Shown piece after piece: positions 1 to 49,525 of a DNA stretch of 49,525 nucleotides (positions are counted from its first letter, which is position 1; every line of letters begins with the position of its first letter). The translations under genes and the position numbers were made by a program. The notes beneath the pieces were generated by a model. The model searched no databases and was not told the DNA's origin. It saw only the letters and a list, made by a program, of their open reading frames with translations. This DNA comes from Candidatus Methylomirabilota bacterium (lineage in GTDB: Bacteria; Methylomirabilota; Methylomirabilia; Rokubacteriales; CSP1-6), in NCBI GenBank assembly GCA_036001065.1, contig DASYUQ010000053.1, forward strand, positions 1 through 49,525. The letters run 5' to 3'.

Positions 1-2
1 TG

Positions 3-161
3 GAGTCGCGGAACTTCCGGGTCCTCAGCCCCGCGTTCCTCTATCACGTCTCGAATCTGAAGTTCCATCGGTCGCGGGATCTCGCGCGCACCGCCCTACC
101 GGCGACGCTCGCTACGGGCGGCAACACGCTCGGCGACCACCACGCCATGCGGCTGCCGTGA
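3..161 (+). CDS. C-terminal end of an unidentified protein (5' truncated by window edge)
   Basis: An open frame runs from the window edge to a TGA at 159-161, giving about 52 residues that end in HHAMRLP. I do not recognise the family. It has no membrane segment and no clear motif. It is followed by a G+C-rich hairpin (193-227), as expected at a gene end, and converges on the leftward gene ending at 244. Without the 5' part neither function nor frame can be proved. Confidence 0.4.
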   Translation, partial: ESRNFRVLSPAFLYHVSNLKFHRSRDLARTALPATLATGGNTLGDHHAMRLP

Positions 162-192
162 TCGCGCCCGATTCACCGAAACGCGGCGGGCG

Positions 193-227
193 CGGGGGCC
201 GGTTGACCCGACCCAACCGCGCCCCCG
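193..227. terminator. Hairpin between convergent genes
   Basis: CGGGGGC-CGGTT (193-204) pairs with AACCG (215-219) and GCCCCCG (221-227) through a single bulged C, giving a 12-bp stem and a 10-nt loop. It lies between the stops of two convergent genes, so it could end transcription in both directions. There is no T-run, so rho-independent function is only inferred. Confidence 0.45.
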
Positions 228-243
228 CCTGACCGCCGCGCTC

Positions 244-543
244 TCAGCAGGCGGCGGCGCGCAGGTTCATCTCGATGTGATCGCCGACCTTGAGGCCCTT
301 GACCGTCTCCGGCGAACCCTGGAACTCGTGGGTCTGGCCGTCGGCCGAGCGGATCCTCACCATGTTGCGCTTGGCGTCGATCCTGACGACCTGGCCTTCG
401 ACCCTGTCGGGCGCGCCGGGCTTGGCCTGCGTGCCGACCGAGGCCGAGGGCTGCGGGCAGTCCTTTTTCTCCTGGGCCAGCGCGCTCGAAACCGACAGGA
501 CGATGGCCACCGTGCACACCACGGATAGAACGTTGCGGATCAT
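244..543 (-). CDS. Small secreted protein of unknown function
   Basis: 99 residues. An N-terminal signal peptide with a hydrophobic core of about 15 residues ends at SSALAQ. The mature part opens with a Pro/Ser-rich stretch and then holds one compact beta-rich domain: VEGQVVRIDAKRNMVRIR, a DGQTHEF strand and a KGLKVGDHIEM strand. This pattern resembles small periplasmic OB-like or DUF5666-like domains, but I cannot assign a named family. It starts 16 bp after the lipoprotein gene (560-775), so the two are probably one operon read from the sigma54-type promoter at 814-828. The C-terminal residue is Cys. Confidence 0.75.
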   Translation of the reverse strand: MIRNVLSVVCTVAIVLSVSSALAQEKKDCPQPSASVGTQAKPGAPDRVEGQVVRIDAKRNMVRIRSADGQTHEFQGSPETVKGLKVGDHIEMNLRAAAC

Positions 544-559
544 GGGCGCCTCCTTGAGA

Positions 560-775
560 TCACTTCCGGTTGTGCTTGGTGATGTCGTAGATGGCGCCCG
601 CCGCGGCGCCGACGCCGGCGCCGATCAGTGCGCCCTTGCCAGGACTGTGACCCGTACCCGCCGCCACTGCAGCGCCCGAGCCGGCGCCCACGGCGGCGCC
701 TGTCGCCGTCCCGCACCCGGTCGCAACCATCGCCAGCAGCGAAAGCCCGATGATCGGAGTCGCTATGCGCTTCAT
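560..775 (-). CDS. Glycine-zipper lipoprotein
   Basis: 71 residues. The signal sequence ends in a lipobox (LAMVATGC) with the lipidated Cys at position 21. The mature protein is a run of small residues in glycine-zipper spacing: GAAVGAGSGAAVAAGTG, then GALIGAGVGAAAGAIYDITK. Such proteins insert in or line the outer membrane; a specific role cannot be read from the sequence. The ATG is preceded by a strong Shine-Dalgarno (GGAGGG) and, 27 nt upstream of the start, by the predicted start point of a sigma54-type promoter. First gene of a probable two-gene operon with the 99-residue secreted protein. Confidence 0.85.
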   Translation of the reverse strand: MKRIATPIIGLSLLAMVATGCGTATGAAVGAGSGAAVAAGTGHSPGKGALIGAGVGAAAGAIYDITKHNRK

Positions 776-813
776 TGCACATCCCTCCTGAACTGGGATC
801 GCGTGTTAGACGT

Positions 814-828
814 GCAATGCCCGTGCCT
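814..828 (-). promoter_or_regulatory. Sigma54-type promoter, lipoprotein operon
   Basis: On the minus strand the site reads AGGCACGGGCATTGC followed by A. It has GG and GC exactly ten bases apart and matches the TGGCACG-N4-TTGCA consensus at all but one position. The predicted start is near 802, leaving a 27-nt leader that holds the Shine-Dalgarno of the lipoprotein gene. Confidence 0.7.
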
Positions 829-866
829 TCGAGAAGGCCTCGGTGGGACGGGCGGCTGGGGTCGGG

Positions 867-1343
867 TTACTCGCGGATCAGGACGAAGTCGGCGTCGAGC
901 GCGCGCTGGCCGGGCTTGGGATAGAGCTGGGTGACCAGCACGCGGTGGCCGGGGGCGCTGACGCGCACGTGCACGTGCGGCGGGCGGCCCGGGTAGAGGC
1001 CGGGAAAGTCGGTCTCGTACCGGTAGCGGCCCTGGGCATCCGCCACCTGCGTGGCGCGGTGCTCGTCGTCGTAGTCGCCCCGCGGGTTGGCCGACCACCA
1101 TTCGATCTTCGCGCCGGCCAGCGGTGCGCAGCCGGCGGCGGAGAGCACCCGGCCCGCTACGCCGAGCCCACGCCCGGTGGTCGCGCGCTCGGGAGCGTTC
1201 GGCGTGTAGAAGGGGCCGAGCGCGTCGGCCCGCGTCGGCGGGCACCGTTCCGGTTGCGCGCCGGCTGCCGGCGCCAGGCAGGCGGACGCCATCAGCGCCG
1301 CCAGCACCGCGCGGATGCGCGAGGAGAGGGGCCGGGCTTCCAC
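867..1343 (-). CDS. Intradiol ring-cleavage dioxygenase-like secreted protein
   Basis: 158 residues. It starts with a GTG and a hydrophobic leader ending around APAAGAQ, so it is probably exported. The core is the beta-sandwich of the intradiol dioxygenase family (protocatechuate 3,4-dioxygenase type): GPFYTPNAPER, GRVLSAAGCAPLAGAKIEWW, then GDYDD, LYPGRPPHVHV and LVTQLYP. The Tyr of GDY, the Tyr of LYPGR and both His of PHVHV correspond to the four Fe(III) ligands of the family, so catalysis is plausible. The usual N-terminal helical part is missing, as in the small secreted members. Substrate unknown. Its start codon is only 18 bp from that of the divergent glycogen synthase gene. Confidence 0.8.
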   Translation of the reverse strand: MEARPLSSRIRAVLAALMASACLAPAAGAQPERCPPTRADALGPFYTPNAPERATTGRGLGVAGRVLSAAGCAPLAGAKIEWWSANPRGDYDDEHRATQVADAQGRYRYETDFPGLYPGRPPHVHVRVSAPGHRVLVTQLYPKPGQRALDADFVLIRE

Positions 1344-1361
1344 GGATGGTATTCTACGGCC

Positions 1362-2537
1362 GTGAAGGCCCTCTTGCTCACCCGCGAGTACCCACCGCAT
1401 ATTTACGGCGGCGCCGGCGTCGTGGTCGATCAGCTCGCGCGCGCGCTCAGCCTGCGGATGGCGGTGGAGGTGCGATGCTTCGGCGAGCGCGAGCCCCAGG
1501 CCGACGCCAAGATCGCCGTCCGGGGCTACACGCCCTGGTCGCGACTGAGCGCGGGCCCGGACGGACCGCGCTTCGCGCCCGCGCTGGAGACGCTCTCGAT
1601 CGGGTTGGCGATGGCGCGCGATCCGGTGGACGCCGACGTGGCGCACGCCCACACCTGGTACGCCGACATGGCCGGGCTCTGGATCCGCACGCTGCACCGC
1701 ATCCCCCTGATCGTCACCCTGCACAGCCTGGAGCCGCTGCGGCCCTGGAAAGCCGACCAGCTCGGCGCCGGCTACCTGCTCTCCTCGTGGATCGAGAAGA
1801 CGGCGGTGGAGACGGCCGACCGCGTGATCGCCGTCTCGGCCCGCATGCGCGAGGACATCCTGCGCCACTTCGCCATGGACCCGGCCAAGGTCGTCGTCAT
1901 CCACAACGGTATCGACCCCGAGCGCTTCCGTCGCACCGAGCGGCGCGACGCCCTGGAGCGCTACGGGGTGCGGCCACCCTACGTGCTCTTCGTCGGCCGG
2001 ATCACCGACCAGAAGGGGATCTTCCACCTGCTGGAGGCGGCGCCGAAGCTGCCGGCCGGGGTGCAGCTGGTGCTGTGCGCCTCGGCGCCCGACACCCCGG
2101 AGATCGAGGAGCGGCTGCGCCGGGCGGTGCCCCTGCACCCCAACGTGCTCTGGATCAACGCCATGGTCCCCGTCGAGGAGGTGGTGCAGCTCTACAGCCA
2201 CGCGGCCGTGTTCACGTGCCCCTCGATCTACGAGCCCTTCGGGCTGATCAACCTGGAGGCGATGGCGTGCGAGACGCCGGTGGTGGCCTCCGCCGTGGGC
2301 GGCATCCTGGAGGTCGTCGAGGACGGCGCCACCGGCTACCTGGTGACGCCGGGGCGTCCCGACGAGCTCGCGGCGGCCCTGCGGCGGCTACTCGACGATC
2401 CCCAGCAGGGGCGCGCCCTGGGCCGCGCCGGCCGCCGGCGCGTCGAGGAGAAGTTTTCCTGGGCGAGCGTCGCCGAGCGCACCGAGCGCCTGTACGCCGA
2501 CGCCATCGCCGAGTTCCAGCGGTCGGCGGGCGACTAG
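1362..2537 (+). CDS. glgA: Glycogen synthase-like glycosyltransferase (GT4, actinobacterial GlgA/GlgM type)
   Basis: 391 residues from a GTG. It opens with KALLLTREYPPHIYGGAGVV, the nucleotide-sugar/acceptor loop typical of GlgA-like enzymes. HAHTWYADMAG and LIVTLHSLEPLRPWK follow, then the second Rossmann domain with VVVIHNGIDPERF, LFVGRITDQKG and the E-x7-E motif in SIYEPFGLINLEAMACE. The family makes alpha-1,4-glucan from ADP-glucose or alpha-maltose 1-phosphate in the cytoplasm. The stop codon TAG (2535-2537) lies in the CTAG where a 90-bp MITE is inserted. The next gene starts right after that element. No other glycogen gene is in the window, so the exact substrate is open. Confidence 0.85.
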   Translation: MKALLLTREYPPHIYGGAGVVVDQLARALSLRMAVEVRCFGEREPQADAKIAVRGYTPWSRLSAGPDGPRFAPALETLSIGLAMARDPVDADVAHAHTWYADMAGLWIRTLHRIPLIVTLHSLEPLRPWKADQLGAGYLLSSWIEKTAVETADRVIAVSARMREDILRHFAMDPAKVVVIHNGIDPERFRRTERRDALERYGVRPPYVLFVGRITDQKGIFHLLEAAPKLPAGVQLVLCASAPDTPEIEERLRRAVPLHPNVLWINAMVPVEEVVQLYSHAAVFTCPSIYEPFGLINLEAMACETPVVASAVGGILEVVEDGATGYLVTPGRPDELAAALRRLLDDPQQGRALGRAGRRRVEEKFSWASVAERTERLYADAIAEFQRSAGD

Positions 2538-2623
2538 TGCCGTTCCAACCATTCGCGCCTAGGAAGGCACCGTGTACGTCGTTCGTGGACAGATTTAGTA
2601 TCAACAAGTTGGAACGGCACTAG
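2534..2623 (+). mobile_element. 90-bp MITE-like element, copy A
   Basis: Starts CTAGTGCCGTTCCAAC and ends GTTGGAACGGCACTAG, a perfect 16-bp terminal inverted repeat with CTAG at both ends. CTAG with TA duplication is the known target preference of IS630/Tc1-type transposons, so this looks like a non-autonomous derivative. It has no coding capacity. The reverse complement of the copy at 5003-5092 differs from it by one internal base. It sits exactly on the stop codon of the glycogen synthase gene and 4 bp before the TTG start of the HAD gene. Confidence 0.85.
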
Positions 2624-2627
2624 CGCG

Positions 2628-3404
2628 TTGCTCAGGGGCCTGCGCGGCTTCGTCTTCGATCTCGACGGCTGCGTCTGGAACGGCACCGTCCTCAATCCGG
2701 GGGCCCGCGAGCTGCTCACGGCCCTGCACGCCGGCGGGCGCCGCCTGGCCTTCCTCTCCAACAACTCCCGCGCCACCGGGAGCGAGCTGCGCGAGCGCCT
2801 GCACGCTCTGGGTGTCGCCGTCGCCGAGCACGTGCTCACGCCGCTCGAGATCATCGGTCAGGTGATCGCCGAGCGCTGGGGCCGTTCCCGGGTGCTCGTC
2901 ATCGGCGCCCGGGAGATGGCGGAGGCCATCGCGCGGGGAGGCCACGACATCCTCGACGTGAAGGACTGGCGGTCGGCCACGGTGGTCGCGGTGGGCAACG
3001 ACTTCGACCTGACCTACGAGCGGCTCACCGCCGCCTGTCGCGCGGCCGCGTCGGGAGCTGCGCTGGTCACCCCCAACCTGGATCGGCGGCTGCCCATCGA
3101 GGGCGGTGACTTCCTGCCCGGATGCGGGGCGATCGTGGAGGCGGTGGCCGTCGCCGCGGGTGTCCAGCCCGTCGTCGTCGGCAAGCCGGAGCCTCCGCTC
3201 TTCCTCATCGCCCTGGGCCGGCTCGGACTGCCGCCCGCCGGCGTCGCCATGGTGGGCGACAGCGTGCCCTCGGACATCCGCGGCGGGCGCGCGGTGGGCA
3301 TGCACACCGTGCTCTACGCGCCGGACGGGGCGGGTGAGGCCCGCGACGCCGACCTCGTCGTTCGCTCCTTCTCGGAGCTGGCGACGCTGGCGGGCCTCGG
3401 CTGA
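2628..3404 (+). CDS. HAD-IIA family hydrolase (NagD / p-nitrophenylphosphatase type)
   Basis: 258 residues. All four HAD motifs are visible: FDLDG (nucleophile Asp 11, acid Asp 13), SNNSRAT (motif II), the Lys of GKPEP (motif III) and VGDSVPSDIRGG (motif IV, Mg binding). The length and the cap between motifs II and III fit subclass IIA, which dephosphorylates small sugar or nucleotide phosphates. The start is a TTG only 4 bp after the MITE. The GGAACGG of the element's terminal repeat is the only purine-rich sequence at Shine-Dalgarno distance. Before insertion the start would have been a few bases from the glycogen synthase stop, so the two were probably translationally coupled. Confidence 0.85.
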   Translation: MLRGLRGFVFDLDGCVWNGTVLNPGARELLTALHAGGRRLAFLSNNSRATGSELRERLHALGVAVAEHVLTPLEIIGQVIAERWGRSRVLVIGAREMAEAIARGGHDILDVKDWRSATVVAVGNDFDLTYERLTAACRAAASGAALVTPNLDRRLPIEGGDFLPGCGAIVEAVAVAAGVQPVVVGKPEPPLFLIALGRLGLPPAGVAMVGDSVPSDIRGGRAVGMHTVLYAPDGAGEARDADLVVRSFSELATLAGLG

Positions 3405-3473
3405 CGCTTCCAGCGCCCCGGCGTCTCGGTGTAGGCTGGGCGCGGTCGACTACTTCATCCTGAAAGGAGACCT

Positions 3474-3530
3474 ATGAAGCGAGTGCTGGCACTGCTCATC
3501 GCGCTCGTGTTCGGCTTTCCGGCGCGCCTC
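3474..3530 (+). pseudogene. Truncated 5' end of a secreted-protein gene
   Basis: A strong Shine-Dalgarno (GAAAGGAGACCT) is followed by ATG and codons for MKRVLALLIALVFGF, a typical signal-peptide start. After about 18 codons the frame turns into Arg-rich translation that is antisense to the 3' end of the iron permease gene. It looks like a gene whose body was lost when the convergent FTR1/cupredoxin block came to lie here. Alternatively it could be a very short peptide. The exact breakpoint is not visible. Confidence 0.4.
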
Positions 3531-3547
3531 AGGCGCCCTCGCGCGCT

Positions 3548-4393
3548 TCACGGTCGGGCGACGTCGGGCCGAGGCTCCGACCGCTGGCGCGCCGGCACCA
3601 GGACGTTGCCGAAGAACAAGAGCCCGGCGACGGCCACGTACGTCACGTACGCGCCCACCTCCAGCGCCGACGGCCGGGCACGGTAGCCCAGGAGACCGCT
3701 CAGGAACGCGCCGACGAGGCTCCGGTCACTGAGCAGGACGGAGGTGTCCCAGAGGGCCTGGGACTGCGGAAGGACGCCGAGCCCCTGGAGCTGACCGACG
3801 CCGGTGCTGAAGAGTCCCGCCGAAACGAACAGCAGGATCGCGGAGGTGACCGTGAAAAATCGAGGCAGGCTGAGCCGCCTGCCTCCGCGGAAGATCGCCC
3901 AGCCCAGCAGGGCCGCCGTGGCCACGCCGAGGGCGCCGCCGGCGATGCCCGCGACCGAAGAGGTCGCCTGGGTCAGCAGGCCCCAGAGGAAGAGGATGGT
4001 CTCGGCACCCTCGCGGAAGACCCCGGTGAAGGCGATGAGGCCGATGATCCAGAGCCGCCGCGTCAGGCGGGCCTGGTCGATCCGTCGCTGCACGTCCCCT
4101 TTGATCGACCGGGCGTGCTGGCGCATCCACCAGCCGTGCCACGTCAACAAGATTACGGCGGCGAAGACGACGACGGCACTGACGACGTCGGGCCCGAGAT
4201 CGAGCAACGGGCCGGAGAGGAAGCTGACGGCGACCCCGGCGGCGATGCTCGCCAGCAGGCCCAGCGCTCCACCGGCCGTGGCGTACCGGTAATAGGCGCG
4301 ACCCCCGATCTTGTCGAGGTAGGTGTAGACGATCCCCAGGACGAGCGCGGCTTCGAAAGCCTCACGGAGCGTGACGACGAACGTGGCGCCCAC
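3548..4393 (-). CDS. FTR1-family iron permease
   Basis: 281 residues from a GTG with a GAGGGG Shine-Dalgarno. Seven hydrophobic segments can be followed. The first holds REAFEAALVLGI and the fourth holds FREGAETILFLWG, the two R-E-x-x-E motifs that bind iron in FTR1/EfeU permeases. The protein should sit in the cytoplasmic membrane and import ferric iron after oxidation by a partner. The partner here is probably the cupredoxin encoded 5 bp upstream (4399-4746). No EfeB peroxidase or full-length EfeO is present. Probably regulated through the DtxR-like operator at 4772-4787. Confidence 0.88.
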   Translation of the reverse strand: MGATFVVTLREAFEAALVLGIVYTYLDKIGGRAYYRYATAGGALGLLASIAAGVAVSFLSGPLLDLGPDVVSAVVVFAAVILLTWHGWWMRQHARSIKGDVQRRIDQARLTRRLWIIGLIAFTGVFREGAETILFLWGLLTQATSSVAGIAGGALGVATAALLGWAIFRGGRRLSLPRFFTVTSAILLFVSAGLFSTGVGQLQGLGVLPQSQALWDTSVLLSDRSLVGAFLSGLLGYRARPSALEVGAYVTYVAVAGLLFFGNVLVPARQRSEPRPDVARP

Positions 4394-4398
4394 CCCTC

Positions 4399-4746
4399 TT
4401 ACTCCACGACGAGGCGCCCCTTGGCCGTCGCCTCGTGATACTCGCCGACGAATGGGTAGGTTCCGGGCTTGAGCGCGGGCATCCGCAGGCGGACCGTCTT
4501 GCCCGCGGGAATCACCTTTTCGAGGCGAAGGTCCCGGCTCTCGAACTCCTCCGCTCCCCGGTCCTTGTTGGTGATGACGAGGACGAACGGCGCGCCGGCC
4601 TTGACCCGGATCTCCTCGGGCTGGAACCGATGCTTCTCGATCGTCAGCGCGATCTCACGCGGGACGTCGGCGGCTCGGGGGACGCCGGCCGGCAGGGCCA
4701 GGCCGGCCAGCGCACCGATCGCCAGCAGTCCGATCATGCGGGCCAT
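4399..4746 (-). CDS. Periplasmic cupredoxin-domain protein (EfeO N-domain type)
   Basis: 115 residues with a signal peptide ending near GVPRAAD. The mature part is one cupredoxin fold of the kind found at the N terminus of EfeO: IEKHRFQPEEIRVKAGAPF, VITNKDRGAEEFES, KPGTYPFVGEYHEATAKGRLVV. Type-1 copper proteins use Cys and Met ligands; here the Cys is absent, and His, Glu and Asp are the candidate ligands, as in EfeO-like domains. It likely handles iron or copper for the FTR1 permease that follows 5 bp downstream. The start is ATG with GGTGAGG upstream. Confidence 0.82.
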   Translation of the reverse strand: MARMIGLLAIGALAGLALPAGVPRAADVPREIALTIEKHRFQPEEIRVKAGAPFVLVITNKDRGAEEFESRDLRLEKVIPAGKTVRLRMPALKPGTYPFVGEYHEATAKGRLVVE

Positions 4747-4771
4747 GGATGAACCTCACCTGTGATTTGAC

Positions 4772-4804
4772 ATTAGGCATACCTAATCCAGACGATTCTG
4801 TCAA
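4772..4804 (-). promoter_or_regulatory. Promoter with DtxR/IdeR-like operator for the iron permease operon
   Basis: On the minus strand TTGACA (4799-4804) is followed 17 bp later by TATGCC (4776-4781), a plausible sigma70 promoter. The -10 lies inside a perfect palindrome ATTAGG-CATA-CCTAAT (4772-4787). The TTAGG...CCTAA core matches the half-sites of DtxR/IdeR-family metal-dependent repressors. Iron- or manganese-dependent repression is inferred. Confidence 0.6.
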
Positions 4805-4924
4805 CCGAGACTCCCCGCGGGACGGGCAGGCCCTGCCGGGTGTTGCGTCAGACGCGCCAGAGCAGCTGGGCCAGGCCCCCCTCCGAGTCATCTCTAATTT
4901 AGCGGGCGTGTCGGAAGGGCCGCC

Positions 4925-4998
4925 GTTCGAGCGCCGGCCCCGCCGGCGCAGCCGATCCTGGGGGAGGTTTCGGAGGGGGCCGTGGCGGCCCCCTCCGA
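4925..4998 (-). repeat. Two-hairpin 3'-end repeat, copy 1
   Basis: Two perfect hairpins: GCGCCGGC (4931-4938) with GCCGGCGC (4942-4949) around a 3-nt loop, and TCGGAGGGGGCC (4970-4981) with GGCCCCCTCCGA (4987-4998) around a 5-nt loop, joined by CTGGGGGAGG. Related copies are at 24477-24550 and 40860-40936. In the direction of the upstream PBP gene (minus strand) the 12-bp hairpin comes first; only the MITE separates it from that gene's stop. The rest of 4805-4924 holds no gene that I can see. Confidence 0.8.
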
Positions 4999-5002
4999 TG
5001 AT

Positions 5003-5092
5003 CTAGTGCCGTTCCAACTTGTTGATACTAAATCTGTCCACGAACGACGTACACGGTGCCTTCCTAGGCGCGAATAGTTGGAACGGCACTAG
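5003..5092 (-). mobile_element. 90-bp MITE-like element, copy B
   Basis: The reverse complement of copy A (2534-2623), with one internal base difference (GAATAG against GAATGG), the same CTAG ends and the same 16-bp terminal inverted repeats. The right-hand CTAG (5089-5092) contains the TAG stop of the leftward PBP gene. The near identity implies recent insertion or continuing gene conversion. Confidence 0.85.
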
Positions 5093-7428
5093 CGGCGGAG
5101 CCAGTGGAAGAACTTCCGCCACCAGTCCACGATCTGCTCGCCCACGCCGTGCTCCTGGCAGGGCGGCGGCACCGTCCCCTCCAGAAAAGTCTCGCGAGCC
5201 ACCAGCGGACAGAAGCGGTTGGCCGCCTTGCCGTTGCTGAGGTCGATGTCCGCCTGCGTCACCCCCGGCGGCACGGCGAAGTCCGGCGCGGGATAGGCCT
5301 CCAGCGCCTGGCGCATGAAGTCGGCCCAGATGGGCAGGGCCGCCTGCGCGCCGCTGAGCCCGTGCGGCTCGCCGCTGTCGAATCCGACCCAGACCAGCGT
5401 TACCAGATTTGGAGCGTAACCGACGAACCAGGCGTCGCGCCCATCGTTCGTCGTTCCCGTCTTGCCGGCCACCGGGCCCGCCACGCCGAGCGTGCGCGCG
5501 GAGGCGCCCGTGCCCGACACGATCACGCCCTGGAGGAGCGAGGTCATCAGATAGGCCTCGGCGGCCGGCACGGCCTGCTTCAGTTCGGGCTCGGGCAGCG
5601 TCACTGCCCCCCCGTCGTCCTCCCACACCGCGCGCACGCTGGTGACGGTGTCGGCGCGGACACCGCCGTTCGAGAACGGCAGGTACGCGCGGGCCAGCTC
5701 GAGCGGCGTGACCTCGAAGGCGCCGAGCGCCATCGCCGGAACGGGGGACAGGGGGCTGGCGATCCCCAGCGCGCGCGCCGTCTCAATCACGGCGCCGAGG
5801 CCGATCTCCTGGGCGATCCGCACCGTCGCCGCGTTGAGCGATTGCTCGAGCGCGCGGCGCACCGTCACGCGCCCCTCGTAACGGTCCTCGTAGTTGCGGG
5901 GGCTCCATTCCTTGTCCCCGACGTCGAGCGTGAGCGGGGTGTCGTCCACGAAGGTCGCGGCCGTGAACGCGGGCTCGCCGCCGCCCCGCCGCAGCGCGGC
6001 CAGGAAGACGAAGGGCTTGAACGCCGAGCCCGGCTGGCGGCGGGCCAGGACGGCCCGGTTGAACTGGCTCGTCTGATAGTCCCGGCCCCCGACCAGCGCC
6101 CGGATCTGCCCCGTCTCGGGGTCGAGCACGATCAGCGCCGCCTGCAGGCGCTCGGCGGGATCCTTGGCGCGCGCGCCCGGCCGGCTGCCTTCCAGCCGTT
6201 CGAGCCCGCGCTTCACCGCCGCCTCGGCGAAGCGCTGGAGGGCCAGGTCCAGTGAGGTGAAGACGCGCGCGCCACCGCGGGCCTCGATGGTTCCGTCGCC
6301 CATCCGGTGCTCGATCTCCTGACGGACGTAGTCCGCGAAGTAGGGCGCCGATTGCCCGGGCGCCGGCGCCGGCTGCAGGCGGATCGGCTCCCGGCGCGCC
6401 GTCTGGTACTCGGCCTCGGAGATCCGGCCCAGCGAGCGCAGGCGCGCCAGCACGACGTCGCGCCGCTGCCGGGCGCGGTCGGGGTTGAGGACGGGGGAGT
6501 AGCTGTTGGGCGCGCGCACCATTCCGGCCAGCAGCGCCGCCTCGGCGAGCGTGAGCTGGTGCACCTCCTTGCGGAAGTACGCCCGCGCCGCCGAGCCGAC
6601 GCCGCGGATCGCCAGCGAGCCGCGCTGTCCCAGGTACGTCTCGTTGAGGTAGGCCTCGAGGATCTGCTCCTTCGTGTAGCGCCATTCGAGCACGGCCGCC
6701 AGCCAGGCCTCGCGGAGCTTGCGCCCGAACGTCCGCTGCGAGCCGAGGAGGCGGTTCTTGACGAGCTGCTGGGTGATCGTGCTGCCCCCTTGCGTCACCC
6801 GGCCGGCCCTGAGGTTGACCCACACCGCCCGCAGGAGGCCGCGGAGATCGACGCCGCCGTGCTCGAAGAACCGGTGATCCTCCGCGCCCAGCACCGCGTG
6901 CAGGAGCACCAGCGGCATCTCCCCCAGGCGCACCGGTCGGTAGTCCTCACCGGGACGGTCGCCGACGCTGGCCAGCACCTCGGGCTCGAGGGCGGCGGCC
7001 GGCAGCGACTCGTCCTCGCGCGTCACCCGCACGATCCGGTCCCTCTCCAGCTCCAGGCGCACGCGGGCCGAGCGGCGCCCGCCGCTCTCCTCGATGCCGC
7101 GGAGGAAGACCTCCCAGGCGTCGGCGGTGCGGTAGAACTGGCCCGGCGCCGTGGGCGCCACGGGCACCTCACGGTAGCGCAGTCGCTCCAGCGTGCCCGC
7201 CAGGTCGATGGCGCGCGCGTTGATGCCGGGGGCCAGCGGCTGCGCGGCCGCATAGATGAAGGTCGCGTGGCGCGCGGTGACGCGGTCGAAGCGAGCCAGC
7301 TCGATCGCCGTGTACGTGACGAGGCCGGTCAGGGCCAGCCCCAGCGCGACCCCCGCGGCCAGGAGCGCGAGGACGAGGGGATTCGCGCGTCGGAGCCGCG
7401 CCAGCAGCGCCGGGAGGAACGGGCTCAC
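5089..7428 (-). CDS. mrcB: Bifunctional class A penicillin-binding protein (PBP1B type)
   Basis: 779 residues from a GTG. A short cytoplasmic tail and one membrane segment (about residues 16-38) are followed by a PBP1B-like regulatory region. The GT51 transglycosylase domain has EDHRFFEHGG (catalytic Glu), GGSTITQQLVKN, KLREAWLA and LNETYLG. The transpeptidase domain has SAFKPF (Ser nucleophile of SxxK), SLN and KTGTTND. It polymerises and cross-links peptidoglycan outside the inner membrane. It starts 31 bp after the GT2 gene, so it may be read with FemAB and GT2 from the sigma54-type promoter at 9440, an unusual partner for a housekeeping PBP. Its TAG stop lies in the CTAG of a MITE. Confidence 0.92.
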   Translation of the reverse strand: MSPFLPALLARLRRANPLVLALLAAGVALGLALTGLVTYTAIELARFDRVTARHATFIYAAAQPLAPGINARAIDLAGTLERLRYREVPVAPTAPGQFYRTADAWEVFLRGIEESGGRRSARVRLELERDRIVRVTREDESLPAAALEPEVLASVGDRPGEDYRPVRLGEMPLVLLHAVLGAEDHRFFEHGGVDLRGLLRAVWVNLRAGRVTQGGSTITQQLVKNRLLGSQRTFGRKLREAWLAAVLEWRYTKEQILEAYLNETYLGQRGSLAIRGVGSAARAYFRKEVHQLTLAEAALLAGMVRAPNSYSPVLNPDRARQRRDVVLARLRSLGRISEAEYQTARREPIRLQPAPAPGQSAPYFADYVRQEIEHRMGDGTIEARGGARVFTSLDLALQRFAEAAVKRGLERLEGSRPGARAKDPAERLQAALIVLDPETGQIRALVGGRDYQTSQFNRAVLARRQPGSAFKPFVFLAALRRGGGEPAFTAATFVDDTPLTLDVGDKEWSPRNYEDRYEGRVTVRRALEQSLNAATVRIAQEIGLGAVIETARALGIASPLSPVPAMALGAFEVTPLELARAYLPFSNGGVRADTVTSVRAVWEDDGGAVTLPEPELKQAVPAAEAYLMTSLLQGVIVSGTGASARTLGVAGPVAGKTGTTNDGRDAWFVGYAPNLVTLVWVGFDSGEPHGLSGAQAALPIWADFMRQALEAYPAPDFAVPPGVTQADIDLSNGKAANRFCPLVARETFLEGTVPPPCQEHGVGEQIVDWWRKFFHWLRR

Positions 7429-7459
7429 ACCTCTAGTATGCCCGGAGTGGCGGCGTCGA

Positions 7460-8392
7460 TCAGATCAAACGCTCGCGGAAGTGGCGGAGGGCGCGGGCCG
7501 CGAGCCCCGGACGCTGCGCCTGCAGCGCCTGCAGCCGCGCCCCGGCTTCGCGCGACAGCGCCTCACGCGTGGCCAACGCCTGGCGGGCGCCGCGCAGCGC
7601 GTCGACCAGCCCGCGCGCGTAGGCCCGCAGCTCTCCCGCTCGCGCGGCGCAGAAACCCACGAGCGCCAGATCCTGGGCGATGGAGGCGGCGGCCGCCGCC
7701 GGGCGGTGGTTGCGCAGGGCGACCCAGACCGCGTTGCGCACGAAGCTGTAGTAGATCCGGCTCGACGGCCGGGCCGACGGCGCCACGAGGTGCTGGACGC
7801 GCACGGTGGGCGTGTAGATCAGCTCGTGACCGGCGTTCAGCAGCCGGAGCGCGAGATCCCAGCCTTCGTGCCCGATGAAGAAGGGCGGCCAGTAGCCGCC
7901 CACGGCCAGGAAGGCCTCGCGCCGGCACGCCGAGGCGCCCTCCAGGACGTAGTAGGTGGGAAATTCCGTCTCCGCCCAGCGTCCGGGGTCGCGCGGGTGG
8001 CACCAGTCGCGGCGGGAGAGCGCGCCGTCGGGGCCGACGATCATGAAGTTGACGACCGCCGCGCGCGGGTGGCGGTCAAAGGCGCCGAGTCCGCGCTCGA
8101 CGCCGTCGGGCGTGGTGAACAGCACGTCGTTGTCGAGCGTGAAGACGATCTCGCCCTTGGCGGCGGCGACGCCGGCGTTGCGGGCGGCGGCGCCGACGTT
8201 CTCGGTGAGCCGAACCAGCCGGACGTCGGGGAACTCGCTCCGAACCATCTCGGCGCTGCCGTCGGTGGAGGCGTTGTCCACCGCGAGGATTTCTAGAATG
8301 GGGAAGCGCTGGCGCCGGGCGGCTTCCAGCGCGCGGCGGAGAGCGTCCCGGCGCTGGTAGTTGAGGACCGCGATCGAGACCGTGGCGCTCAA
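7460..8392 (-). CDS. Glycosyltransferase family 2 (rhamnosyltransferase-like)
   Basis: 310 residues. TVSIAVLNYQRRDALRRAL opens the GT-A fold. DNASTDGS, ENVGAAARNAG and the metal-binding TLDNDV (D-x-D) follow, and GHEGWDLALRLL holds the acceptor-side acidic motif. The C-terminal 70 residues are helical and basic. I chose the TTG at 8392 because it overlaps the FemAB stop as TTGA and begins just before the first beta strand. It probably adds a sugar to the exopolysaccharide repeat or a surface glycan. Read from the FemAB promoter. Confidence 0.85.
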   Translation of the reverse strand: MSATVSIAVLNYQRRDALRRALEAARRQRFPILEILAVDNASTDGSAEMVRSEFPDVRLVRLTENVGAAARNAGVAAAKGEIVFTLDNDVLFTTPDGVERGLGAFDRHPRAAVVNFMIVGPDGALSRRDWCHPRDPGRWAETEFPTYYVLEGASACRREAFLAVGGYWPPFFIGHEGWDLALRLLNAGHELIYTPTVRVQHLVAPSARPSSRIYYSFVRNAVWVALRNHRPAAAAASIAQDLALVGFCAARAGELRAYARGLVDALRGARQALATREALSREAGARLQALQAQRPGLAARALRHFRERLI

Positions 8393-9423
8393 TTCGGTAT
8401 CTGGCCCCGGATCCACGGCCCCAGAGCATTCGCCAGGGGCACCGGCAGCTTCTTCCAGGCGCGGACCAGGGGCGCGAAGCGACTTGAGTCCCGGTCCACG
8501 GACGGCGGGGCGCCCTCGTCGACGTCGACGAAGATCCACGGCAGCGCGCGCGGTACAGCGCCCCACTGCCGCTTGAACTCGAACGCCCCGGCGTTCCTGA
8601 ACGACCGGCCGAGGTCGAGGGTGCGGTAGCCGTTGTCGCACCCGAAGCGGATCACCGCCCAGTAGAGGGTGAAGTTGGGGCAGAGGGCGAAGGCCTCCCG
8701 CAGCGAGGAGGGCCACGGCACCATGATCGTGTCGCGGAAGAAGAGACAGACGGCGGCGCCGATGGCGCGGCCGTCGCGGTCGCGAACCATCAGGACGCGG
8801 GCGGCGCCTCCCAGCTCCTCCAGCATCAGGGTGAAGAAGCGCCGGCTGTGGACGGGCGTGCCCAGGTCGCGCATGTTCACCGCGAAGATGCGGTAGAAGT
8901 CGTCGAGCAGCTCACCGCCGCCCCAGACGACGGTGAGGCCGTTCTTCTCCCCCTTGCGCACACGATTGCGGCGCTCCGAGGGCAGGGCCTTCCAAACCGC
9001 CTCCGTGCTCGCGAGCGGCAGAAGCATCGTCACGCGGTCGCCGGCCAGGGTCCGGCCGACCCCGGTGGGATGGAGCTGGCGCAGCCCCACCGACTGGACC
9101 GCGCGCTCCCGGGCCAGGGCCAGAGCGCCCTCGGCCAGAGCGCTCTCGGCGGCGCCGCCCGGCTCGGCCAGGATGCCGCCGTAGTCGAGAAAGGGCATCG
9201 AGACGAGCCGGCGGCCGAAGAGGCGGCTGTCGATGAGGACGAGCGGCAGCACGCCCGTCAGCTCCCCCGCCTCCTCGGCGGCGAGGTAGAGGCCCTGGTG
9301 GCCGTAGGCGCCTTGGATGATCGTCCCCCAGGCCGCGAGGTGGGCGACGGTGGCGGCCGGGTGCCGCTCGACGAAACGGTCCCACCTCTTGTCGGCGCGT
9401 TCGATCGGTCTGATCTGGATCAT
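8389..9423 (-). CDS. FemAB-like protein of the exosortase/PEP-CTERM system (TIGR03019 type)
   Basis: 344 residues in two GNAT-like halves, starting MIQIRPIERADKRWDRFVE. VAHLAAWGTIIQGAYGH, LPLVLIDSRLFGRRLVSMPF and DYGGIL mark the first half. RNRVRKGEKNGL, FYRIFAVNMRDLGTPVHSRR and LDLGRSFRNAGAFEFKRQWG mark the second. These are the usual landmarks of the FemAB-related family found beside XrtA exosortases; FemAB enzymes transfer amino acids from aminoacyl-tRNA, but the PEP-CTERM version has no proven reaction. The start is the ATG at 9423, with almost no Shine-Dalgarno and a leader of only about 5 nt if the sigma54 prediction at 9440 is right. Confidence 0.85.
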   Translation of the reverse strand: MIQIRPIERADKRWDRFVERHPAATVAHLAAWGTIIQGAYGHQGLYLAAEEAGELTGVLPLVLIDSRLFGRRLVSMPFLDYGGILAEPGGAAESALAEGALALARERAVQSVGLRQLHPTGVGRTLAGDRVTMLLPLASTEAVWKALPSERRNRVRKGEKNGLTVVWGGGELLDDFYRIFAVNMRDLGTPVHSRRFFTLMLEELGGAARVLMVRDRDGRAIGAAVCLFFRDTIMVPWPSSLREAFALCPNFTLYWAVIRFGCDNGYRTLDLGRSFRNAGAFEFKRQWGAVPRALPWIFVDVDEGAPPSVDRDSSRFAPLVRAWKKLPVPLANALGPWIRGQIPN

Positions 9424-9439
9424 GACGCTCGCTGGTTGC

Positions 9440-9454
9440 GCAAGTCGGATGCCA
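9440..9454 (-). promoter_or_regulatory. Sigma54-type promoter, FemAB operon
   Basis: The minus strand reads TGGCATCCGACTTGC, with GG and GC ten bases apart. The -24 TGGCA and -12 TTGC both match consensus. The predicted start near 9428 leaves about 5 nt before the ATG. Confidence 0.75.
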
Positions 9455-9505
9455 CTCGGCGCCCACCGAAATTCGTGGGGTTTTCGCGCTCGCGTCGCCG
9501 GCGGC

Positions 9506-9521
9506 GGGCAAACACTTGCCC
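9506..9521. promoter_or_regulatory. Palindrome upstream of the FemAB promoter
   Basis: GGGCAA-ACAC-TTGCCC is a perfect 6-bp inverted repeat about 55 bp upstream of the sigma54-type promoter. It shares CAA-N4-TTG with the palindrome at 38925-38936 upstream of the second activator gene. Regulator binding is a guess. Confidence 0.35.
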
Positions 9522-9584
9522 CCACAAACGGCGATCCTGCTGCACAGGCTGGGGGCGCGGTATCGTCCGCGAGTCGGCCAGGCG

Positions 9585-9600
9585 GGTAAAGTTTTCAACG
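9585..9600 (+). promoter_or_regulatory. Candidate activator site (GGTAAA-N3-TTC), site 1
   Basis: GGTAAAGTTTTCAACG matches the sites at 10616 and 18446. It lies about 130 bp upstream of the FemAB sigma54-type promoter, a usual distance for enhancer-binding proteins. Confidence 0.4.
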
Positions 9601-9620
9601 GCCGCGAGCAGCCACCGCGC

Positions 9621-10397
9621 TCAGCTCCCGACTGGCACGTCCCGCCCGGCCGAGGTCAGGCCGTAGAAGAGCCACTTATCCCCGTGCAGGATCGTCTGCG
9701 ACAAACGGATCGGGCTCAGCGCATGGACCGTCTCCGCCCGGGGCCGTATGCCGAGCCACTCCGAGCGGTAGAGATCCCGAGGTCCGTCCGGCCGGAGCCG
9801 CTCCTTTAACCAGCGCTTGACCTGGGCCAGCGGCCTGAGACGGTCGCGCCAGGTGCGCGGGGTCAGCGTGAAGGCGATGAGGCCCGAGGGCTTGGCGACG
9901 CGCACCATCTCGCGAAGGTAGTCCCCCAGCACCGCTTCGGACGGAAGGTGCTGAAAGACACAGTAGGCCAGGACGAGGCTGGCCGAATGCGTCGCCAGAG
10001 GCCGGAGGCTGTAGCCGTCCGAGGGGTGGAACGTCACGTTCGTGAGCGGGCCCGCGCGCGCGATCGCCAGCATCTTCTCTGAAAGGTCGAGCGCGTTGAC
10101 GTGACGGACCTCCGGAGCGATGGCGCGGGTGAGCCGGCCCACTCCACACCCGATCTCGACGACCATATCCGTCGGCGACGGTACGTAGCCCAGTACGGCT
10201 TTCAGATCACTCCAGATCTTCGGTCCCGCGTTCCAGAACTCGGCGGGGTCGCGGCCCTCGTAGGGGCCGAAGCTCGAGACATACCAGAACGCGTTCTCGC
10301 GCGCCTTGGTTTCCCAAAATTGGCGGCTCGACGCCAGCCTGCGTTCCGGCGACTCCCCCCGCGATGCTTTGAACTGCTGCCAGAGGCTGCTCTTCAT
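9621..10397 (-). CDS. Class I SAM-dependent methyltransferase
   Basis: 258 residues. A helical N-terminal segment of about 75 residues is followed by a Rossmann methyltransferase core: VVEIGCGVGRLTRAIAP (SAM-binding motif I), HVNALDLSEKMLAIAR (motif II), then YCVFQHLP and REMVRVAKPSGLIAF. It should methylate a small or sugar substrate in the cytoplasm; target unknown. The ATG at 10397 has GGAGGGG just upstream, and a near-perfect sigma54-type promoter lies 33 nt further up. It diverges from the secreted hydrolase-like gene, which has its own sigma54-type promoter, so both probably answer the same activator. In this setting a role in polysaccharide modification is likely but inferred. Confidence 0.85.
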   Translation of the reverse strand: MKSSLWQQFKASRGESPERRLASSRQFWETKARENAFWYVSSFGPYEGRDPAEFWNAGPKIWSDLKAVLGYVPSPTDMVVEIGCGVGRLTRAIAPEVRHVNALDLSEKMLAIARAGPLTNVTFHPSDGYSLRPLATHSASLVLAYCVFQHLPSEAVLGDYLREMVRVAKPSGLIAFTLTPRTWRDRLRPLAQVKRWLKERLRPDGPRDLYRSEWLGIRPRAETVHALSPIRLSQTILHGDKWLFYGLTSAGRDVPVGS

Positions 10398-10441
10398 GGC
10401 CCCTCCCTGCGCTCAGACGATTCAGGCACTACGCCTGAGGC

Positions 10442-10456
10442 GCAATCCGAGTGCCA
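10442..10456 (-). promoter_or_regulatory. Sigma54-type promoter, methyltransferase gene
   Basis: The minus strand reads TGGCACTCGGATTGC, with GG and GC ten bases apart and full match to TGGCAC and TTGC. The predicted start near 10430 gives a 33-nt leader. Confidence 0.78.
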
Positions 10457-10615
10457 GGCCGCCGATACGCAATCTCGGTCACTTCGAGGCGCGCGCGCGA
10501 GTGGGGCGGGCAGATTTTTTCGGCATAGAGAGGGCCGCGTGCACACTCCCGGTCCCTGGGCGCCGACTGTCCGTCCACCGCCACCGGTGTCAGCGACGAA
10601 ACTCTCGGCCGCAGA

Positions 10616-10631
10616 GGTAAAAAGTTCAACG
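10616..10631 (+). promoter_or_regulatory. Candidate activator site (GGTAAA-N3-TTC), site 2
   Basis: GGTAAAAAGTTCAACG lies between the divergent sigma54-type promoters, about 160 bp from the leftward one and 36 bp from the rightward one. It differs from site 1 at two positions. Confidence 0.42.
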
Positions 10632-10666
10632 CGCGCGAATCCGCGCACTTCAATCTGTTTGATTTC

Positions 10667-10681
10667 TGGCCTATGAATTGC
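10667..10681 (+). promoter_or_regulatory. Sigma54-type promoter, secreted hydrolase-like gene A
   Basis: TGGCCTATGAATTGC has GG and GC ten bases apart. The preceding GATTTC is also present in front of the promoter at 38967. The predicted start near 10693 gives a 57-nt leader to the ATG at 10750. Confidence 0.7.
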
Positions 10682-10749
10682 CGTTCCCACTCCCGGAAAA
10701 TAAATTCTTCACGTTGTAAGTCGTGGAATATCCAACTACGGGGGTGGAC

Positions 10750-13743
10750 ATGCTGCGGGTCCCGACGGCAATGCTGGTCCTGGTGATGGTTCTTCTGGCA
10801 GCCTTCAGCGGCGCGGGCGCGCAGAGCCTCGTCGCGGGTGGGCTCACGGCCCTTCCGCCGGTAAACCTTGGATCAAGCCTGGTGACGAACGGCGGCTTCG
10901 AAACGCTCAACGGGAGCCTGCCGGCCGGCTGGACGGGCGGGACCGGGTGGAACGTCGACCAGCTGGTCCGGCACTCGGGCACCTTCAGCTACCGCCGTAC
11001 CACGGGGGCGCCCTCGGCCTCGCAGACGATCCAGCTCCGCCAGGGCGTCTACAAGTTCAGCGCGTGGATCAAGACCGAGCTGGCGACGGGCAGCAGCGGC
11101 GTTCGTCTGCTCGTGGATTTCCGGCCCGGGGTGTTCCAGTGGATCACCACGGACCTGATCAACGGGACCAAGGACTGGACCCTCTACGAGCTCAAGAACA
11201 TCGTCGTGCCCGAGGATCGGACGGCGATCGTTTCGCTGGAAAACTTCGCGGGGGCCAGCGGCACCGCCTGGTTCGACGACGCCAAGTTCGAGGAGCAGCT
11301 GGCGCAGCCCGTCGACGTGTTCCTCCTCTACCCGAACTACCGCGGCATGCTCTTCGACGACCAGCCGCAGACGATGAAGTTCGACGTGACCGTCACGCCG
11401 CCGGGCGGCGACTTCGGCCGGTTCAAGGTGACGGGCACCCTGAAGGACGAGGCGACGGGGCAGGTGGTGGCCACCCAGAGCTACCCGGCCAGCGCCCACT
11501 TCGTGGCCGAGCTGAGCGGCAGCCTGATGCAGGCCGGCGGGGGCTACCTGGCGACCTTCGCGCTGGTCGAGCAGGCGAACGGCTCCACCGTCTACACGTA
11601 CCCCGGGTATCGGGTGTCGAAGGCGCCGGGAGCCGCCCGGCAGTCGATGAACATCTCCTTCGACGCCAAGAACCGCCTGCTGGTGCGGGGCACGCCCCGC
11701 TTCGTGCTCGGCGTCTACGACTCGGGCATGGGCTACAACACGACCGACGCCTACTGGGAAAACCTGCTCTGGTCGCCGACGGGCGAGCGGCGGATGGACG
11801 GCCTCAAGATCAACTTCTACCTGAACTACTGGTACGGCGAGGCCAGCGCCGAGGCGATGAAGGCGCTGATGGGGAACCTCCAGAAGCACGGGGTGGCTTA
11901 CTTACAGACGGGCAACTGCTTCGACAAGTTCGCGGCGGGGCAGAACTTCTTCATCAATAACTCGAACACCTACGTCCAGGACATCGGCGCCCAGGCCGGC
12001 AGCGCGGGCTACTACACGATCGACGAGTGCCAGTCGGCCCTGATCCCGGGCGCCTTCACGCAGTATCAGCGGCTGCGCAATCTCGACCCCGACAGCATGA
12101 CCTTCGCCGCCCTGCTGGGGAACCCCGACATCGTGCTCTGGCGCGACGCCGCGGACGTGCTGTCGAGCGATCCCTATCCGCTGTTCGGGCCCGAGCCGGC
12201 CGGTGGCTACAACCACAAGCAGGTCGCCGACTGGACGGCGATGACGCGGCAGGCGGTGAAGGACGCCCGGCCGTTCATGACGGTGCTCCAGTTCTTCAAG
12301 TTTACCTCGCAGGGGCGGTTCCCCACGCTCGGCGAGATGCGCAGCCACGCCTACATGGCGATCGTGGAGGGGGCCAAGGGGTTGTTCTGGTGGAGCCTCG
12401 GCGGGGGCGCGTTGCGGGATGTCTGCGCCGGCTGGTGCGATCAGAAGACGACGTTCATGAACAACCTCAAGACGGTGGTGGGCGAGGTGGCCGCCCTCGA
12501 GCCCGTCCTGCTCGCCGACGACACCCCGGGCGCGCTGACCGGCAACAGCAACCCCCCGGCGATCCGTACCAAGGTGAAGGTCGTCAACGGCACGGGCTAC
12601 CTCTTCGCCTACAACTACAACAACCAGACGGTCAGCACGACCTTCACATGGCAGACGGCGCCCGGTACGGTGACGGTCAACGCCGAGAACCGCACGGTGG
12701 CGGCGAGCGGCAGCTCCTTCAGCGACACCTTCGGCCCCTGGGAGGCCCACGTCTACGTCATCGCCAACGGCGGCAGCGGCGGTACGCCGACTCCAACACC
12801 CACGCCTACCCCGAGCCCGACGCCGATCACGGTATCGTTCACCAATCCGCAGAGCAGCGCCACGGTGAGTGGCACCAGCACCGTGACGATGACGGCCAGC
12901 GGCGGAAGCGGTAGCTACACGTTCAAGCTCGCCGTGGACGCAAACACCGTCTACACGGGGACGAACGGCACGTTCGGCTGGAACACGACCACGGTCGCCA
13001 ACGGGGGCCACACGCTGACCGCGACGGTCACCGACTCGAACGGGGCCTCGGGGACGGCGACCAGGACGGTGACGGTGTCCAACACGACGACCACGCCCAC
13101 CCCGACCCCGACGCCGACGGGCGGACTGACGGTGGCGATCACCCAGCCGAGGTCGGGCGCCACGCTGAGTGGCACGGCCTGGCTGGTGGTGTGGGTGCAA
13201 GGCTCGAACGGCAGCAACACGTTCACCCTGAGGGTGGACGGTCAGGCGGTCAGCTCGCAGGCTGGCAACAACGGTCCCGTGTCGATGGCGTTGGACACGA
13301 CCAAAGTGGCCAACGGCTCGCACACGCTGACCGTCGGCGTGCGGGACGGGAGCGGCAAGACGGGCACGCGTAGCGTGAGTGTGACGACGTCGAACGCCAC
13401 GACGACACCGACCCCGACGCCGACGCCGATCCCGACCCCGGCGCCGAGCCCCACGCCCACGGGCTCGCTCAAGGCGATCTTCACGGGCCCGACGAACGCC
13501 GCGACGGTGAGTGGCACGGTCGTCGTGGACGTCTGGGTAGAGGGCCAGAGCGGCACCGCCAACACGTTCACCCTAGCGGCCGATGGCCGGGTGGTCACGG
13601 CCCAGACCATCGCGGGCGCGCACGCCACCTTATACTGGCCGACCACCGGCCTCACCAACGGCACACATACGCTGACGGCGACGGTGAAGGATGCAACGGG
13701 CAAGACCGGCACGTCGAGCATCAGTGTGACGGTGAGGAACTGA
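10750..13743 (+). CDS. Large secreted glycoside-hydrolase-like protein with three Ig-like domains
   Basis: 997 residues from the ATG at 10750, chosen over an upstream in-frame GTG because GGGGGTGG precedes it and the signal peptide (MLRVPTAMLVLVMVLLAAFS) starts there. After the leader come a carbohydrate-binding-like beta domain (about 40-195; NGGFET, WFDDAKFEE), a linker strand (FLLYPNYRGMLFDD), a TIM-barrel-like domain (about 310-580) with YTIDE (Glu near 425), SSDPYP and AIVEGAKGLFWWSLGGG, and a closing beta domain. Three Ig-like (Big-type) domains follow (about 693-777, 790-883, 905-997), each after a Thr-Pro linker. The barrel suggests a retaining or inverting glycan hydrolase but no named GH family is recognised. 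It is a paralogue of the protein at 15640-17688. It has no PEP-CTERM or other sorting tail. Probably acts on, or anchors to, the exopolysaccharide. Confidence 0.8.
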   Translation: MLRVPTAMLVLVMVLLAAFSGAGAQSLVAGGLTALPPVNLGSSLVTNGGFETLNGSLPAGWTGGTGWNVDQLVRHSGTFSYRRTTGAPSASQTIQLRQGVYKFSAWIKTELATGSSGVRLLVDFRPGVFQWITTDLINGTKDWTLYELKNIVVPEDRTAIVSLENFAGASGTAWFDDAKFEEQLAQPVDVFLLYPNYRGMLFDDQPQTMKFDVTVTPPGGDFGRFKVTGTLKDEATGQVVATQSYPASAHFVAELSGSLMQAGGGYLATFALVEQANGSTVYTYPGYRVSKAPGAARQSMNISFDAKNRLLVRGTPRFVLGVYDSGMGYNTTDAYWENLLWSPTGERRMDGLKINFYLNYWYGEASAEAMKALMGNLQKHGVAYLQTGNCFDKFAAGQNFFINNSNTYVQDIGAQAGSAGYYTIDECQSALIPGAFTQYQRLRNLDPDSMTFAALLGNPDIVLWRDAADVLSSDPYPLFGPEPAGGYNHKQVADWTAMTRQAVKDARPFMTVLQFFKFTSQGRFPTLGEMRSHAYMAIVEGAKGLFWWSLGGGALRDVCAGWCDQKTTFMNNLKTVVGEVAALEPVLLADDTPGALTGNSNPPAIRTKVKVVNGTGYLFAYNYNNQTVSTTFTWQTAPGTVTVNAENRTVAASGSSFSDTFGPWEAHVYVIANGGSGGTPTPTPTPTPSPTPITVSFTNPQSSATVSGTSTVTMTASGGSGSYTFKLAVDANTVYTGTNGTFGWNTTTVANGGHTLTATVTDSNGASGTATRTVTVSNTTTTPTPTPTPTGGLTVAITQPRSGATLSGTAWLVVWVQGSNGSNTFTLRVDGQAVSSQAGNNGPVSMALDTTKVANGSHTLTVGVRDGSGKTGTRSVSVTTSNATTTPTPTPTPIPTPAPSPTPTGSLKAIFTGPTNAATVSGTVVVDVWVEGQSGTANTFTLAADGRVVTAQTIAGAHATLYWPTTGLTNGTHTLTATVKDATGKTGTSSISVTVRN

Positions 13744-13746
13744 ACC

Positions 13747-14127
13747 GTGGCGCTGGAGGTCGCCCTCGATACGCGCGCGGCCGAGGAGCTCACCCCGGGC
13801 ACTTTTGCCGTGCACGTGAGCGTGAGCGGCGGCCAGAGGCCGCTTCAGCTGTCGGCCTACTTCGACGGGCAGCTGGTCGGCGCCTGGGACAGCGTCGCCG
13901 ATGTCTACGAGTTTCGCGCCTCCGATCTCTTCGGGGCTCGACACGCGCTGACCGTTCGCGCGGTCGACGCCGCCGGCCAGTGGGGTGGGGCGAGCACGGT
14001 CATCCGTGCCGTCGAGCCCGGCCGCGGTGCCGATGACTCTCCTCCGACACCCGCCGCCAGCCAGACCGAGGGCTCGCGGCCGAGGCTCACCCTGAGGTCC
14101 AGTGTGAGGTCGCGGCGCCGAGCGTAA
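13747..14127 (+). CDS. Small Ig-like domain protein
   Basis: 126 residues from a GTG only 3 bp after the preceding stop. About 85 residues form one Ig-like beta domain: EVALDTRAAEELTPGTFAVH, LQLSAYFDGQLVGAWD, then HALTVRAVDAAGQW. This is the layout of the Ig-like repeats at the end of the upstream protein. The tail is Pro/Arg-rich. It has no signal peptide, so it may be a detached fourth Ig domain of the upstream protein, split off by a stop or frameshift, rather than an independent protein. Translation is likely coupled to the upstream gene. Confidence 0.6.
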   Translation: MALEVALDTRAAEELTPGTFAVHVSVSGGQRPLQLSAYFDGQLVGAWDSVADVYEFRASDLFGARHALTVRAVDAAGQWGGASTVIRAVEPGRGADDSPPTPAASQTEGSRPRLTLRSSVRSRRRA

Positions 14128-14286
14128 GCTGACCGTCCAGTCCTCCGCGCGGCCGTCGACGCCCCCGCGCCGGCGGCCGCGCCTTCCCACGGTTACCTGC
14201 AACCAAGTTCCGGCGTCGTGCATTTTTGTGCAGGCTCCCCGTCCGCAGGCCAGAAAATTCGCGAGGTTTCGGGCCTGCGTTCCCCG

Positions 14287-14301
14287 GGTACGCCTCTTGC
14301 G
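14287..14301 (+). promoter_or_regulatory. Sigma54-type promoter, O-antigen ligase operon
   Basis: GGGTACGCCTCTTGC has GG and GC ten bases apart; ACG and TTGC match consensus while the -24 first base and C are changed. The predicted start near 14313 gives a 68-nt leader to the ATG at 14381. Apart from this site, 14128-14380 holds no gene that I can see. Confidence 0.6.
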
Positions 14302-14380
14302 CTGTCTTCAGGCCGGAGGCCCAAGGTATGCGCGTTGCCGTCGTGGACCACCCGACCTTTTTGAGGCTCCCCGACTAGCC

Positions 14381-15643
14381 ATGTGGCTCCTGCTCCTGAT
14401 GATCCTGGTGATGCCCTACGAGCAGAGTCCCTACCTCTACATCGGCGAGAGCTTCCTCGGGGTCATCCCGGACTTCACCGTCATCAAGCTGCTGGGACTC
14501 CTGGGGTTCGGCTGGGCGCTGGTCCGCCTGGCGTCGGGAGGGATTCCCGAGGGCGTCCTGGCCTCCCGGCAGGCCAAGCTCTTCGCGACGTTCTTCGTGG
14601 GCGTGATCCTGGCCGGGCTGCTCAGCGGCACCGGCTTCATCGCGGTGTCTCGGTACCTCGCCTTCCTGCTGTTCCTGCCCTTCGTGCTGGCGAGCGTGCG
14701 CTCGCACGAGGACCTCCGGCGCATCCTTTACGCGATGGTACTGGGCTTCGTCCTGACGTTCCCCTATGGCTTCCGCCAGATGCTCCGGTACGGCGACCGG
14801 ATGGGCGTGGGGCTCTACGAGCCGAACTACTTCGCCGCCAACCTCGCCCTGGTCATCCCGGTGGCGCTGGCCATCACCAGCGTGCAGCCGACGTCGCGGA
14901 AGCGGATGCTGTGGCTCCTGGTGAGCCTGGTGCTGGTGGCGAGCCTCTTGCTGACCTCGTCCCGCGGCGGCTTCCTGGGCCTGCTGGTCGCCGCGACCAT
15001 CTTCGTCTACCGGCGCCGGGGCGCCGGCGCCGCGGTGGCGCTGGTGGTCGCGCTGGTGTTGGCCGCGCTGCCGACGAACCTGGGCGAGCGGGCACTCGCT
15101 ACGCTCTTCCAGGACAGCGAGGCGCCGGCCGGCCTGGAGGCGTCGAACGAGGCGCACGTGGCCCTGTTCTGGGGCGCGCTCCGCATGATCGCCGACGCGC
15201 CGCTGACCGGCGTCGGCCCCTACAACTTCAAGACGTTCAGCACGGCGTACTCCGGCCTCGAACGGGACTTCATCGCGCACAACAGCTACCTGGAGCTGGC
15301 CGCCGAGCTGGGGTTGCCGGTGCTCGTCATCTTCCTCCTGCTGGTCGCTGCGGTGTTCCGGGGCCTGCGTCGCGCCGTGGCGATGGGATCGGGCGGGCCG
15401 GCGCAGCGCGAGCTGGCGGCGTGGGCGGAAGGGTTGCGGAGCGGGCTCATCGGGTTCCTGGTGGCGGGCACCTTCATCAGCGCCCAGTACGAGAAGTGGT
15501 TCTGGCTCGTCATCTTCTTGTCGATCGTCGTCGAGCGCCTGGCGGCCCGCCGCGAGGCGACGGTGGGTGGCGAGAGCGTTCCGGCCGTTCTGCCCGCTCC
15601 CTCCTGGCCCGCGACGCCGGCCTCGGGGTTCCCCGCGCGGTGA
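14381..15643 (+). CDS. O-antigen ligase / polymerase family membrane protein
   Basis: 420 residues with about ten membrane segments. The Wzy_C / WaaL-type landmarks are present: LLLTSSRGGFLGLLVA in the middle, a periplasmic loop with GVGPYNFKTF, and HNSYLELAAELGLPVL, whose His is the family's conserved catalytic residue. Such proteins ligate or polymerise lipid-linked glycans at the periplasmic face, and one is usual in exosortase loci. The ATG at 14381 starts the first membrane segment (MWLLLLMILVMPYE); an upstream in-frame extension is possible but lies across the predicted sigma54 start. Its TGA overlaps the next start as GTGA. Confidence 0.85.
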   Translation: MWLLLLMILVMPYEQSPYLYIGESFLGVIPDFTVIKLLGLLGFGWALVRLASGGIPEGVLASRQAKLFATFFVGVILAGLLSGTGFIAVSRYLAFLLFLPFVLASVRSHEDLRRILYAMVLGFVLTFPYGFRQMLRYGDRMGVGLYEPNYFAANLALVIPVALAITSVQPTSRKRMLWLLVSLVLVASLLLTSSRGGFLGLLVAATIFVYRRRGAGAAVALVVALVLAALPTNLGERALATLFQDSEAPAGLEASNEAHVALFWGALRMIADAPLTGVGPYNFKTFSTAYSGLERDFIAHNSYLELAAELGLPVLVIFLLLVAAVFRGLRRAVAMGSGGPAQRELAAWAEGLRSGLIGFLVAGTFISAQYEKWFWLVIFLSIVVERLAARREATVGGESVPAVLPAPSWPATPASGFPAR

Positions 15644-17688
15644 TCCAGCTCGTCGCGGGCCTGGCGCTCCTTGGCCTCTGGGCGCTGACGGTCTTCGCCC
15701 AGGGGGTCGGCGGCCTGACCGGACCGCCGGCGCAGGAGGTCCCGGGGCCGAACCTTCTCGACAACGGCGGTTTCGAGACGACGACCCCCGACAACGTGCC
15801 GGCGAAGTGGAGCGCGCGGGATGGCGGTCTCTGGTCGATCGATACCAGCGCGCACAGCGGCCGGGCCAGCCTGAAGCTCGCCGGCGTCGACCGGCAACAG
15901 TCGGTGCCGTCCACGGAGCAGGCGGTGACTCTCACCCCCGGCTTCTACACCCTCGAGGGCTGGGTGAAGACGGCGGGCCTCGGCGCCGCCCGCGAGCGCA
16001 GCGGCGTGCGGTTCTGCCTCGATGGCCGGCCGCGCCTGAACTGGTGGAAGTGCACCACGACCGTGCGCGGCACCGCCGACTGGACGCTGCTCCGCCAGGC
16101 GCTCATCGCCGTGACCGATCCCGGGACGTACCGGGTGGCGGTGGGCGCGTACGGCCTCCCGGATGGAGTCGCCTGGTTCGACGACATGAGCCTCACCCAG
16201 GTCCGGCGCCCGGCGCTCGACGCGTACCTGCTCTATCCGAACTTCCGCGGCATGCTCTTCGACGATCGCCCGCAGACCGTGCGCGTCGCCGTCGCCGTGA
16301 CCGATGTGGCGGAGGCCCAGCGGTCGAAAGCCCGCGTGCGGGTGAGCCTGCTGGAGGAAGCGAACGGCAGCGTGCGGGCCAGCCGTGACTATCCCACGAC
16401 GCCCGCGCGATTCACCGCCGAGCTCGACGCCCGCCCGCTCGCCCCCGGCGCCTATCTGGTGCGCGTCGACCTGGTCGGCGAAGGCGGGGACGCGCTCTAC
16501 CGCGCGGCCGACTACCGCATCGTCAAGGCGGCGGCGAAGACGCGCGAGCGCCTGACCGTCTGGTACGACGAGCGCAACGTGACCTACCTCGAGGGCAAGC
16601 CGGCCTTCATCCTCGGTCTCTACAACACGACCGGGTACACGGAGTCGCGGGACACGTACGCGCGGGGGCAGGACGACTGGGGCAACGCGCGCATCGCCGA
16701 GGCCCCGATCAACATGCTCATCAACTACTGGCTCGGGCGGGCGCCGGTCCCCGCGCTCTACGCGTACATGGACGATCTCCACTCGCGGGGCATCTACTAT
16801 CTGCAAACGGTGAACTTCTACTACGTCGACGATCCCCAGTACCGGGAGATCCCGTATCCGGCCGCCCGGGAGGGCGAGGACGCCCTCAACCGCTGGGTCG
16901 CCCGCACGCTGGCCAAGCATCGCGGCCTGGCTGGCTTCTACACCGCCGACGAGCGTCCCGCCGACATGGTGCCCAAGGTCCTCCGCCAGCACCGCGCGCT
17001 GAGCGAGGCCGCGCCGGGCACGGTGACGTACGCCGTCCTGGGCGACGGCTGGGAGAACCAGGCGCCGCTCTGGCGCGACTCGCTCGACGTGATGGGGCTC
17101 GATCCCTATCCGATCACGAAGCCACGCGGACAGAATGATCTCGCGATGGTGGGGGAGTGGACGCGACTCGGCCAGGACGCCGTGCAGGGCAGCCGGCCGC
17201 TCTGGATGGTGATCCAGTACTTCCCGCTCACCAGCGCCGGCGGCTGGCCGACGTACGAAGAGCTGCGGGTGATGAGCTGGATGGCGATCATCGAGGGCGC
17301 CCGGGGGCTCGTCTACTGGTCCTTCGGCGCCCGGGGGCTCAGCTGGGTGAAGGAACCGGCGCAGCGCCAGCAGCACTGGCGAAACCTGGTGGCCGTGACG
17401 AAGGAGATCAAGGGGCTGGAGCGCGTGCTCCTCGCCCCTGACGCGCCAGTGGTGGCTCGCGAGTCGAGCGGCGGCGCCGTCCGCACCCTGGGCAAGCGCC
17501 TGCCCGATGGCACGCGCTACCTGTTCGCCTACAACTCGAAGAACACGCCGGCCAGGGTCACCTGGGCCCTCGCCGAGCCCGCGCAGGAGGCTGCCGACCT
17601 GGGCAAGAGTACGCCCCTCAAGATGGACGGCGCCCAGCTCACAGCCGAGTTCGGCCCCTACGAGGTCAAGCGTTACCGGCTTCGCTGA
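15640..17688 (+). CDS. Secreted glycoside-hydrolase-like protein (paralogue B)
   Basis: 682 residues from a GTG that overlaps the ligase stop by 4 bp. A signal peptide (IQLVAGLALLGLWALTVFAQ) is followed by a carbohydrate-binding-like domain (NGGFETTTPDN, LEGWVKTAG, AWFDDMSL), a strand YLLYPNFRGMLFDDRPQT and a barrel-like domain with FILGLYNTTGYTES, FYTADERPADM (Glu near 438), VMGLDPYPI and AIIEGARGLVYWSFG. It ends with a small beta domain (YLFAYNSKN, FGPYEVKRYRL). It matches the protein at 10750 landmark by landmark but lacks the Ig-like tail. Co-expression with an O-antigen ligase fits a role in trimming or remodelling the exported polysaccharide. The hydrolase family is not identified. Confidence 0.8.
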   Translation: MIQLVAGLALLGLWALTVFAQGVGGLTGPPAQEVPGPNLLDNGGFETTTPDNVPAKWSARDGGLWSIDTSAHSGRASLKLAGVDRQQSVPSTEQAVTLTPGFYTLEGWVKTAGLGAARERSGVRFCLDGRPRLNWWKCTTTVRGTADWTLLRQALIAVTDPGTYRVAVGAYGLPDGVAWFDDMSLTQVRRPALDAYLLYPNFRGMLFDDRPQTVRVAVAVTDVAEAQRSKARVRVSLLEEANGSVRASRDYPTTPARFTAELDARPLAPGAYLVRVDLVGEGGDALYRAADYRIVKAAAKTRERLTVWYDERNVTYLEGKPAFILGLYNTTGYTESRDTYARGQDDWGNARIAEAPINMLINYWLGRAPVPALYAYMDDLHSRGIYYLQTVNFYYVDDPQYREIPYPAAREGEDALNRWVARTLAKHRGLAGFYTADERPADMVPKVLRQHRALSEAAPGTVTYAVLGDGWENQAPLWRDSLDVMGLDPYPITKPRGQNDLAMVGEWTRLGQDAVQGSRPLWMVIQYFPLTSAGGWPTYEELRVMSWMAIIEGARGLVYWSFGARGLSWVKEPAQRQQHWRNLVAVTKEIKGLERVLLAPDAPVVARESSGGAVRTLGKRLPDGTRYLFAYNSKNTPARVTWALAEPAQEAADLGKSTPLKMDGAQLTAEFGPYEVKRYRLR

Positions 17689-17887
17689 GGCGCCCGCGCC
17701 AGGGTGATTGGCGCTAGTCATCACGATGCCTCGTCCCGCTCGCGGTCCTGGTCGCCGGAGGACGGGGTGCAAGGGGCCGGCCATGCCGGCTGAGGGGCGG
17801 ATTGTCGGAGGGTTCGCCTTCGCGGACGCGCGAGCCGCCCAGAGAGGGTTGCCCGTTCTGGGAAAACGTTTGTCCGGGCTGGGTCGT

Positions 17888-17924
17888 GACCGGCGGGCTC
17901 GCGGGACGCCCGAGCCCGCCGGTC
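17888..17924 (-). terminator. Strong hairpin after the YHS gene
   Basis: GACCGGCGGGCTCG (17888-17901) and CGAGCCCGCCGGTC (17911-17924) form a perfect 14-bp stem with a 9-nt loop, 11 bp downstream of the YHS gene stop. It has no T-run. The remaining 17689-17887 holds no gene that I can see. Confidence 0.6.
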
Positions 17925-17935
17925 CGGCTTGACGG

Positions 17936-18088
17936 TCAGGCCGTCTGACGAGCGTAACGCTCGGGTTCCTGCTCGAACTTCTCTTTGCACTCGCTCGAGC
18001 AGAAGTAGTAGTCGCGACCGCGATGCTCGGCGGTGGCCTCGGCAGTCTGCTCGTCGATCTGCATGCCGCACACTGGATCTTTCGCCAT
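17936..18088 (-). CDS. YHS-domain metal-binding protein
   Basis: 50 residues consisting of a single YHS/TRASH-like domain: DPVCGMQID near the start and YYFCSSECKEKFEQEPERY near the end, with three Cys suited to binding a transition metal. Such domains occur alone or in copper ATPases and ring-hydroxylating enzymes. The start is certain: AGGAGGT lies 7 bp before the ATG. A sigma54-type promoter 52 bp upstream suggests that it belongs to the same regulon as the polysaccharide genes, although its role there is unknown. Confidence 0.85.
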   Translation of the reverse strand: MAKDPVCGMQIDEQTAEATAEHRGRDYYFCSSECKEKFEQEPERYARQTA

Positions 18089-18139
18089 GGGTCGGACCTC
18101 CTTTGCTGGCGCCGGGCCGCGGCGCCGGGGCCGAGCGTT

Positions 18140-18154
18140 GCATCCGCCGTGCCC
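18140..18154 (-). promoter_or_regulatory. Sigma54-type promoter, YHS gene
   Basis: The minus strand reads GGGCACGGCGGATGC followed by A. GG and GC are ten bases apart; GGCACG is perfect and the -12 has ATGC for TTGC. The predicted start near 18128 leaves a 40-nt leader with the Shine-Dalgarno. Confidence 0.6.
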
Positions 18155-18188
18155 CGGACTTTCCGAGGGCCGTGCGGCGGCGCGCTCG

Positions 18189-18356
18189 CTACGCCGCCCG
18201 TCGAGCGGTTTCCTCGCCGGTGACGCGCTTGAAAAAGACGGGGACGGACGCGCGGCGGAGGACCGCCTCGGCAACCGTCGTCTTCATGAGGAAGTCGGGC
18301 GCCGGCTGTCCGACACGCGCGCGGCTCCCGAAGAGCCCATCGTGTGGTTCGAGCAT
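18189..18356 (-). CDS. 55-residue protein with a UspA-like C-terminal stretch
   Basis: 55 residues, starting at an ATG preceded by GGGAGGTGATTC, a near-ideal Shine-Dalgarno. The sequence runs MLEPHDGLFGSRARVG, then VAEAVLRRASVPVFFKRV. The second stretch resembles the last helix and strand of universal stress (UspA) proteins, but the nucleotide-binding core is missing, so this is either a remnant or a distinct small protein. A sigma54-type promoter 32 bp upstream and the good ribosome site argue that it is expressed. It is divergent from the 84-residue gene and shares its control region. Confidence 0.65.
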   Translation of the reverse strand: MLEPHDGLFGSRARVGQPAPDFLMKTTVAEAVLRRASVPVFFKRVTGEETARRAA

Positions 18357-18387
18357 GAATCACCTCCCGAAAGGTTTGGGCGTCGGT

Positions 18388-18402
18388 GCAAAGGGGGTGC
18401 CT
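18388..18402 (-). promoter_or_regulatory. Sigma54-type promoter, 55-residue protein gene
   Basis: The minus strand reads AGGCACCCCCTTTGC followed by A, with GG and GC ten bases apart and strong -24 and -12 matches. The predicted start near 18376 gives a 20-nt leader holding the Shine-Dalgarno. Confidence 0.68.
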
Positions 18403-18445
18403 GTGGACTCGTCTCCCCGGGAGCGGCGCCGTCGTCTCGGATTTC

Positions 18446-18461
18446 GGTAAAGAGTTCGCCA
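18446..18461 (+). promoter_or_regulatory. Candidate activator site (GGTAAA-N3-TTC), site 3
   Basis: GGTAAAGAGTTCGCCA lies almost midway between two divergent sigma54-type promoters, about 44 bp from each. Confidence 0.42.
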
Positions 18462-18502
18462 CCGCCGCGCGCAAGTGGCCATGGGTGGCGCGACCGGAGG
18501 TC

Positions 18503-18518
18503 GGGCACGCCCTTTGCA
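18503..18518 (+). promoter_or_regulatory. Sigma54-type promoter, 84-residue protein gene
   Basis: GGGCACGCCCTTTGCA matches TGGCACG-N4-TTGCA except for the first base, with GG and GC ten bases apart. The predicted start near 18529 leaves only about 8 nt before the ATG. Confidence 0.75.
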
Positions 18519-18536
18519 CCTTTTCCTTTCGGCGCG

Positions 18537-18791
18537 ATGCGAATCTTCCGGCCAGAAGTCGAAGCCGTTCTCAAGACGCTGACCGCGATCCTGCTGGTGG
18601 CGCTGGTGGTGCTGCCATTCGCCTGGGGCTACGAGCAGCGACGACAGGCCCGCACCTGGCAGACGCTGGCGTGCACCTACCGGATGAGGGAAATCGCCCG
18701 GCGCGTGCCCCTGCTCGCGGGCGCGGATTCCACGCCCGATCCCTGCGGGCTGCTGCGGCGGCTTGGCGTGGACCTCGAAGGCGCGCGCTGA
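18537..18791 (+). CDS. 84-residue single-pass membrane protein, unknown
   Basis: 84 residues. A short basic head (MRIFRPEVEAVLKTL) leads into one membrane segment (TAILLVALVVLPFAWGY), then a basic region and a small soluble part with two Cys (TLACTYRMRE and PDPCGLLRRLG). I recognise no family. The topology would leave the two Cys outside the membrane, where they could form a disulfide. There is no clear Shine-Dalgarno, and the predicted sigma54 start is only 8 nt upstream. Its place beside the polysaccharide operon and its promoter link it to that system. Confidence 0.7.
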   Translation: MRIFRPEVEAVLKTLTAILLVALVVLPFAWGYEQRRQARTWQTLACTYRMREIARRVPLLAGADSTPDPCGLLRRLGVDLEGAR

Positions 18792-18816
18792 CCGTTCCTC
18801 GGGCCGGGCGCGACCG

Positions 18817-19773
18817 TCAGCGCGAGGCCAGGAAGCTCGAGCCCGCGTAGTTGCGCCGCAGACGGCGGAGCCCCACCCGCAGAGAGCGCAGGGGCGCCAG
18901 CGTGCCCGAGCGCAACGACGCGTAGACCGCCCCCAGCATCACGCCTATGACGAACCAGCGGAAGGCCAGGCGGTTGCCCAGCGTTTTCGGCTGGTGCTTG
19001 TCGAAGACGAAGCCCCAGCTCGTCAGCAGCGTTTCTTCGTAGCGTGTGGCCGGGCGCGGCGCGCGGTTGTGGACGACGCGGGCGTCGGTAGCGATCGCCA
19101 GGCGGGCGCCGCGGGCCCGGAGCGCCCAGGAGAGATCGATGTCCTCGCCGACCGAGGCGCCCCGGTAACGGCGGTCGAAGTGGATCCCGCCCAGGGCCTC
19201 CCGCCGCGCCGACAGCATCCCGCCCCCCAGCATCCCGACCGGCGCCAGCCTCGTTCCGCGGTAGCGGCGCCAGTTCCAGTACACCCGCTGGCGGTCGTCG
19301 CGGAACGGGCCCCGGCAGAAGATCGCGCCGAAGAGACGCTCGGGGAAGGGCGGCGGCGTGTAGTTGGTGATGACCGGAGTGATCGCCGCCACCTCGGGAT
19401 GGCCCCGATAGTGCTCGTGGAGGCGCTCGAGCACGTCGGGCTCGGGGACCATGTCGTCGTCGATGCAGATCACGATATCCATCGTGGCGAGGTCCAGGCC
19501 GACGTTGCGGGCGGCGGCGGCGCCGTCGATCGCGCGGTCCCGGAGGTACGTCAGCGGCGGTCGCCGTTCGGGGGGCGCCGAGGCCAGCAGCTCCTCGACG
19601 AGCGCGCGACCGTGATCGCTGTCGCTCTGGTCGACCACGATCAGCTCGTCGACGGGGACGGTCTGCGCCAGCAGGCACGAGACGACGTTGGCCAGGAGGC
19701 CCGGGCGGTTCTTGGTCGGGATGATCGCCGACATCGTCGGGCGGGTGGGCGCCGTGACCTGCTCAGGCCGCAT
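18817..19773 (-). CDS. Glycosyltransferase family 2
   Basis: 318 residues. A GT-A fold starts MSAIIPTKNRPGLLANVV, with VVDQSDSDHG, the D-x-D-type metal motif ICIDDDM, GAAAARNVGLD, and SVGEDIDLSWALRARG as acceptor-binding motif. The C-terminal 80 residues carry one hydrophobic segment (FRWFVIGVMLGAVYASL) that may attach it to the membrane. It overlaps the fusion gene by 11 bp and is the last gene of the long leftward operon. It likely adds a sugar to the lipid-linked repeat unit at the cytoplasmic face; donor unknown. Confidence 0.85.
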   Translation of the reverse strand: MRPEQVTAPTRPTMSAIIPTKNRPGLLANVVSCLLAQTVPVDELIVVDQSDSDHGRALVEELLASAPPERRPPLTYLRDRAIDGAAAARNVGLDLATMDIVICIDDDMVPEPDVLERLHEHYRGHPEVAAITPVITNYTPPPFPERLFGAIFCRGPFRDDRQRVYWNWRRYRGTRLAPVGMLGGGMLSARREALGGIHFDRRYRGASVGEDIDLSWALRARGARLAIATDARVVHNRAPRPATRYEETLLTSWGFVFDKHQPKTLGNRLAFRWFVIGVMLGAVYASLRSGTLAPLRSLRVGLRRLRRNYAGSSFLASR

Positions 19774-22069
19774 CGGTCGCGCTCCCCAGCCGGCCGGCGC
19801 GGCGCAGCAGGGCCACGCCCAGCATGAACGGCACCAGCATGACGAAGTAGACGACCTTGCCGTAGGCGATGTGGAAGAAGCCCATCGCCGTCTCCGGCCC
19901 GTAGTAGTGCGCCAGCACGCCGGTGCCGGCGACGCGGATGAGGTTCGCCGTGATGGCCACCACGATGGCCAGGGCCAGGATGGCGGCGCGCCGCCCGGCG
20001 CGCCGTTGCGTCGTCCAGGCGAACGCGGTGCCCACCACGATCATCGCCAGCAGGAACCTCAGCCCGTTGCAGGCCTCGGTGACGTGCAGGACGACGCCGG
20101 GAATGTGGATGCCGAGCCCGTCGCGCACCGTGGGAATTCCCAGCGCGGCCAGCGCGTGCCCGGCGAACCACGCGGCGAGCTCCTGGAGCGGCAGCGAGAT
20201 GGCGGGAATCGCGCCCTGGGGAAGCGGCGCCATGAAGACGAGGAAGGCGATCGGAAAGGCGATCGCGCCGAAGCACCGGCGCCCGAGCAGGAGGATGCCG
20301 GTGCCGGTCAGGACGGCAGGGAGGGAGAGTGCCTGGATGGTGAGGCTGCCCGCCGCCGCGCCCGTGGCCAGGACCGCCAGCCCGCCCGCCAGCAGCGCGA
20401 GCCCCGCCGGCGACCATGCCGGCTGCCCGGCGGCGAGCCGGCGCCGGGCGTCCCAGATCCCGTAGCCGGCGAAGAGCGGCACCACGAACCCGTGCGAGTA
20501 GTACGGAACGGTGGCCCAGACGTCGACGAGACCCCGCATCACCGGCGCGTAGAGCGTGACGAAGCAGGCGGCGGCCACGGTGCCCAGCCCGATGACCACC
20601 GGGCGGCGCGGGATTCGCTGCGCGGAGGTGCGGAGAAGATTCCACTCGCGCGGGCCCAGGGCGCCCAGCGCGAGAGCGGCGGCCACGAAGACCGCCAGCC
20701 CCAGCGCGGCCGCGCCCACCAGGCCGGCGGGGTTCGGCCCCTCGGCCGCGGCCAGCCGCGTCGCCACCAGCGCCATGGCCCCCGCGGCAGCGATGCGGCC
20801 GAGGTCGAGGGCCGGGAAGCCGCATCCCTGGCGTCCGGTGACGGCCACGAAGGCCAGGACGGAGGCGGTGAGCTGCGCCAGGGTGTTGGCCACGACGGCG
20901 CCCCACATGCCGAAGCGCGGGATGAGCAGCGCCGCCGCTCCGATGTTGAGCACGGCGCTGATCCAGGTGGCGTTGAGAGCCCAGCGCCGGTCGCCGCTGG
21001 CGCGCAGAGCCGCCCAGGCGACCTGGCGCATGACGCCGATGAGCGCGACCCCAAGCATCGGCCCGAGCAGGAGCGCCACCGGCCGGTACGGCTCGCCGTA
21101 GAGCAGCGTGATCGCCCCGGGGGCCAGGGCCGTCCCCACCGCCGCCAGCGGCGCGCCCACCAGCGCCACCCAGCGGAGGGCCGCGCGGTACACGCGACCG
21201 AACTCCTCCCCCGCGCCGCGGCCGTGGATCGAGGCCAGTGCGGGCAGGAGCGTCCCGGCGGCGATCTCGGCGGCGATCATGCCTTTGGTGGCCAGGCCGA
21301 AGGCGACGCTGTAGAACGCGATCTGCTCGGCGGGCGCGTAGAGCCGGAGGAAGAAGACCTCCGACCGATCCCAGACCAGCGCGTCGAGGACCGCGACGAT
21401 GGAGAGCGGCAAGAGATAGCCTCGGAGCTCGGCCCGCACCCCGTCGGGGATCGGCGCGCTGCGGTCCGGGTAGAGCGTCAGCGCGCGCCGGCGCTGGAGC
21501 GCGCACGAGATCGTCGTGCCGATGGTGCCGCCGATCACGAGGCCGAGGATGTCGGCCCCCAGCGCCAGCGCGGCGATCGCTCCCAGGAGGTGCAGCGTCA
21601 TCTTCAGCGTCGAGGCCTGCGTCGTCAGGTCGTAGCGCTGCGCCCCGTAGGCGGCGTGGGAGTAGATGCCTTCGAGCGTGATCGGGAAGAGGCCGACGAT
21701 CACGAAGACGAGCGGCCACAGCAGGTCACGGGGGGCGGTCCAGACGACGACGGGGAGGAGCCCCGCCGCGACGACCGCGGCGGCGATCACCTGCCGGCGC
21801 GTGAAGAACCGGACGAGGGCGCCGGCCAGCGCCCGCTCGCCCTGCCCCAGCGCTTCGGCGGTGTAGCGCGTCGTCGCCAGGGCGAAGCCGAGCGTGGCCA
21901 GCGCCGTCATCGTCCTGAAGAGCCAGAGCAGATAGGAGTAGTCGCCCATCCGCTCCGGCCCCAGGCCCCGGGCCAGCAGGATGGACATGAGCAGCCCCGC
22001 GACCAGCCCCAGGCCGGTGACGACGCCGTACCAGAAGGTGTTGCGCAGGATCGTCTCGCGGATCGTCAT
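19763..22069 (-). CDS. Fusion of Wzx-type polysaccharide flippase and exosortase
   Basis: 768 residues in one unbroken frame. Residues 1 to about 480 are a polysaccharide flippase of the MATE/Wzx superfamily: ILRNTFWYGVVTGLGLV, SILLARGLGPERMGDYSYLL, then twelve or more membrane segments ending at LGPREWNLLR. Residues about 485-768 are an exosortase: PYYSHGFVVPLFAGYGIW, FLVFMAPLPQG, then the catalytic Cys (about 667) in EACNGLRFLL, Arg (about 712) in NLIRVAGTG and His (about 733) in FFHIAYGK. Flippases move lipid-linked glycan to the periplasm; exosortases are Cys transpeptidases that process PEP-CTERM tails. Encoding both as one protein is unusual. Starts at the ATG of an ATGA overlap with the GT2 gene. 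Confidence 0.88.
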   Translation of the reverse strand: MTIRETILRNTFWYGVVTGLGLVAGLLMSILLARGLGPERMGDYSYLLWLFRTMTALATLGFALATTRYTAEALGQGERALAGALVRFFTRRQVIAAAVVAAGLLPVVVWTAPRDLLWPLVFVIVGLFPITLEGIYSHAAYGAQRYDLTTQASTLKMTLHLLGAIAALALGADILGLVIGGTIGTTISCALQRRRALTLYPDRSAPIPDGVRAELRGYLLPLSIVAVLDALVWDRSEVFFLRLYAPAEQIAFYSVAFGLATKGMIAAEIAAGTLLPALASIHGRGAGEEFGRVYRAALRWVALVGAPLAAVGTALAPGAITLLYGEPYRPVALLLGPMLGVALIGVMRQVAWAALRASGDRRWALNATWISAVLNIGAAALLIPRFGMWGAVVANTLAQLTASVLAFVAVTGRQGCGFPALDLGRIAAAGAMALVATRLAAAEGPNPAGLVGAAALGLAVFVAAALALGALGPREWNLLRTSAQRIPRRPVVIGLGTVAAACFVTLYAPVMRGLVDVWATVPYYSHGFVVPLFAGYGIWDARRRLAAGQPAWSPAGLALLAGGLAVLATGAAAGSLTIQALSLPAVLTGTGILLLGRRCFGAIAFPIAFLVFMAPLPQGAIPAISLPLQELAAWFAGHALAALGIPTVRDGLGIHIPGVVLHVTEACNGLRFLLAMIVVGTAFAWTTQRRAGRRAAILALAIVVAITANLIRVAGTGVLAHYYGPETAMGFFHIAYGKVVYFVMLVPFMLGVALLRRAGRLGSATDAA

Positions 22070-23235
22070 GCAGCACGGTCTCTGGCGGAGGCCTGGCGCC
22101 CCGGTGCCCAGATAGCCTCGGCACCGCCACGCAGATAACGTGCCAGGCCGCCGACTCCAGCCGCGCTCACCACGCAGAAGTAGTACGGGATGGCCAGCTT
22201 GCCGAGGGCCAGGCCGCGCCGCTCGGCGGCGGCGGCCGCCAGCGCCACGCCGTAGAACGCGACCTGGACGACCATGGTGATGCCGTAGAGCGGATCGCGG
22301 TCGAGCAGCCCGAGATTCGCGGTGAACGCGAGGACCAGGCAGGGGGCGCTCGCCCACCGGAGCACGCGGTGCGACACGAGCGCCCACACGCCGCGTGCGC
22401 AGCGCGCGGCGACCAGGCGGGGCAGCCACTGGCGCGTCAGCGCGATGCCCTGGGCGATGATCCGCACGTGACGCCCGAACTCCTGGCGCGCGTCCCGGGA
22501 GGGCGGCTCGAGCGTGTAGGCGTGCGGATCGAAGCGCGACACGCAGCCGGCCAGGGCCGTCTGCAGGGGGTGCAGCAGATCGTTGACTTCCGCGGGCTGG
22601 AGCGGACGGAAGATCGCCCGCCGGATCGCGTAGATGGCGCCGTCGGCGCCGGCCAGAAAGCCCAGCGCGCTCTCGCCGCATTTGATGAGCGCCTCGTAGC
22701 GGACGTAGCCGTTGCCGACCGCCCGGGCGTCACCGTCGCCCGCCGTCCCGTAGAGCCCCTGGCCGCTGACGAGTCCGACGCGCGGGTCGTCGAAGAGCGC
22801 GGTCAGCCGCGTCAGCGCTTCGGGGGTGAACAGAGCGTTGGCGTCCGTGAAGACGAAGATCTCGCCCGTGGCGGCGGCCACGCCGCGGTTGAGGGCGGCG
22901 GACTTGCCGGCGCGCGGCTCCTGGCGGATGAGCCTGGCGCGCCGGTCGGGACAGCCCAGGACGATCTCGTCGGTTCCGTCGGTGGATCCGTCGGAGACGA
23001 CGATCACCTCGAGCCGGTCGGCCGGGTAGCGTTGGGTGAGCGTGCTGGCGAGCTTAGCCTCGATCCACTTCGCCTCGTTGAAGGCGGCGATGATGACCGA
23101 CAGGCGCGGGCGCGACCTCAGCGAGCGCCGCGGCGGCGGCGCCAGCCAGGCGATGAGCGCCAGCAGGAGCGGATAGCCGACGTACGCATATCCGACTGTC
23201 AGAACGGCGAGCCAGAAGATCAGTTCGAGCGTCAT
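22066..23235 (-). CDS. Membrane glycosyltransferase family 2 (polysaccharide synthase-like)
   Basis: 389 residues. One N-terminal membrane segment (LIFWLAVLTVGYAYVGYPLLL) is followed by a cytoplasmic GT-A domain: LSVIIAAFNEAKWIEAK, SDGSTDGTDE, FTDANALF (metal motif), GADGAIYAIRR. Two or three C-terminal membrane segments close it. The layout fits processive or membrane-anchored GT2 enzymes of the BcsA/PgaC type, but the Q-x-x-R-W motif is not seen (FGRHVRIIAQG in its place), so single-sugar transfer is more likely. Overlaps its neighbours by 4 bp on both sides. Confidence 0.83.
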   Translation of the reverse strand: MTLELIFWLAVLTVGYAYVGYPLLLALIAWLAPPPRRSLRSRPRLSVIIAAFNEAKWIEAKLASTLTQRYPADRLEVIVVSDGSTDGTDEIVLGCPDRRARLIRQEPRAGKSAALNRGVAAATGEIFVFTDANALFTPEALTRLTALFDDPRVGLVSGQGLYGTAGDGDARAVGNGYVRYEALIKCGESALGFLAGADGAIYAIRRAIFRPLQPAEVNDLLHPLQTALAGCVSRFDPHAYTLEPPSRDARQEFGRHVRIIAQGIALTRQWLPRLVAARCARGVWALVSHRVLRWASAPCLVLAFTANLGLLDRDPLYGITMVVQVAFYGVALAAAAAERRGLALGKLAIPYYFCVVSAAGVGGLARYLRGGAEAIWAPGRQASARDRAA

Positions 23236-24362
23236 CGCTGGAGCGACAGCGCGGAGCGGTAGACGCGCGCCGTTGCCTCGACCTGGCGCGCGAGATCGAA
23301 GCGCTCGACTGCCGCCGCCCGGGCAGCGGCGCCCAGCCGCTGCGCGCGGTCAGGATCGCCGAGCAGCGCGCACAGCGCGCGGGCCAGCGCGCGGGGATCC
23401 GCCGGGGGCACGAGCAGGCCGGTGGTCCCGTCGCCCACGACCTCGGGCGTGCCGTCGACCGCGGTGGCCACGACCGGCCGGGCCATCGCCCCCGCCTCGA
23501 TCGCGGTCAGAGGCATGCCCTCGTAGAGCGAGGGCAGCGCGAGGACGTCGATGGCATCGAGCAGCCGCGCGATGTCGGTCCGGAATCCGGTGAAGATCAC
23601 CGATGCCGCCAGGCCCGTGTCGCGGGCGCGCGCCTCCAGCGCCCCCCGGAGGCTGCCGTCGCCGACCACCAGCAAGCGGGCGTCGGGAACCTCGCCCAGC
23701 ACCGCCGGCCAGGCGTCCAGCAGGTAGAGGTGGCCCTTCTGGGCCTCGAGCCGGCCCACCACGCCCACCACCGGCGTTTGGCCATCGAACCCCAGCTCCT
23801 TGCGCACGGCCTCGCGGTCGCGCCCGGGCGCGAACGCGGAAAGGTCCCGGCCGTTGGGCACGACGACGATCTTGTGGGGCGGGTAGCCTTTGCCCCGGGT
23901 GAGGAAGTCACGCGCCGCCTCCGACACGGCGATGACCCGATCCACACACCGCGCGACGAGGCGGTCGGGCAGGAACGATCCCCGGATCGCGCCGCGCCGC
24001 CATCCCTCGCGCCCGTGATAGGTCTCCACGACCGCCGGGACGCCATGCCAGCGGGCGAGCGGCGCGGCCACGGCGGTGGAGCGGAAGAGGTGCGGGTTCA
24101 CGATGTCCGGGCGCACGCGGTCGATGAACCGGCCGAGCCGCCGGACTGCGGTCGTCCCGAGCCAGCCCTCGGCCTGAACGGCCAGCGTGTCGACCCGCGT
24201 GCGGCCGAGATCCGGGGCGAAGGCGTCGAGCAGCGGCGCCGGCGCGGCCAGCGCCAGGCTGAACTCGGCGGGGTCGAGGCGCTGCAGCAGCGCCAGCACC
24301 ACCTCTTCCACGCCGCCCCGCGCGGGCGAGGTGAGCACGAACATCAGACGGATGCGCCTCAC
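23232..24362 (-). CDS. Glycosyltransferase family 4
   Basis: 376 residues from a GTG that overlaps the upstream stop (GTGA). The GT-B fold has MFVLTSPARGGVEEVVLALL (glycine loop), NPHLFRSTAV, VIAVSEAARDFL, VVVPNGRDLSAF, GVVGRLEAQKG and the E-x7-E motif LPSLYEGMPLTAIEAGA. It transfers a sugar from a nucleotide donor onto a lipid-linked acceptor in the cytoplasm. Specific sugar unknown. Confidence 0.87.
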   Translation of the reverse strand: MRRIRLMFVLTSPARGGVEEVVLALLQRLDPAEFSLALAAPAPLLDAFAPDLGRTRVDTLAVQAEGWLGTTAVRRLGRFIDRVRPDIVNPHLFRSTAVAAPLARWHGVPAVVETYHGREGWRRGAIRGSFLPDRLVARCVDRVIAVSEAARDFLTRGKGYPPHKIVVVPNGRDLSAFAPGRDREAVRKELGFDGQTPVVGVVGRLEAQKGHLYLLDAWPAVLGEVPDARLLVVGDGSLRGALEARARDTGLAASVIFTGFRTDIARLLDAIDVLALPSLYEGMPLTAIEAGAMARPVVATAVDGTPEVVGDGTTGLLVPPADPRALARALCALLGDPDRAQRLGAAARAAAVERFDLARQVEATARVYRSALSLQR

Positions 24363-25693
24363 GCCGCCACTCCGTTGGCCGGGTCGGTTCCAGCCCCCGC
24401 CCCGGTCGTCGGGCCTGTTCGAGCGCCGGCGTCATTGGTCGGGCTGTTTCGAGCGCCGGCCTCGGTCGTCGGGCCGTTTCGAGCGCCGGCGAAGCCGGCG
24501 CCACCGGTGCTGGGGGAGGCCTCGGAGGGGGCCGCCCAGGCCACCTCCGATTTAATCCGCAGGTCGTCGAGGATCACGTCGTACACGCGCGTGATGTGGT
24601 CCACGGAGCGGTCGATCGGCGTCGTGGCCAGCAGCACGGCGTCGGCCGTCGGCTCGCTCGGGTGGTAGCCGTGCATCCCCGCGAAGCGGAACGTCCCCAT
24701 GTGGCTGGGGCAGACGAGGACGCCGGGTTTCATCAGGAAGAGCAGGTGGTAATAGCGGCCGTCCTCGAACCACACGCCCAGGCGCGCGAGCTCGGCGCGA
24801 TCGAGGAGCTGGCCGCACGGGTGGTCGGCGAGCAGGTCCAGCAGGCGCTGGCGGGCCCGGTCGTTCCACACCCAGAAGCGGGCCATCGTCGAGTCGTAGG
24901 CTGGCAGGTAGTCGTCGGGCACCCGCAGCCCCAGCGTCGCCACGTCCCGGGCCAGGTCGTAGGTCCATCGCACCGGCGTCATGCCGTGGTCGGAGAAGAC
25001 GAACATCCGGACGTCGTCGCGCGCGCGGGTGGCCGCGTCCCACACCCGCCGCAGCCCCGCCTCGTACCAGGCGAGCTGCGCCGTCACCCCGTCGGGCTCG
25101 TGCACGTGGAGGTGCAGGTAACTGTCGAGCCCGCTCAGGTAGAGGAAGAGGACGCGCGCCTCGGACTCGGCGGCCCGCCCCGGCGCCAGGGCCAGGATCT
25201 CAGCATCGGTGTGCGCGTGATAGTTGTAGCACTCGTAGCGGATGCCGGCGTCGCGCAGCTCGTCGAAGATCGAGCGGCAGTCGAGCCCGCCCGGCTGATA
25301 GATGTCGCGCTTTTCGGTGAGGTCGAAGTGCGCGAGATGCGCCACGGGGTAGTCGTAGATGGAGAAGTAGCCGCTGTAGCCGCTCAGCCGGCGCGAGGCG
25401 CGCTTGATCATGCGCCGGGCGAGGGGGTTCTCGATGAGCGGACCCGGCAGCCTCCGCAGCGGACGCGTCCAGCGGAAGGGCGAACGGTCGGGCGCCAGGT
25501 AAAAGAGGTTCCAGTGGCCGTGCTGGCCGGGATAGCGGCCCGAGAGCAGGCTGGGAATCGCTCCCGAGCTGTAGCCAAGGATGGTCACGAGCCAACGTTT
25601 TTCGACGAGCACGTCGTCGAGGAACGGGCGGCTGCGGATCAGCTCCCAGCCCAGCGCGTCGACGAGAACGTAGATCGAGAGCGGCGGCTTCAT
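24359..25693 (-). CDS. Alkaline phosphatase-superfamily phosphodiesterase-like protein with repeat-derived tail
   Basis: 444 residues. The core (1 to about 395) is a type I phosphodiesterase/nucleotide pyrophosphatase fold: VDALGWEL (metal Asp), GYSSGAIPSLLSGRYPGQHG (Ser nucleophile region), FSDHGM (Asp, His) and MHGYHPSEP (His). It could release or transfer a phosphate-linked group on the polysaccharide precursor. The last 45 residues are different: Gly/Ala/Thr/Pro-rich with four 10-residue units (GARNGPTTEA and variants), encoded by a copy of the two-hairpin repeat plus 30-bp tandem repeats. The native protein probably ended near DDLRIK and read through into the repeat. Overlaps the next gene by 4 bp. 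Confidence 0.8.
   Translation of the reverse strand: MKPPLSIYVLVDALGWELIRSRPFLDDVLVEKRWLVTILGYSSGAIPSLLSGRYPGQHGHWNLFYLAPDRSPFRWTRPLRRLPGPLIENPLARRMIKRASRRLSGYSGYFSIYDYPVAHLAHFDLTEKRDIYQPGGLDCRSIFDELRDAGIRYECYNYHAHTDAEILALAPGRAAESEARVLFLYLSGLDSYLHLHVHEPDGVTAQLAWYEAGLRRVWDAATRARDDVRMFVFSDHGMTPVRWTYDLARDVATLGLRVPDDYLPAYDSTMARFWVWNDRARQRLLDLLADHPCGQLLDRAELARLGVWFEDGRYYHLLFLMKPGVLVCPSHMGTFRFAGMHGYHPSEPTADAVLLATTPIDRSVDHITRVYDVILDDLRIKSEVAWAAPSEASPSTGGAGFAGARNGPTTEAGARNSPTNDAGARTGPTTGAGAGTDPANGVAA
24379..24498. repeat. 30-bp tandem repeat, about four units, inside the AlkP-like gene
   Basis: Units begin TCGGGC at 24409, 24439 and 24469, each with TTCGAGCGCCGGC, and a more diverged one lies at 24379. 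The unit is one arm of hairpin 1 of the adjoining dispersed repeat plus its flank, so it seems to have been amplified from it. It encodes the 10-residue tail units. Confidence 0.8.
24477..24550 (-). repeat. Two-hairpin 3'-end repeat, copy 2
   Basis: Hairpin 1 is GCGCCGGC (24483-24490) with GCCGGCGC (24494-24501), 3-nt loop. Hairpin 2 is TCGGAGGGGGCC (24522-24533) with GGCCACCTCCGA (24539-24550), one mismatch. It is joined by CTGGGGGAGGCC as in copies 1 and 3. It lies in the 3' end of the leftward gene in the same relative direction as the other copies. Confidence 0.8.
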
Positions 25694-25700
25694 GGTCTCC

Positions 25701-26924
25701 TCATGTGTTCCGGACGCACCACCGCCACAGAGCGACGACAGTCTGACGCTGCCCGGCGGCGTCCCGGGGCTGCACCGCGCTGGACAACGGCAGCAGGTGC
25801 GCGATCTCGTCGAGCGCGGCGCAGGAGCGTCCCAGGGCGAGATAGGCGCTGGCGCCGGCGGCGTAGAGCAGCGCGCGCGGGGTCGAGATCCAGAACAGGC
25901 GCGCCGCCCTCCGGGGAGAGATCGGCAGGGGCGCTGGCATGGGGTTCAGGGCGATCTTGGCCCAGTCCCACAGGCGGCGCCCGAACGGGCGCGTCCGCGC
26001 GTACCGCGTCAGCAGCGGTGGCAGGTCGTCGCTCACGCCCAGGAGCTGCTCCAGCTCCCAGCGGAGCAGGCCGGCGACGGCAGGCACGGCGGTGAGGGCC
26101 TGCCGGCGGAGCCACTCGCGTTGGGTCTCGAGCGCGGCCCACGCCGGGGGCCCGTCGAAATGGTCGGCCGGGTCGATCTTCGCGCGCGCGGCGCGCTCCA
26201 GGTCGTCCAGGAACGTCCCAGGCAGGCGGGTCTGGAGCGACGGCGTTTCCGCCAGGAGCCGCGCGAACGCCGCCGGCCGGCGGTGGTAGAGAGCGGTGTG
26301 AGTGCCCGTGAAGGCGAGCGCGGAGCCGGCGAGGTCCAGCGTGAGCTTGAGCCGCTGGTACGAGGCATCCAGCAGCGCGTCGCCCGCCAGGTGGCTCACG
26401 CGGTCGTAGGTGGCGAGCTGCTCGATCGTGCGGTTGAAAGTGAGGTGGAGCGCGTCCTCCCGGGGGATCTGGTAGGGCTCGAAGGGGGGAATCGCGTCCA
26501 GTACGTCGCCGGGCCCCCACAACACCTTACCGTGCTGGCGCAGGTCGTGGACGAAGATGGAGGGCCGGGCCCGCCGCCCGAAGAAGGCGAGATCGAGGGG
26601 CCCGAACTCGACCTCGGCCCGGACGCCGCGGGCGGCCAAGCCCGCGCTCGCCTCGCGGCCCCAGGCCGTGAACTGGCGGCACCGCCGCCGGACCTCGGGC
26701 TCGCTGGTCAGGACGACGAAGAACTCGAAGTCGCCCAGGACCTTCAAGGCATCGCCCAGCGGGAGCACGCTGCCCTCACCCCGTGCGAAGCTTCCGGTGA
26801 GCACCACGGCGACCAGCGCCCGGGCTGGCAGGTGCTGGGTCAGGAACCTGACGCACTCCTCGAGCGCGGGACGGATGCGTTCTTCGTGTCGTGGCTCGCG
26901 ACAGAGAGGGAACTCGAGGTTCAC
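25701..26924 (-). CDS. Nucleotidyltransferase-domain protein
   Basis: 407 residues. The N-terminal third has a nucleotidyltransferase fold signature (VVLTGSFARGEGS, then GDFEFFVVL as the second acidic strand). The rest is mostly helical and of unknown function, with LTLDLAGSALAFTG and a weakly hydrophobic C-terminal stretch. It might transfer a nucleotide or serve as a sugar-nucleotide enzyme for the operon, but I cannot name a substrate. It overlaps the kinase gene (26921) by 4 bp and ends 7 bp before the AlkP-like gene, so the three are probably co-translated. Confidence 0.75.
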   Translation of the reverse strand: MNLEFPLCREPRHEERIRPALEECVRFLTQHLPARALVAVVLTGSFARGEGSVLPLGDALKVLGDFEFFVVLTSEPEVRRRCRQFTAWGREASAGLAARGVRAEVEFGPLDLAFFGRRARPSIFVHDLRQHGKVLWGPGDVLDAIPPFEPYQIPREDALHLTFNRTIEQLATYDRVSHLAGDALLDASYQRLKLTLDLAGSALAFTGTHTALYHRRPAAFARLLAETPSLQTRLPGTFLDDLERAARAKIDPADHFDGPPAWAALETQREWLRRQALTAVPAVAGLLRWELEQLLGVSDDLPPLLTRYARTRPFGRRLWDWAKIALNPMPAPLPISPRRAARLFWISTPRALLYAAGASAYLALGRSCAALDEIAHLLPLSSAVQPRDAAGQRQTVVALWRWCVRNT

Positions 26925-27574
26925 GCCGCCCGGACCCCCGCCGCCCTCTGCCGGCGCGCCAGGCGTGCCCGGATGACTGCCGCGGCCACTTCGGCAATGG
27001 CCTCGAGGCGCCCGGTGTTGATCAGGACCAGATCGGCCCAGACCTTCGTGGGCTCCACGAACCGCCCGTGAGCCGGCAACACCGTCGCCCGGTACTGCTC
27101 GAGGACGGACTCCGCGGTGCGGCCGCGCTCGGCGGTGTCCCGTGCGATCCGACGCGCCAGCCGGAGGCCGTCGGGCGCGTCCACGTAAATGCTGAGGTCG
27201 AGAAGGTCACGGACCAGCGGGTCGTGGAGCAGCAGGATGCCCTCGACCAGGACGACCTCGCGCGGCTCGAGCGGCTCGCCCGGCTCCAGCCGGCAGTGCG
27301 TGGCGAAGCAGTAGCGCGGTGGTATGATCCGGTCCCCGCGGCGGAGCGCTCCCAGGTGGGCGCGGAAGAGCTCCTGATCGAGGGCCGGGGGGACGTCGAA
27401 GTTGAGCTGTCTGCGGCCGGCCGGCTCCACATCGCTGCGGTCGCGGTAGTAGGCGTCATGGACCAGCAGGGCGACGCGCGGGGGGCCGAGGGCCGCGGCG
27501 ATCACCTGCACGAGCGCCGTCTTGCCGGCGCCGCTGCCGCCGGCGACGCCGACGAGATAGGGCGCGACTGTCAT
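26921..27574 (-). CDS. Uridine kinase-like P-loop kinase
   Basis: 217 residues. The P-loop GVAGGSGAGKTALVQ is followed by VHDAYYRDRSD and LNFDVPPALDQELF, the lid and substrate signatures of the uridine kinase / phosphoribulokinase family, with VVLVEGILLL as the second acidic strand. Uridine kinases phosphorylate uridine or cytidine with ATP or GTP. Within a polysaccharide operon it may supply UTP for sugar nucleotides or phosphorylate another small molecule. Starts at the ATGA overlap with the GT4 gene. Confidence 0.85.
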   Translation of the reverse strand: MTVAPYLVGVAGGSGAGKTALVQVIAAALGPPRVALLVHDAYYRDRSDVEPAGRRQLNFDVPPALDQELFRAHLGALRRGDRIIPPRYCFATHCRLEPGEPLEPREVVLVEGILLLHDPLVRDLLDLSIYVDAPDGLRLARRIARDTAERGRTAESVLEQYRATVLPAHGRFVEPTKVWADLVLINTGRLEAIAEVAAAVIRARLARRQRAAGVRAA

Positions 27575-28746
27575 GCCATCGCCTCCGCCGACTCCGCCCC
27601 CGCCACCTGGCCGAGCAGCGCCTCGTAGCGACGGGCAACCGTGGGCCAGCTGTAGCAGCGCTCGACCAGGGCCCGCGCATTGCACGCCAGCGTGTCCGCG
27701 GTGGTGCCGTCGCTCAGGAGCGTGAGCACGGCCTGGGCGGTGGCGTCGTCGCTATCGGCGACGAGCAGGTGGCGGCCGGCCGCCACGTCCCGGAGGCCGG
27801 AGAGGCTGCGCGGGGAGGCCACGATCGGCGTCCCCAGCGCCATCGCCTCGAGGATCTTATTCTTCATCCCGAAGCCGGCGCGGAGCGGGCTGACGTAGAC
27901 GCCGGCGCCCCAGATGCTGGGCCGGAGGTCGGGGACGGTGCCGGTGACGCGGACACCGGGCAGCGCGCCGAGCGCGCGCACGGCGGGGACGGGGTCCGCG
28001 CCGGCCACGACGAACTCGGCCCGCGGGACCGCCGCGCGCACCTTCGGGAAGATGACCGTCGCGAAGCGGCGCGCGGCGTCGACGTTGGGAGGCCAGGCCA
28101 GGTTGCCAGTGAAGACGATCCGCCCCGGCTGCCCCGCGCGGCGGAACTCGTACTGGCGCAGGTCGATGCCCGTCGGGATCACCTGGGTCCGCGCGCTCAG
28201 GCCGAGTCCGGCCAGGGCCGTGCGATCCTCCTCGGAGAGGACGACGCAGGCGTCGGCTGCCCCGAACCAGCGGTGCTCCCACGCCGCCTCGCGCCGCTCC
28301 AGAAGGCCGGCCCGCAGCCAGGCCCAGGGCGTGCGGGCCAGGCGCCTGAACTCCCGCGCGCGCAGCGCGCGCGAGTCGTGGATCGAGAGCACCGTGGGGA
28401 CGCCGTTGACGCGCGCCAGCGGCGCCAGGACGCCACCCTCCAGGTGAATCACGTCGGGGGCGAACCGCTCGAGGGCGCGTAGCACCGCCGCGCGGAGTCG
28501 GGCCACGCCCTCGTCGGGAGCGCCGGTCAGGGGATGTGACCAGCGCGCCAGCGGCACCGTCTCGGTCCAGGCGCAGAAAGGTATCGGCCACCGCTGCTGC
28601 TCGGGGGTCTCCGCGGGCGTAGCGGCGGCGATGAGGGCTACCCGGTGGTGGCGCGCGAGGTTCTGCAGCAGGTGCGCGGCCAGCACCCGGAAGCCGTCGT
28701 GGCAGGGCAGGTATGGCGTCATCTGCGAGACGATGAGGATACGCAT
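27571..28746 (-). CDS. Glycosyltransferase family 4 of the exosortase system (TIGR03087 type)
   Basis: 391 residues. MRILIVSQMTPYLPCHDGFR begins the GT-B fold, as in the sugar transferase that usually accompanies XrtA loci. VPTVLSIHDSRAL, VIPTGIDLRQYEF, FTGNLAWPPNVDAARRF and VSPLRAGFGMKNKILEAMALG (acceptor and donor motifs) follow. Cytoplasmic; sugar unknown. It begins 9 bp after the deacetylase stop. Confidence 0.87.
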   Translation of the reverse strand: MRILIVSQMTPYLPCHDGFRVLAAHLLQNLARHHRVALIAAATPAETPEQQRWPIPFCAWTETVPLARWSHPLTGAPDEGVARLRAAVLRALERFAPDVIHLEGGVLAPLARVNGVPTVLSIHDSRALRAREFRRLARTPWAWLRAGLLERREAAWEHRWFGAADACVVLSEEDRTALAGLGLSARTQVIPTGIDLRQYEFRRAGQPGRIVFTGNLAWPPNVDAARRFATVIFPKVRAAVPRAEFVVAGADPVPAVRALGALPGVRVTGTVPDLRPSIWGAGVYVSPLRAGFGMKNKILEAMALGTPIVASPRSLSGLRDVAAGRHLLVADSDDATAQAVLTLLSDGTTADTLACNARALVERCYSWPTVARRYEALLGQVAGAESAEAMA

Positions 28747-28755
28747 CGCGGCTCC

Positions 28756-29646
28756 TCAGGAGGCCGCGGAAGGTGCGAGCGCGGACGGCGACGGTCGGAT
28801 CTGGCCGAAGGCGGCCGCGACGGGCGTGAACGTGAACTCGCTCAGCAGGGCCGCGAGCTTGACCTCGGTACGCTCGAGCCCCACGTAATGGCGGAAGCGG
28901 TGGATTCGCTTCATCGGAAGGCGCGGCTGGTCGGGGTCGAGCTCCCACGGGTGCACGTAGAGCACGGCGGGCCGGCCCTCGCGCCGGTTCACGCTGGCGA
29001 TGGCCGCGCGGAGCAGTGCGAGCGGGAAGAGGCGGAAGAAGCCGCCGCCCAGGGGCAGGTTGACGCCCGCGAAGCGCGCGGTGCCGACCGGCACCTCCCA
29101 GAAGTCGACGCCGTCGCTCTCCAGGGCCACGTGGGGAAACCGGGGAGCGTCGGGGAAGCCGTAGCGGTCATGGGCGATGGGGTGCACGCTCGAGTCGTAC
29201 GCGTAGCCTTCCTCGTACAGCGTCGGCAACGCCCACGGCGTGTCGCGCCGGAGAGAGTAGTTCGGCGCCCGGTAGCCCCAGACGGCGTGGCCGGAGGCCT
29301 GCTCGAGCGCGCGCTTGGCGGCGCGGACGTCGCGACGAAAGCGCTCCGGCCCCAGCGCGGGCAGCAGCGTGTGGTCCCAGCCATGGGAGGCGATCTCGTG
29401 CCCGCGCTCGACGATGGTTCGCACCAGGCGGGGATGGCGTTGCGCGACGATCCCCAGCGTGAAGAAGGTGGCGCGGGCGCGGTAGCGCTCCAGGAGGTCG
29501 AGCAGCCGCTCGGTCTGGTCCACGACGCGGCTGGGCAGGCGCGCCAGGCCGTCGCCGCCGAGCGCTTCCGTGAACTCGACGCCGTGGTAGTACTCCTCGA
29601 CGTCGACGGTCAGGACGTTGACGGAACGGGCGGAATCAGGCGGCAC
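28756..29646 (-). CDS. Polysaccharide deacetylase of the exosortase system (TIGR03006 type)
   Basis: 296 residues. The NodB/CE4 motifs are visible: LTVDVEEYYHG (catalytic/metal Asp), HEIASHGWDH (metal His pair), GYRAPNYS, and YDSSVHPIAHDRYGFPDAP. These enzymes remove N-acetyl groups from GlcNAc-type residues. The lack of a signal peptide is usual for this subfamily. It overlaps the kinase-like gene by 11 bp. The C-terminal 45 residues are Ala/Pro/Ser-rich. Confidence 0.88.
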   Translation of the reverse strand: MPPDSARSVNVLTVDVEEYYHGVEFTEALGGDGLARLPSRVVDQTERLLDLLERYRARATFFTLGIVAQRHPRLVRTIVERGHEIASHGWDHTLLPALGPERFRRDVRAAKRALEQASGHAVWGYRAPNYSLRRDTPWALPTLYEEGYAYDSSVHPIAHDRYGFPDAPRFPHVALESDGVDFWEVPVGTARFAGVNLPLGGGFFRLFPLALLRAAIASVNRREGRPAVLYVHPWELDPDQPRLPMKRIHRFRHYVGLERTEVKLAALLSEFTFTPVAAAFGQIRPSPSALAPSAAS

Positions 29647-30688
29647 GCGAGCCCCCGAGCGCCAGGACCGCGCGCCAGCCGGCGGCGTCGCCGTCGCGCT
29701 CTACCACCGTGCGCTCGTCGTCGTTGAAGATGACGCCGAGCACGCGGTCGGGCCCCACCGCGTTCAGGCTGTCGCGCACCATCTCACGCGGCGTGCGGTT
29801 GGCGCGCACGACGAGGACGAAGCCGTCCACCAAGTCGCGCAGGATCCCGACGTCCGGGGACGGCAGCACCGGCGGCGTGTCGACGACGACGAAGTCGAAC
29901 CGCTCCCGCAGCCCCGCGAGGAGCGCGCGCAGGCGCGGTGACTTCAGCAGCTCGTAGGGCATCGACGAGACGGGCCCGGCGACGACGACGGCGAAGCCGA
30001 CGCCCTCGGGGCGCTCGAGGACGGCATCGAGGGTCATCGCATGATCGAGCAGGTAGCCCGAGAGTCCGCGGCTGTTGGGCAGCCCGAGATAGCGCGCCAC
30101 GCCGGGATGGCGGACGTCCACCTCGACCAGGGCGACGCGGGCATCGGGCGCCTGGGCCAGCGCGCCGGCGATGTTGATCGCCGAGATCGTCTTGCCGTCG
30201 CCCCGCGCGGGAGAAGAGATGGCCACCAGGCGGACGTCCCGCTCCCGGCGGAGGTTCTCGATGTGCAGGCGCACCGTGCGGTACTGCTCGGCGGCGAGGC
30301 TGGTTGGCTCCAGCAGGCTGACCAGGTGATCGTCGAGCTCGCCGGGCTCCGCCGCCGGCGGCGGCTCGAGGACGCTCTGGAACCCGCGGCCGCCCGCCTC
30401 CCGCGCCAGCGGCGCGCCGTAAGCCGGCGAGTGCGGACTGGACGGCGCGGCCTTGACCGTCTTCGGCGGCGCCGGGGGCCGGCTGGGGGCCGAGGGCGGT
30501 GTCGTCGCCGGGGCGACCGATGCTTTGGCGGGGGCGGCGGGCGGAGCAGCCGGCGGCGCCGCCGCGCTGACCGGCGTCGCTGGCGCGTCCGTCCGCTCGT
30601 CCACCGGACGGGGTTCAGCGGGAGAGACGCGCGGTTGGCTCTCGCGCTCCCGCTCGGCGTTCTCGAGCGCCTTGAAGAATTTGCTCAC
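29636..30688 (-). CDS. Tyrosine-kinase-like P-loop ATPase of the exosortase system (TIGR03018 type)
   Basis: 350 residues. The first about 110 residues are Pro/Ala-rich and disordered after a short helix (MSKFFKALENAERERE). The ATPase domain has an altered Walker A (SSPARGDGKTISAINIA), Walker A' (VALVEVDVRHPG) and Walker B (DFVVVDTPPVL), the trio of bacterial BY-kinases. BY-kinases work with Wzz-type proteins to set chain length. The usual C-terminal Tyr cluster is missing: the tail is ERDGDAAGWRAVLALGGSRAA without any Tyr, so autophosphorylation there is not possible. The partner is probably the Wzz-like protein at 31738. Confidence 0.86.
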   Translation of the reverse strand: MSKFFKALENAERERESQPRVSPAEPRPVDERTDAPATPVSAAAPPAAPPAAPAKASVAPATTPPSAPSRPPAPPKTVKAAPSSPHSPAYGAPLAREAGGRGFQSVLEPPPAAEPGELDDHLVSLLEPTSLAAEQYRTVRLHIENLRRERDVRLVAISSPARGDGKTISAINIAGALAQAPDARVALVEVDVRHPGVARYLGLPNSRGLSGYLLDHAMTLDAVLERPEGVGFAVVVAGPVSSMPYELLKSPRLRALLAGLRERFDFVVVDTPPVLPSPDVGILRDLVDGFVLVVRANRTPREMVRDSLNAVGPDRVLGVIFNDDERTVVERDGDAAGWRAVLALGGSRAA

Positions 30689-30778
30689 GGGCGTCCTCCC
30701 ATAGGTGTCATCAGTTCGCCTCGGAGGCGTGGGCCATGGCCCCCGGCCGCCCTGCGGCTTGCCAGACCGCTCTCAGGG

Positions 30779-31741
30779 TCACGGCAGCCAGCCGACGGCG
30801 TTCGCCGCGACGACCAGCATGACGATCAACACCAGGACGAGCACGGCGACACCGCCGCGCGCCGCCCATACGGCGCCCGGGCTGGGCACGAGGCTCGCCT
30901 GGCGCTTGCGCTTCCAATGAGGCCGTTCGCCCTCCTCGAGGTACTCGATCGCCTCGTCAACCATGGCCGCATCGATCCGCCGCTTGCTGTCGGCGTAGCC
31001 GCTGATCAGGCAGTGGTCGCAGACGATGTTCACGATCCTCGGGATGCCGCGGCTGTACTCGCTGACCTTCTGGACCGCCCCGTCCGTGAAGATGCCGGGG
31101 TCGGCGGCGCCGGCCACGCGCAGCCGGTGGCGGATGTAGAGCCGGGTCTCCTCCGGCGACAGCGGCCCGATGTGACAGCGGAGCCCGATGCGCTGCTTGA
31201 GCTGACGCAGCTCCAGCATGTTCAGCTTGACGCGCAGCTCGGGTTGCCCGACCAGCAGGATCTGAATCAGCTTCTGGTTCGTCGTCTCGAAGTTCGAGAG
31301 GAGACGGACGGCCTCCAGCGCCTCGACCGAGAGGTTCTGGGCCTCGTCGATGACCAGCACCGGGGACAATCCCTGCCGGTGCTGCTCGATGAGGAACTCG
31401 TTCAGCTCGAAGAGGCGCTGGGCGTGCGTGGTCGCGGTGGACTTGATGCCCCAGTCCTGCAGCATGTACTCGAGCAGCCCTTCGATGCTCAGCGCGGAGT
31501 TGTGGATGTAGGCGACCGGCGTGTTGCCGTCGAGCCGCTCCAGCAGCGTGCGGAGCAGCGTCGTCTTGCCCGTCCCGATCTCGCCGGTGAGCACGATGAA
31601 GCCCTTTCGCTCGCGTACGCCGTAGACGAGTTGGGCCAGCGCCTCGCGGTGCCGGACGGACTGGAAGAGGAACTTGGGGTCCGGTGTCGGGCTGAAGGGT
31701 GCGTCGCGGAGGCCGTAGAACTCGAGGTACATGCGGCTCAC
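30779..31741 (-). CDS. ExeA-like AAA ATPase of the exosortase system (TIGR03015 type)
   Basis: 320 residues. YGLRDAPFSPTPDPKFLF is the typical start of this family. Walker A is GEIGTGKTTLL, Walker B is LVIDEAQNL, and sensor motifs lie near LLSNFETTNQK and LLVGQPEL. A C-terminal membrane segment (VAVLVLVLIVMLVVAANAV) anchors it. Its function in XrtA loci is unproven; by analogy to ExeA it may act on the cell wall or on assembly. Overlaps the Wzz-like gene by 4 bp (ATGA). A 90-bp spacer to the next gene holds no recognised site. Confidence 0.88.
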   Translation of the reverse strand: MSRMYLEFYGLRDAPFSPTPDPKFLFQSVRHREALAQLVYGVRERKGFIVLTGEIGTGKTTLLRTLLERLDGNTPVAYIHNSALSIEGLLEYMLQDWGIKSTATTHAQRLFELNEFLIEQHRQGLSPVLVIDEAQNLSVEALEAVRLLSNFETTNQKLIQILLVGQPELRVKLNMLELRQLKQRIGLRCHIGPLSPEETRLYIRHRLRVAGAADPGIFTDGAVQKVSEYSRGIPRIVNIVCDHCLISGYADSKRRIDAAMVDEAIEYLEEGERPHWKRKRQASLVPSPGAVWAARGGVAVLVLVLIVMLVVAANAVGWLP

Positions 31742-33408
31742 CTCTTGCCGGCCAGCGTGTCCACTGGCGTCAGCCTGCCCACGAGGGCGTCGTTCTTGTG
31801 GGCCACGGCGAAGGACGAGCCGACCACCAGGAGTAGCCCCACCGCCACGGCCGCGGTCGCCAGCCGCCGCTGGCGCACCAGGCGCGCGCGGTCCCGCTCG
31901 GTCGCGATCGTGGGGATCGCCGACAACACGGGGACGGGCAGGCTGGCGCGGACCTCGTCCACGCTCCGGTACGAGGTGTCCACCTGCTCGGCGAAGACGA
32001 CGGCCAGCGCGCTGGCGCCCGCGGCCAGGACGAGCCCGATCAAGAGCAGCCGCAGGCGGTTCGGTCCCGCCGGGCGCTCGGGCAGGGAGGCCGGCTCGAT
32101 GATGCGGAAGCGCTCGCCCTTCTGGCGCTGCTCGAGGTCGGCCGCGATCCCGGCCTCGCCGCGCTTGCCCAGCAACGAGCGGAAGAGCTCGCGGGTCGTC
32201 TCGTAGTCGCGCGTGATGAGCGCCAGCTCCTGCTCGCGCCGCGGCGTGTTCTCGATCCGGCGCTGGTAGGACCCGATCTGCCGGTTGAGCGCGGCGACCT
32301 CCTCGCCGGTGGTCTTGGCCTCGACGTTGGCCTGATCGAGCTGCTGCAGGAGACTCACGATGTACGGGTTCTGGGGCGCCACCCGCAGCTCCCGGCCCTC
32401 GCGCCGGGGAGCCGCCTTCGGCCCGGGCGCCGCCTGCGACTCCGCCACCTTGGCCTCCAGAGCCCGGATCTGGTCCTTGAGGGCCACGACGTCGGGGTAG
32501 CGGTCGGTGTAGCGGGTCTGCATCTGGGCCAGCTCCTGTTTGAGGAGGCTCAGGCGCGCGGCGGCGGCTTCGGTCGGGGTCACGTTCGGGCCGCTGGCGC
32601 CGGCGCTGGCCAGCCCGCTGGTCTGGTCGATCTCGGCCAGGCTACGGGTGATGAGCTGGCGGCGCTCGTTGGCGCGCCGGCCGCTTTCGTGAGCCAGCTG
32701 CAGCTGCTGCTGCAGCCGCTCCAGCGTCCTCAGATTCGCCTCGCGCTGCTCGGGCAGCTCGCCCATGTGCTGCGCCTTGTAGTCGGCAATGCGTCTTTCC
32801 TGCTCCTGCAGGCGAGCGCGCACTTCGTCCAGCTGGGTCTCCAGGAACTCGGAGGTGCCGGCCGCCTGCTTCTCGCGGAACTTGAGATTCTCGTCGACGT
32901 AGAGGCCGGCCAGCTTGTTGGCGACGACCATCGAGGTGCGGGGGTCGGTCGTCGAGTAGGCCACGCTGAACGCCACCGTCCTCGGCTCCCCCCGGCCGCG
33001 GCTCTTGGCGTCGCCCTGGAAGTCGAGGCGGATGTCCCGTCGCATCCGCTCGACCACGTCGTCGATCGAGTGGGACCGACGCAGGCCGGGGTAGAGATCG
33101 AGCTCCTCGATGATCCTGGCCAGGCGCGGCCGGCTGAGGATCTCCTGGCTCAGCGTGAGCAGCTGGCCATCGAGGTCGCCGGTGACTGTCGGCTTGACGA
33201 ACGATTCCGGGATCTGCTGGCGGTCGACCAGGACCACCGCCCGGGCCGTCCAGAGCCCGGGCAGGAAGAAGGCGAGCGAGGCCGCCGCCGTCAGCACGAA
33301 GAGGAAGGGCAGGAGCGCCAGTGTGCGACGCCGGCGCACCACCTCGATCACGGACGCCAGCCCGAGGCCGCGCGCGGTGTCGGTGTTGCCGTTCGGTTGA
33401 GTCGTCAT
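31738..33408 (-). CDS. Wzz-type chain-length determinant of the exosortase system (TIGR03007 type)
   Basis: 556 residues. Two membrane segments flank a long periplasmic part: LALLPFLFVLTAAASLAFFL near residue 40 and LLLIGLVLAAGASALAVVFA near 460. Between them are a Wzz domain, a long coiled coil (about 170-430, rich in Glu, Gln and Arg) and TRDYETTRELFRSLLGKR before the second segment. A third hydrophobic segment (LATAAVAVGLLLVVGSSFAVA) lies near the C terminus. It controls polymer length and export in the inner membrane with the kinase-like protein at 29636. Confidence 0.88.
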   Translation of the reverse strand: MTTQPNGNTDTARGLGLASVIEVVRRRRTLALLPFLFVLTAAASLAFFLPGLWTARAVVLVDRQQIPESFVKPTVTGDLDGQLLTLSQEILSRPRLARIIEELDLYPGLRRSHSIDDVVERMRRDIRLDFQGDAKSRGRGEPRTVAFSVAYSTTDPRTSMVVANKLAGLYVDENLKFREKQAAGTSEFLETQLDEVRARLQEQERRIADYKAQHMGELPEQREANLRTLERLQQQLQLAHESGRRANERRQLITRSLAEIDQTSGLASAGASGPNVTPTEAAAARLSLLKQELAQMQTRYTDRYPDVVALKDQIRALEAKVAESQAAPGPKAAPRREGRELRVAPQNPYIVSLLQQLDQANVEAKTTGEEVAALNRQIGSYQRRIENTPRREQELALITRDYETTRELFRSLLGKRGEAGIAADLEQRQKGERFRIIEPASLPERPAGPNRLRLLLIGLVLAAGASALAVVFAEQVDTSYRSVDEVRASLPVPVLSAIPTIATERDRARLVRQRRLATAAVAVGLLLVVGSSFAVAHKNDALVGRLTPVDTLAGKR

Positions 33409-33420
33409 GGCCTGGCTCGC

Positions 33421-34122
33421 CTAGGGGACGACGATGACGTCACCCGGCTTGAGCACCAGGTTCTGCTCGTCGCCGGAGTTGGACACCGCCCGGTTGTAGT
33501 TGAAGCGGAGCTTCTGCGTCTGACCATTGCCGTCGGTCCGGATGATCGTGATCTTGCTCGGCGAGGCGAAGTCGCGGAACCCGCCGGCCATGGCGATGGC
33601 CTCGAGGACTGTGGTAATGCCGCGCAGCTCGAGGACGCCCGGCTTCTGCACCTCGCCGAGGACGGACACGCGCATGCTGTGGACTTCGGTCACGCTGACG
33701 GACACCTCCGGGTTCGGCAGGAACTCGCCGAGCGCCGTGGAGATCTTGTCGCGGAGCTGCATCGCGGACAGGCCGGCGGCGTGGATGTCGTGCAGCAGCG
33801 GCATCGAGATCTTGCCGTCGGGACGGACGGGGACGACGCGCGAAAGCGTCTCGTTCTTCCACACGGAGACCTGCAGCACGTCGCCGGGTCCGATGATGTA
33901 GTCCGACGGCAGCGGCGTGGTGGCCCCCAGCGCTGGGGTGGTGGTCGGCGACGCGGCCGGCGGCGCCGCCGGAGCGGGGCGCGCGGGGGGCGGCGTCGGC
34001 GGCGCCGGCGACGGCTGCGGCCTGACCGGCGGACGGGTCTGCGGCTGGGCGGCGGCCAGCGTGAAGGGGCCGATGGCGACCACGAGGGTGAATCCGAGGA
34101 CGAGCGACTTCACGAGTCTCAT
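33421..34122 (-). CDS. Polysaccharide export protein (Wza/PEP-CTERM type)
   Basis: 233 residues. A signal peptide (to about residue 26, FTLAAAQ) is followed by a Pro-rich stretch and the poly_export/SLBB pair: DYIIGPGDVLQVSVWKNETL, VRPDGKISMPLL, then VLGEVQKPGVLELRG and VLKPGDVIVVP. No lipobox Cys is seen, unlike Wza. It forms or gates the outer-membrane export channel. It lies 25 bp after the activator gene and 12 bp before the Wzz-like gene. Confidence 0.88.
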   Translation of the reverse strand: MRLVKSLVLGFTLVVAIGPFTLAAAQPQTRPPVRPQPSPAPPTPPPARPAPAAPPAASPTTTPALGATTPLPSDYIIGPGDVLQVSVWKNETLSRVVPVRPDGKISMPLLHDIHAAGLSAMQLRDKISTALGEFLPNPEVSVSVTEVHSMRVSVLGEVQKPGVLELRGITTVLEAIAMAGGFRDFASPSKITIIRTDGNGQTQKLRFNYNRAVSNSGDEQNLVLKPGDVIVVP

Positions 34123-34147
34123 GGCTGAGTCCTCTCGGCGTCGGCCG

Positions 34148-35551
<1,404 letters not shown>

Positions 35552-35572
35552 GGGACTCCTTCAGTCTGATTG

Positions 35573-35587
35573 GCAAAAGGCGTGCCG
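35573..35587 (-). promoter_or_regulatory. Sigma54-type promoter, exopolysaccharide operon
   Basis: The minus strand reads CGGCACGCCTTTTGC, matching GGCACG-N4-TTGC with GG and GC ten bases apart. The predicted start at 35561 leaves the 10-nt leader AAGGAGTCCC, which is the Shine-Dalgarno itself. It would drive the activator gene and at least the tightly linked genes down to 30779, probably to 18817. Confidence 0.75.
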
Positions 35588-35660
35588 AGCCCGGATCGTC
35601 CGGCGTTGCCGGCTGCGGTGGGGATCGGCCTCCCCAGATGCGTGAAGACTTTGACCTGCA

Positions 35661-37001
35661 TCAACCCGGTCTCTTGCCGCTGAGGACGAACTTCACGGTG
35701 TCGAAGAGAATCCTCAGGTCGAAGGTGAGTGCCATGTGCTTGATGGAGTAGAGGTCGTAGCAGAGCTTTCGCGTGACCTCTTCGATGCTCATCGAGTAGC
35801 CCGCCCTCACCTGGGCCCACCCCGTGAGCCCGGGCCGCACTTCGTGGCGGAGGTTGTAGAAAGGGATGAGGGCCGAGAAGGTGGCGACGTTCTGCGCCAT
35901 TTCCGGGCGGGGGCCGACCAGGCTCATGTCCCCGCACAGGATGTTGATGAACTGCGGGATCTCGTCGAGCCGGTAGCGCCGCAAGACCGCGCCCACGTGC
36001 GTGACGCGACTGGCGTTGTCGCGGATGACCGTATCCCGCTCTTCCGCCATGCGCATCGTGCGGAACTTGACGAGGCGGAAGATCCGGCCGTGGAGCCCCA
36101 CGCGCTCCTGGATGAAGAAGACAGGCCCGGGGCTCTCGAGCTTGATGAGCAGCGCGATCATTGCCATGAACGGCGCGCTCACCGCGAGCGCGCCGACCGC
36201 GATCACCACGCTCAGCGCCCGCTTGACCGCCAGCTTGGCGGGTGTCACCCGGAAGCCGTCGCCGAAGATCAGCGCGCTGGGGGTGAGTGACTCCACCGCC
36301 AGGCGCTGGTTGCAGCGTTCGTAGACCTGCGTGCCCTCCTCGATGCGCACGCCGCGGAAGCGGCAGGCCAGCAGCTCGGTCAACGGCAGCTGGCCGCGGC
36401 GGTCCGGCACCGCGACGATGATCCGGTCCGGCCGGTAGCGGCGGACGACCTCGGCGACCTCGCCGTACCGTCCCAGGTGCGGCGCGGGCGCCGGCGCCGC
36501 CGGCTCACCGAGAACGCCGACGAGCCGGAGCGCGAGGTCGGGGCGCGTGCGGATCTGCTGGGCCAGCTCCCAGGCCAGCGAGCCCCCACCCATGATGAGC
36601 ACGCGCTCGGAGAAGGGCGCGCGCTTGGCGAGCGTGTAGACGGCGGCTCGGGTGAGCAGCAGCGCGACCAGGAGGACGATCAGGACGTGGGAGGCGACGT
36701 TGCCCGGGATGATCGTCGCGGGGAACACGAGGTAGGTGACGGCGAGGAACAGCGCGCTCCAGCCGAGCGCGCGACACAGGCGGCCGAACAGGCTGGGAAA
36801 GTCGTGCGGGGTCTCGAAGTTATAGAGATCGTTGAAGTAGAGGGAGCCGACACAGACCGCCACCACGATCACGGCCCGCACCGCCAAGCCCCAGAGCGTC
36901 GCCGGGTCCAGCCCGGGCTGCAGCCAGAGCAGGATCGCGAAGCTGAGGATCCCCAGCGTCGACAGTCCCTCGAACCAGGCAAGCCGTTGCGCAAGCGTCA
37001 T
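35661..37001 (-). CDS. Exopolysaccharide priming sugar transferase (TIGR03013/TIGR03025 type)
   Basis: 446 residues from the ATG at 37001. A GTG 30 bp further upstream is in frame, but the sigma54-type promoter at 37044 would start transcription right at it, so the ATG is preferred. Four N-terminal membrane segments, a CoA-binding-like Rossmann domain (ERVLIMGGGSLAWELAQQI) and a bacterial sugar-transferase domain (VISAPFMAMIALLIKLESPG-type hydrophobic hairpin, FRTMR, RRYRLDEIPQF, SLVGPRPEM) are in the usual order. It loads the first sugar phosphate onto undecaprenyl phosphate. It stands just upstream of the operon and has its own promoter. Confidence 0.88.
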   Translation of the reverse strand: MTLAQRLAWFEGLSTLGILSFAILLWLQPGLDPATLWGLAVRAVIVVAVCVGSLYFNDLYNFETPHDFPSLFGRLCRALGWSALFLAVTYLVFPATIIPGNVASHVLIVLLVALLLTRAAVYTLAKRAPFSERVLIMGGGSLAWELAQQIRTRPDLALRLVGVLGEPAAPAPAPHLGRYGEVAEVVRRYRPDRIIVAVPDRRGQLPLTELLACRFRGVRIEEGTQVYERCNQRLAVESLTPSALIFGDGFRVTPAKLAVKRALSVVIAVGALAVSAPFMAMIALLIKLESPGPVFFIQERVGLHGRIFRLVKFRTMRMAEERDTVIRDNASRVTHVGAVLRRYRLDEIPQFINILCGDMSLVGPRPEMAQNVATFSALIPFYNLRHEVRPGLTGWAQVRAGYSMSIEEVTRKLCYDLYSIKHMALTFDLRILFDTVKFVLSGKRPG

Positions 37002-37043
37002 GAAATCGCCAGGCGTTGTAAACCTGTTCACCCCCGCCTAAGC

Positions 37044-37058
37044 GCAAGCCGGGTGCCA
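37044..37058 (-). promoter_or_regulatory. Sigma54-type promoter, sugar transferase gene
   Basis: The minus strand reads TGGCACCCGGCTTGC, a near-perfect -24/-12 site with ten bases between GG and GC. The predicted start near 37032 gives a 31-nt leader to the ATG at 37001. Confidence 0.78.
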
Positions 37059-37207
37059 ACGACTGCCACACTTCGCAGGTCGGCGTCGTCATGGCCCTTT
37101 TCTGCTCAGGCATCGGCGCGTCGGCGCCATTCTCTTGACGCAAATTTCAGGCGAATTCGGGAAGGGGCTACACGGGCCCTGGGGAATCCGTTGCAGGAAC
37201 GAGACAG

Positions 37208-38434
37208 CTAGTCGAAGCGGATCGGATATCCGAACTGCAACCCGATGGAAATGCGATTCTGATCGACGTCGTTGGCGAGCGACGCCCCCGCCACGTCGGT
37301 GATGCGGCTGTGGGACCGCTGCTGGAAGAACTGGTACGAGGCGACCAGGGCCAGCCATCTGGTGAACCGGTAGGTGGCCGACAGCGGCAGGCTGAAGCTC
37401 TTCACGTCGATGCGGTCGTCGTCGGACTTTGCGATCGAGTAGCGCGGTCCAAACTCCACGGTCAGCCCCTTCATCAGGGTGGTGAGCAGCGCGGAGGCTC
37501 CCACCGACTGGTTGACGGTGGTACCGCCGAGGCCGGCGGCGGTGCCGACCGTGCGGCTGTAGTCGGCGCCGAGGGCCCCCCCCTTGAGCCGCTGGCGGAG
37601 GCTTGCAGTGACCGCCGGCGTCACCCGAGTGCCGCTGTCGGTGACCTCGAAGGTCGGGCCCCCGGCGACGGAGCCCGTCAGCGTCTCGGTGAAGCGATAG
37701 CTGAGGCCGAGCCGCGGCGTGTGGCTCGTCACCTCCTCTTCGCGCTCGATGTCGAGCAAGCCGAACTCGTAGCCGAGCGTACCGGTCAGCCGGCGTGTGA
37801 TGGCCCGGTCGAGGCCCACGTCGGCGCGATAGACATCCGAATCTTGGAGCTCGCTCCGGTCGAAGCGCAGGACTGTCCACGACGCGCCTCCCCGCAGCGT
37901 CGTCCGCGGATCGAACTGCCAGGCGGCCCCTCCCGACAGCGCGTTGCTGAAACCGCGGCTGCGGCCGGTGGCGACGCCTTCGGTTCCGAGCAGGTTCGTG
38001 CTGGTGGTGAAGGTGAAGGTGTCGCTCAGGATCAGGGTCAGCTGGGGGCTGGCGCGATAGAAGCCATCGAGGATGAAGTTGTGGACGTCGAAGGCGCGAT
38101 TGAGGCTCGACTCCCGCGCGAAGATCTGGGCGGAGAAACTGTAGGCGGCGGTGAGGCGGTAGATGGGCCGCTCGACCTCGAGGGCCAGGCCCGGCGTGAA
38201 GCGGGTGATGAAGTCCCAGCGCTTGTCGTTGTTGTTGAGGAGGATATTGTCGTTGTACTCCTCCTCCAGCGTCAGCGTCGGCGTCAACGTGAGGGGAACG
38301 CGCCGTGGCCCCTCGAGCTGCTTCGGATCCGGGGGACGCTGGGTGGCCTGGGCCCAGGCGGGCGGAGCGGCCAGTCCGATCACACACGCGACGATCACGC
38401 CGGCCCAGGCCGGGAGTCCCTGAAGGCGTCGCAC
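37208..38434 (-). CDS. Outer-membrane beta-barrel protein of the exosortase system (TIGR03016 type)
   Basis: 408 residues. The signal peptide (GVIVACVIGLAAPPAWAQ) supports the GTG at 38434; a second in-frame GTG at 38488 would overlap the receiver gene and add a basic head. The mature part is a series of alternating strands with aromatic ends (LTPTLTLEEEYNDNILL, YRLTAAYSFSAQIFA, LQFGYPIRFD) and ends in an aromatic-rich strand, as outer-membrane barrels do. It probably forms the outer-membrane part of polymer export or secretion. It follows the receiver gene by about 43 bp and may be its operon partner. Confidence 0.82.
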   Translation of the reverse strand: MRRLQGLPAWAGVIVACVIGLAAPPAWAQATQRPPDPKQLEGPRRVPLTLTPTLTLEEEYNDNILLNNNDKRWDFITRFTPGLALEVERPIYRLTAAYSFSAQIFARESSLNRAFDVHNFILDGFYRASPQLTLILSDTFTFTTSTNLLGTEGVATGRSRGFSNALSGGAAWQFDPRTTLRGGASWTVLRFDRSELQDSDVYRADVGLDRAITRRLTGTLGYEFGLLDIEREEEVTSHTPRLGLSYRFTETLTGSVAGGPTFEVTDSGTRVTPAVTASLRQRLKGGALGADYSRTVGTAAGLGGTTVNQSVGASALLTTLMKGLTVEFGPRYSIAKSDDDRIDVKSFSLPLSATYRFTRWLALVASYQFFQQRSHSRITDVAGASLANDVDQNRISIGLQFGYPIRFD

Positions 38435-38477
38435 GGCGCGATCTCTATCACACCGCGGCCGGCGCCCGATAGCCCTT

Positions 38478-38840
38478 CTACGACGCACGAGGGTCGAGCC
38501 GCTTCAGCGCCAGCTGGTAATAGGTGAGCGGTGCCGGCTTCTCGATGACGTCGATGGCCCCCAGGCGCTTGACCGCGTCGACCTCGTCCGGTGTCGCGTG
38601 ACCGGTGATCACCACGACGGGCAGGCCCGGCCGGCGGCGCTTGACCTCGGCGAGGACGTCCAGGCCGTTCATGCCCGGCATCGAGACATCCAGAAAGAGC
38701 GCATCGGGCTCCTCCATGCCGAGCCGGCGCAGCGCTTCCTCCCCGGAATGCGCGACGCTCGCCTTGTGGCCCTCCCGGGCCAGCGACCTGGCCAGGACCT
38801 CGGCCACTTGGGGTTCATCGTCGACGATGAGGATGTTCAT
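38478..38840 (-). CDS. Stand-alone CheY-type receiver
   Basis: 120 residues, receiver domain only. The active site is intact: Asp 7 and Asp 8, phospho-acceptor Asp 51 (ALFLDVSMPGMNG), Thr in VVITGHA and Lys in VIEKPA. There is no output domain. It has a strong Shine-Dalgarno (GGAGAGAGG). It is divergent from the receiver-less sigma54 activator across 192 bp, which suggests that it delivers the phosphate signal in trans; the kinase is not in the window. No sigma54-type promoter is seen on its side. Confidence 0.9.
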   Translation of the reverse strand: MNILIVDDEPQVAEVLARSLAREGHKASVAHSGEEALRRLGMEEPDALFLDVSMPGMNGLDVLAEVKRRRPGLPVVVITGHATPDEVDAVKRLGAIDVIEKPAPLTYYQLALKRLDPRAS

Positions 38841-38855
38841 TGAGCCTCTCTCCTT

Positions 38856-38936
38856 TTGTAAAGAGCGCCCCTGGTGTGGAAATTTTTACAAGCATCCGGG
38901 GAGGGCACCCCGGTAGGACACTACACAAGTGCTTGT
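38856..38936. promoter_or_regulatory. Palindromic sites between receiver and activator genes
   Basis: TTGTAAA (38856-38862) and TTTACAA (38885-38891) form an inverted pair. ACAAGTGCTTGT (38925-38936) is a perfect palindrome 31 bp before the sigma54-type promoter. The A+T-rich context contrasts with the surrounding genes. They look like binding sites for the activator itself or another regulator. Confidence 0.5.
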
Positions 38937-38966
38937 AATCATTGCTAAACTATCAGGGTAGATTTC

Positions 38967-38982
38967 TGGCATATCCCCTGCA
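38967..38982 (+). promoter_or_regulatory. Sigma54-type promoter, second activator gene
   Basis: TGGCATATCCCCTGCA has GG and GC ten bases apart, with CTGCA at -12. It shares GATTTCTGGC with the promoter at 10667. The predicted start near 38993 gives a 40-nt leader. Confidence 0.68.
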
Positions 38983-39032
38983 GCCGCGGTGACATGGCGT
39001 GAAAAATAGGACTCATACATCGGGGGACGGGG

Positions 39033-40079
39033 ATGAGCGCTGACGGGATGGGCCTGTGCATTAGCAGCAAGATGCAGCCGGTGCGCGATTTGGTTGCCAA
39101 GGTGGCGGGAACGAACACGACCGTGCTCCTCCGCGGCGAGAGCGGCGTCGGCAAGGAAATCGTGGCGCGCGCCATTCACAAGCTCTCTCCACGCGCCAGC
39201 AAGCAGTTCCTCAAGGTCAACTGCGCGGCCCTGCCCGGCGAACTGCTCGAATCGGAGCTGTTCGGGCACGAGAAAGGGGCGTTCACCGGAGCCTATCGGC
39301 AGAAGCCGGGGAAGTTCGAGGCCGCCGACGGCGGCACGCTGCTCCTCGACGAGATCGGCGAGATGCCGCTGCGCCTGCAGGCCAAGCTGCTCCACGTGCT
39401 CCAGGACGGCGAGTTCTCGCGGGTCGGCGGCGAGAAGGTGATCGGCACCGACGTGCGTCTGGTCGCCTCCACCAACCGCGACCTGGAGGCCGCGATGCGG
39501 GCCCACCAGTTCCGCGAGGATCTCTATTACCGGCTCAACGTCATCGAGATCCGGATCCCGCCGCTGCGCGAGCGGCGCGAGGAGGTCCCCGTGCTGGTCG
39601 AGCACTTCCGGCGGAAGTTCAACGCCCAGTACGTGCGGAACATCGAGATCCCGCCGGACACCGTGCGGCTCTTCATGGAGTATCACTGGCCCGGTAACAT
39701 TCGCGAGCTGGAAAACGCGGTCAAGCGCATCGTCGTGCTCGGCACCGCGCGGACGGTGCATCAGGAAGTCCTGACGACCCTGAACCGCGGGGCCCACAAC
39801 GGTACGTCCGTCACCGTCGCGGCGCCGCTGCCCGTCAACGCGGAGGCCGTACTCGGCCTGAAGGATATCGCCCGGCAGGCCGCCCGCGACGCGGAGCGCG
39901 TCGCGATCAAGGATGTGCTCGACCGCGTGCACTGGAACCGCGCGAAGGCCGCGCGCCTCCTGCAGATCAGCTACAAGGCGCTGCTTTACAAGATCGTGCA
40001 GTGTGGCCTCGTCACGCCCGAGGAGAGAGAGGCGAAGCAGGCGAAGCCGGCGAAGCAGCCCGAGGCCATCGCGTCCTAG
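39033..40079 (+). CDS. Receiver-less sigma54 activator (PspF-like architecture)
   Basis: 348 residues beginning directly at the AAA+ domain: Walker A GESGVGKE (35-42), GAFTGA (82-87), Walker [14 protein letters not shown], the arginine region LYYRLNV, then [13 protein letters not shown], and a Fis-type helix-turn-helix [21 protein letters not shown]. There is no receiver or sensor domain, so control must come from a partner; the intact receiver encoded divergently is the obvious candidate. It is closely related in sequence to the activator at 34148. Its own promoter is sigma54-type, so autoregulation is likely. Its TAG stop overlaps that of the convergent 30-residue gene in a CTAG. Confidence 0.9.
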
Positions 40080-40168
40080 CGCGCGGGCCGCCAGGCGGCG
40101 GCCAAGCGCTCGCGCACGGCCAAGCCGGACATGAGTACGAGGTAAAGGAGCACGCGCAGCGCCACCAT
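40076..40168 (-). CDS. 30-residue hydrophobic peptide
   Basis: [20 protein letters not shown] followed by a basic tail ending WRPAR: one membrane segment with positive C terminus. The start has GGGAGGA 7 bp upstream, and a near-perfect sigma54-type promoter lies 31 bp further up. Both argue that it is a real gene despite its size. Convergent with the activator gene, with overlapping stops. No family recognised; a membrane-bound regulatory peptide is one possibility. Confidence 0.62.
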
Positions 40169-40198
40169 GGGCCAGTCCTCCCGGCCCGAGATGGTCGA

Positions 40199-40213
40199 GC
40201 AACTCTCGTGCCC
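40199..40213 (-). promoter_or_regulatory. Sigma54-type promoter, 30-residue peptide gene
   Basis: The minus strand reads GGGCACGAGAGTTGC followed by T, matching TGGCACG-N4-TTGCT except the first base. The predicted start near 40187 gives a 19-nt leader containing the Shine-Dalgarno. Confidence 0.72.
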
Positions 40214-40359
40214 GGGGGAGGGCCCGGCTAAATAGCGCCGGGCACAGGCGGACGGCGTCCCGCCGGTCCCCGCCACCTGGAAAAGGACTTCCAGCTTCCG
40301 GAACAACCTTCTCGCGGTCGGCTCGATCCCGCCCCGTCGGCGCGTGGTACCCTAGCGCC

Positions 40360-40851
40360 ATGTTCGACGTCGGCCTCCAAGAGATGCTGGTGATCGGCGT
40401 CATCGCGCTCTTGGTCTTCGGTCCATCGAAGCTACCCGAGTTGGGGCGCATGGTCGGGCGCGCGCTGCGGGAGTTCCGGCGGGCCAGTGACGAGTTCCGC
40501 TCCACCGTCGAGACGAATCTCCACATCAACGATCCCGAGCCGGTGATCCAGCCGCCGTCTTCCACCGCCGCCGAGCGTGCGGGGACGACGACGAGCCTGC
40601 CCTCCGAGACGGAGCCTCAGTTCGTCGAGGCGGTCTCGGAGACGACCGCGCCGCAGACCACCGTGACGGAGGCGGCCGAGAGCACGGAGCCCTACTGCGG
40701 CCAGCGTGGCTCGCGCCTGTTTCACCGCCGCGAGTGCTCGTGGGTGTCACGGATCCCGGAAATGGAGCGCGTCTACCTCAAGCGCCTCGCCGACGCGCGC
40801 GATCAGGGGTTGCGGGAGTGCCCGGTCTGCGAGCCCTGGGAGCCCGCCTAG
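40360..40851 (+). CDS. tatA: TatA-like protein fused to a Cys/His metal-binding domain
   Basis: 163 residues. Residues 1-50 are a standard TatA/E: short periplasmic tip, membrane helix (EMLVIGVIALLVFGPSKLPELG) shown here only in part as MLVIGVIALLVF, hinge FGPSKLPELG, and the amphipathic helix RALREFRRASDEF. A Thr/Glu/Pro-rich linker (about 55-110) leads to a compact C-terminal module with Cys 113, His 122, Cys 126, Cys 154 and Cys 157 (LFHRRECSW and LRECPVCEP), the pattern of Ada-type or thermonuclease-associated zinc domains. TatA assembles the twin-arginine translocation pore; the extra domain is unusual. No Shine-Dalgarno is seen before the ATG. No tatC is in the window. Confidence 0.83.
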   Translation: MFDVGLQEMLVIGVIALLVFGPSKLPELGRMVGRALREFRRASDEFRSTVETNLHINDPEPVIQPPSSTAAERAGTTTSLPSETEPQFVEAVSETTAPQTTVTEAAESTEPYCGQRGSRLFHRRECSWVSRIPEMERVYLKRLADARDQGLRECPVCEPWEPA

Positions 40852-40859
40852 CTGCTAGG

Positions 40860-40936
40860 TCGGAGGGGGCGGACGTTACGGCCCCCTCCGAGGCCTCCCC
40901 CAGGAAGGATTGCGCGGGCCAAGCCCGCGCTCGAAC
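40860..40936 (+). repeat. Two-hairpin 3'-end repeat, copy 3
   Basis: It starts 8 bp after the tatA stop. Hairpin 2 is TCGGAGGGGGC (40860-40870) with GCCCCCTCCGA (40881-40891). Hairpin 1 is GCGCGGGC (40912-40919) with GCCCGCGC (40923-40930). Relative to copies 1 and 2 the fifth stem base is changed on both sides, so pairing is kept. Likely acts as tatA terminator or 3' end. Confidence 0.82.
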
Positions 40937-40987
40937 GGCGATTACTCCGGCACGCGCCCCGAGCCCGATATGCCCCCCTTTTTTGGG

Positions 40988-41017
40988 TTGACACCCTCAA
41001 CATCCGTTGAGTATCTT
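40988..41017 (+). promoter_or_regulatory. lexA promoter with candidate SOS operator
   Basis: TTGACA (40988-40993) and TATCTT (41012-41017) are 18 bp apart. Between them lies a perfect palindrome CTCAAC-ATCC-GTTGAG (40996-41011). A palindrome between -35 and -10 of lexA is the expected place for the autoregulatory SOS box. The sequence is related to the CGAAC-N4-GTTCG type but not identical. Confidence 0.7.
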
Positions 41018-41036
41018 AGCTGGGCGGGAGGGAATG

Positions 41037-41672
41037 ATGCGGGAACTCACCAGCCGGCAGCGTGAGGTGCTGAATTTCATCAGGACCTTCACGGCCCGCC
41101 AGGGCGTGCCGCCGACCGTGCGCGAGATCGGCGAGAAGTTCCGCGTGACGCCGCGCGCGGCGTTCGACCACCTGCGCGCGCTCGAGCGCAAGGGGGCGCT
41201 GCGGCGCCGGTCCAGCGCACGCCGAACGTCGCGCGCCCTCACCCTCGTCGAGCCGGTCTCGGGACCTTACCGGCCGGTACCGATCCTGGGCCGGATCGCC
41301 GCCGGCGGTCCGCTGCTGGCCACGCAGAACCACGAGGGCGACCTGCCGGTCGCCCCGTCCGCGCTGCCGGAGGGCGGCGAGAACGTGTTCGCCCTGCGCG
41401 TCCGCGGGGAGAGCATGATCGGCGCGCACATCTGCGACGGCGACCTCGTCCTCGTCCGCCGTCAGGACGACGCGCAACCCAACGACATCGTCGTGGCCTG
41501 GCTCGACTCGGAGTCGGGCGAGGGAGAAGCGACGGTCAAGCGCTTCCTGCGCCAGGGCGATCGCATCGTCCTGAAGCCCGAGAACCCGGTCATGGCCCCG
41601 ATCGTCGTGAACCCGCGCGAGCGCCGGGTTCAGATCCTCGGCAAGGTCATCGGGCTTCTGCGCGGGTTCTAG
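41037..41672 (+). CDS. lexA: LexA SOS repressor
   Basis: 211 residues. The N-terminal winged helix (LTSRQREVLNFIRTF, PTVREIGEKFRVTPRAAFDH) is followed by the S24 peptidase domain: cleavage site Ala 89-Gly 90 (RIAAGGPLLA), catalytic Ser 126 (GESMIG) and Lys 168 (ATVKRFL). Represses DNA-damage genes until RecA-stimulated self-cleavage. I take the second of two adjacent ATGs, at 41037, because GGGAGGG is then 4-5 bp away. The operator in its promoter suggests autorepression. Confidence 0.93.
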   Translation: MRELTSRQREVLNFIRTFTARQGVPPTVREIGEKFRVTPRAAFDHLRALERKGALRRRSSARRTSRALTLVEPVSGPYRPVPILGRIAAGGPLLATQNHEGDLPVAPSALPEGGENVFALRVRGESMIGAHICDGDLVLVRRQDDAQPNDIVVAWLDSESGEGEATVKRFLRQGDRIVLKPENPVMAPIVVNPRERRVQILGKVIGLLRGF

Positions 41673-41677
41673 CCAGG

Positions 41678-41767
41678 ATGGACGTCCTCCGCGAGATCGG
41701 CCGCGCAACCGTCGCCCTAGCCGGCGTCGCCGCCTGGGGCGCCGTGCTACTCCTGCTGGCGGGGTAG
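41678..41767 (+). CDS. 29-residue hydrophobic peptide after lexA
   Basis: MDVLREIGRATVALAGVAAW followed by a hydrophobic end (GAVLLLLAG): a small single-pass segment. It starts 5 bp after the lexA stop, with AGG very close to the ATG, and its 3' end overlaps the HD-GYP gene by 21 bp. Only length and hydrophobicity support it, so it may be chance. Confidence 0.35.
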   Translation: MDVLREIGRATVALAGVAAWGAVLLLLAG

Positions 41768-43633
41768 TGTCCGCTCGAACACCTTGGCCGTGATGAAGAG
41801 ATCGAGCAGCTCGCCGTCGATGGCCCCGGCGCGGCGTTCGGCTTCCAGGATGTCGAGCGCCTCGTCCAGCGGCACCGCCCGCTTGTAGGGACGGTCGGAG
41901 GCGGTGAGCGCGTCGTAGATGTCGGCGATCGTCATCATCCGGGACTGCACGGGAATGTGCTCGGCGGTGATCCCGTCGGGGTAGCCCGAGCCGTCGAGCT
42001 TCTCGTGGTGCGAGCGCGCGATCTCGGGGATCCGCCGCAGCTCTTTGGTCCAGGGGATCTGGGCCAGGAACTCGAAAGTGTGGACGACGTGCGAGCGGAT
42101 CTCGAGGACCTCGTCGTCCGTCAGGCTGCCCCGCGAGATGGCCAGCACCGCCGCCTCGTCCGGCGTGATCAGCGTCTGCGGCAAGCCCTGATCGCCCTCG
42201 AAGACGTGTAACGCGAGCTGCTGGATCTGGGAGACGACGTCGCGCGGGAGCACGGCCGGCTCGTTCGCCCGCACGATGCGCCGGAGGCTCTCGTCCAGCT
42301 CGGCGAGGTGCGCCGCCAGCTCCGCGTCAAGAGTCGCCGCGTACTTGTCGTATCCGCGGCGCCCCTTCCCGGTCAGGTAGTCGAGCTTCTGGCGCGCGCA
42401 CCGCAGCTCCAGCCCGCGTCGGATCACCGCCACCCGCTGCCGGATCCGGTCCAGCTCGCCGGGATAGAGCTTCTTGGCCTTGAGCAGCACGTGCTCGCGC
42501 ACGCCCACCTTGCCGAAGTCGTGGAGGAGCGCGGCGTAGCGGAGCTCCATCATCTGATCGGCGGTGAAGCGGGTGGTCGCGTAGGGCCCCCGCCGGCAGC
42601 GGTCGACCGCCTCGGCGAGGCCCACCGTCAGCTCGGCGACGCGGAAAGAATGGCCGGAGGTGGTCGGGTCGCGGGACTCGATCGCCGTCACCGCGGCGCC
42701 GACGAAGCCTTCGAACAGTCGCCGGATGCTCTGGTAGAGACGGCTGTTGTCCAGGGCGACCGCGGCCTGCGAGGCGAGGGATTCGGCCAGGGTCTCGTAG
42801 CGGGGGCTGAAGGGCCGCACGCGGCGCTCGACGTCTTCCGGCCCCGTGAAGCGGCCGGTAAAGCCGGGCTTGCAGTTGATGAGCTGGAGCACGCCGATCG
42901 TCTCGCCCTGGGGCGTGCGCATCGGCACCACCAGCATCGACTGCGTGCGATAGCCGACCTGCTCGTCGAACGACCGGTTGATCTGGAACGGCGAGCCCGG
43001 CGGCAGACGGTAGGCGTCCTCGAGATTCAGGGCCTTCCCGGTCAGCGCCACGTGGCCGGCCACGCTGGCATGCGTCAGGGGCAGCGTGACCGCCCGGAAC
43101 GGGACCTCGATGCTGTCGTTCTGGGCCAGCGCGAAGAAGAGGCGGCGCACGCCGTCGGGCGCATCCTCCACCAGATAGAGCGAGCCGGCATCGCTCTCGG
43201 TGATCTCGCGGGCCTTGGTGAGGATCAGCTCGAGCAGCGTGTCGGGGTTGCGCTCGGCCGAGAGTCGGATGCCGATGGCGTTCAGCTCGGACAGCTCACG
43301 CCCGAGCCGCTTGATCTCGTCCGTGGCCTCGAGGTCGGCGAATGCGTTGGCCACCACGCGGGCCAGGACCGACCGGCCCACGCCGTACGGCAACAGCGCA
43401 TACCAGTGATCCGGCCACGGCCCGGGGGCCCGGGGGTCGACCAGCGCGATCGCGTGAACGTGTTCCAGCGGCGCTGGATGCCGGAAGCCGCCGTCGATGA
43501 AGAGCACGGCCGGGCTCGTGGCGGGGGGCCGCGCGCCCCAGGGGAGCGGGCGCACGTCGAAGTCGTCCGAAAGGAGAGTCGCCGCCGCCCCCGCCACCTG
43601 CGATTCGGCGTCATAGAAGACGGTTTGACGCAT
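41747..43633 (-). CDS. GAF and HD-GYP domain protein (putative c-di-GMP phosphodiesterase)
   Basis: 628 residues. Residues 1-100 resemble a decayed receiver (LFIDGGF region). A GAF domain (about 115-310) has LNAIGIRLSAERNPDTLLEL and TQSMLVVPMRTPQGETIGVL. The HD-GYP domain has SRDPTTSGHSFRVAEL, LLHDFGKVGV and HHEKLDGSGYPDG with DIYDALTASDRPYK. An insertion of about 130 residues lies between the HD motif and the second half (KKLYPGELDRIRQRV to QTLITPDEAAVL). All metal ligands appear intact. It would hydrolyse c-di-GMP, which commonly controls exopolysaccharide. Divergent from the ligase gene across 46 bp. Confidence 0.87.
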   Translation of the reverse strand: MRQTVFYDAESQVAGAAATLLSDDFDVRPLPWGARPPATSPAVLFIDGGFRHPAPLEHVHAIALVDPRAPGPWPDHWYALLPYGVGRSVLARVVANAFADLEATDEIKRLGRELSELNAIGIRLSAERNPDTLLELILTKAREITESDAGSLYLVEDAPDGVRRLFFALAQNDSIEVPFRAVTLPLTHASVAGHVALTGKALNLEDAYRLPPGSPFQINRSFDEQVGYRTQSMLVVPMRTPQGETIGVLQLINCKPGFTGRFTGPEDVERRVRPFSPRYETLAESLASQAAVALDNSRLYQSIRRLFEGFVGAAVTAIESRDPTTSGHSFRVAELTVGLAEAVDRCRRGPYATTRFTADQMMELRYAALLHDFGKVGVREHVLLKAKKLYPGELDRIRQRVAVIRRGLELRCARQKLDYLTGKGRRGYDKYAATLDAELAAHLAELDESLRRIVRANEPAVLPRDVVSQIQQLALHVFEGDQGLPQTLITPDEAAVLAISRGSLTDDEVLEIRSHVVHTFEFLAQIPWTKELRRIPEIARSHHEKLDGSGYPDGITAEHIPVQSRMMTIADIYDALTASDRPYKRAVPLDEALDILEAERRAGAIDGELLDLFITAKVFERTLPRQQE

Positions 43634-43679
43634 GCCCTGAGCGTAGGTCCCGCGCGCTGATCAAGTCAATAATGGAGAC

Positions 43680-45269
43680 GTGGGCTCGCTTGCGGACTTG
43701 GCGGTGCTCTGTCAGCGGTTGGCGCGGACCCCCGGGCGCCTGGGCAAGCGGCGGCTCGTGGCCGACTACCTTCGGGCCCTCCCGACCGCCGAGGTGGGCA
43801 CCGCGGTGGCCTTCCTGACGGGGCGCCCGTTTCCCGCCTCCGATCCCCGCGCGCTCAACGTGCGTGGCCTACCGGCGCCCCGGGGTGTGGCCGGCAGCCC
43901 CCCCCTCACGCTGGCCGAGGTCGCCGCCACCTTCGCCGCCGTCGCCGAGGCCGCTGGGCCGGGCGTGCGGCGTCTCCGGGACGAGCGGCTCGGGACGTTG
44001 GCCGGGCGGGCCTCCGACCTCGAGCGCGAGGTGCTCGGGCGGATCATCGGCGGCGAGATGCGCACGGGCGTGTCGGACGGCCTCATTCTGGAATCGATCG
44101 CCGAAGCCTGCGGCGCCGACCCGTCGGCGGCCCGCCGCGCAGCGCTCCTGCTCGGCGATCTCTCGGCGGTGGCCACGCTCGCGCTCGGCCAGGGCGCCGA
44201 CGCCCTCACCGCGGCGCAATCGCGACTGTTCGTGCCGCTGCTGCCGATGCTGGCCGAACTGGCCGTCGACTTCGAGGACGTGCTGGCCGCGCACGGCGGC
44301 AGCACGGCCCTCGAGTACAAGTACGACGGCGCGCGGATCCAGCTGCACCGCGACGGCGATCGGATTGCCGTCTGGAGCCGGCGCCTCAGCGACGTCACCC
44401 GCAGCCTGCCGGACATCGTCGCCATCGCACGACGCGATCTCGGCCTGGCGCCGTTCATCCTGGACGGTGAGGTGGTCGCGCTCGACGGCGCCGGCCGCCC
44501 GCTGCCCTTCCAGGAGCTCATGCGCCGGTTCCGGCGCGTGCACGATGTCGAGACGCTGATGGTGCAGATGCCGCTGGCCCTGTACTTCTTCGACTGCCTC
44601 GTCGCCGAGGGCCGTCCGCTCATCGACCAGCCCTACACGGTGCGGTGGGAGGCACTGGTGCGCGTGACGGGCGGCCGCTATCTGGCGGAGCGCGCCGTCG
44701 TCACCTCGGTGGAGCAAGCGCGTGCGTTCCGGAGTCGCGCGCTGGCCGCGGGGCACGAGGGCGTCATGGCCAAGGATCCGCGCAGCGCCTACGAGCCAGG
44801 CGGCCGCGGTAAGCGCTGGTTCAAGCTCAAGGCCGTGGAGACGATCGACTGTGTGATCGTCGCCGCCGACCGGGGATCGGGTCGTCGAGTGGGATGGCTC
44901 TCGAACTACCACCTCACCGTGCGCGACGGCGAGCGGTGGGCGGAGGTGGGCAAGACCTTCAAGGGGCTGACCGATCAGGAGTTCGCGGCCATGACCGAGC
45001 GCCTGTGGGCGCTCGCCCTGAGCGACGACGGCTACACCGTGCGCGTCCGGCCGGAGATCGTGGTCGAGGTTGAGTACAACGAGATCCAGAAGAGCCCGAC
45101 CTATCCGTCGGGGCTCGCCCTCCGCTTCGCGCGCATCAAGCGCATCCGCGACGACAAAGCTCCCGGGCAGGCGACGACGCTCGCCGAGCTGCGCGCGCTC
45201 TACGAAAAGCAGTTCGCCACCAAGGGACGATTCGCCCGCGCCTCAGACCAGTCGGGTCCGCTGGGGTGA
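43680..45269 (+). CDS. ATP-dependent DNA ligase (archaeal/LigB type)
   Basis: 529 residues from a GTG with GGAG close by. The N-terminal DNA-binding domain (LADLAVLCQRLARTPGRLGK; GGEMRTGVSDGLI) is followed by the adenylation domain with EYKYDGARIQLH (Lys 214, AMP-accepting), LDGEVVALDG, FFDCL, EGVMAKDPRSAYEPG and WFKLK, then an OB domain ending RFARIKRIRDDK. It seals nicks using ATP. Bacteria normally rely on NAD-dependent LigA, so this is an accessory repair ligase. It is followed by the RecA-like ATPase 28 bp downstream. Confidence 0.92.
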   Translation: MGSLADLAVLCQRLARTPGRLGKRRLVADYLRALPTAEVGTAVAFLTGRPFPASDPRALNVRGLPAPRGVAGSPPLTLAEVAATFAAVAEAAGPGVRRLRDERLGTLAGRASDLEREVLGRIIGGEMRTGVSDGLILESIAEACGADPSAARRAALLLGDLSAVATLALGQGADALTAAQSRLFVPLLPMLAELAVDFEDVLAAHGGSTALEYKYDGARIQLHRDGDRIAVWSRRLSDVTRSLPDIVAIARRDLGLAPFILDGEVVALDGAGRPLPFQELMRRFRRVHDVETLMVQMPLALYFFDCLVAEGRPLIDQPYTVRWEALVRVTGGRYLAERAVVTSVEQARAFRSRALAAGHEGVMAKDPRSAYEPGGRGKRWFKLKAVETIDCVIVAADRGSGRRVGWLSNYHLTVRDGERWAEVGKTFKGLTDQEFAAMTERLWALALSDDGYTVRVRPEIVVEVEYNEIQKSPTYPSGLALRFARIKRIRDDKAPGQATTLAELRALYEKQFATKGRFARASDQSGPLG

Positions 45270-45297
45270 GTCGGACGATAGTGTAGAATCCACGCCC

Positions 45298-46185
45298 ATG
45301 ACCACACGGGTCTCCACGGGGCTGCCCAAGCTCGACGACATGCTGGGCGGCGGACTCCTGCCCGGCACGCTGACCGTCGCCTGCGGCGCCACCGGCATCG
45401 GCAAGACGCATCTGGGCCTGACCTTCGCCCACCGCGGGCTGGCGGCCGACGGCGCGCGGGGCATCGTGCTGGACATGAACGGCCGCGGCGACTCCCAGCA
45501 GCACGACGCGTACGCGGCACGCCTCTTCGACTGGAGGCTCACGCCCTGGACGCACACGGTCACGCCCATGGCCGATCCGTACCCGCCCGCCCAGCAGCGG
45601 GAAGCCTTCTACTCGAACGCGCTCCACTGGGTGGGCCGCGCGCGTGACTTCCAGGTGCCGACGCCCGACGGCGATCGGGAGTTCGATTGGAACTGGAAGG
45701 CTGCCTACAACCACGCGCTGTATACCGTCCGGCCGTTCATGTACTTCCACTTCGCCGCCAGCACCCGGCGCGTCGTCGTGGACGGCCTCGAGCCCATGGA
45801 CTCCCCCGCGGACTCCATCCAGGTCTTCATGTTCGACGAAGTGTACCGCACGATCATCCACCGCGAGGCCGAGACCCTCGGGATGGAGATCTGTCTGCCC
45901 GTGTGGAAGCATCGGCCGTTCATCGACGCCCACCGCTATGACCACACCCACATCACGACGCTGCTGCTCGTCACGACCGAAGAGACGCGCCTGGAGGACC
46001 TGATCGCGCGCAAGGTCGCGACGGGCGACGTGGGCGCCACCGCCAACACGATCCTCGTCATGGGCAGCGAGCGGGTGGGCGGCCGCCTGGCCCGCATGCT
46101 CTGCGTCGTCAAGCACCGGGGCAGCGCGATGAGTGACGAGATCGTGGAGTACCGGATCACCGAGCGCGGGATCGCGATCGGGTAG
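45298..46185 (+). CDS. RecA/KaiC-superfamily ATPase
   Basis: 295 residues. STGLPKLDDMLGGGLLPGTL and the P-loop GATGIGKTHLG mark a KaiC/RadA-like fold; RVVVDGLEPMDS is the Walker B region and LLLVTTEETRLEDLIARKV and VVKHRGSAMSDEIVEYRIT are the C-terminal strands, also as in KaiC-like proteins. A middle section (DWRLTPWTHTVTPMADPYPP) is not familiar. Role unknown: DNA repair is suggested by the ligase next door, signalling by the fold. There is no Shine-Dalgarno before the ATG; TAGAAT lies 10 bp upstream, so the mRNA may be leaderless. Confidence 0.78.
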   Translation: MTTRVSTGLPKLDDMLGGGLLPGTLTVACGATGIGKTHLGLTFAHRGLAADGARGIVLDMNGRGDSQQHDAYAARLFDWRLTPWTHTVTPMADPYPPAQQREAFYSNALHWVGRARDFQVPTPDGDREFDWNWKAAYNHALYTVRPFMYFHFAASTRRVVVDGLEPMDSPADSIQVFMFDEVYRTIIHREAETLGMEICLPVWKHRPFIDAHRYDHTHITTLLLVTTEETRLEDLIARKVATGDVGATANTILVMGSERVGGRLARMLCVVKHRGSAMSDEIVEYRITERGIAIG

Positions 46186-46261
46186 GGTGGGCGCGGGGCC
46201 CGCGCACCGCTTCCCGATCCCGGCATCGGACTTCCGGACAGCAACGACTCCGTCCATGCGA

Positions 46262-46281
46262 GCCGCCGGGCGGCCGGCGGC
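46262..46281. terminator. Hairpin between ATPase and tRNA nucleotidyltransferase genes
   Basis: GCCGCCGG (46262-46269) and CCGGCGGC (46274-46281) form a perfect 8-bp stem with a 4-nt loop; a second G+C palindrome lies just after the ATPase stop. No T-run. TATGAT at 46302-46307 may be the -10 of the next gene. Confidence 0.4.
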
Positions 46282-46324
46282 TGGGCCCCCCGGGGCGGGC
46301 CTATGATGGCTCAGGGGATCTAGC

Positions 46325-47764
46325 ATGGCGGAGCTTCGACTGGAGCGCCTGGCACCCTCCCACATCGGCCTGCTGGGCGCCGTGGCCGCGACCAGCGGGC
46401 GACGGGTTACGCCCGCACTGGTGGGCGGCGCCGTGCGCGATGCCTGGCTCGGTCGCCCGCTCTCCCGGGATCTCGACGTCGCCGTGCCGGCGGGCGCGGT
46501 CGACCTGGCTCGTCGGGTCGCCGGCCGGCTGGCAGGCGCGTTCGTCCTGCTCGACGCCGAGCGGGGGGCCGCGCGGGTGCTGGCCCTCGGCTACCAGCTC
46601 GACCTGACCGACTTCCGCGCGTCGACGCTCGAGGGTGACCTCGCCGCCCGCGACTACACGGTCAACGCGCTGGCCGTCCCCCTCGGCGAGCTCCTCCGCC
46701 GCGGCCGGGCACCGATCGTCGATCCGACGGGCGGGCTGGCCGATCTCCGGGCGCGCCGGCTCCGCCCAGCGAGCCGCGGCGCGCTGGCCGACGACCCGCT
46801 GCGCGCGCTCCGGAGCGTGAGGCTGGAGCTCGCGCTGGGCCTGCGGCTCACGCCCGGCGCCGCCCGGGCCGTCGTCGCCGTCGCGCCGGCGCTGGCCGGG
46901 GTGTCGGCGGAGCGAATTCGCGACGAGCTGATCGCGCTGCTGGCCCTTCCCGAGACCGCGCGGGCGCTCCGCCGGGCGGATCGGCTCGGCCTGCTGCCGG
47001 TGGTGCTGCCGGAGGTCGAGCCGATGCGGAGCACGCCCCAGCCGGCGCCGCACCGGTTCTCCGTGCTCGAGCACTCGCTGCGCGCCGTCGCGGCCGCCGA
47101 TCTCGTGGTGGCGGGCAGCGAGCGGCTCGAGCCCTTCGGGGACGAGCTGGCCCCTCACCTGCGCGAGCCGCTGGGCGGCGGGATCGAGCGCGCCCACACG
47201 CTCAAGCTGGCGGCGCTGCTCCACGACGTGTCCAAGCCCCAGACGCGCCGCACGATCGACGGCCACGTGCGCTTCTTCGAGCACGACGTACTGGGCGCCG
47301 TCCGGGTCCGCGCGATCGGCGAGCGCCTGCGCCTGCCCGAGGCCGTCACGACCGTGCTGGCGCGCCTGGTCCGCCACCACCTCCGCCCCATGCACCTGGC
47401 CGGGGCGGGGGCGGTGACGAACCGGGCGCGCTACCGCTTCTATCGCGATCTCGGCCCCGAGACGCGCGACCTGCTGCTGCTGGCGCTGGTCGACGCCGCC
47501 GCCGTCCGGGGGGAGTCGCCCCTGCGCGTGTGGCGGCGCGCGACGCTCATCCGTGAGCTGCTCGGCGGCTGGGAAGTGCAGCGGCGGGCGGTGGCCGCGC
47601 CGCCGCTCGTGAGAGGCGGGGACGTGATGGAGCGCTTCGGGCTCGGCCCCGGGCCCGAGGTGGGCCGGTTGTTGGCGCGCGCGCGCGAAGCCCAGGACCT
47701 CGGGCTCGTCAGGACGCGCGAGGAGGCGCTCGCCTACCTTGACTCGTGCGGCGGCCACTCATAG
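46325..47764 (+). CDS. cca: CCA tRNA nucleotidyltransferase / poly(A) polymerase family protein
   Basis: 479 residues. The class II nucleotidyltransferase head shows LVGGAVRDAWLGRP, SRDLDVAVP (D-x-D), ARDYTVNALAV and DPLRALRSVRLELALG. The C-terminal part has an HD domain (LAALLHDVSKPQTR, LARLVRHHLRPMH). CCA enzymes repair the 3' end of tRNAs; some relatives are poly(A) polymerases and these cannot be told apart by eye. The tRNA-Gly in this window already carries an encoded CCA. A stem-loop lies right after the stop. Confidence 0.85.
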   Translation: MAELRLERLAPSHIGLLGAVAATSGRRVTPALVGGAVRDAWLGRPLSRDLDVAVPAGAVDLARRVAGRLAGAFVLLDAERGAARVLALGYQLDLTDFRASTLEGDLAARDYTVNALAVPLGELLRRGRAPIVDPTGGLADLRARRLRPASRGALADDPLRALRSVRLELALGLRLTPGAARAVVAVAPALAGVSAERIRDELIALLALPETARALRRADRLGLLPVVLPEVEPMRSTPQPAPHRFSVLEHSLRAVAAADLVVAGSERLEPFGDELAPHLREPLGGGIERAHTLKLAALLHDVSKPQTRRTIDGHVRFFEHDVLGAVRVRAIGERLRLPEAVTTVLARLVRHHLRPMHLAGAGAVTNRARYRFYRDLGPETRDLLLLALVDAAAVRGESPLRVWRRATLIRELLGGWEVQRRAVAAPPLVRGGDVMERFGLGPGPEVGRLLARAREAQDLGLVRTREEALAYLDSCGGHS

Positions 47765-47769
47765 AGTAC

Positions 47770-47806
47770 GGGCACCTGGCGGTCGCTATCTACCGACCGC
47801 GTGCCC
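47770..47806 (+). promoter_or_regulatory. Stem-loop in the leader of the ABC binding-protein gene
   Basis: GGGCAC (47770-47775) and GCGGTCG (47779-47785) pair with CGACCGC (47794-47800) and GTGCCC (47801-47806): 13 pairs with a 3-nt bulge and an 8-nt loop. It begins 6 nt after the cca stop and ends just before the Shine-Dalgarno (GAGGAGG). It could end the cca transcript or control translation of the next gene. Confidence 0.5.
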
Positions 47807-47821
47807 CCGAGGAGGCTTCCG

Positions 47822-49369
47822 ATGATCGGCTGGCGAACCTGGTTGGCCCTCTCGCTCGTCCTGCTCCTGCCGCTGGCGGTCGCCGCCGCCCCCGCGGGTC
47901 AGGTGGTCATCGCCCAGGGTGTCGATCCCACGACGCTCGATCCGCAGTGGCACGAGGAGACGCCCGCCTACAACGTGCTCCTGAACATCTACGACACGCT
48001 GCTGTTCCGCGACCGGGATCTCAAGATCATCCCGTGGCTGGCGGAGTCGTGGAGGATGGTGAATCCGACGACGTGGGAGTTCAAGCTCCGGAAGAACGTC
48101 CGGTTCCACAACGGCGAGGAGTTCGACGCGGAGGCCGTCAAGTTCAGCCTCGACCGCCTGCGCGACCCCGAGCTGAAGAATCGCCAGGCTGGAAACTTCC
48201 GGCTGGTCTCCTCGGTGCACGTGGTGGACCGGTACACCGTGCGCGTCGTGACCAGCAAGCCGTTCCCCACGCTGGAGAACCAGCTCGCCCTCCGGGGCGC
48301 CATCATGGCGCCCAGGCACTTCAAGGGGAAGGACAAGGTCTTCGCCGACCGGAACCCGGTCGGGACCGGGCCGTACCGGTTCGGCCGCTGGATCAAGGAC
48401 GAGCAGATCGTGCTGGAGGCCAACGAGCAATGGTGGGGCGGGGCCCCCAAGGTCAAGACACTGGTGTTCCGCCCGATCCCCGAGCACGCGGTTCGGGTGG
48501 CCGCGCTACAGTCGGGTGAGGTCGACATCGCGGTCAACGTCCCGCCGCACCTGCTGACCATCATCGAGAGGCATCCGAAGCTCTACGTGTCCAAGGCGCC
48601 CAGCGTCCGGACCATCTTCATCCCGATCTATACCTATCAGTTCGACTCGAGCAACAAGCCGGTCGGGCCCGTCGAGGGGCCCACCAGGGACAAGCGCGTC
48701 CGCCAGGCCATCATCGCCGCCGTCAACCCCGACGAGATCATCAAGACCGTGCTCGAGGGCCAGGCCATCCGCACCGCCACGCCGCTCACGGGCAAGCACT
48801 TCGGCTTCGACCGGACGCTCCAACCCGTGAAGTTCGACCCGGATCGGGCCAGGAAGCTCCTGGCCGACGCCGGCTTTCCCGGGGGAATCGAGCTGACCTT
48901 CAACTCGCCCGATGGCCGGTACCTCAAGGACAAGGAGGTGTCGGAGGCGGTGGCCGGGCAGCTCACCAAGGCCGGCATCCGCGCGCGGGTGCGCACCTTC
49001 GAATGGACCACATATCTCAACCAGATGGTGTTCGTCCACAAGGCGAGCCCGATGTACCTGATCGGCTGGGGAAACACCACCTGGGACGCCGACGGCACGT
49101 TGTCCCCCGTGTGGCGCTCGGGCAACCCGCTGGCGAATCATTACAGCACCGACTTCGATGGGATGATCGACGAGGCCCAGACCTCCATCGATCCGAAGCG
49201 GCGCCTGGAGACCTACGCGCGGGCCCAACGGCTCATGCTGGACGAGGGCGCGGTTCTGCCGCTTTACCAGCAGATGGATCTGTACGGCTTGAGCAAGCGG
49301 GTGAACTTCCAGGCGCTCTCCTCGGAACAGTTGGTGGGGGTGTGGATGTCGCTACGGGACGGCAAGTGA
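47822..49369 (+). CDS. ABC transporter substrate-binding protein, family 5 (peptide/nickel type)
   Basis: 515 residues. Signal peptide LALSLVLLLPLAVAAAPAG, no lipobox Cys. The SBP_bac_5 landmarks follow: QGVDPTTLDPQ, NIYDTLLFRD, PWLAESW, FKLRKNVRFHNGEEFDAEAV, PVGTGPYRF, ANEQWWGGAPK, VRQAIIAAVNPDEI and RKLLADAGFPGG. It captures oligopeptides or similar solutes in the periplasm. The permease and ATPase genes are not in the window. ATG with GAGGAGG upstream. Confidence 0.9.
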   Translation: MIGWRTWLALSLVLLLPLAVAAAPAGQVVIAQGVDPTTLDPQWHEETPAYNVLLNIYDTLLFRDRDLKIIPWLAESWRMVNPTTWEFKLRKNVRFHNGEEFDAEAVKFSLDRLRDPELKNRQAGNFRLVSSVHVVDRYTVRVVTSKPFPTLENQLALRGAIMAPRHFKGKDKVFADRNPVGTGPYRFGRWIKDEQIVLEANEQWWGGAPKVKTLVFRPIPEHAVRVAALQSGEVDIAVNVPPHLLTIIERHPKLYVSKAPSVRTIFIPIYTYQFDSSNKPVGPVEGPTRDKRVRQAIIAAVNPDEIIKTVLEGQAIRTATPLTGKHFGFDRTLQPVKFDPDRARKLLADAGFPGGIELTFNSPDGRYLKDKEVSEAVAGQLTKAGIRARVRTFEWTTYLNQMVFVHKASPMYLIGWGNTTWDADGTLSPVWRSGNPLANHYSTDFDGMIDEAQTSIDPKRRLETYARAQRLMLDEGAVLPLYQQMDLYGLSKRVNFQALSSEQLVGVWMSLRDGK

Positions 49370-49430
49370 GCCGGCGTCGCGGCCGACGACCTGACCCTCG
49401 ACGACGGCCAGTGGCGGGCTCGGGCAGTAG

Positions 49431-49436
49431 TAGAAT
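49431..49436 (+). promoter_or_regulatory. Likely -10 element of the tRNA gene
   Basis: TAGAAT lies 12 bp before the tRNA start in otherwise G+C-rich sequence. No convincing -35 is seen. Confidence 0.4.
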
Positions 49437-49448
49437 AGGAGGCGCCGG

Positions 49449-49523
49449 GCGGCCGTAATTCAGTGGCAGAATGCCAGCTTCCCAAGCTGGACGTCGCCGG
49501 TTCGAATCCGGTCGGCCGCTCCA
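49449..49523 (+). tRNA. tRNA-Gly (anticodon CCC), CCA encoded
   Basis: The cloverleaf is complete. Acceptor GCGGCCG pairs with CGGCCGC; D stem ATTC/GAAT; anticodon arm CCAGC-TTCCCAA-GCTGG with anticodon CCC; five-base variable loop; T arm GCCGG-TTCGAAT-CCGGT. The discriminator T at 49520 is followed by an encoded CCA. Confidence 0.96.
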
Positions 49524-49525
49524 AA

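Follow-up and report, generated by a model that had tools for sequence, protein, structure and literature searches.

Introduction

Exosortases are believed to connect the processing of proteins with the export of exopolysaccharides. The exosortase EpsH has been described in fusion with EpsI (TIGR02914), a C-terminal partner of no known function, and in four fusions with CAAX-protease-like domains (Haft et al., 2006; PMC1569441), a paper in which it was also noted that EpsH itself had once been proposed to be a flippase or a polymerase. For archaeosortase A, which belongs to a related sortase family, C-terminal lipid attachment of the substrates has been reported (PMC7157517).

Here we describe a gene that codes for an exosortase fused to a flippase. 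It is located in a stretch of 49,525 nucleotides (the window; contig DASYUQ010000053.1 of assembly GCA_036001065.1, Candidatus Methylomirabilota bacterium). As in the EpsH-EpsI fusions, the exosortase is joined in one polypeptide to a component of its cluster, but here the partner is a predicted 14-TM flippase located at the N-terminus, and EpsI (DUF3485, PF11984) is absent from the genome of the window. The fusions of EpsH with CAAX prenyl protease-like domains also combine an exosortase with a membrane-protein domain and have served as a Rosetta-stone argument, whereas the partner is protease-like in those proteins and a glycan-lipid flippase in this one. No report of a flippase-exosortase fusion was found in the literature searched, most subscription papers being outside its scope. 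Each of the domains is known, as is the cluster; it is their combination that appears to be undescribed.

Results

The sequence-only reading of the window had proposed, with no strand stated, that a single frame of 768 residues at positions 19763-22069 codes for a multi-pass flippase followed by an exosortase with its Cys, Arg and His residues, the junction being near 20620. Translation of the window showed that these coordinates are exact and that the minus strand, from 22069 to 19763, codes for 768 amino acids and a stop, with zero internal stops. The proposed domain order was also found (PF01943 and PF03023 in the N-terminal part, PF09721 at residues 501-753) and is kept in two further MAGs; the three exosortase residues are present and conserved (Cys667, Arg712 and His733), and the proposed junction lies in the linker (nucleotides 20668-20588). 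A plus-strand reading of the same positions was rejected, since it gives a low-complexity antisense frame that is non-coding. The open frame extends upstream to 22681, and this extension overlaps the gene for a GT2 glycosyltransferase (22066-23235); the start was set at the ATG at 22069 by alignment with relatives. This ATG overlaps the stop of the upstream GT2 gene, and the 3' end of the fusion contains the start of the downstream GT2 gene, at 19773, which indicates that the fusion is a gene embedded in an operon (Table 1).

Table 1. Positions of the features described in the window, with the evidence for each.
Feature	Position	Strand	Evidence
Fused flippase-exosortase gene (768 aa; ATG at 22069, stop 19763-19765)	19763..22069	-	translation, Pfam/NCBIfam, full-length homologues
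Flippase domain, aa 7-467, 14 predicted TM helices, MOP superfamily	20669..22051	-	PF01943, PF03023, Foldseek
Linker, aa 468-494 (LGALGPREWNLLRTSAQRIPRRPVVIG), basic, predicted cytoplasmic	20588..20668	-	loop charge, pLDDT dip, dN/dS, no internal start
Exosortase domain, aa 501-753, 8 predicted TM helices, XrtA-like	19811..20569	-	PF09721, TIGR02602, TIGR03109
Codon of Cys667, presumed exosortase nucleophile	20069..20071	-	EACNGLRF motif; Cys aligned in other exosortases
Codon of Arg712, presumed catalytic Arg	19934..19936	-	aligned with other exosortases
Codon of His733, presumed catalytic His	19871..19873	-	aligned with other exosortases
Candidate polymerase or ligase (Wzy_C / O-antigen-ligase-like)	14228..15643	+	PF04932 60 bits; TIGR03097 56.5 bits, below cut-off
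GT2 glycosyltransferase, starts within 3' end of fusion; also after exosortase slot in relatives	18817..19773	-	PF00535, synteny
GT2 glycosyltransferase directly upstream of fusion	22066..23235	-	PF00535, synteny
GT4 glycosyltransferase, TIGR03088-related (XrtA-associated), below cut-off	23232..24362	-	
GT4 glycosyltransferase, TIGR03087-related (XrtA-associated), below cut-off	27571..28746	-	
XrtA-system polysaccharide deacetylase	28756..29646	-	TIGR03006 325.6 bits, over cut-off 276.2
XrtA-associated tyrosine autokinase-like	29636..30688	-	TIGR03018 131 bits, below cut-off 230.65
XrtA/PEP-CTERM-associated ATPase-like	30779..31741	-	TIGR03015 308.6 bits, below cut-off 324.5
XrtA-system chain-length determinant	31738..33408	-	TIGR03007 290.8 bits, over cut-off 278.85
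XrtA-system export protein-like (OPX)	33421..34122	-	TIGR03027 150.7 bits, below cut-off 180
Polyprenyl glycosylphosphotransferase (initiating sugar transferase)	35661..37031	-	TIGR03025 over cut-off; TIGR03013 just below

The N-terminal half matched in Pfam both PF01943 (residues 7-282; E=2e-10; 40.8 bits against a cut-off of 28.2) and PF03023, MurJ (residues 263-441; E=2e-9; 37.2 bits against a cut-off of 27.4). Foldseek searches gave matches to the MOP flippases MurJ (PDB 7wax, E=6e-8) and WzxE (PDB 9g9n, TMt 0.80) that correspond, by their length, to this half; the fold is shared, but identity is 13-18% and both proteins lack an exosortase domain. Judged by these profiles and by the structural model, the N-terminal half is a complete flippase of the MOP superfamily (Wzx/MurJ-like) with a predicted 14-TM MOP fold. 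Its putative cargo, read solely from the content of the cluster, is an undecaprenyl-linked glycan. The fusion is the sole PF01943 match of the genome, which was estimated by a tool to be 100% complete.

The C-terminal half matched Exosortase_EpsH in Pfam (PF09721; E=5e-63; 213 bits against a cut-off of 25.7), and its 178.6 bits for TIGR02602 in NCBIfam, over the cut-off of 105.55, place it in the general exosortase family. The subtype had been left by the sequence-only reading to a search of protein databases; the closest NCBIfam profile was that of XrtA (TIGR03109), with 202.6 bits against a curated cut-off of 208. Since this profile also stayed below 208 in all six relatives scanned, "XrtA-like" is the correct label. 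Alignment showed that the catalytic Cys, Arg and His are intact in the three fusions known (3/3), and the fusion is the sole exosortase of the genome of the window (G000). The Foldseek matches listed for the fusion model included no exosortase structure, no solved structure was found for the fusion by sequence, and plasmid records gave matches to the exosortase half only and none to the fusion.

The AlphaFold2 model obtained on alignment A2 had a mean pLDDT of 90.9 and a pTM of 0.73, and the TM helices were assigned by hand from hydropathy and this model. The Lys and Arg residues of the loops alternate, with 34 on one side versus 6 on the other, as expected for an N-in protein. This supports a predicted topology of 14 + 8 TM helices with the N-terminus and the basic linker in the cytoplasm and Cys667, Arg712 and His733 on the periplasmic side; the predicted helices and loop charges of the second half agree with the about 8 TM helices and the periplasmic active site of the exosortase family. 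The linker consists of 27 residues, and an internal pLDDT minimum of 71-74 was located at residues 480-500. Since the end of the flippase and the start of the exosortase are both predicted to be cytoplasmic, a direct join needs no additional helix. Separate initiation of the exosortase was considered and rejected: at the junction no internal start backed by a Shine-Dalgarno-like site was found, nor any start conserved together with an RBS.

The fusion is located in a near-complete XrtA/PEP-CTERM exopolysaccharide cluster. Other genes of the region were also noted. The minus-strand gene at 25701-26924 codes for a 407-residue protein that contains a nucleotidyltransferase-like GSFARGE motif and has no match in Pfam or NCBIfam; it is conserved at this position of the operon in related Rokubacteria loci, and it lies between genes that are phosphodiesterase-like (PF01663; 24359-25693) and uridine-kinase-like (26921-27685). 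Near the cluster, the plus-strand gene at 10723-13743 codes for a possible surface protein of about 1000 residues with Big_7 / Big_13 Ig-like domains and no PEP-CTERM tail.

Full-length fusions with no internal stop, 61-63% identical to that of the window, were found in L002 (MNEG01000084.1, genome G041) and L003 (QHTB01000179.1, genome G042), and Pfam detected both domains in each of them. These MAGs are Rokubacteria of a different genus from that of the window's genome, and in a tree of nine operon proteins the three fused genomes formed one clade (support 100/100). The flippase-exosortase fusion is therefore real and conserved, and the possibility that all close relatives have separate genes, which would have undermined the initial proposal, does not hold, since two other species share the fusion. 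Every fused example comes from a MAG contig, and an assembly or sequencing artefact joining adjacent genes was considered. It was rejected, and we give it practically no credence: three independent contigs, from separate assemblies and two genera, carry the same join, and in the split relatives a gene of about 950 nt or its remnant lies between the two parts, so a single-base error would not make the fusion out of that arrangement. Comparison of L002 with L003 gave NG86 dN/dS values of 0.17 for the flippase and 0.31 for the exosortase, and of about 0.83 over a 30-residue junction (residues 476-505) with few sites. Both halves are under purifying selection, and the linker is free.

None of 21 other exosortase loci of the phylum, inspected by composition and sequence only, showed a flippase-like upstream extension (0/21); most of them had short or non-coding-looking upstream frames. 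A further observation concerns L033 (G039:C56), which has its exosortase match within an open frame of 724 residues, about 418 of them beyond the exosortase, which may be another fusion or just a long frame.

The two proteins had been presented as known only as separate genes, and in line with this four Rokubacteria relatives (G066, G044, G045 and G065) have split operons. Their domains are orthologous to those of the fusion (roughly 52-59% identity), and the order and the cluster are the same, but the split operons have two genes with an epimerase, or its remnant, between them and the fusion does not. In G066, G044 and G045 the flippase gene is followed by that of an NAD-dependent sugar epimerase and then by that of the exosortase. 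In G065 (L004, G065:C73, about 11660-11710) an out-of-frame remnant of the epimerase start (MRILVTGGAGFIAA), comprising its first ~13 codons, lies between flippase and exosortase, and nothing separates the two parts in the fused genomes. G000, G041, G042 and G065 each have a paralogous epimerase (53-56% identical) at another place in the genome.

The fusion most likely arose by deletion of the middle epimerase gene, a direction that we infer from these loci; the simplest history is that a redundant middle gene was lost and that in one lineage this joined its neighbours in frame; in G065, judging by the remnant, the same gene was apparently deleted independently. An epimerase gained by insertion in the split relatives would be as parsimonious as deletion if the root lay on the fused branch, the tree being unrooted there: when the operon tree was rooted with G063, the outgroup branch was too long and the root among the three clades was not fixed, and the exosortase-only tree was weakly resolved. 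A deletion of this kind could also have been neutral, joining two operon genes with no effect beyond equal amounts of both proteins, the halves of which may be split by proteolysis. This reading overlaps the one we prefer, in which no benefit is claimed, and we regard it as a tentative second choice. The fast evolution of the linker, the redundant epimerase elsewhere in the genome and the independent loss in G065, where the genes stayed unfused, are in its favour, but the fused frame has persisted over two genera at about 62% identity, and all three members (3/3) are intact, with neither a stop nor re-separation.

In G062 (L040, G062:C52, 10777-14016) flippase and epimerase are directly followed by the GT2 gene. 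No exosortase was found anywhere in that genome, in which the sorting half has been lost naturally. Since G062 has a flippase operon without exosortase or detectable PEP-CTERM proteins, the two activities can be separated and the flippase does not depend on the exosortase, and the split relatives indicate that a covalent link is not required.

Members of the exosortase family are expected to be accompanied by PEP-CTERM substrates, and two such proteins above the PF07589 cut-off were found in G000, few when compared with classical systems. Both candidates, at C93 (ending in VTPEPLVGLLVGLGLLGARYLRRR) and at C142 (ending in AASEPLTLLVVGAGLVGAAALRRRLK), are located outside the cluster and are short, with signal-peptide-like N-termini. 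A third candidate, at C184, passes TIGR02595 only and its frame is unlike that of a normal gene. Nine genomes were scanned, with 2 PEP-CTERM proteins in G000, 7 in G041, 8 in G042, 2 in G044 (below the curated cut-off) and 8 in G045; none was found in G087 and G062, both without exosortase, nor in G065 and G066, although exosortases are present in these. G041 and G042 contain a second exosortase (G041:C26 and G042:C210; L079 and L078) with EpsI (DUF3485) adjacent or in the same frame, and their PEP-CTERM substrates are therefore not all assignable to the fusion. The few substrates in the genome of the window would suit a protein with only one active half, for example a working flippase with a relic exosortase, or vice versa. 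We consider this improbable, given that the catalytic residues are intact in every fusion, that dN/dS is well below 1 in both halves and that the genome has no second exosortase and no second PF01943 flippase.

Discussion

In certain soil Rokubacteria a surface-polysaccharide cluster has its sugar-lipid flippase and its protein-processing exosortase united in one membrane protein of about 22 predicted helices; in relatives these are two separate genes. We think it probable that this is a bifunctional fusion with two independent activities, those of an exopolysaccharide flippase and of a PEP-CTERM exosortase, which had a single origin through the epimerase-deletion route. The N-terminal 14-TM half would move the lipid-linked exopolysaccharide unit of the XrtA-type cluster across the inner membrane, and the C-terminal 8-TM half would cleave, and probably transfer, PEP-CTERM tails on the periplasmic side by means of Cys667, Arg712 and His733. 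The fusion would go back to a single event in an ancestor shared by two Rokubacteria genera, the likeliest route being deletion of the intervening epimerase gene, which left a linker that is short, basic and cytoplasmic. Most likely each half works independently, and the fusion would fix their ratio and location; that both activities share one membrane location, as had been claimed, is a direct consequence of the fusion. That both halves are active is suggested by motifs that are intact, by selection and by their presence in single copy, and any benefit of the fusion is an inference. Some observations fit this explanation less well: strong PEP-CTERM candidates are few here (two) and were not detected in G065 and G066 despite their exosortases, EpsI/DUF3485, often adjacent or fused to EpsH, is missing from the genome of the window, the protein could be cleaved after its synthesis, and all fused examples are MAGs. 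The proposal of EpsH as a flippase or polymerase is less attractive here, since the protein already contains a flippase domain apart from the exosortase.

Coupling at the level of the substrates would go further, in the direction of the joint handling of exported protein and glycan that the sequence-only reading had suggested. The flippase half would supply a lipid-linked glycan, or the lipid carrier, as acceptor for the PEP-CTERM protein cleaved by the exosortase half, glycan and protein being linked within one complex. A single protein carries both activities, with a short linker where they meet, flippase and exosortase are each present in single copy in the genome, and archaeosortase A, by analogy, is linked to C-terminal lipid attachment (PMC7157517). 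Nevertheless, we regard such coupling as unlikely: the join resembles a simple deletion between operon neighbours, the relatives keep the proteins separate, G062 retains the flippase operon without an exosortase, and the literature searched names no acceptor for exosortases. Also unlikely is a form in which the fusion would mark a real flippase-exosortase complex, the flipped lipid-linked glycan would be the acceptor of the cleaved PEP-CTERM protein or its source, and surface proteins would become covalently tied to exopolysaccharide during export.

The series formed by the flippase-epimerase-exosortase operons, the remnant in G065 and the fused genes makes visible how such a fusion may arise. 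The fusion also provides a single construct for testing coupling. That a genome has its only exosortase naturally joined to its only PF01943 flippase gives a hint, of the Rosetta-stone type, that both can work side by side.
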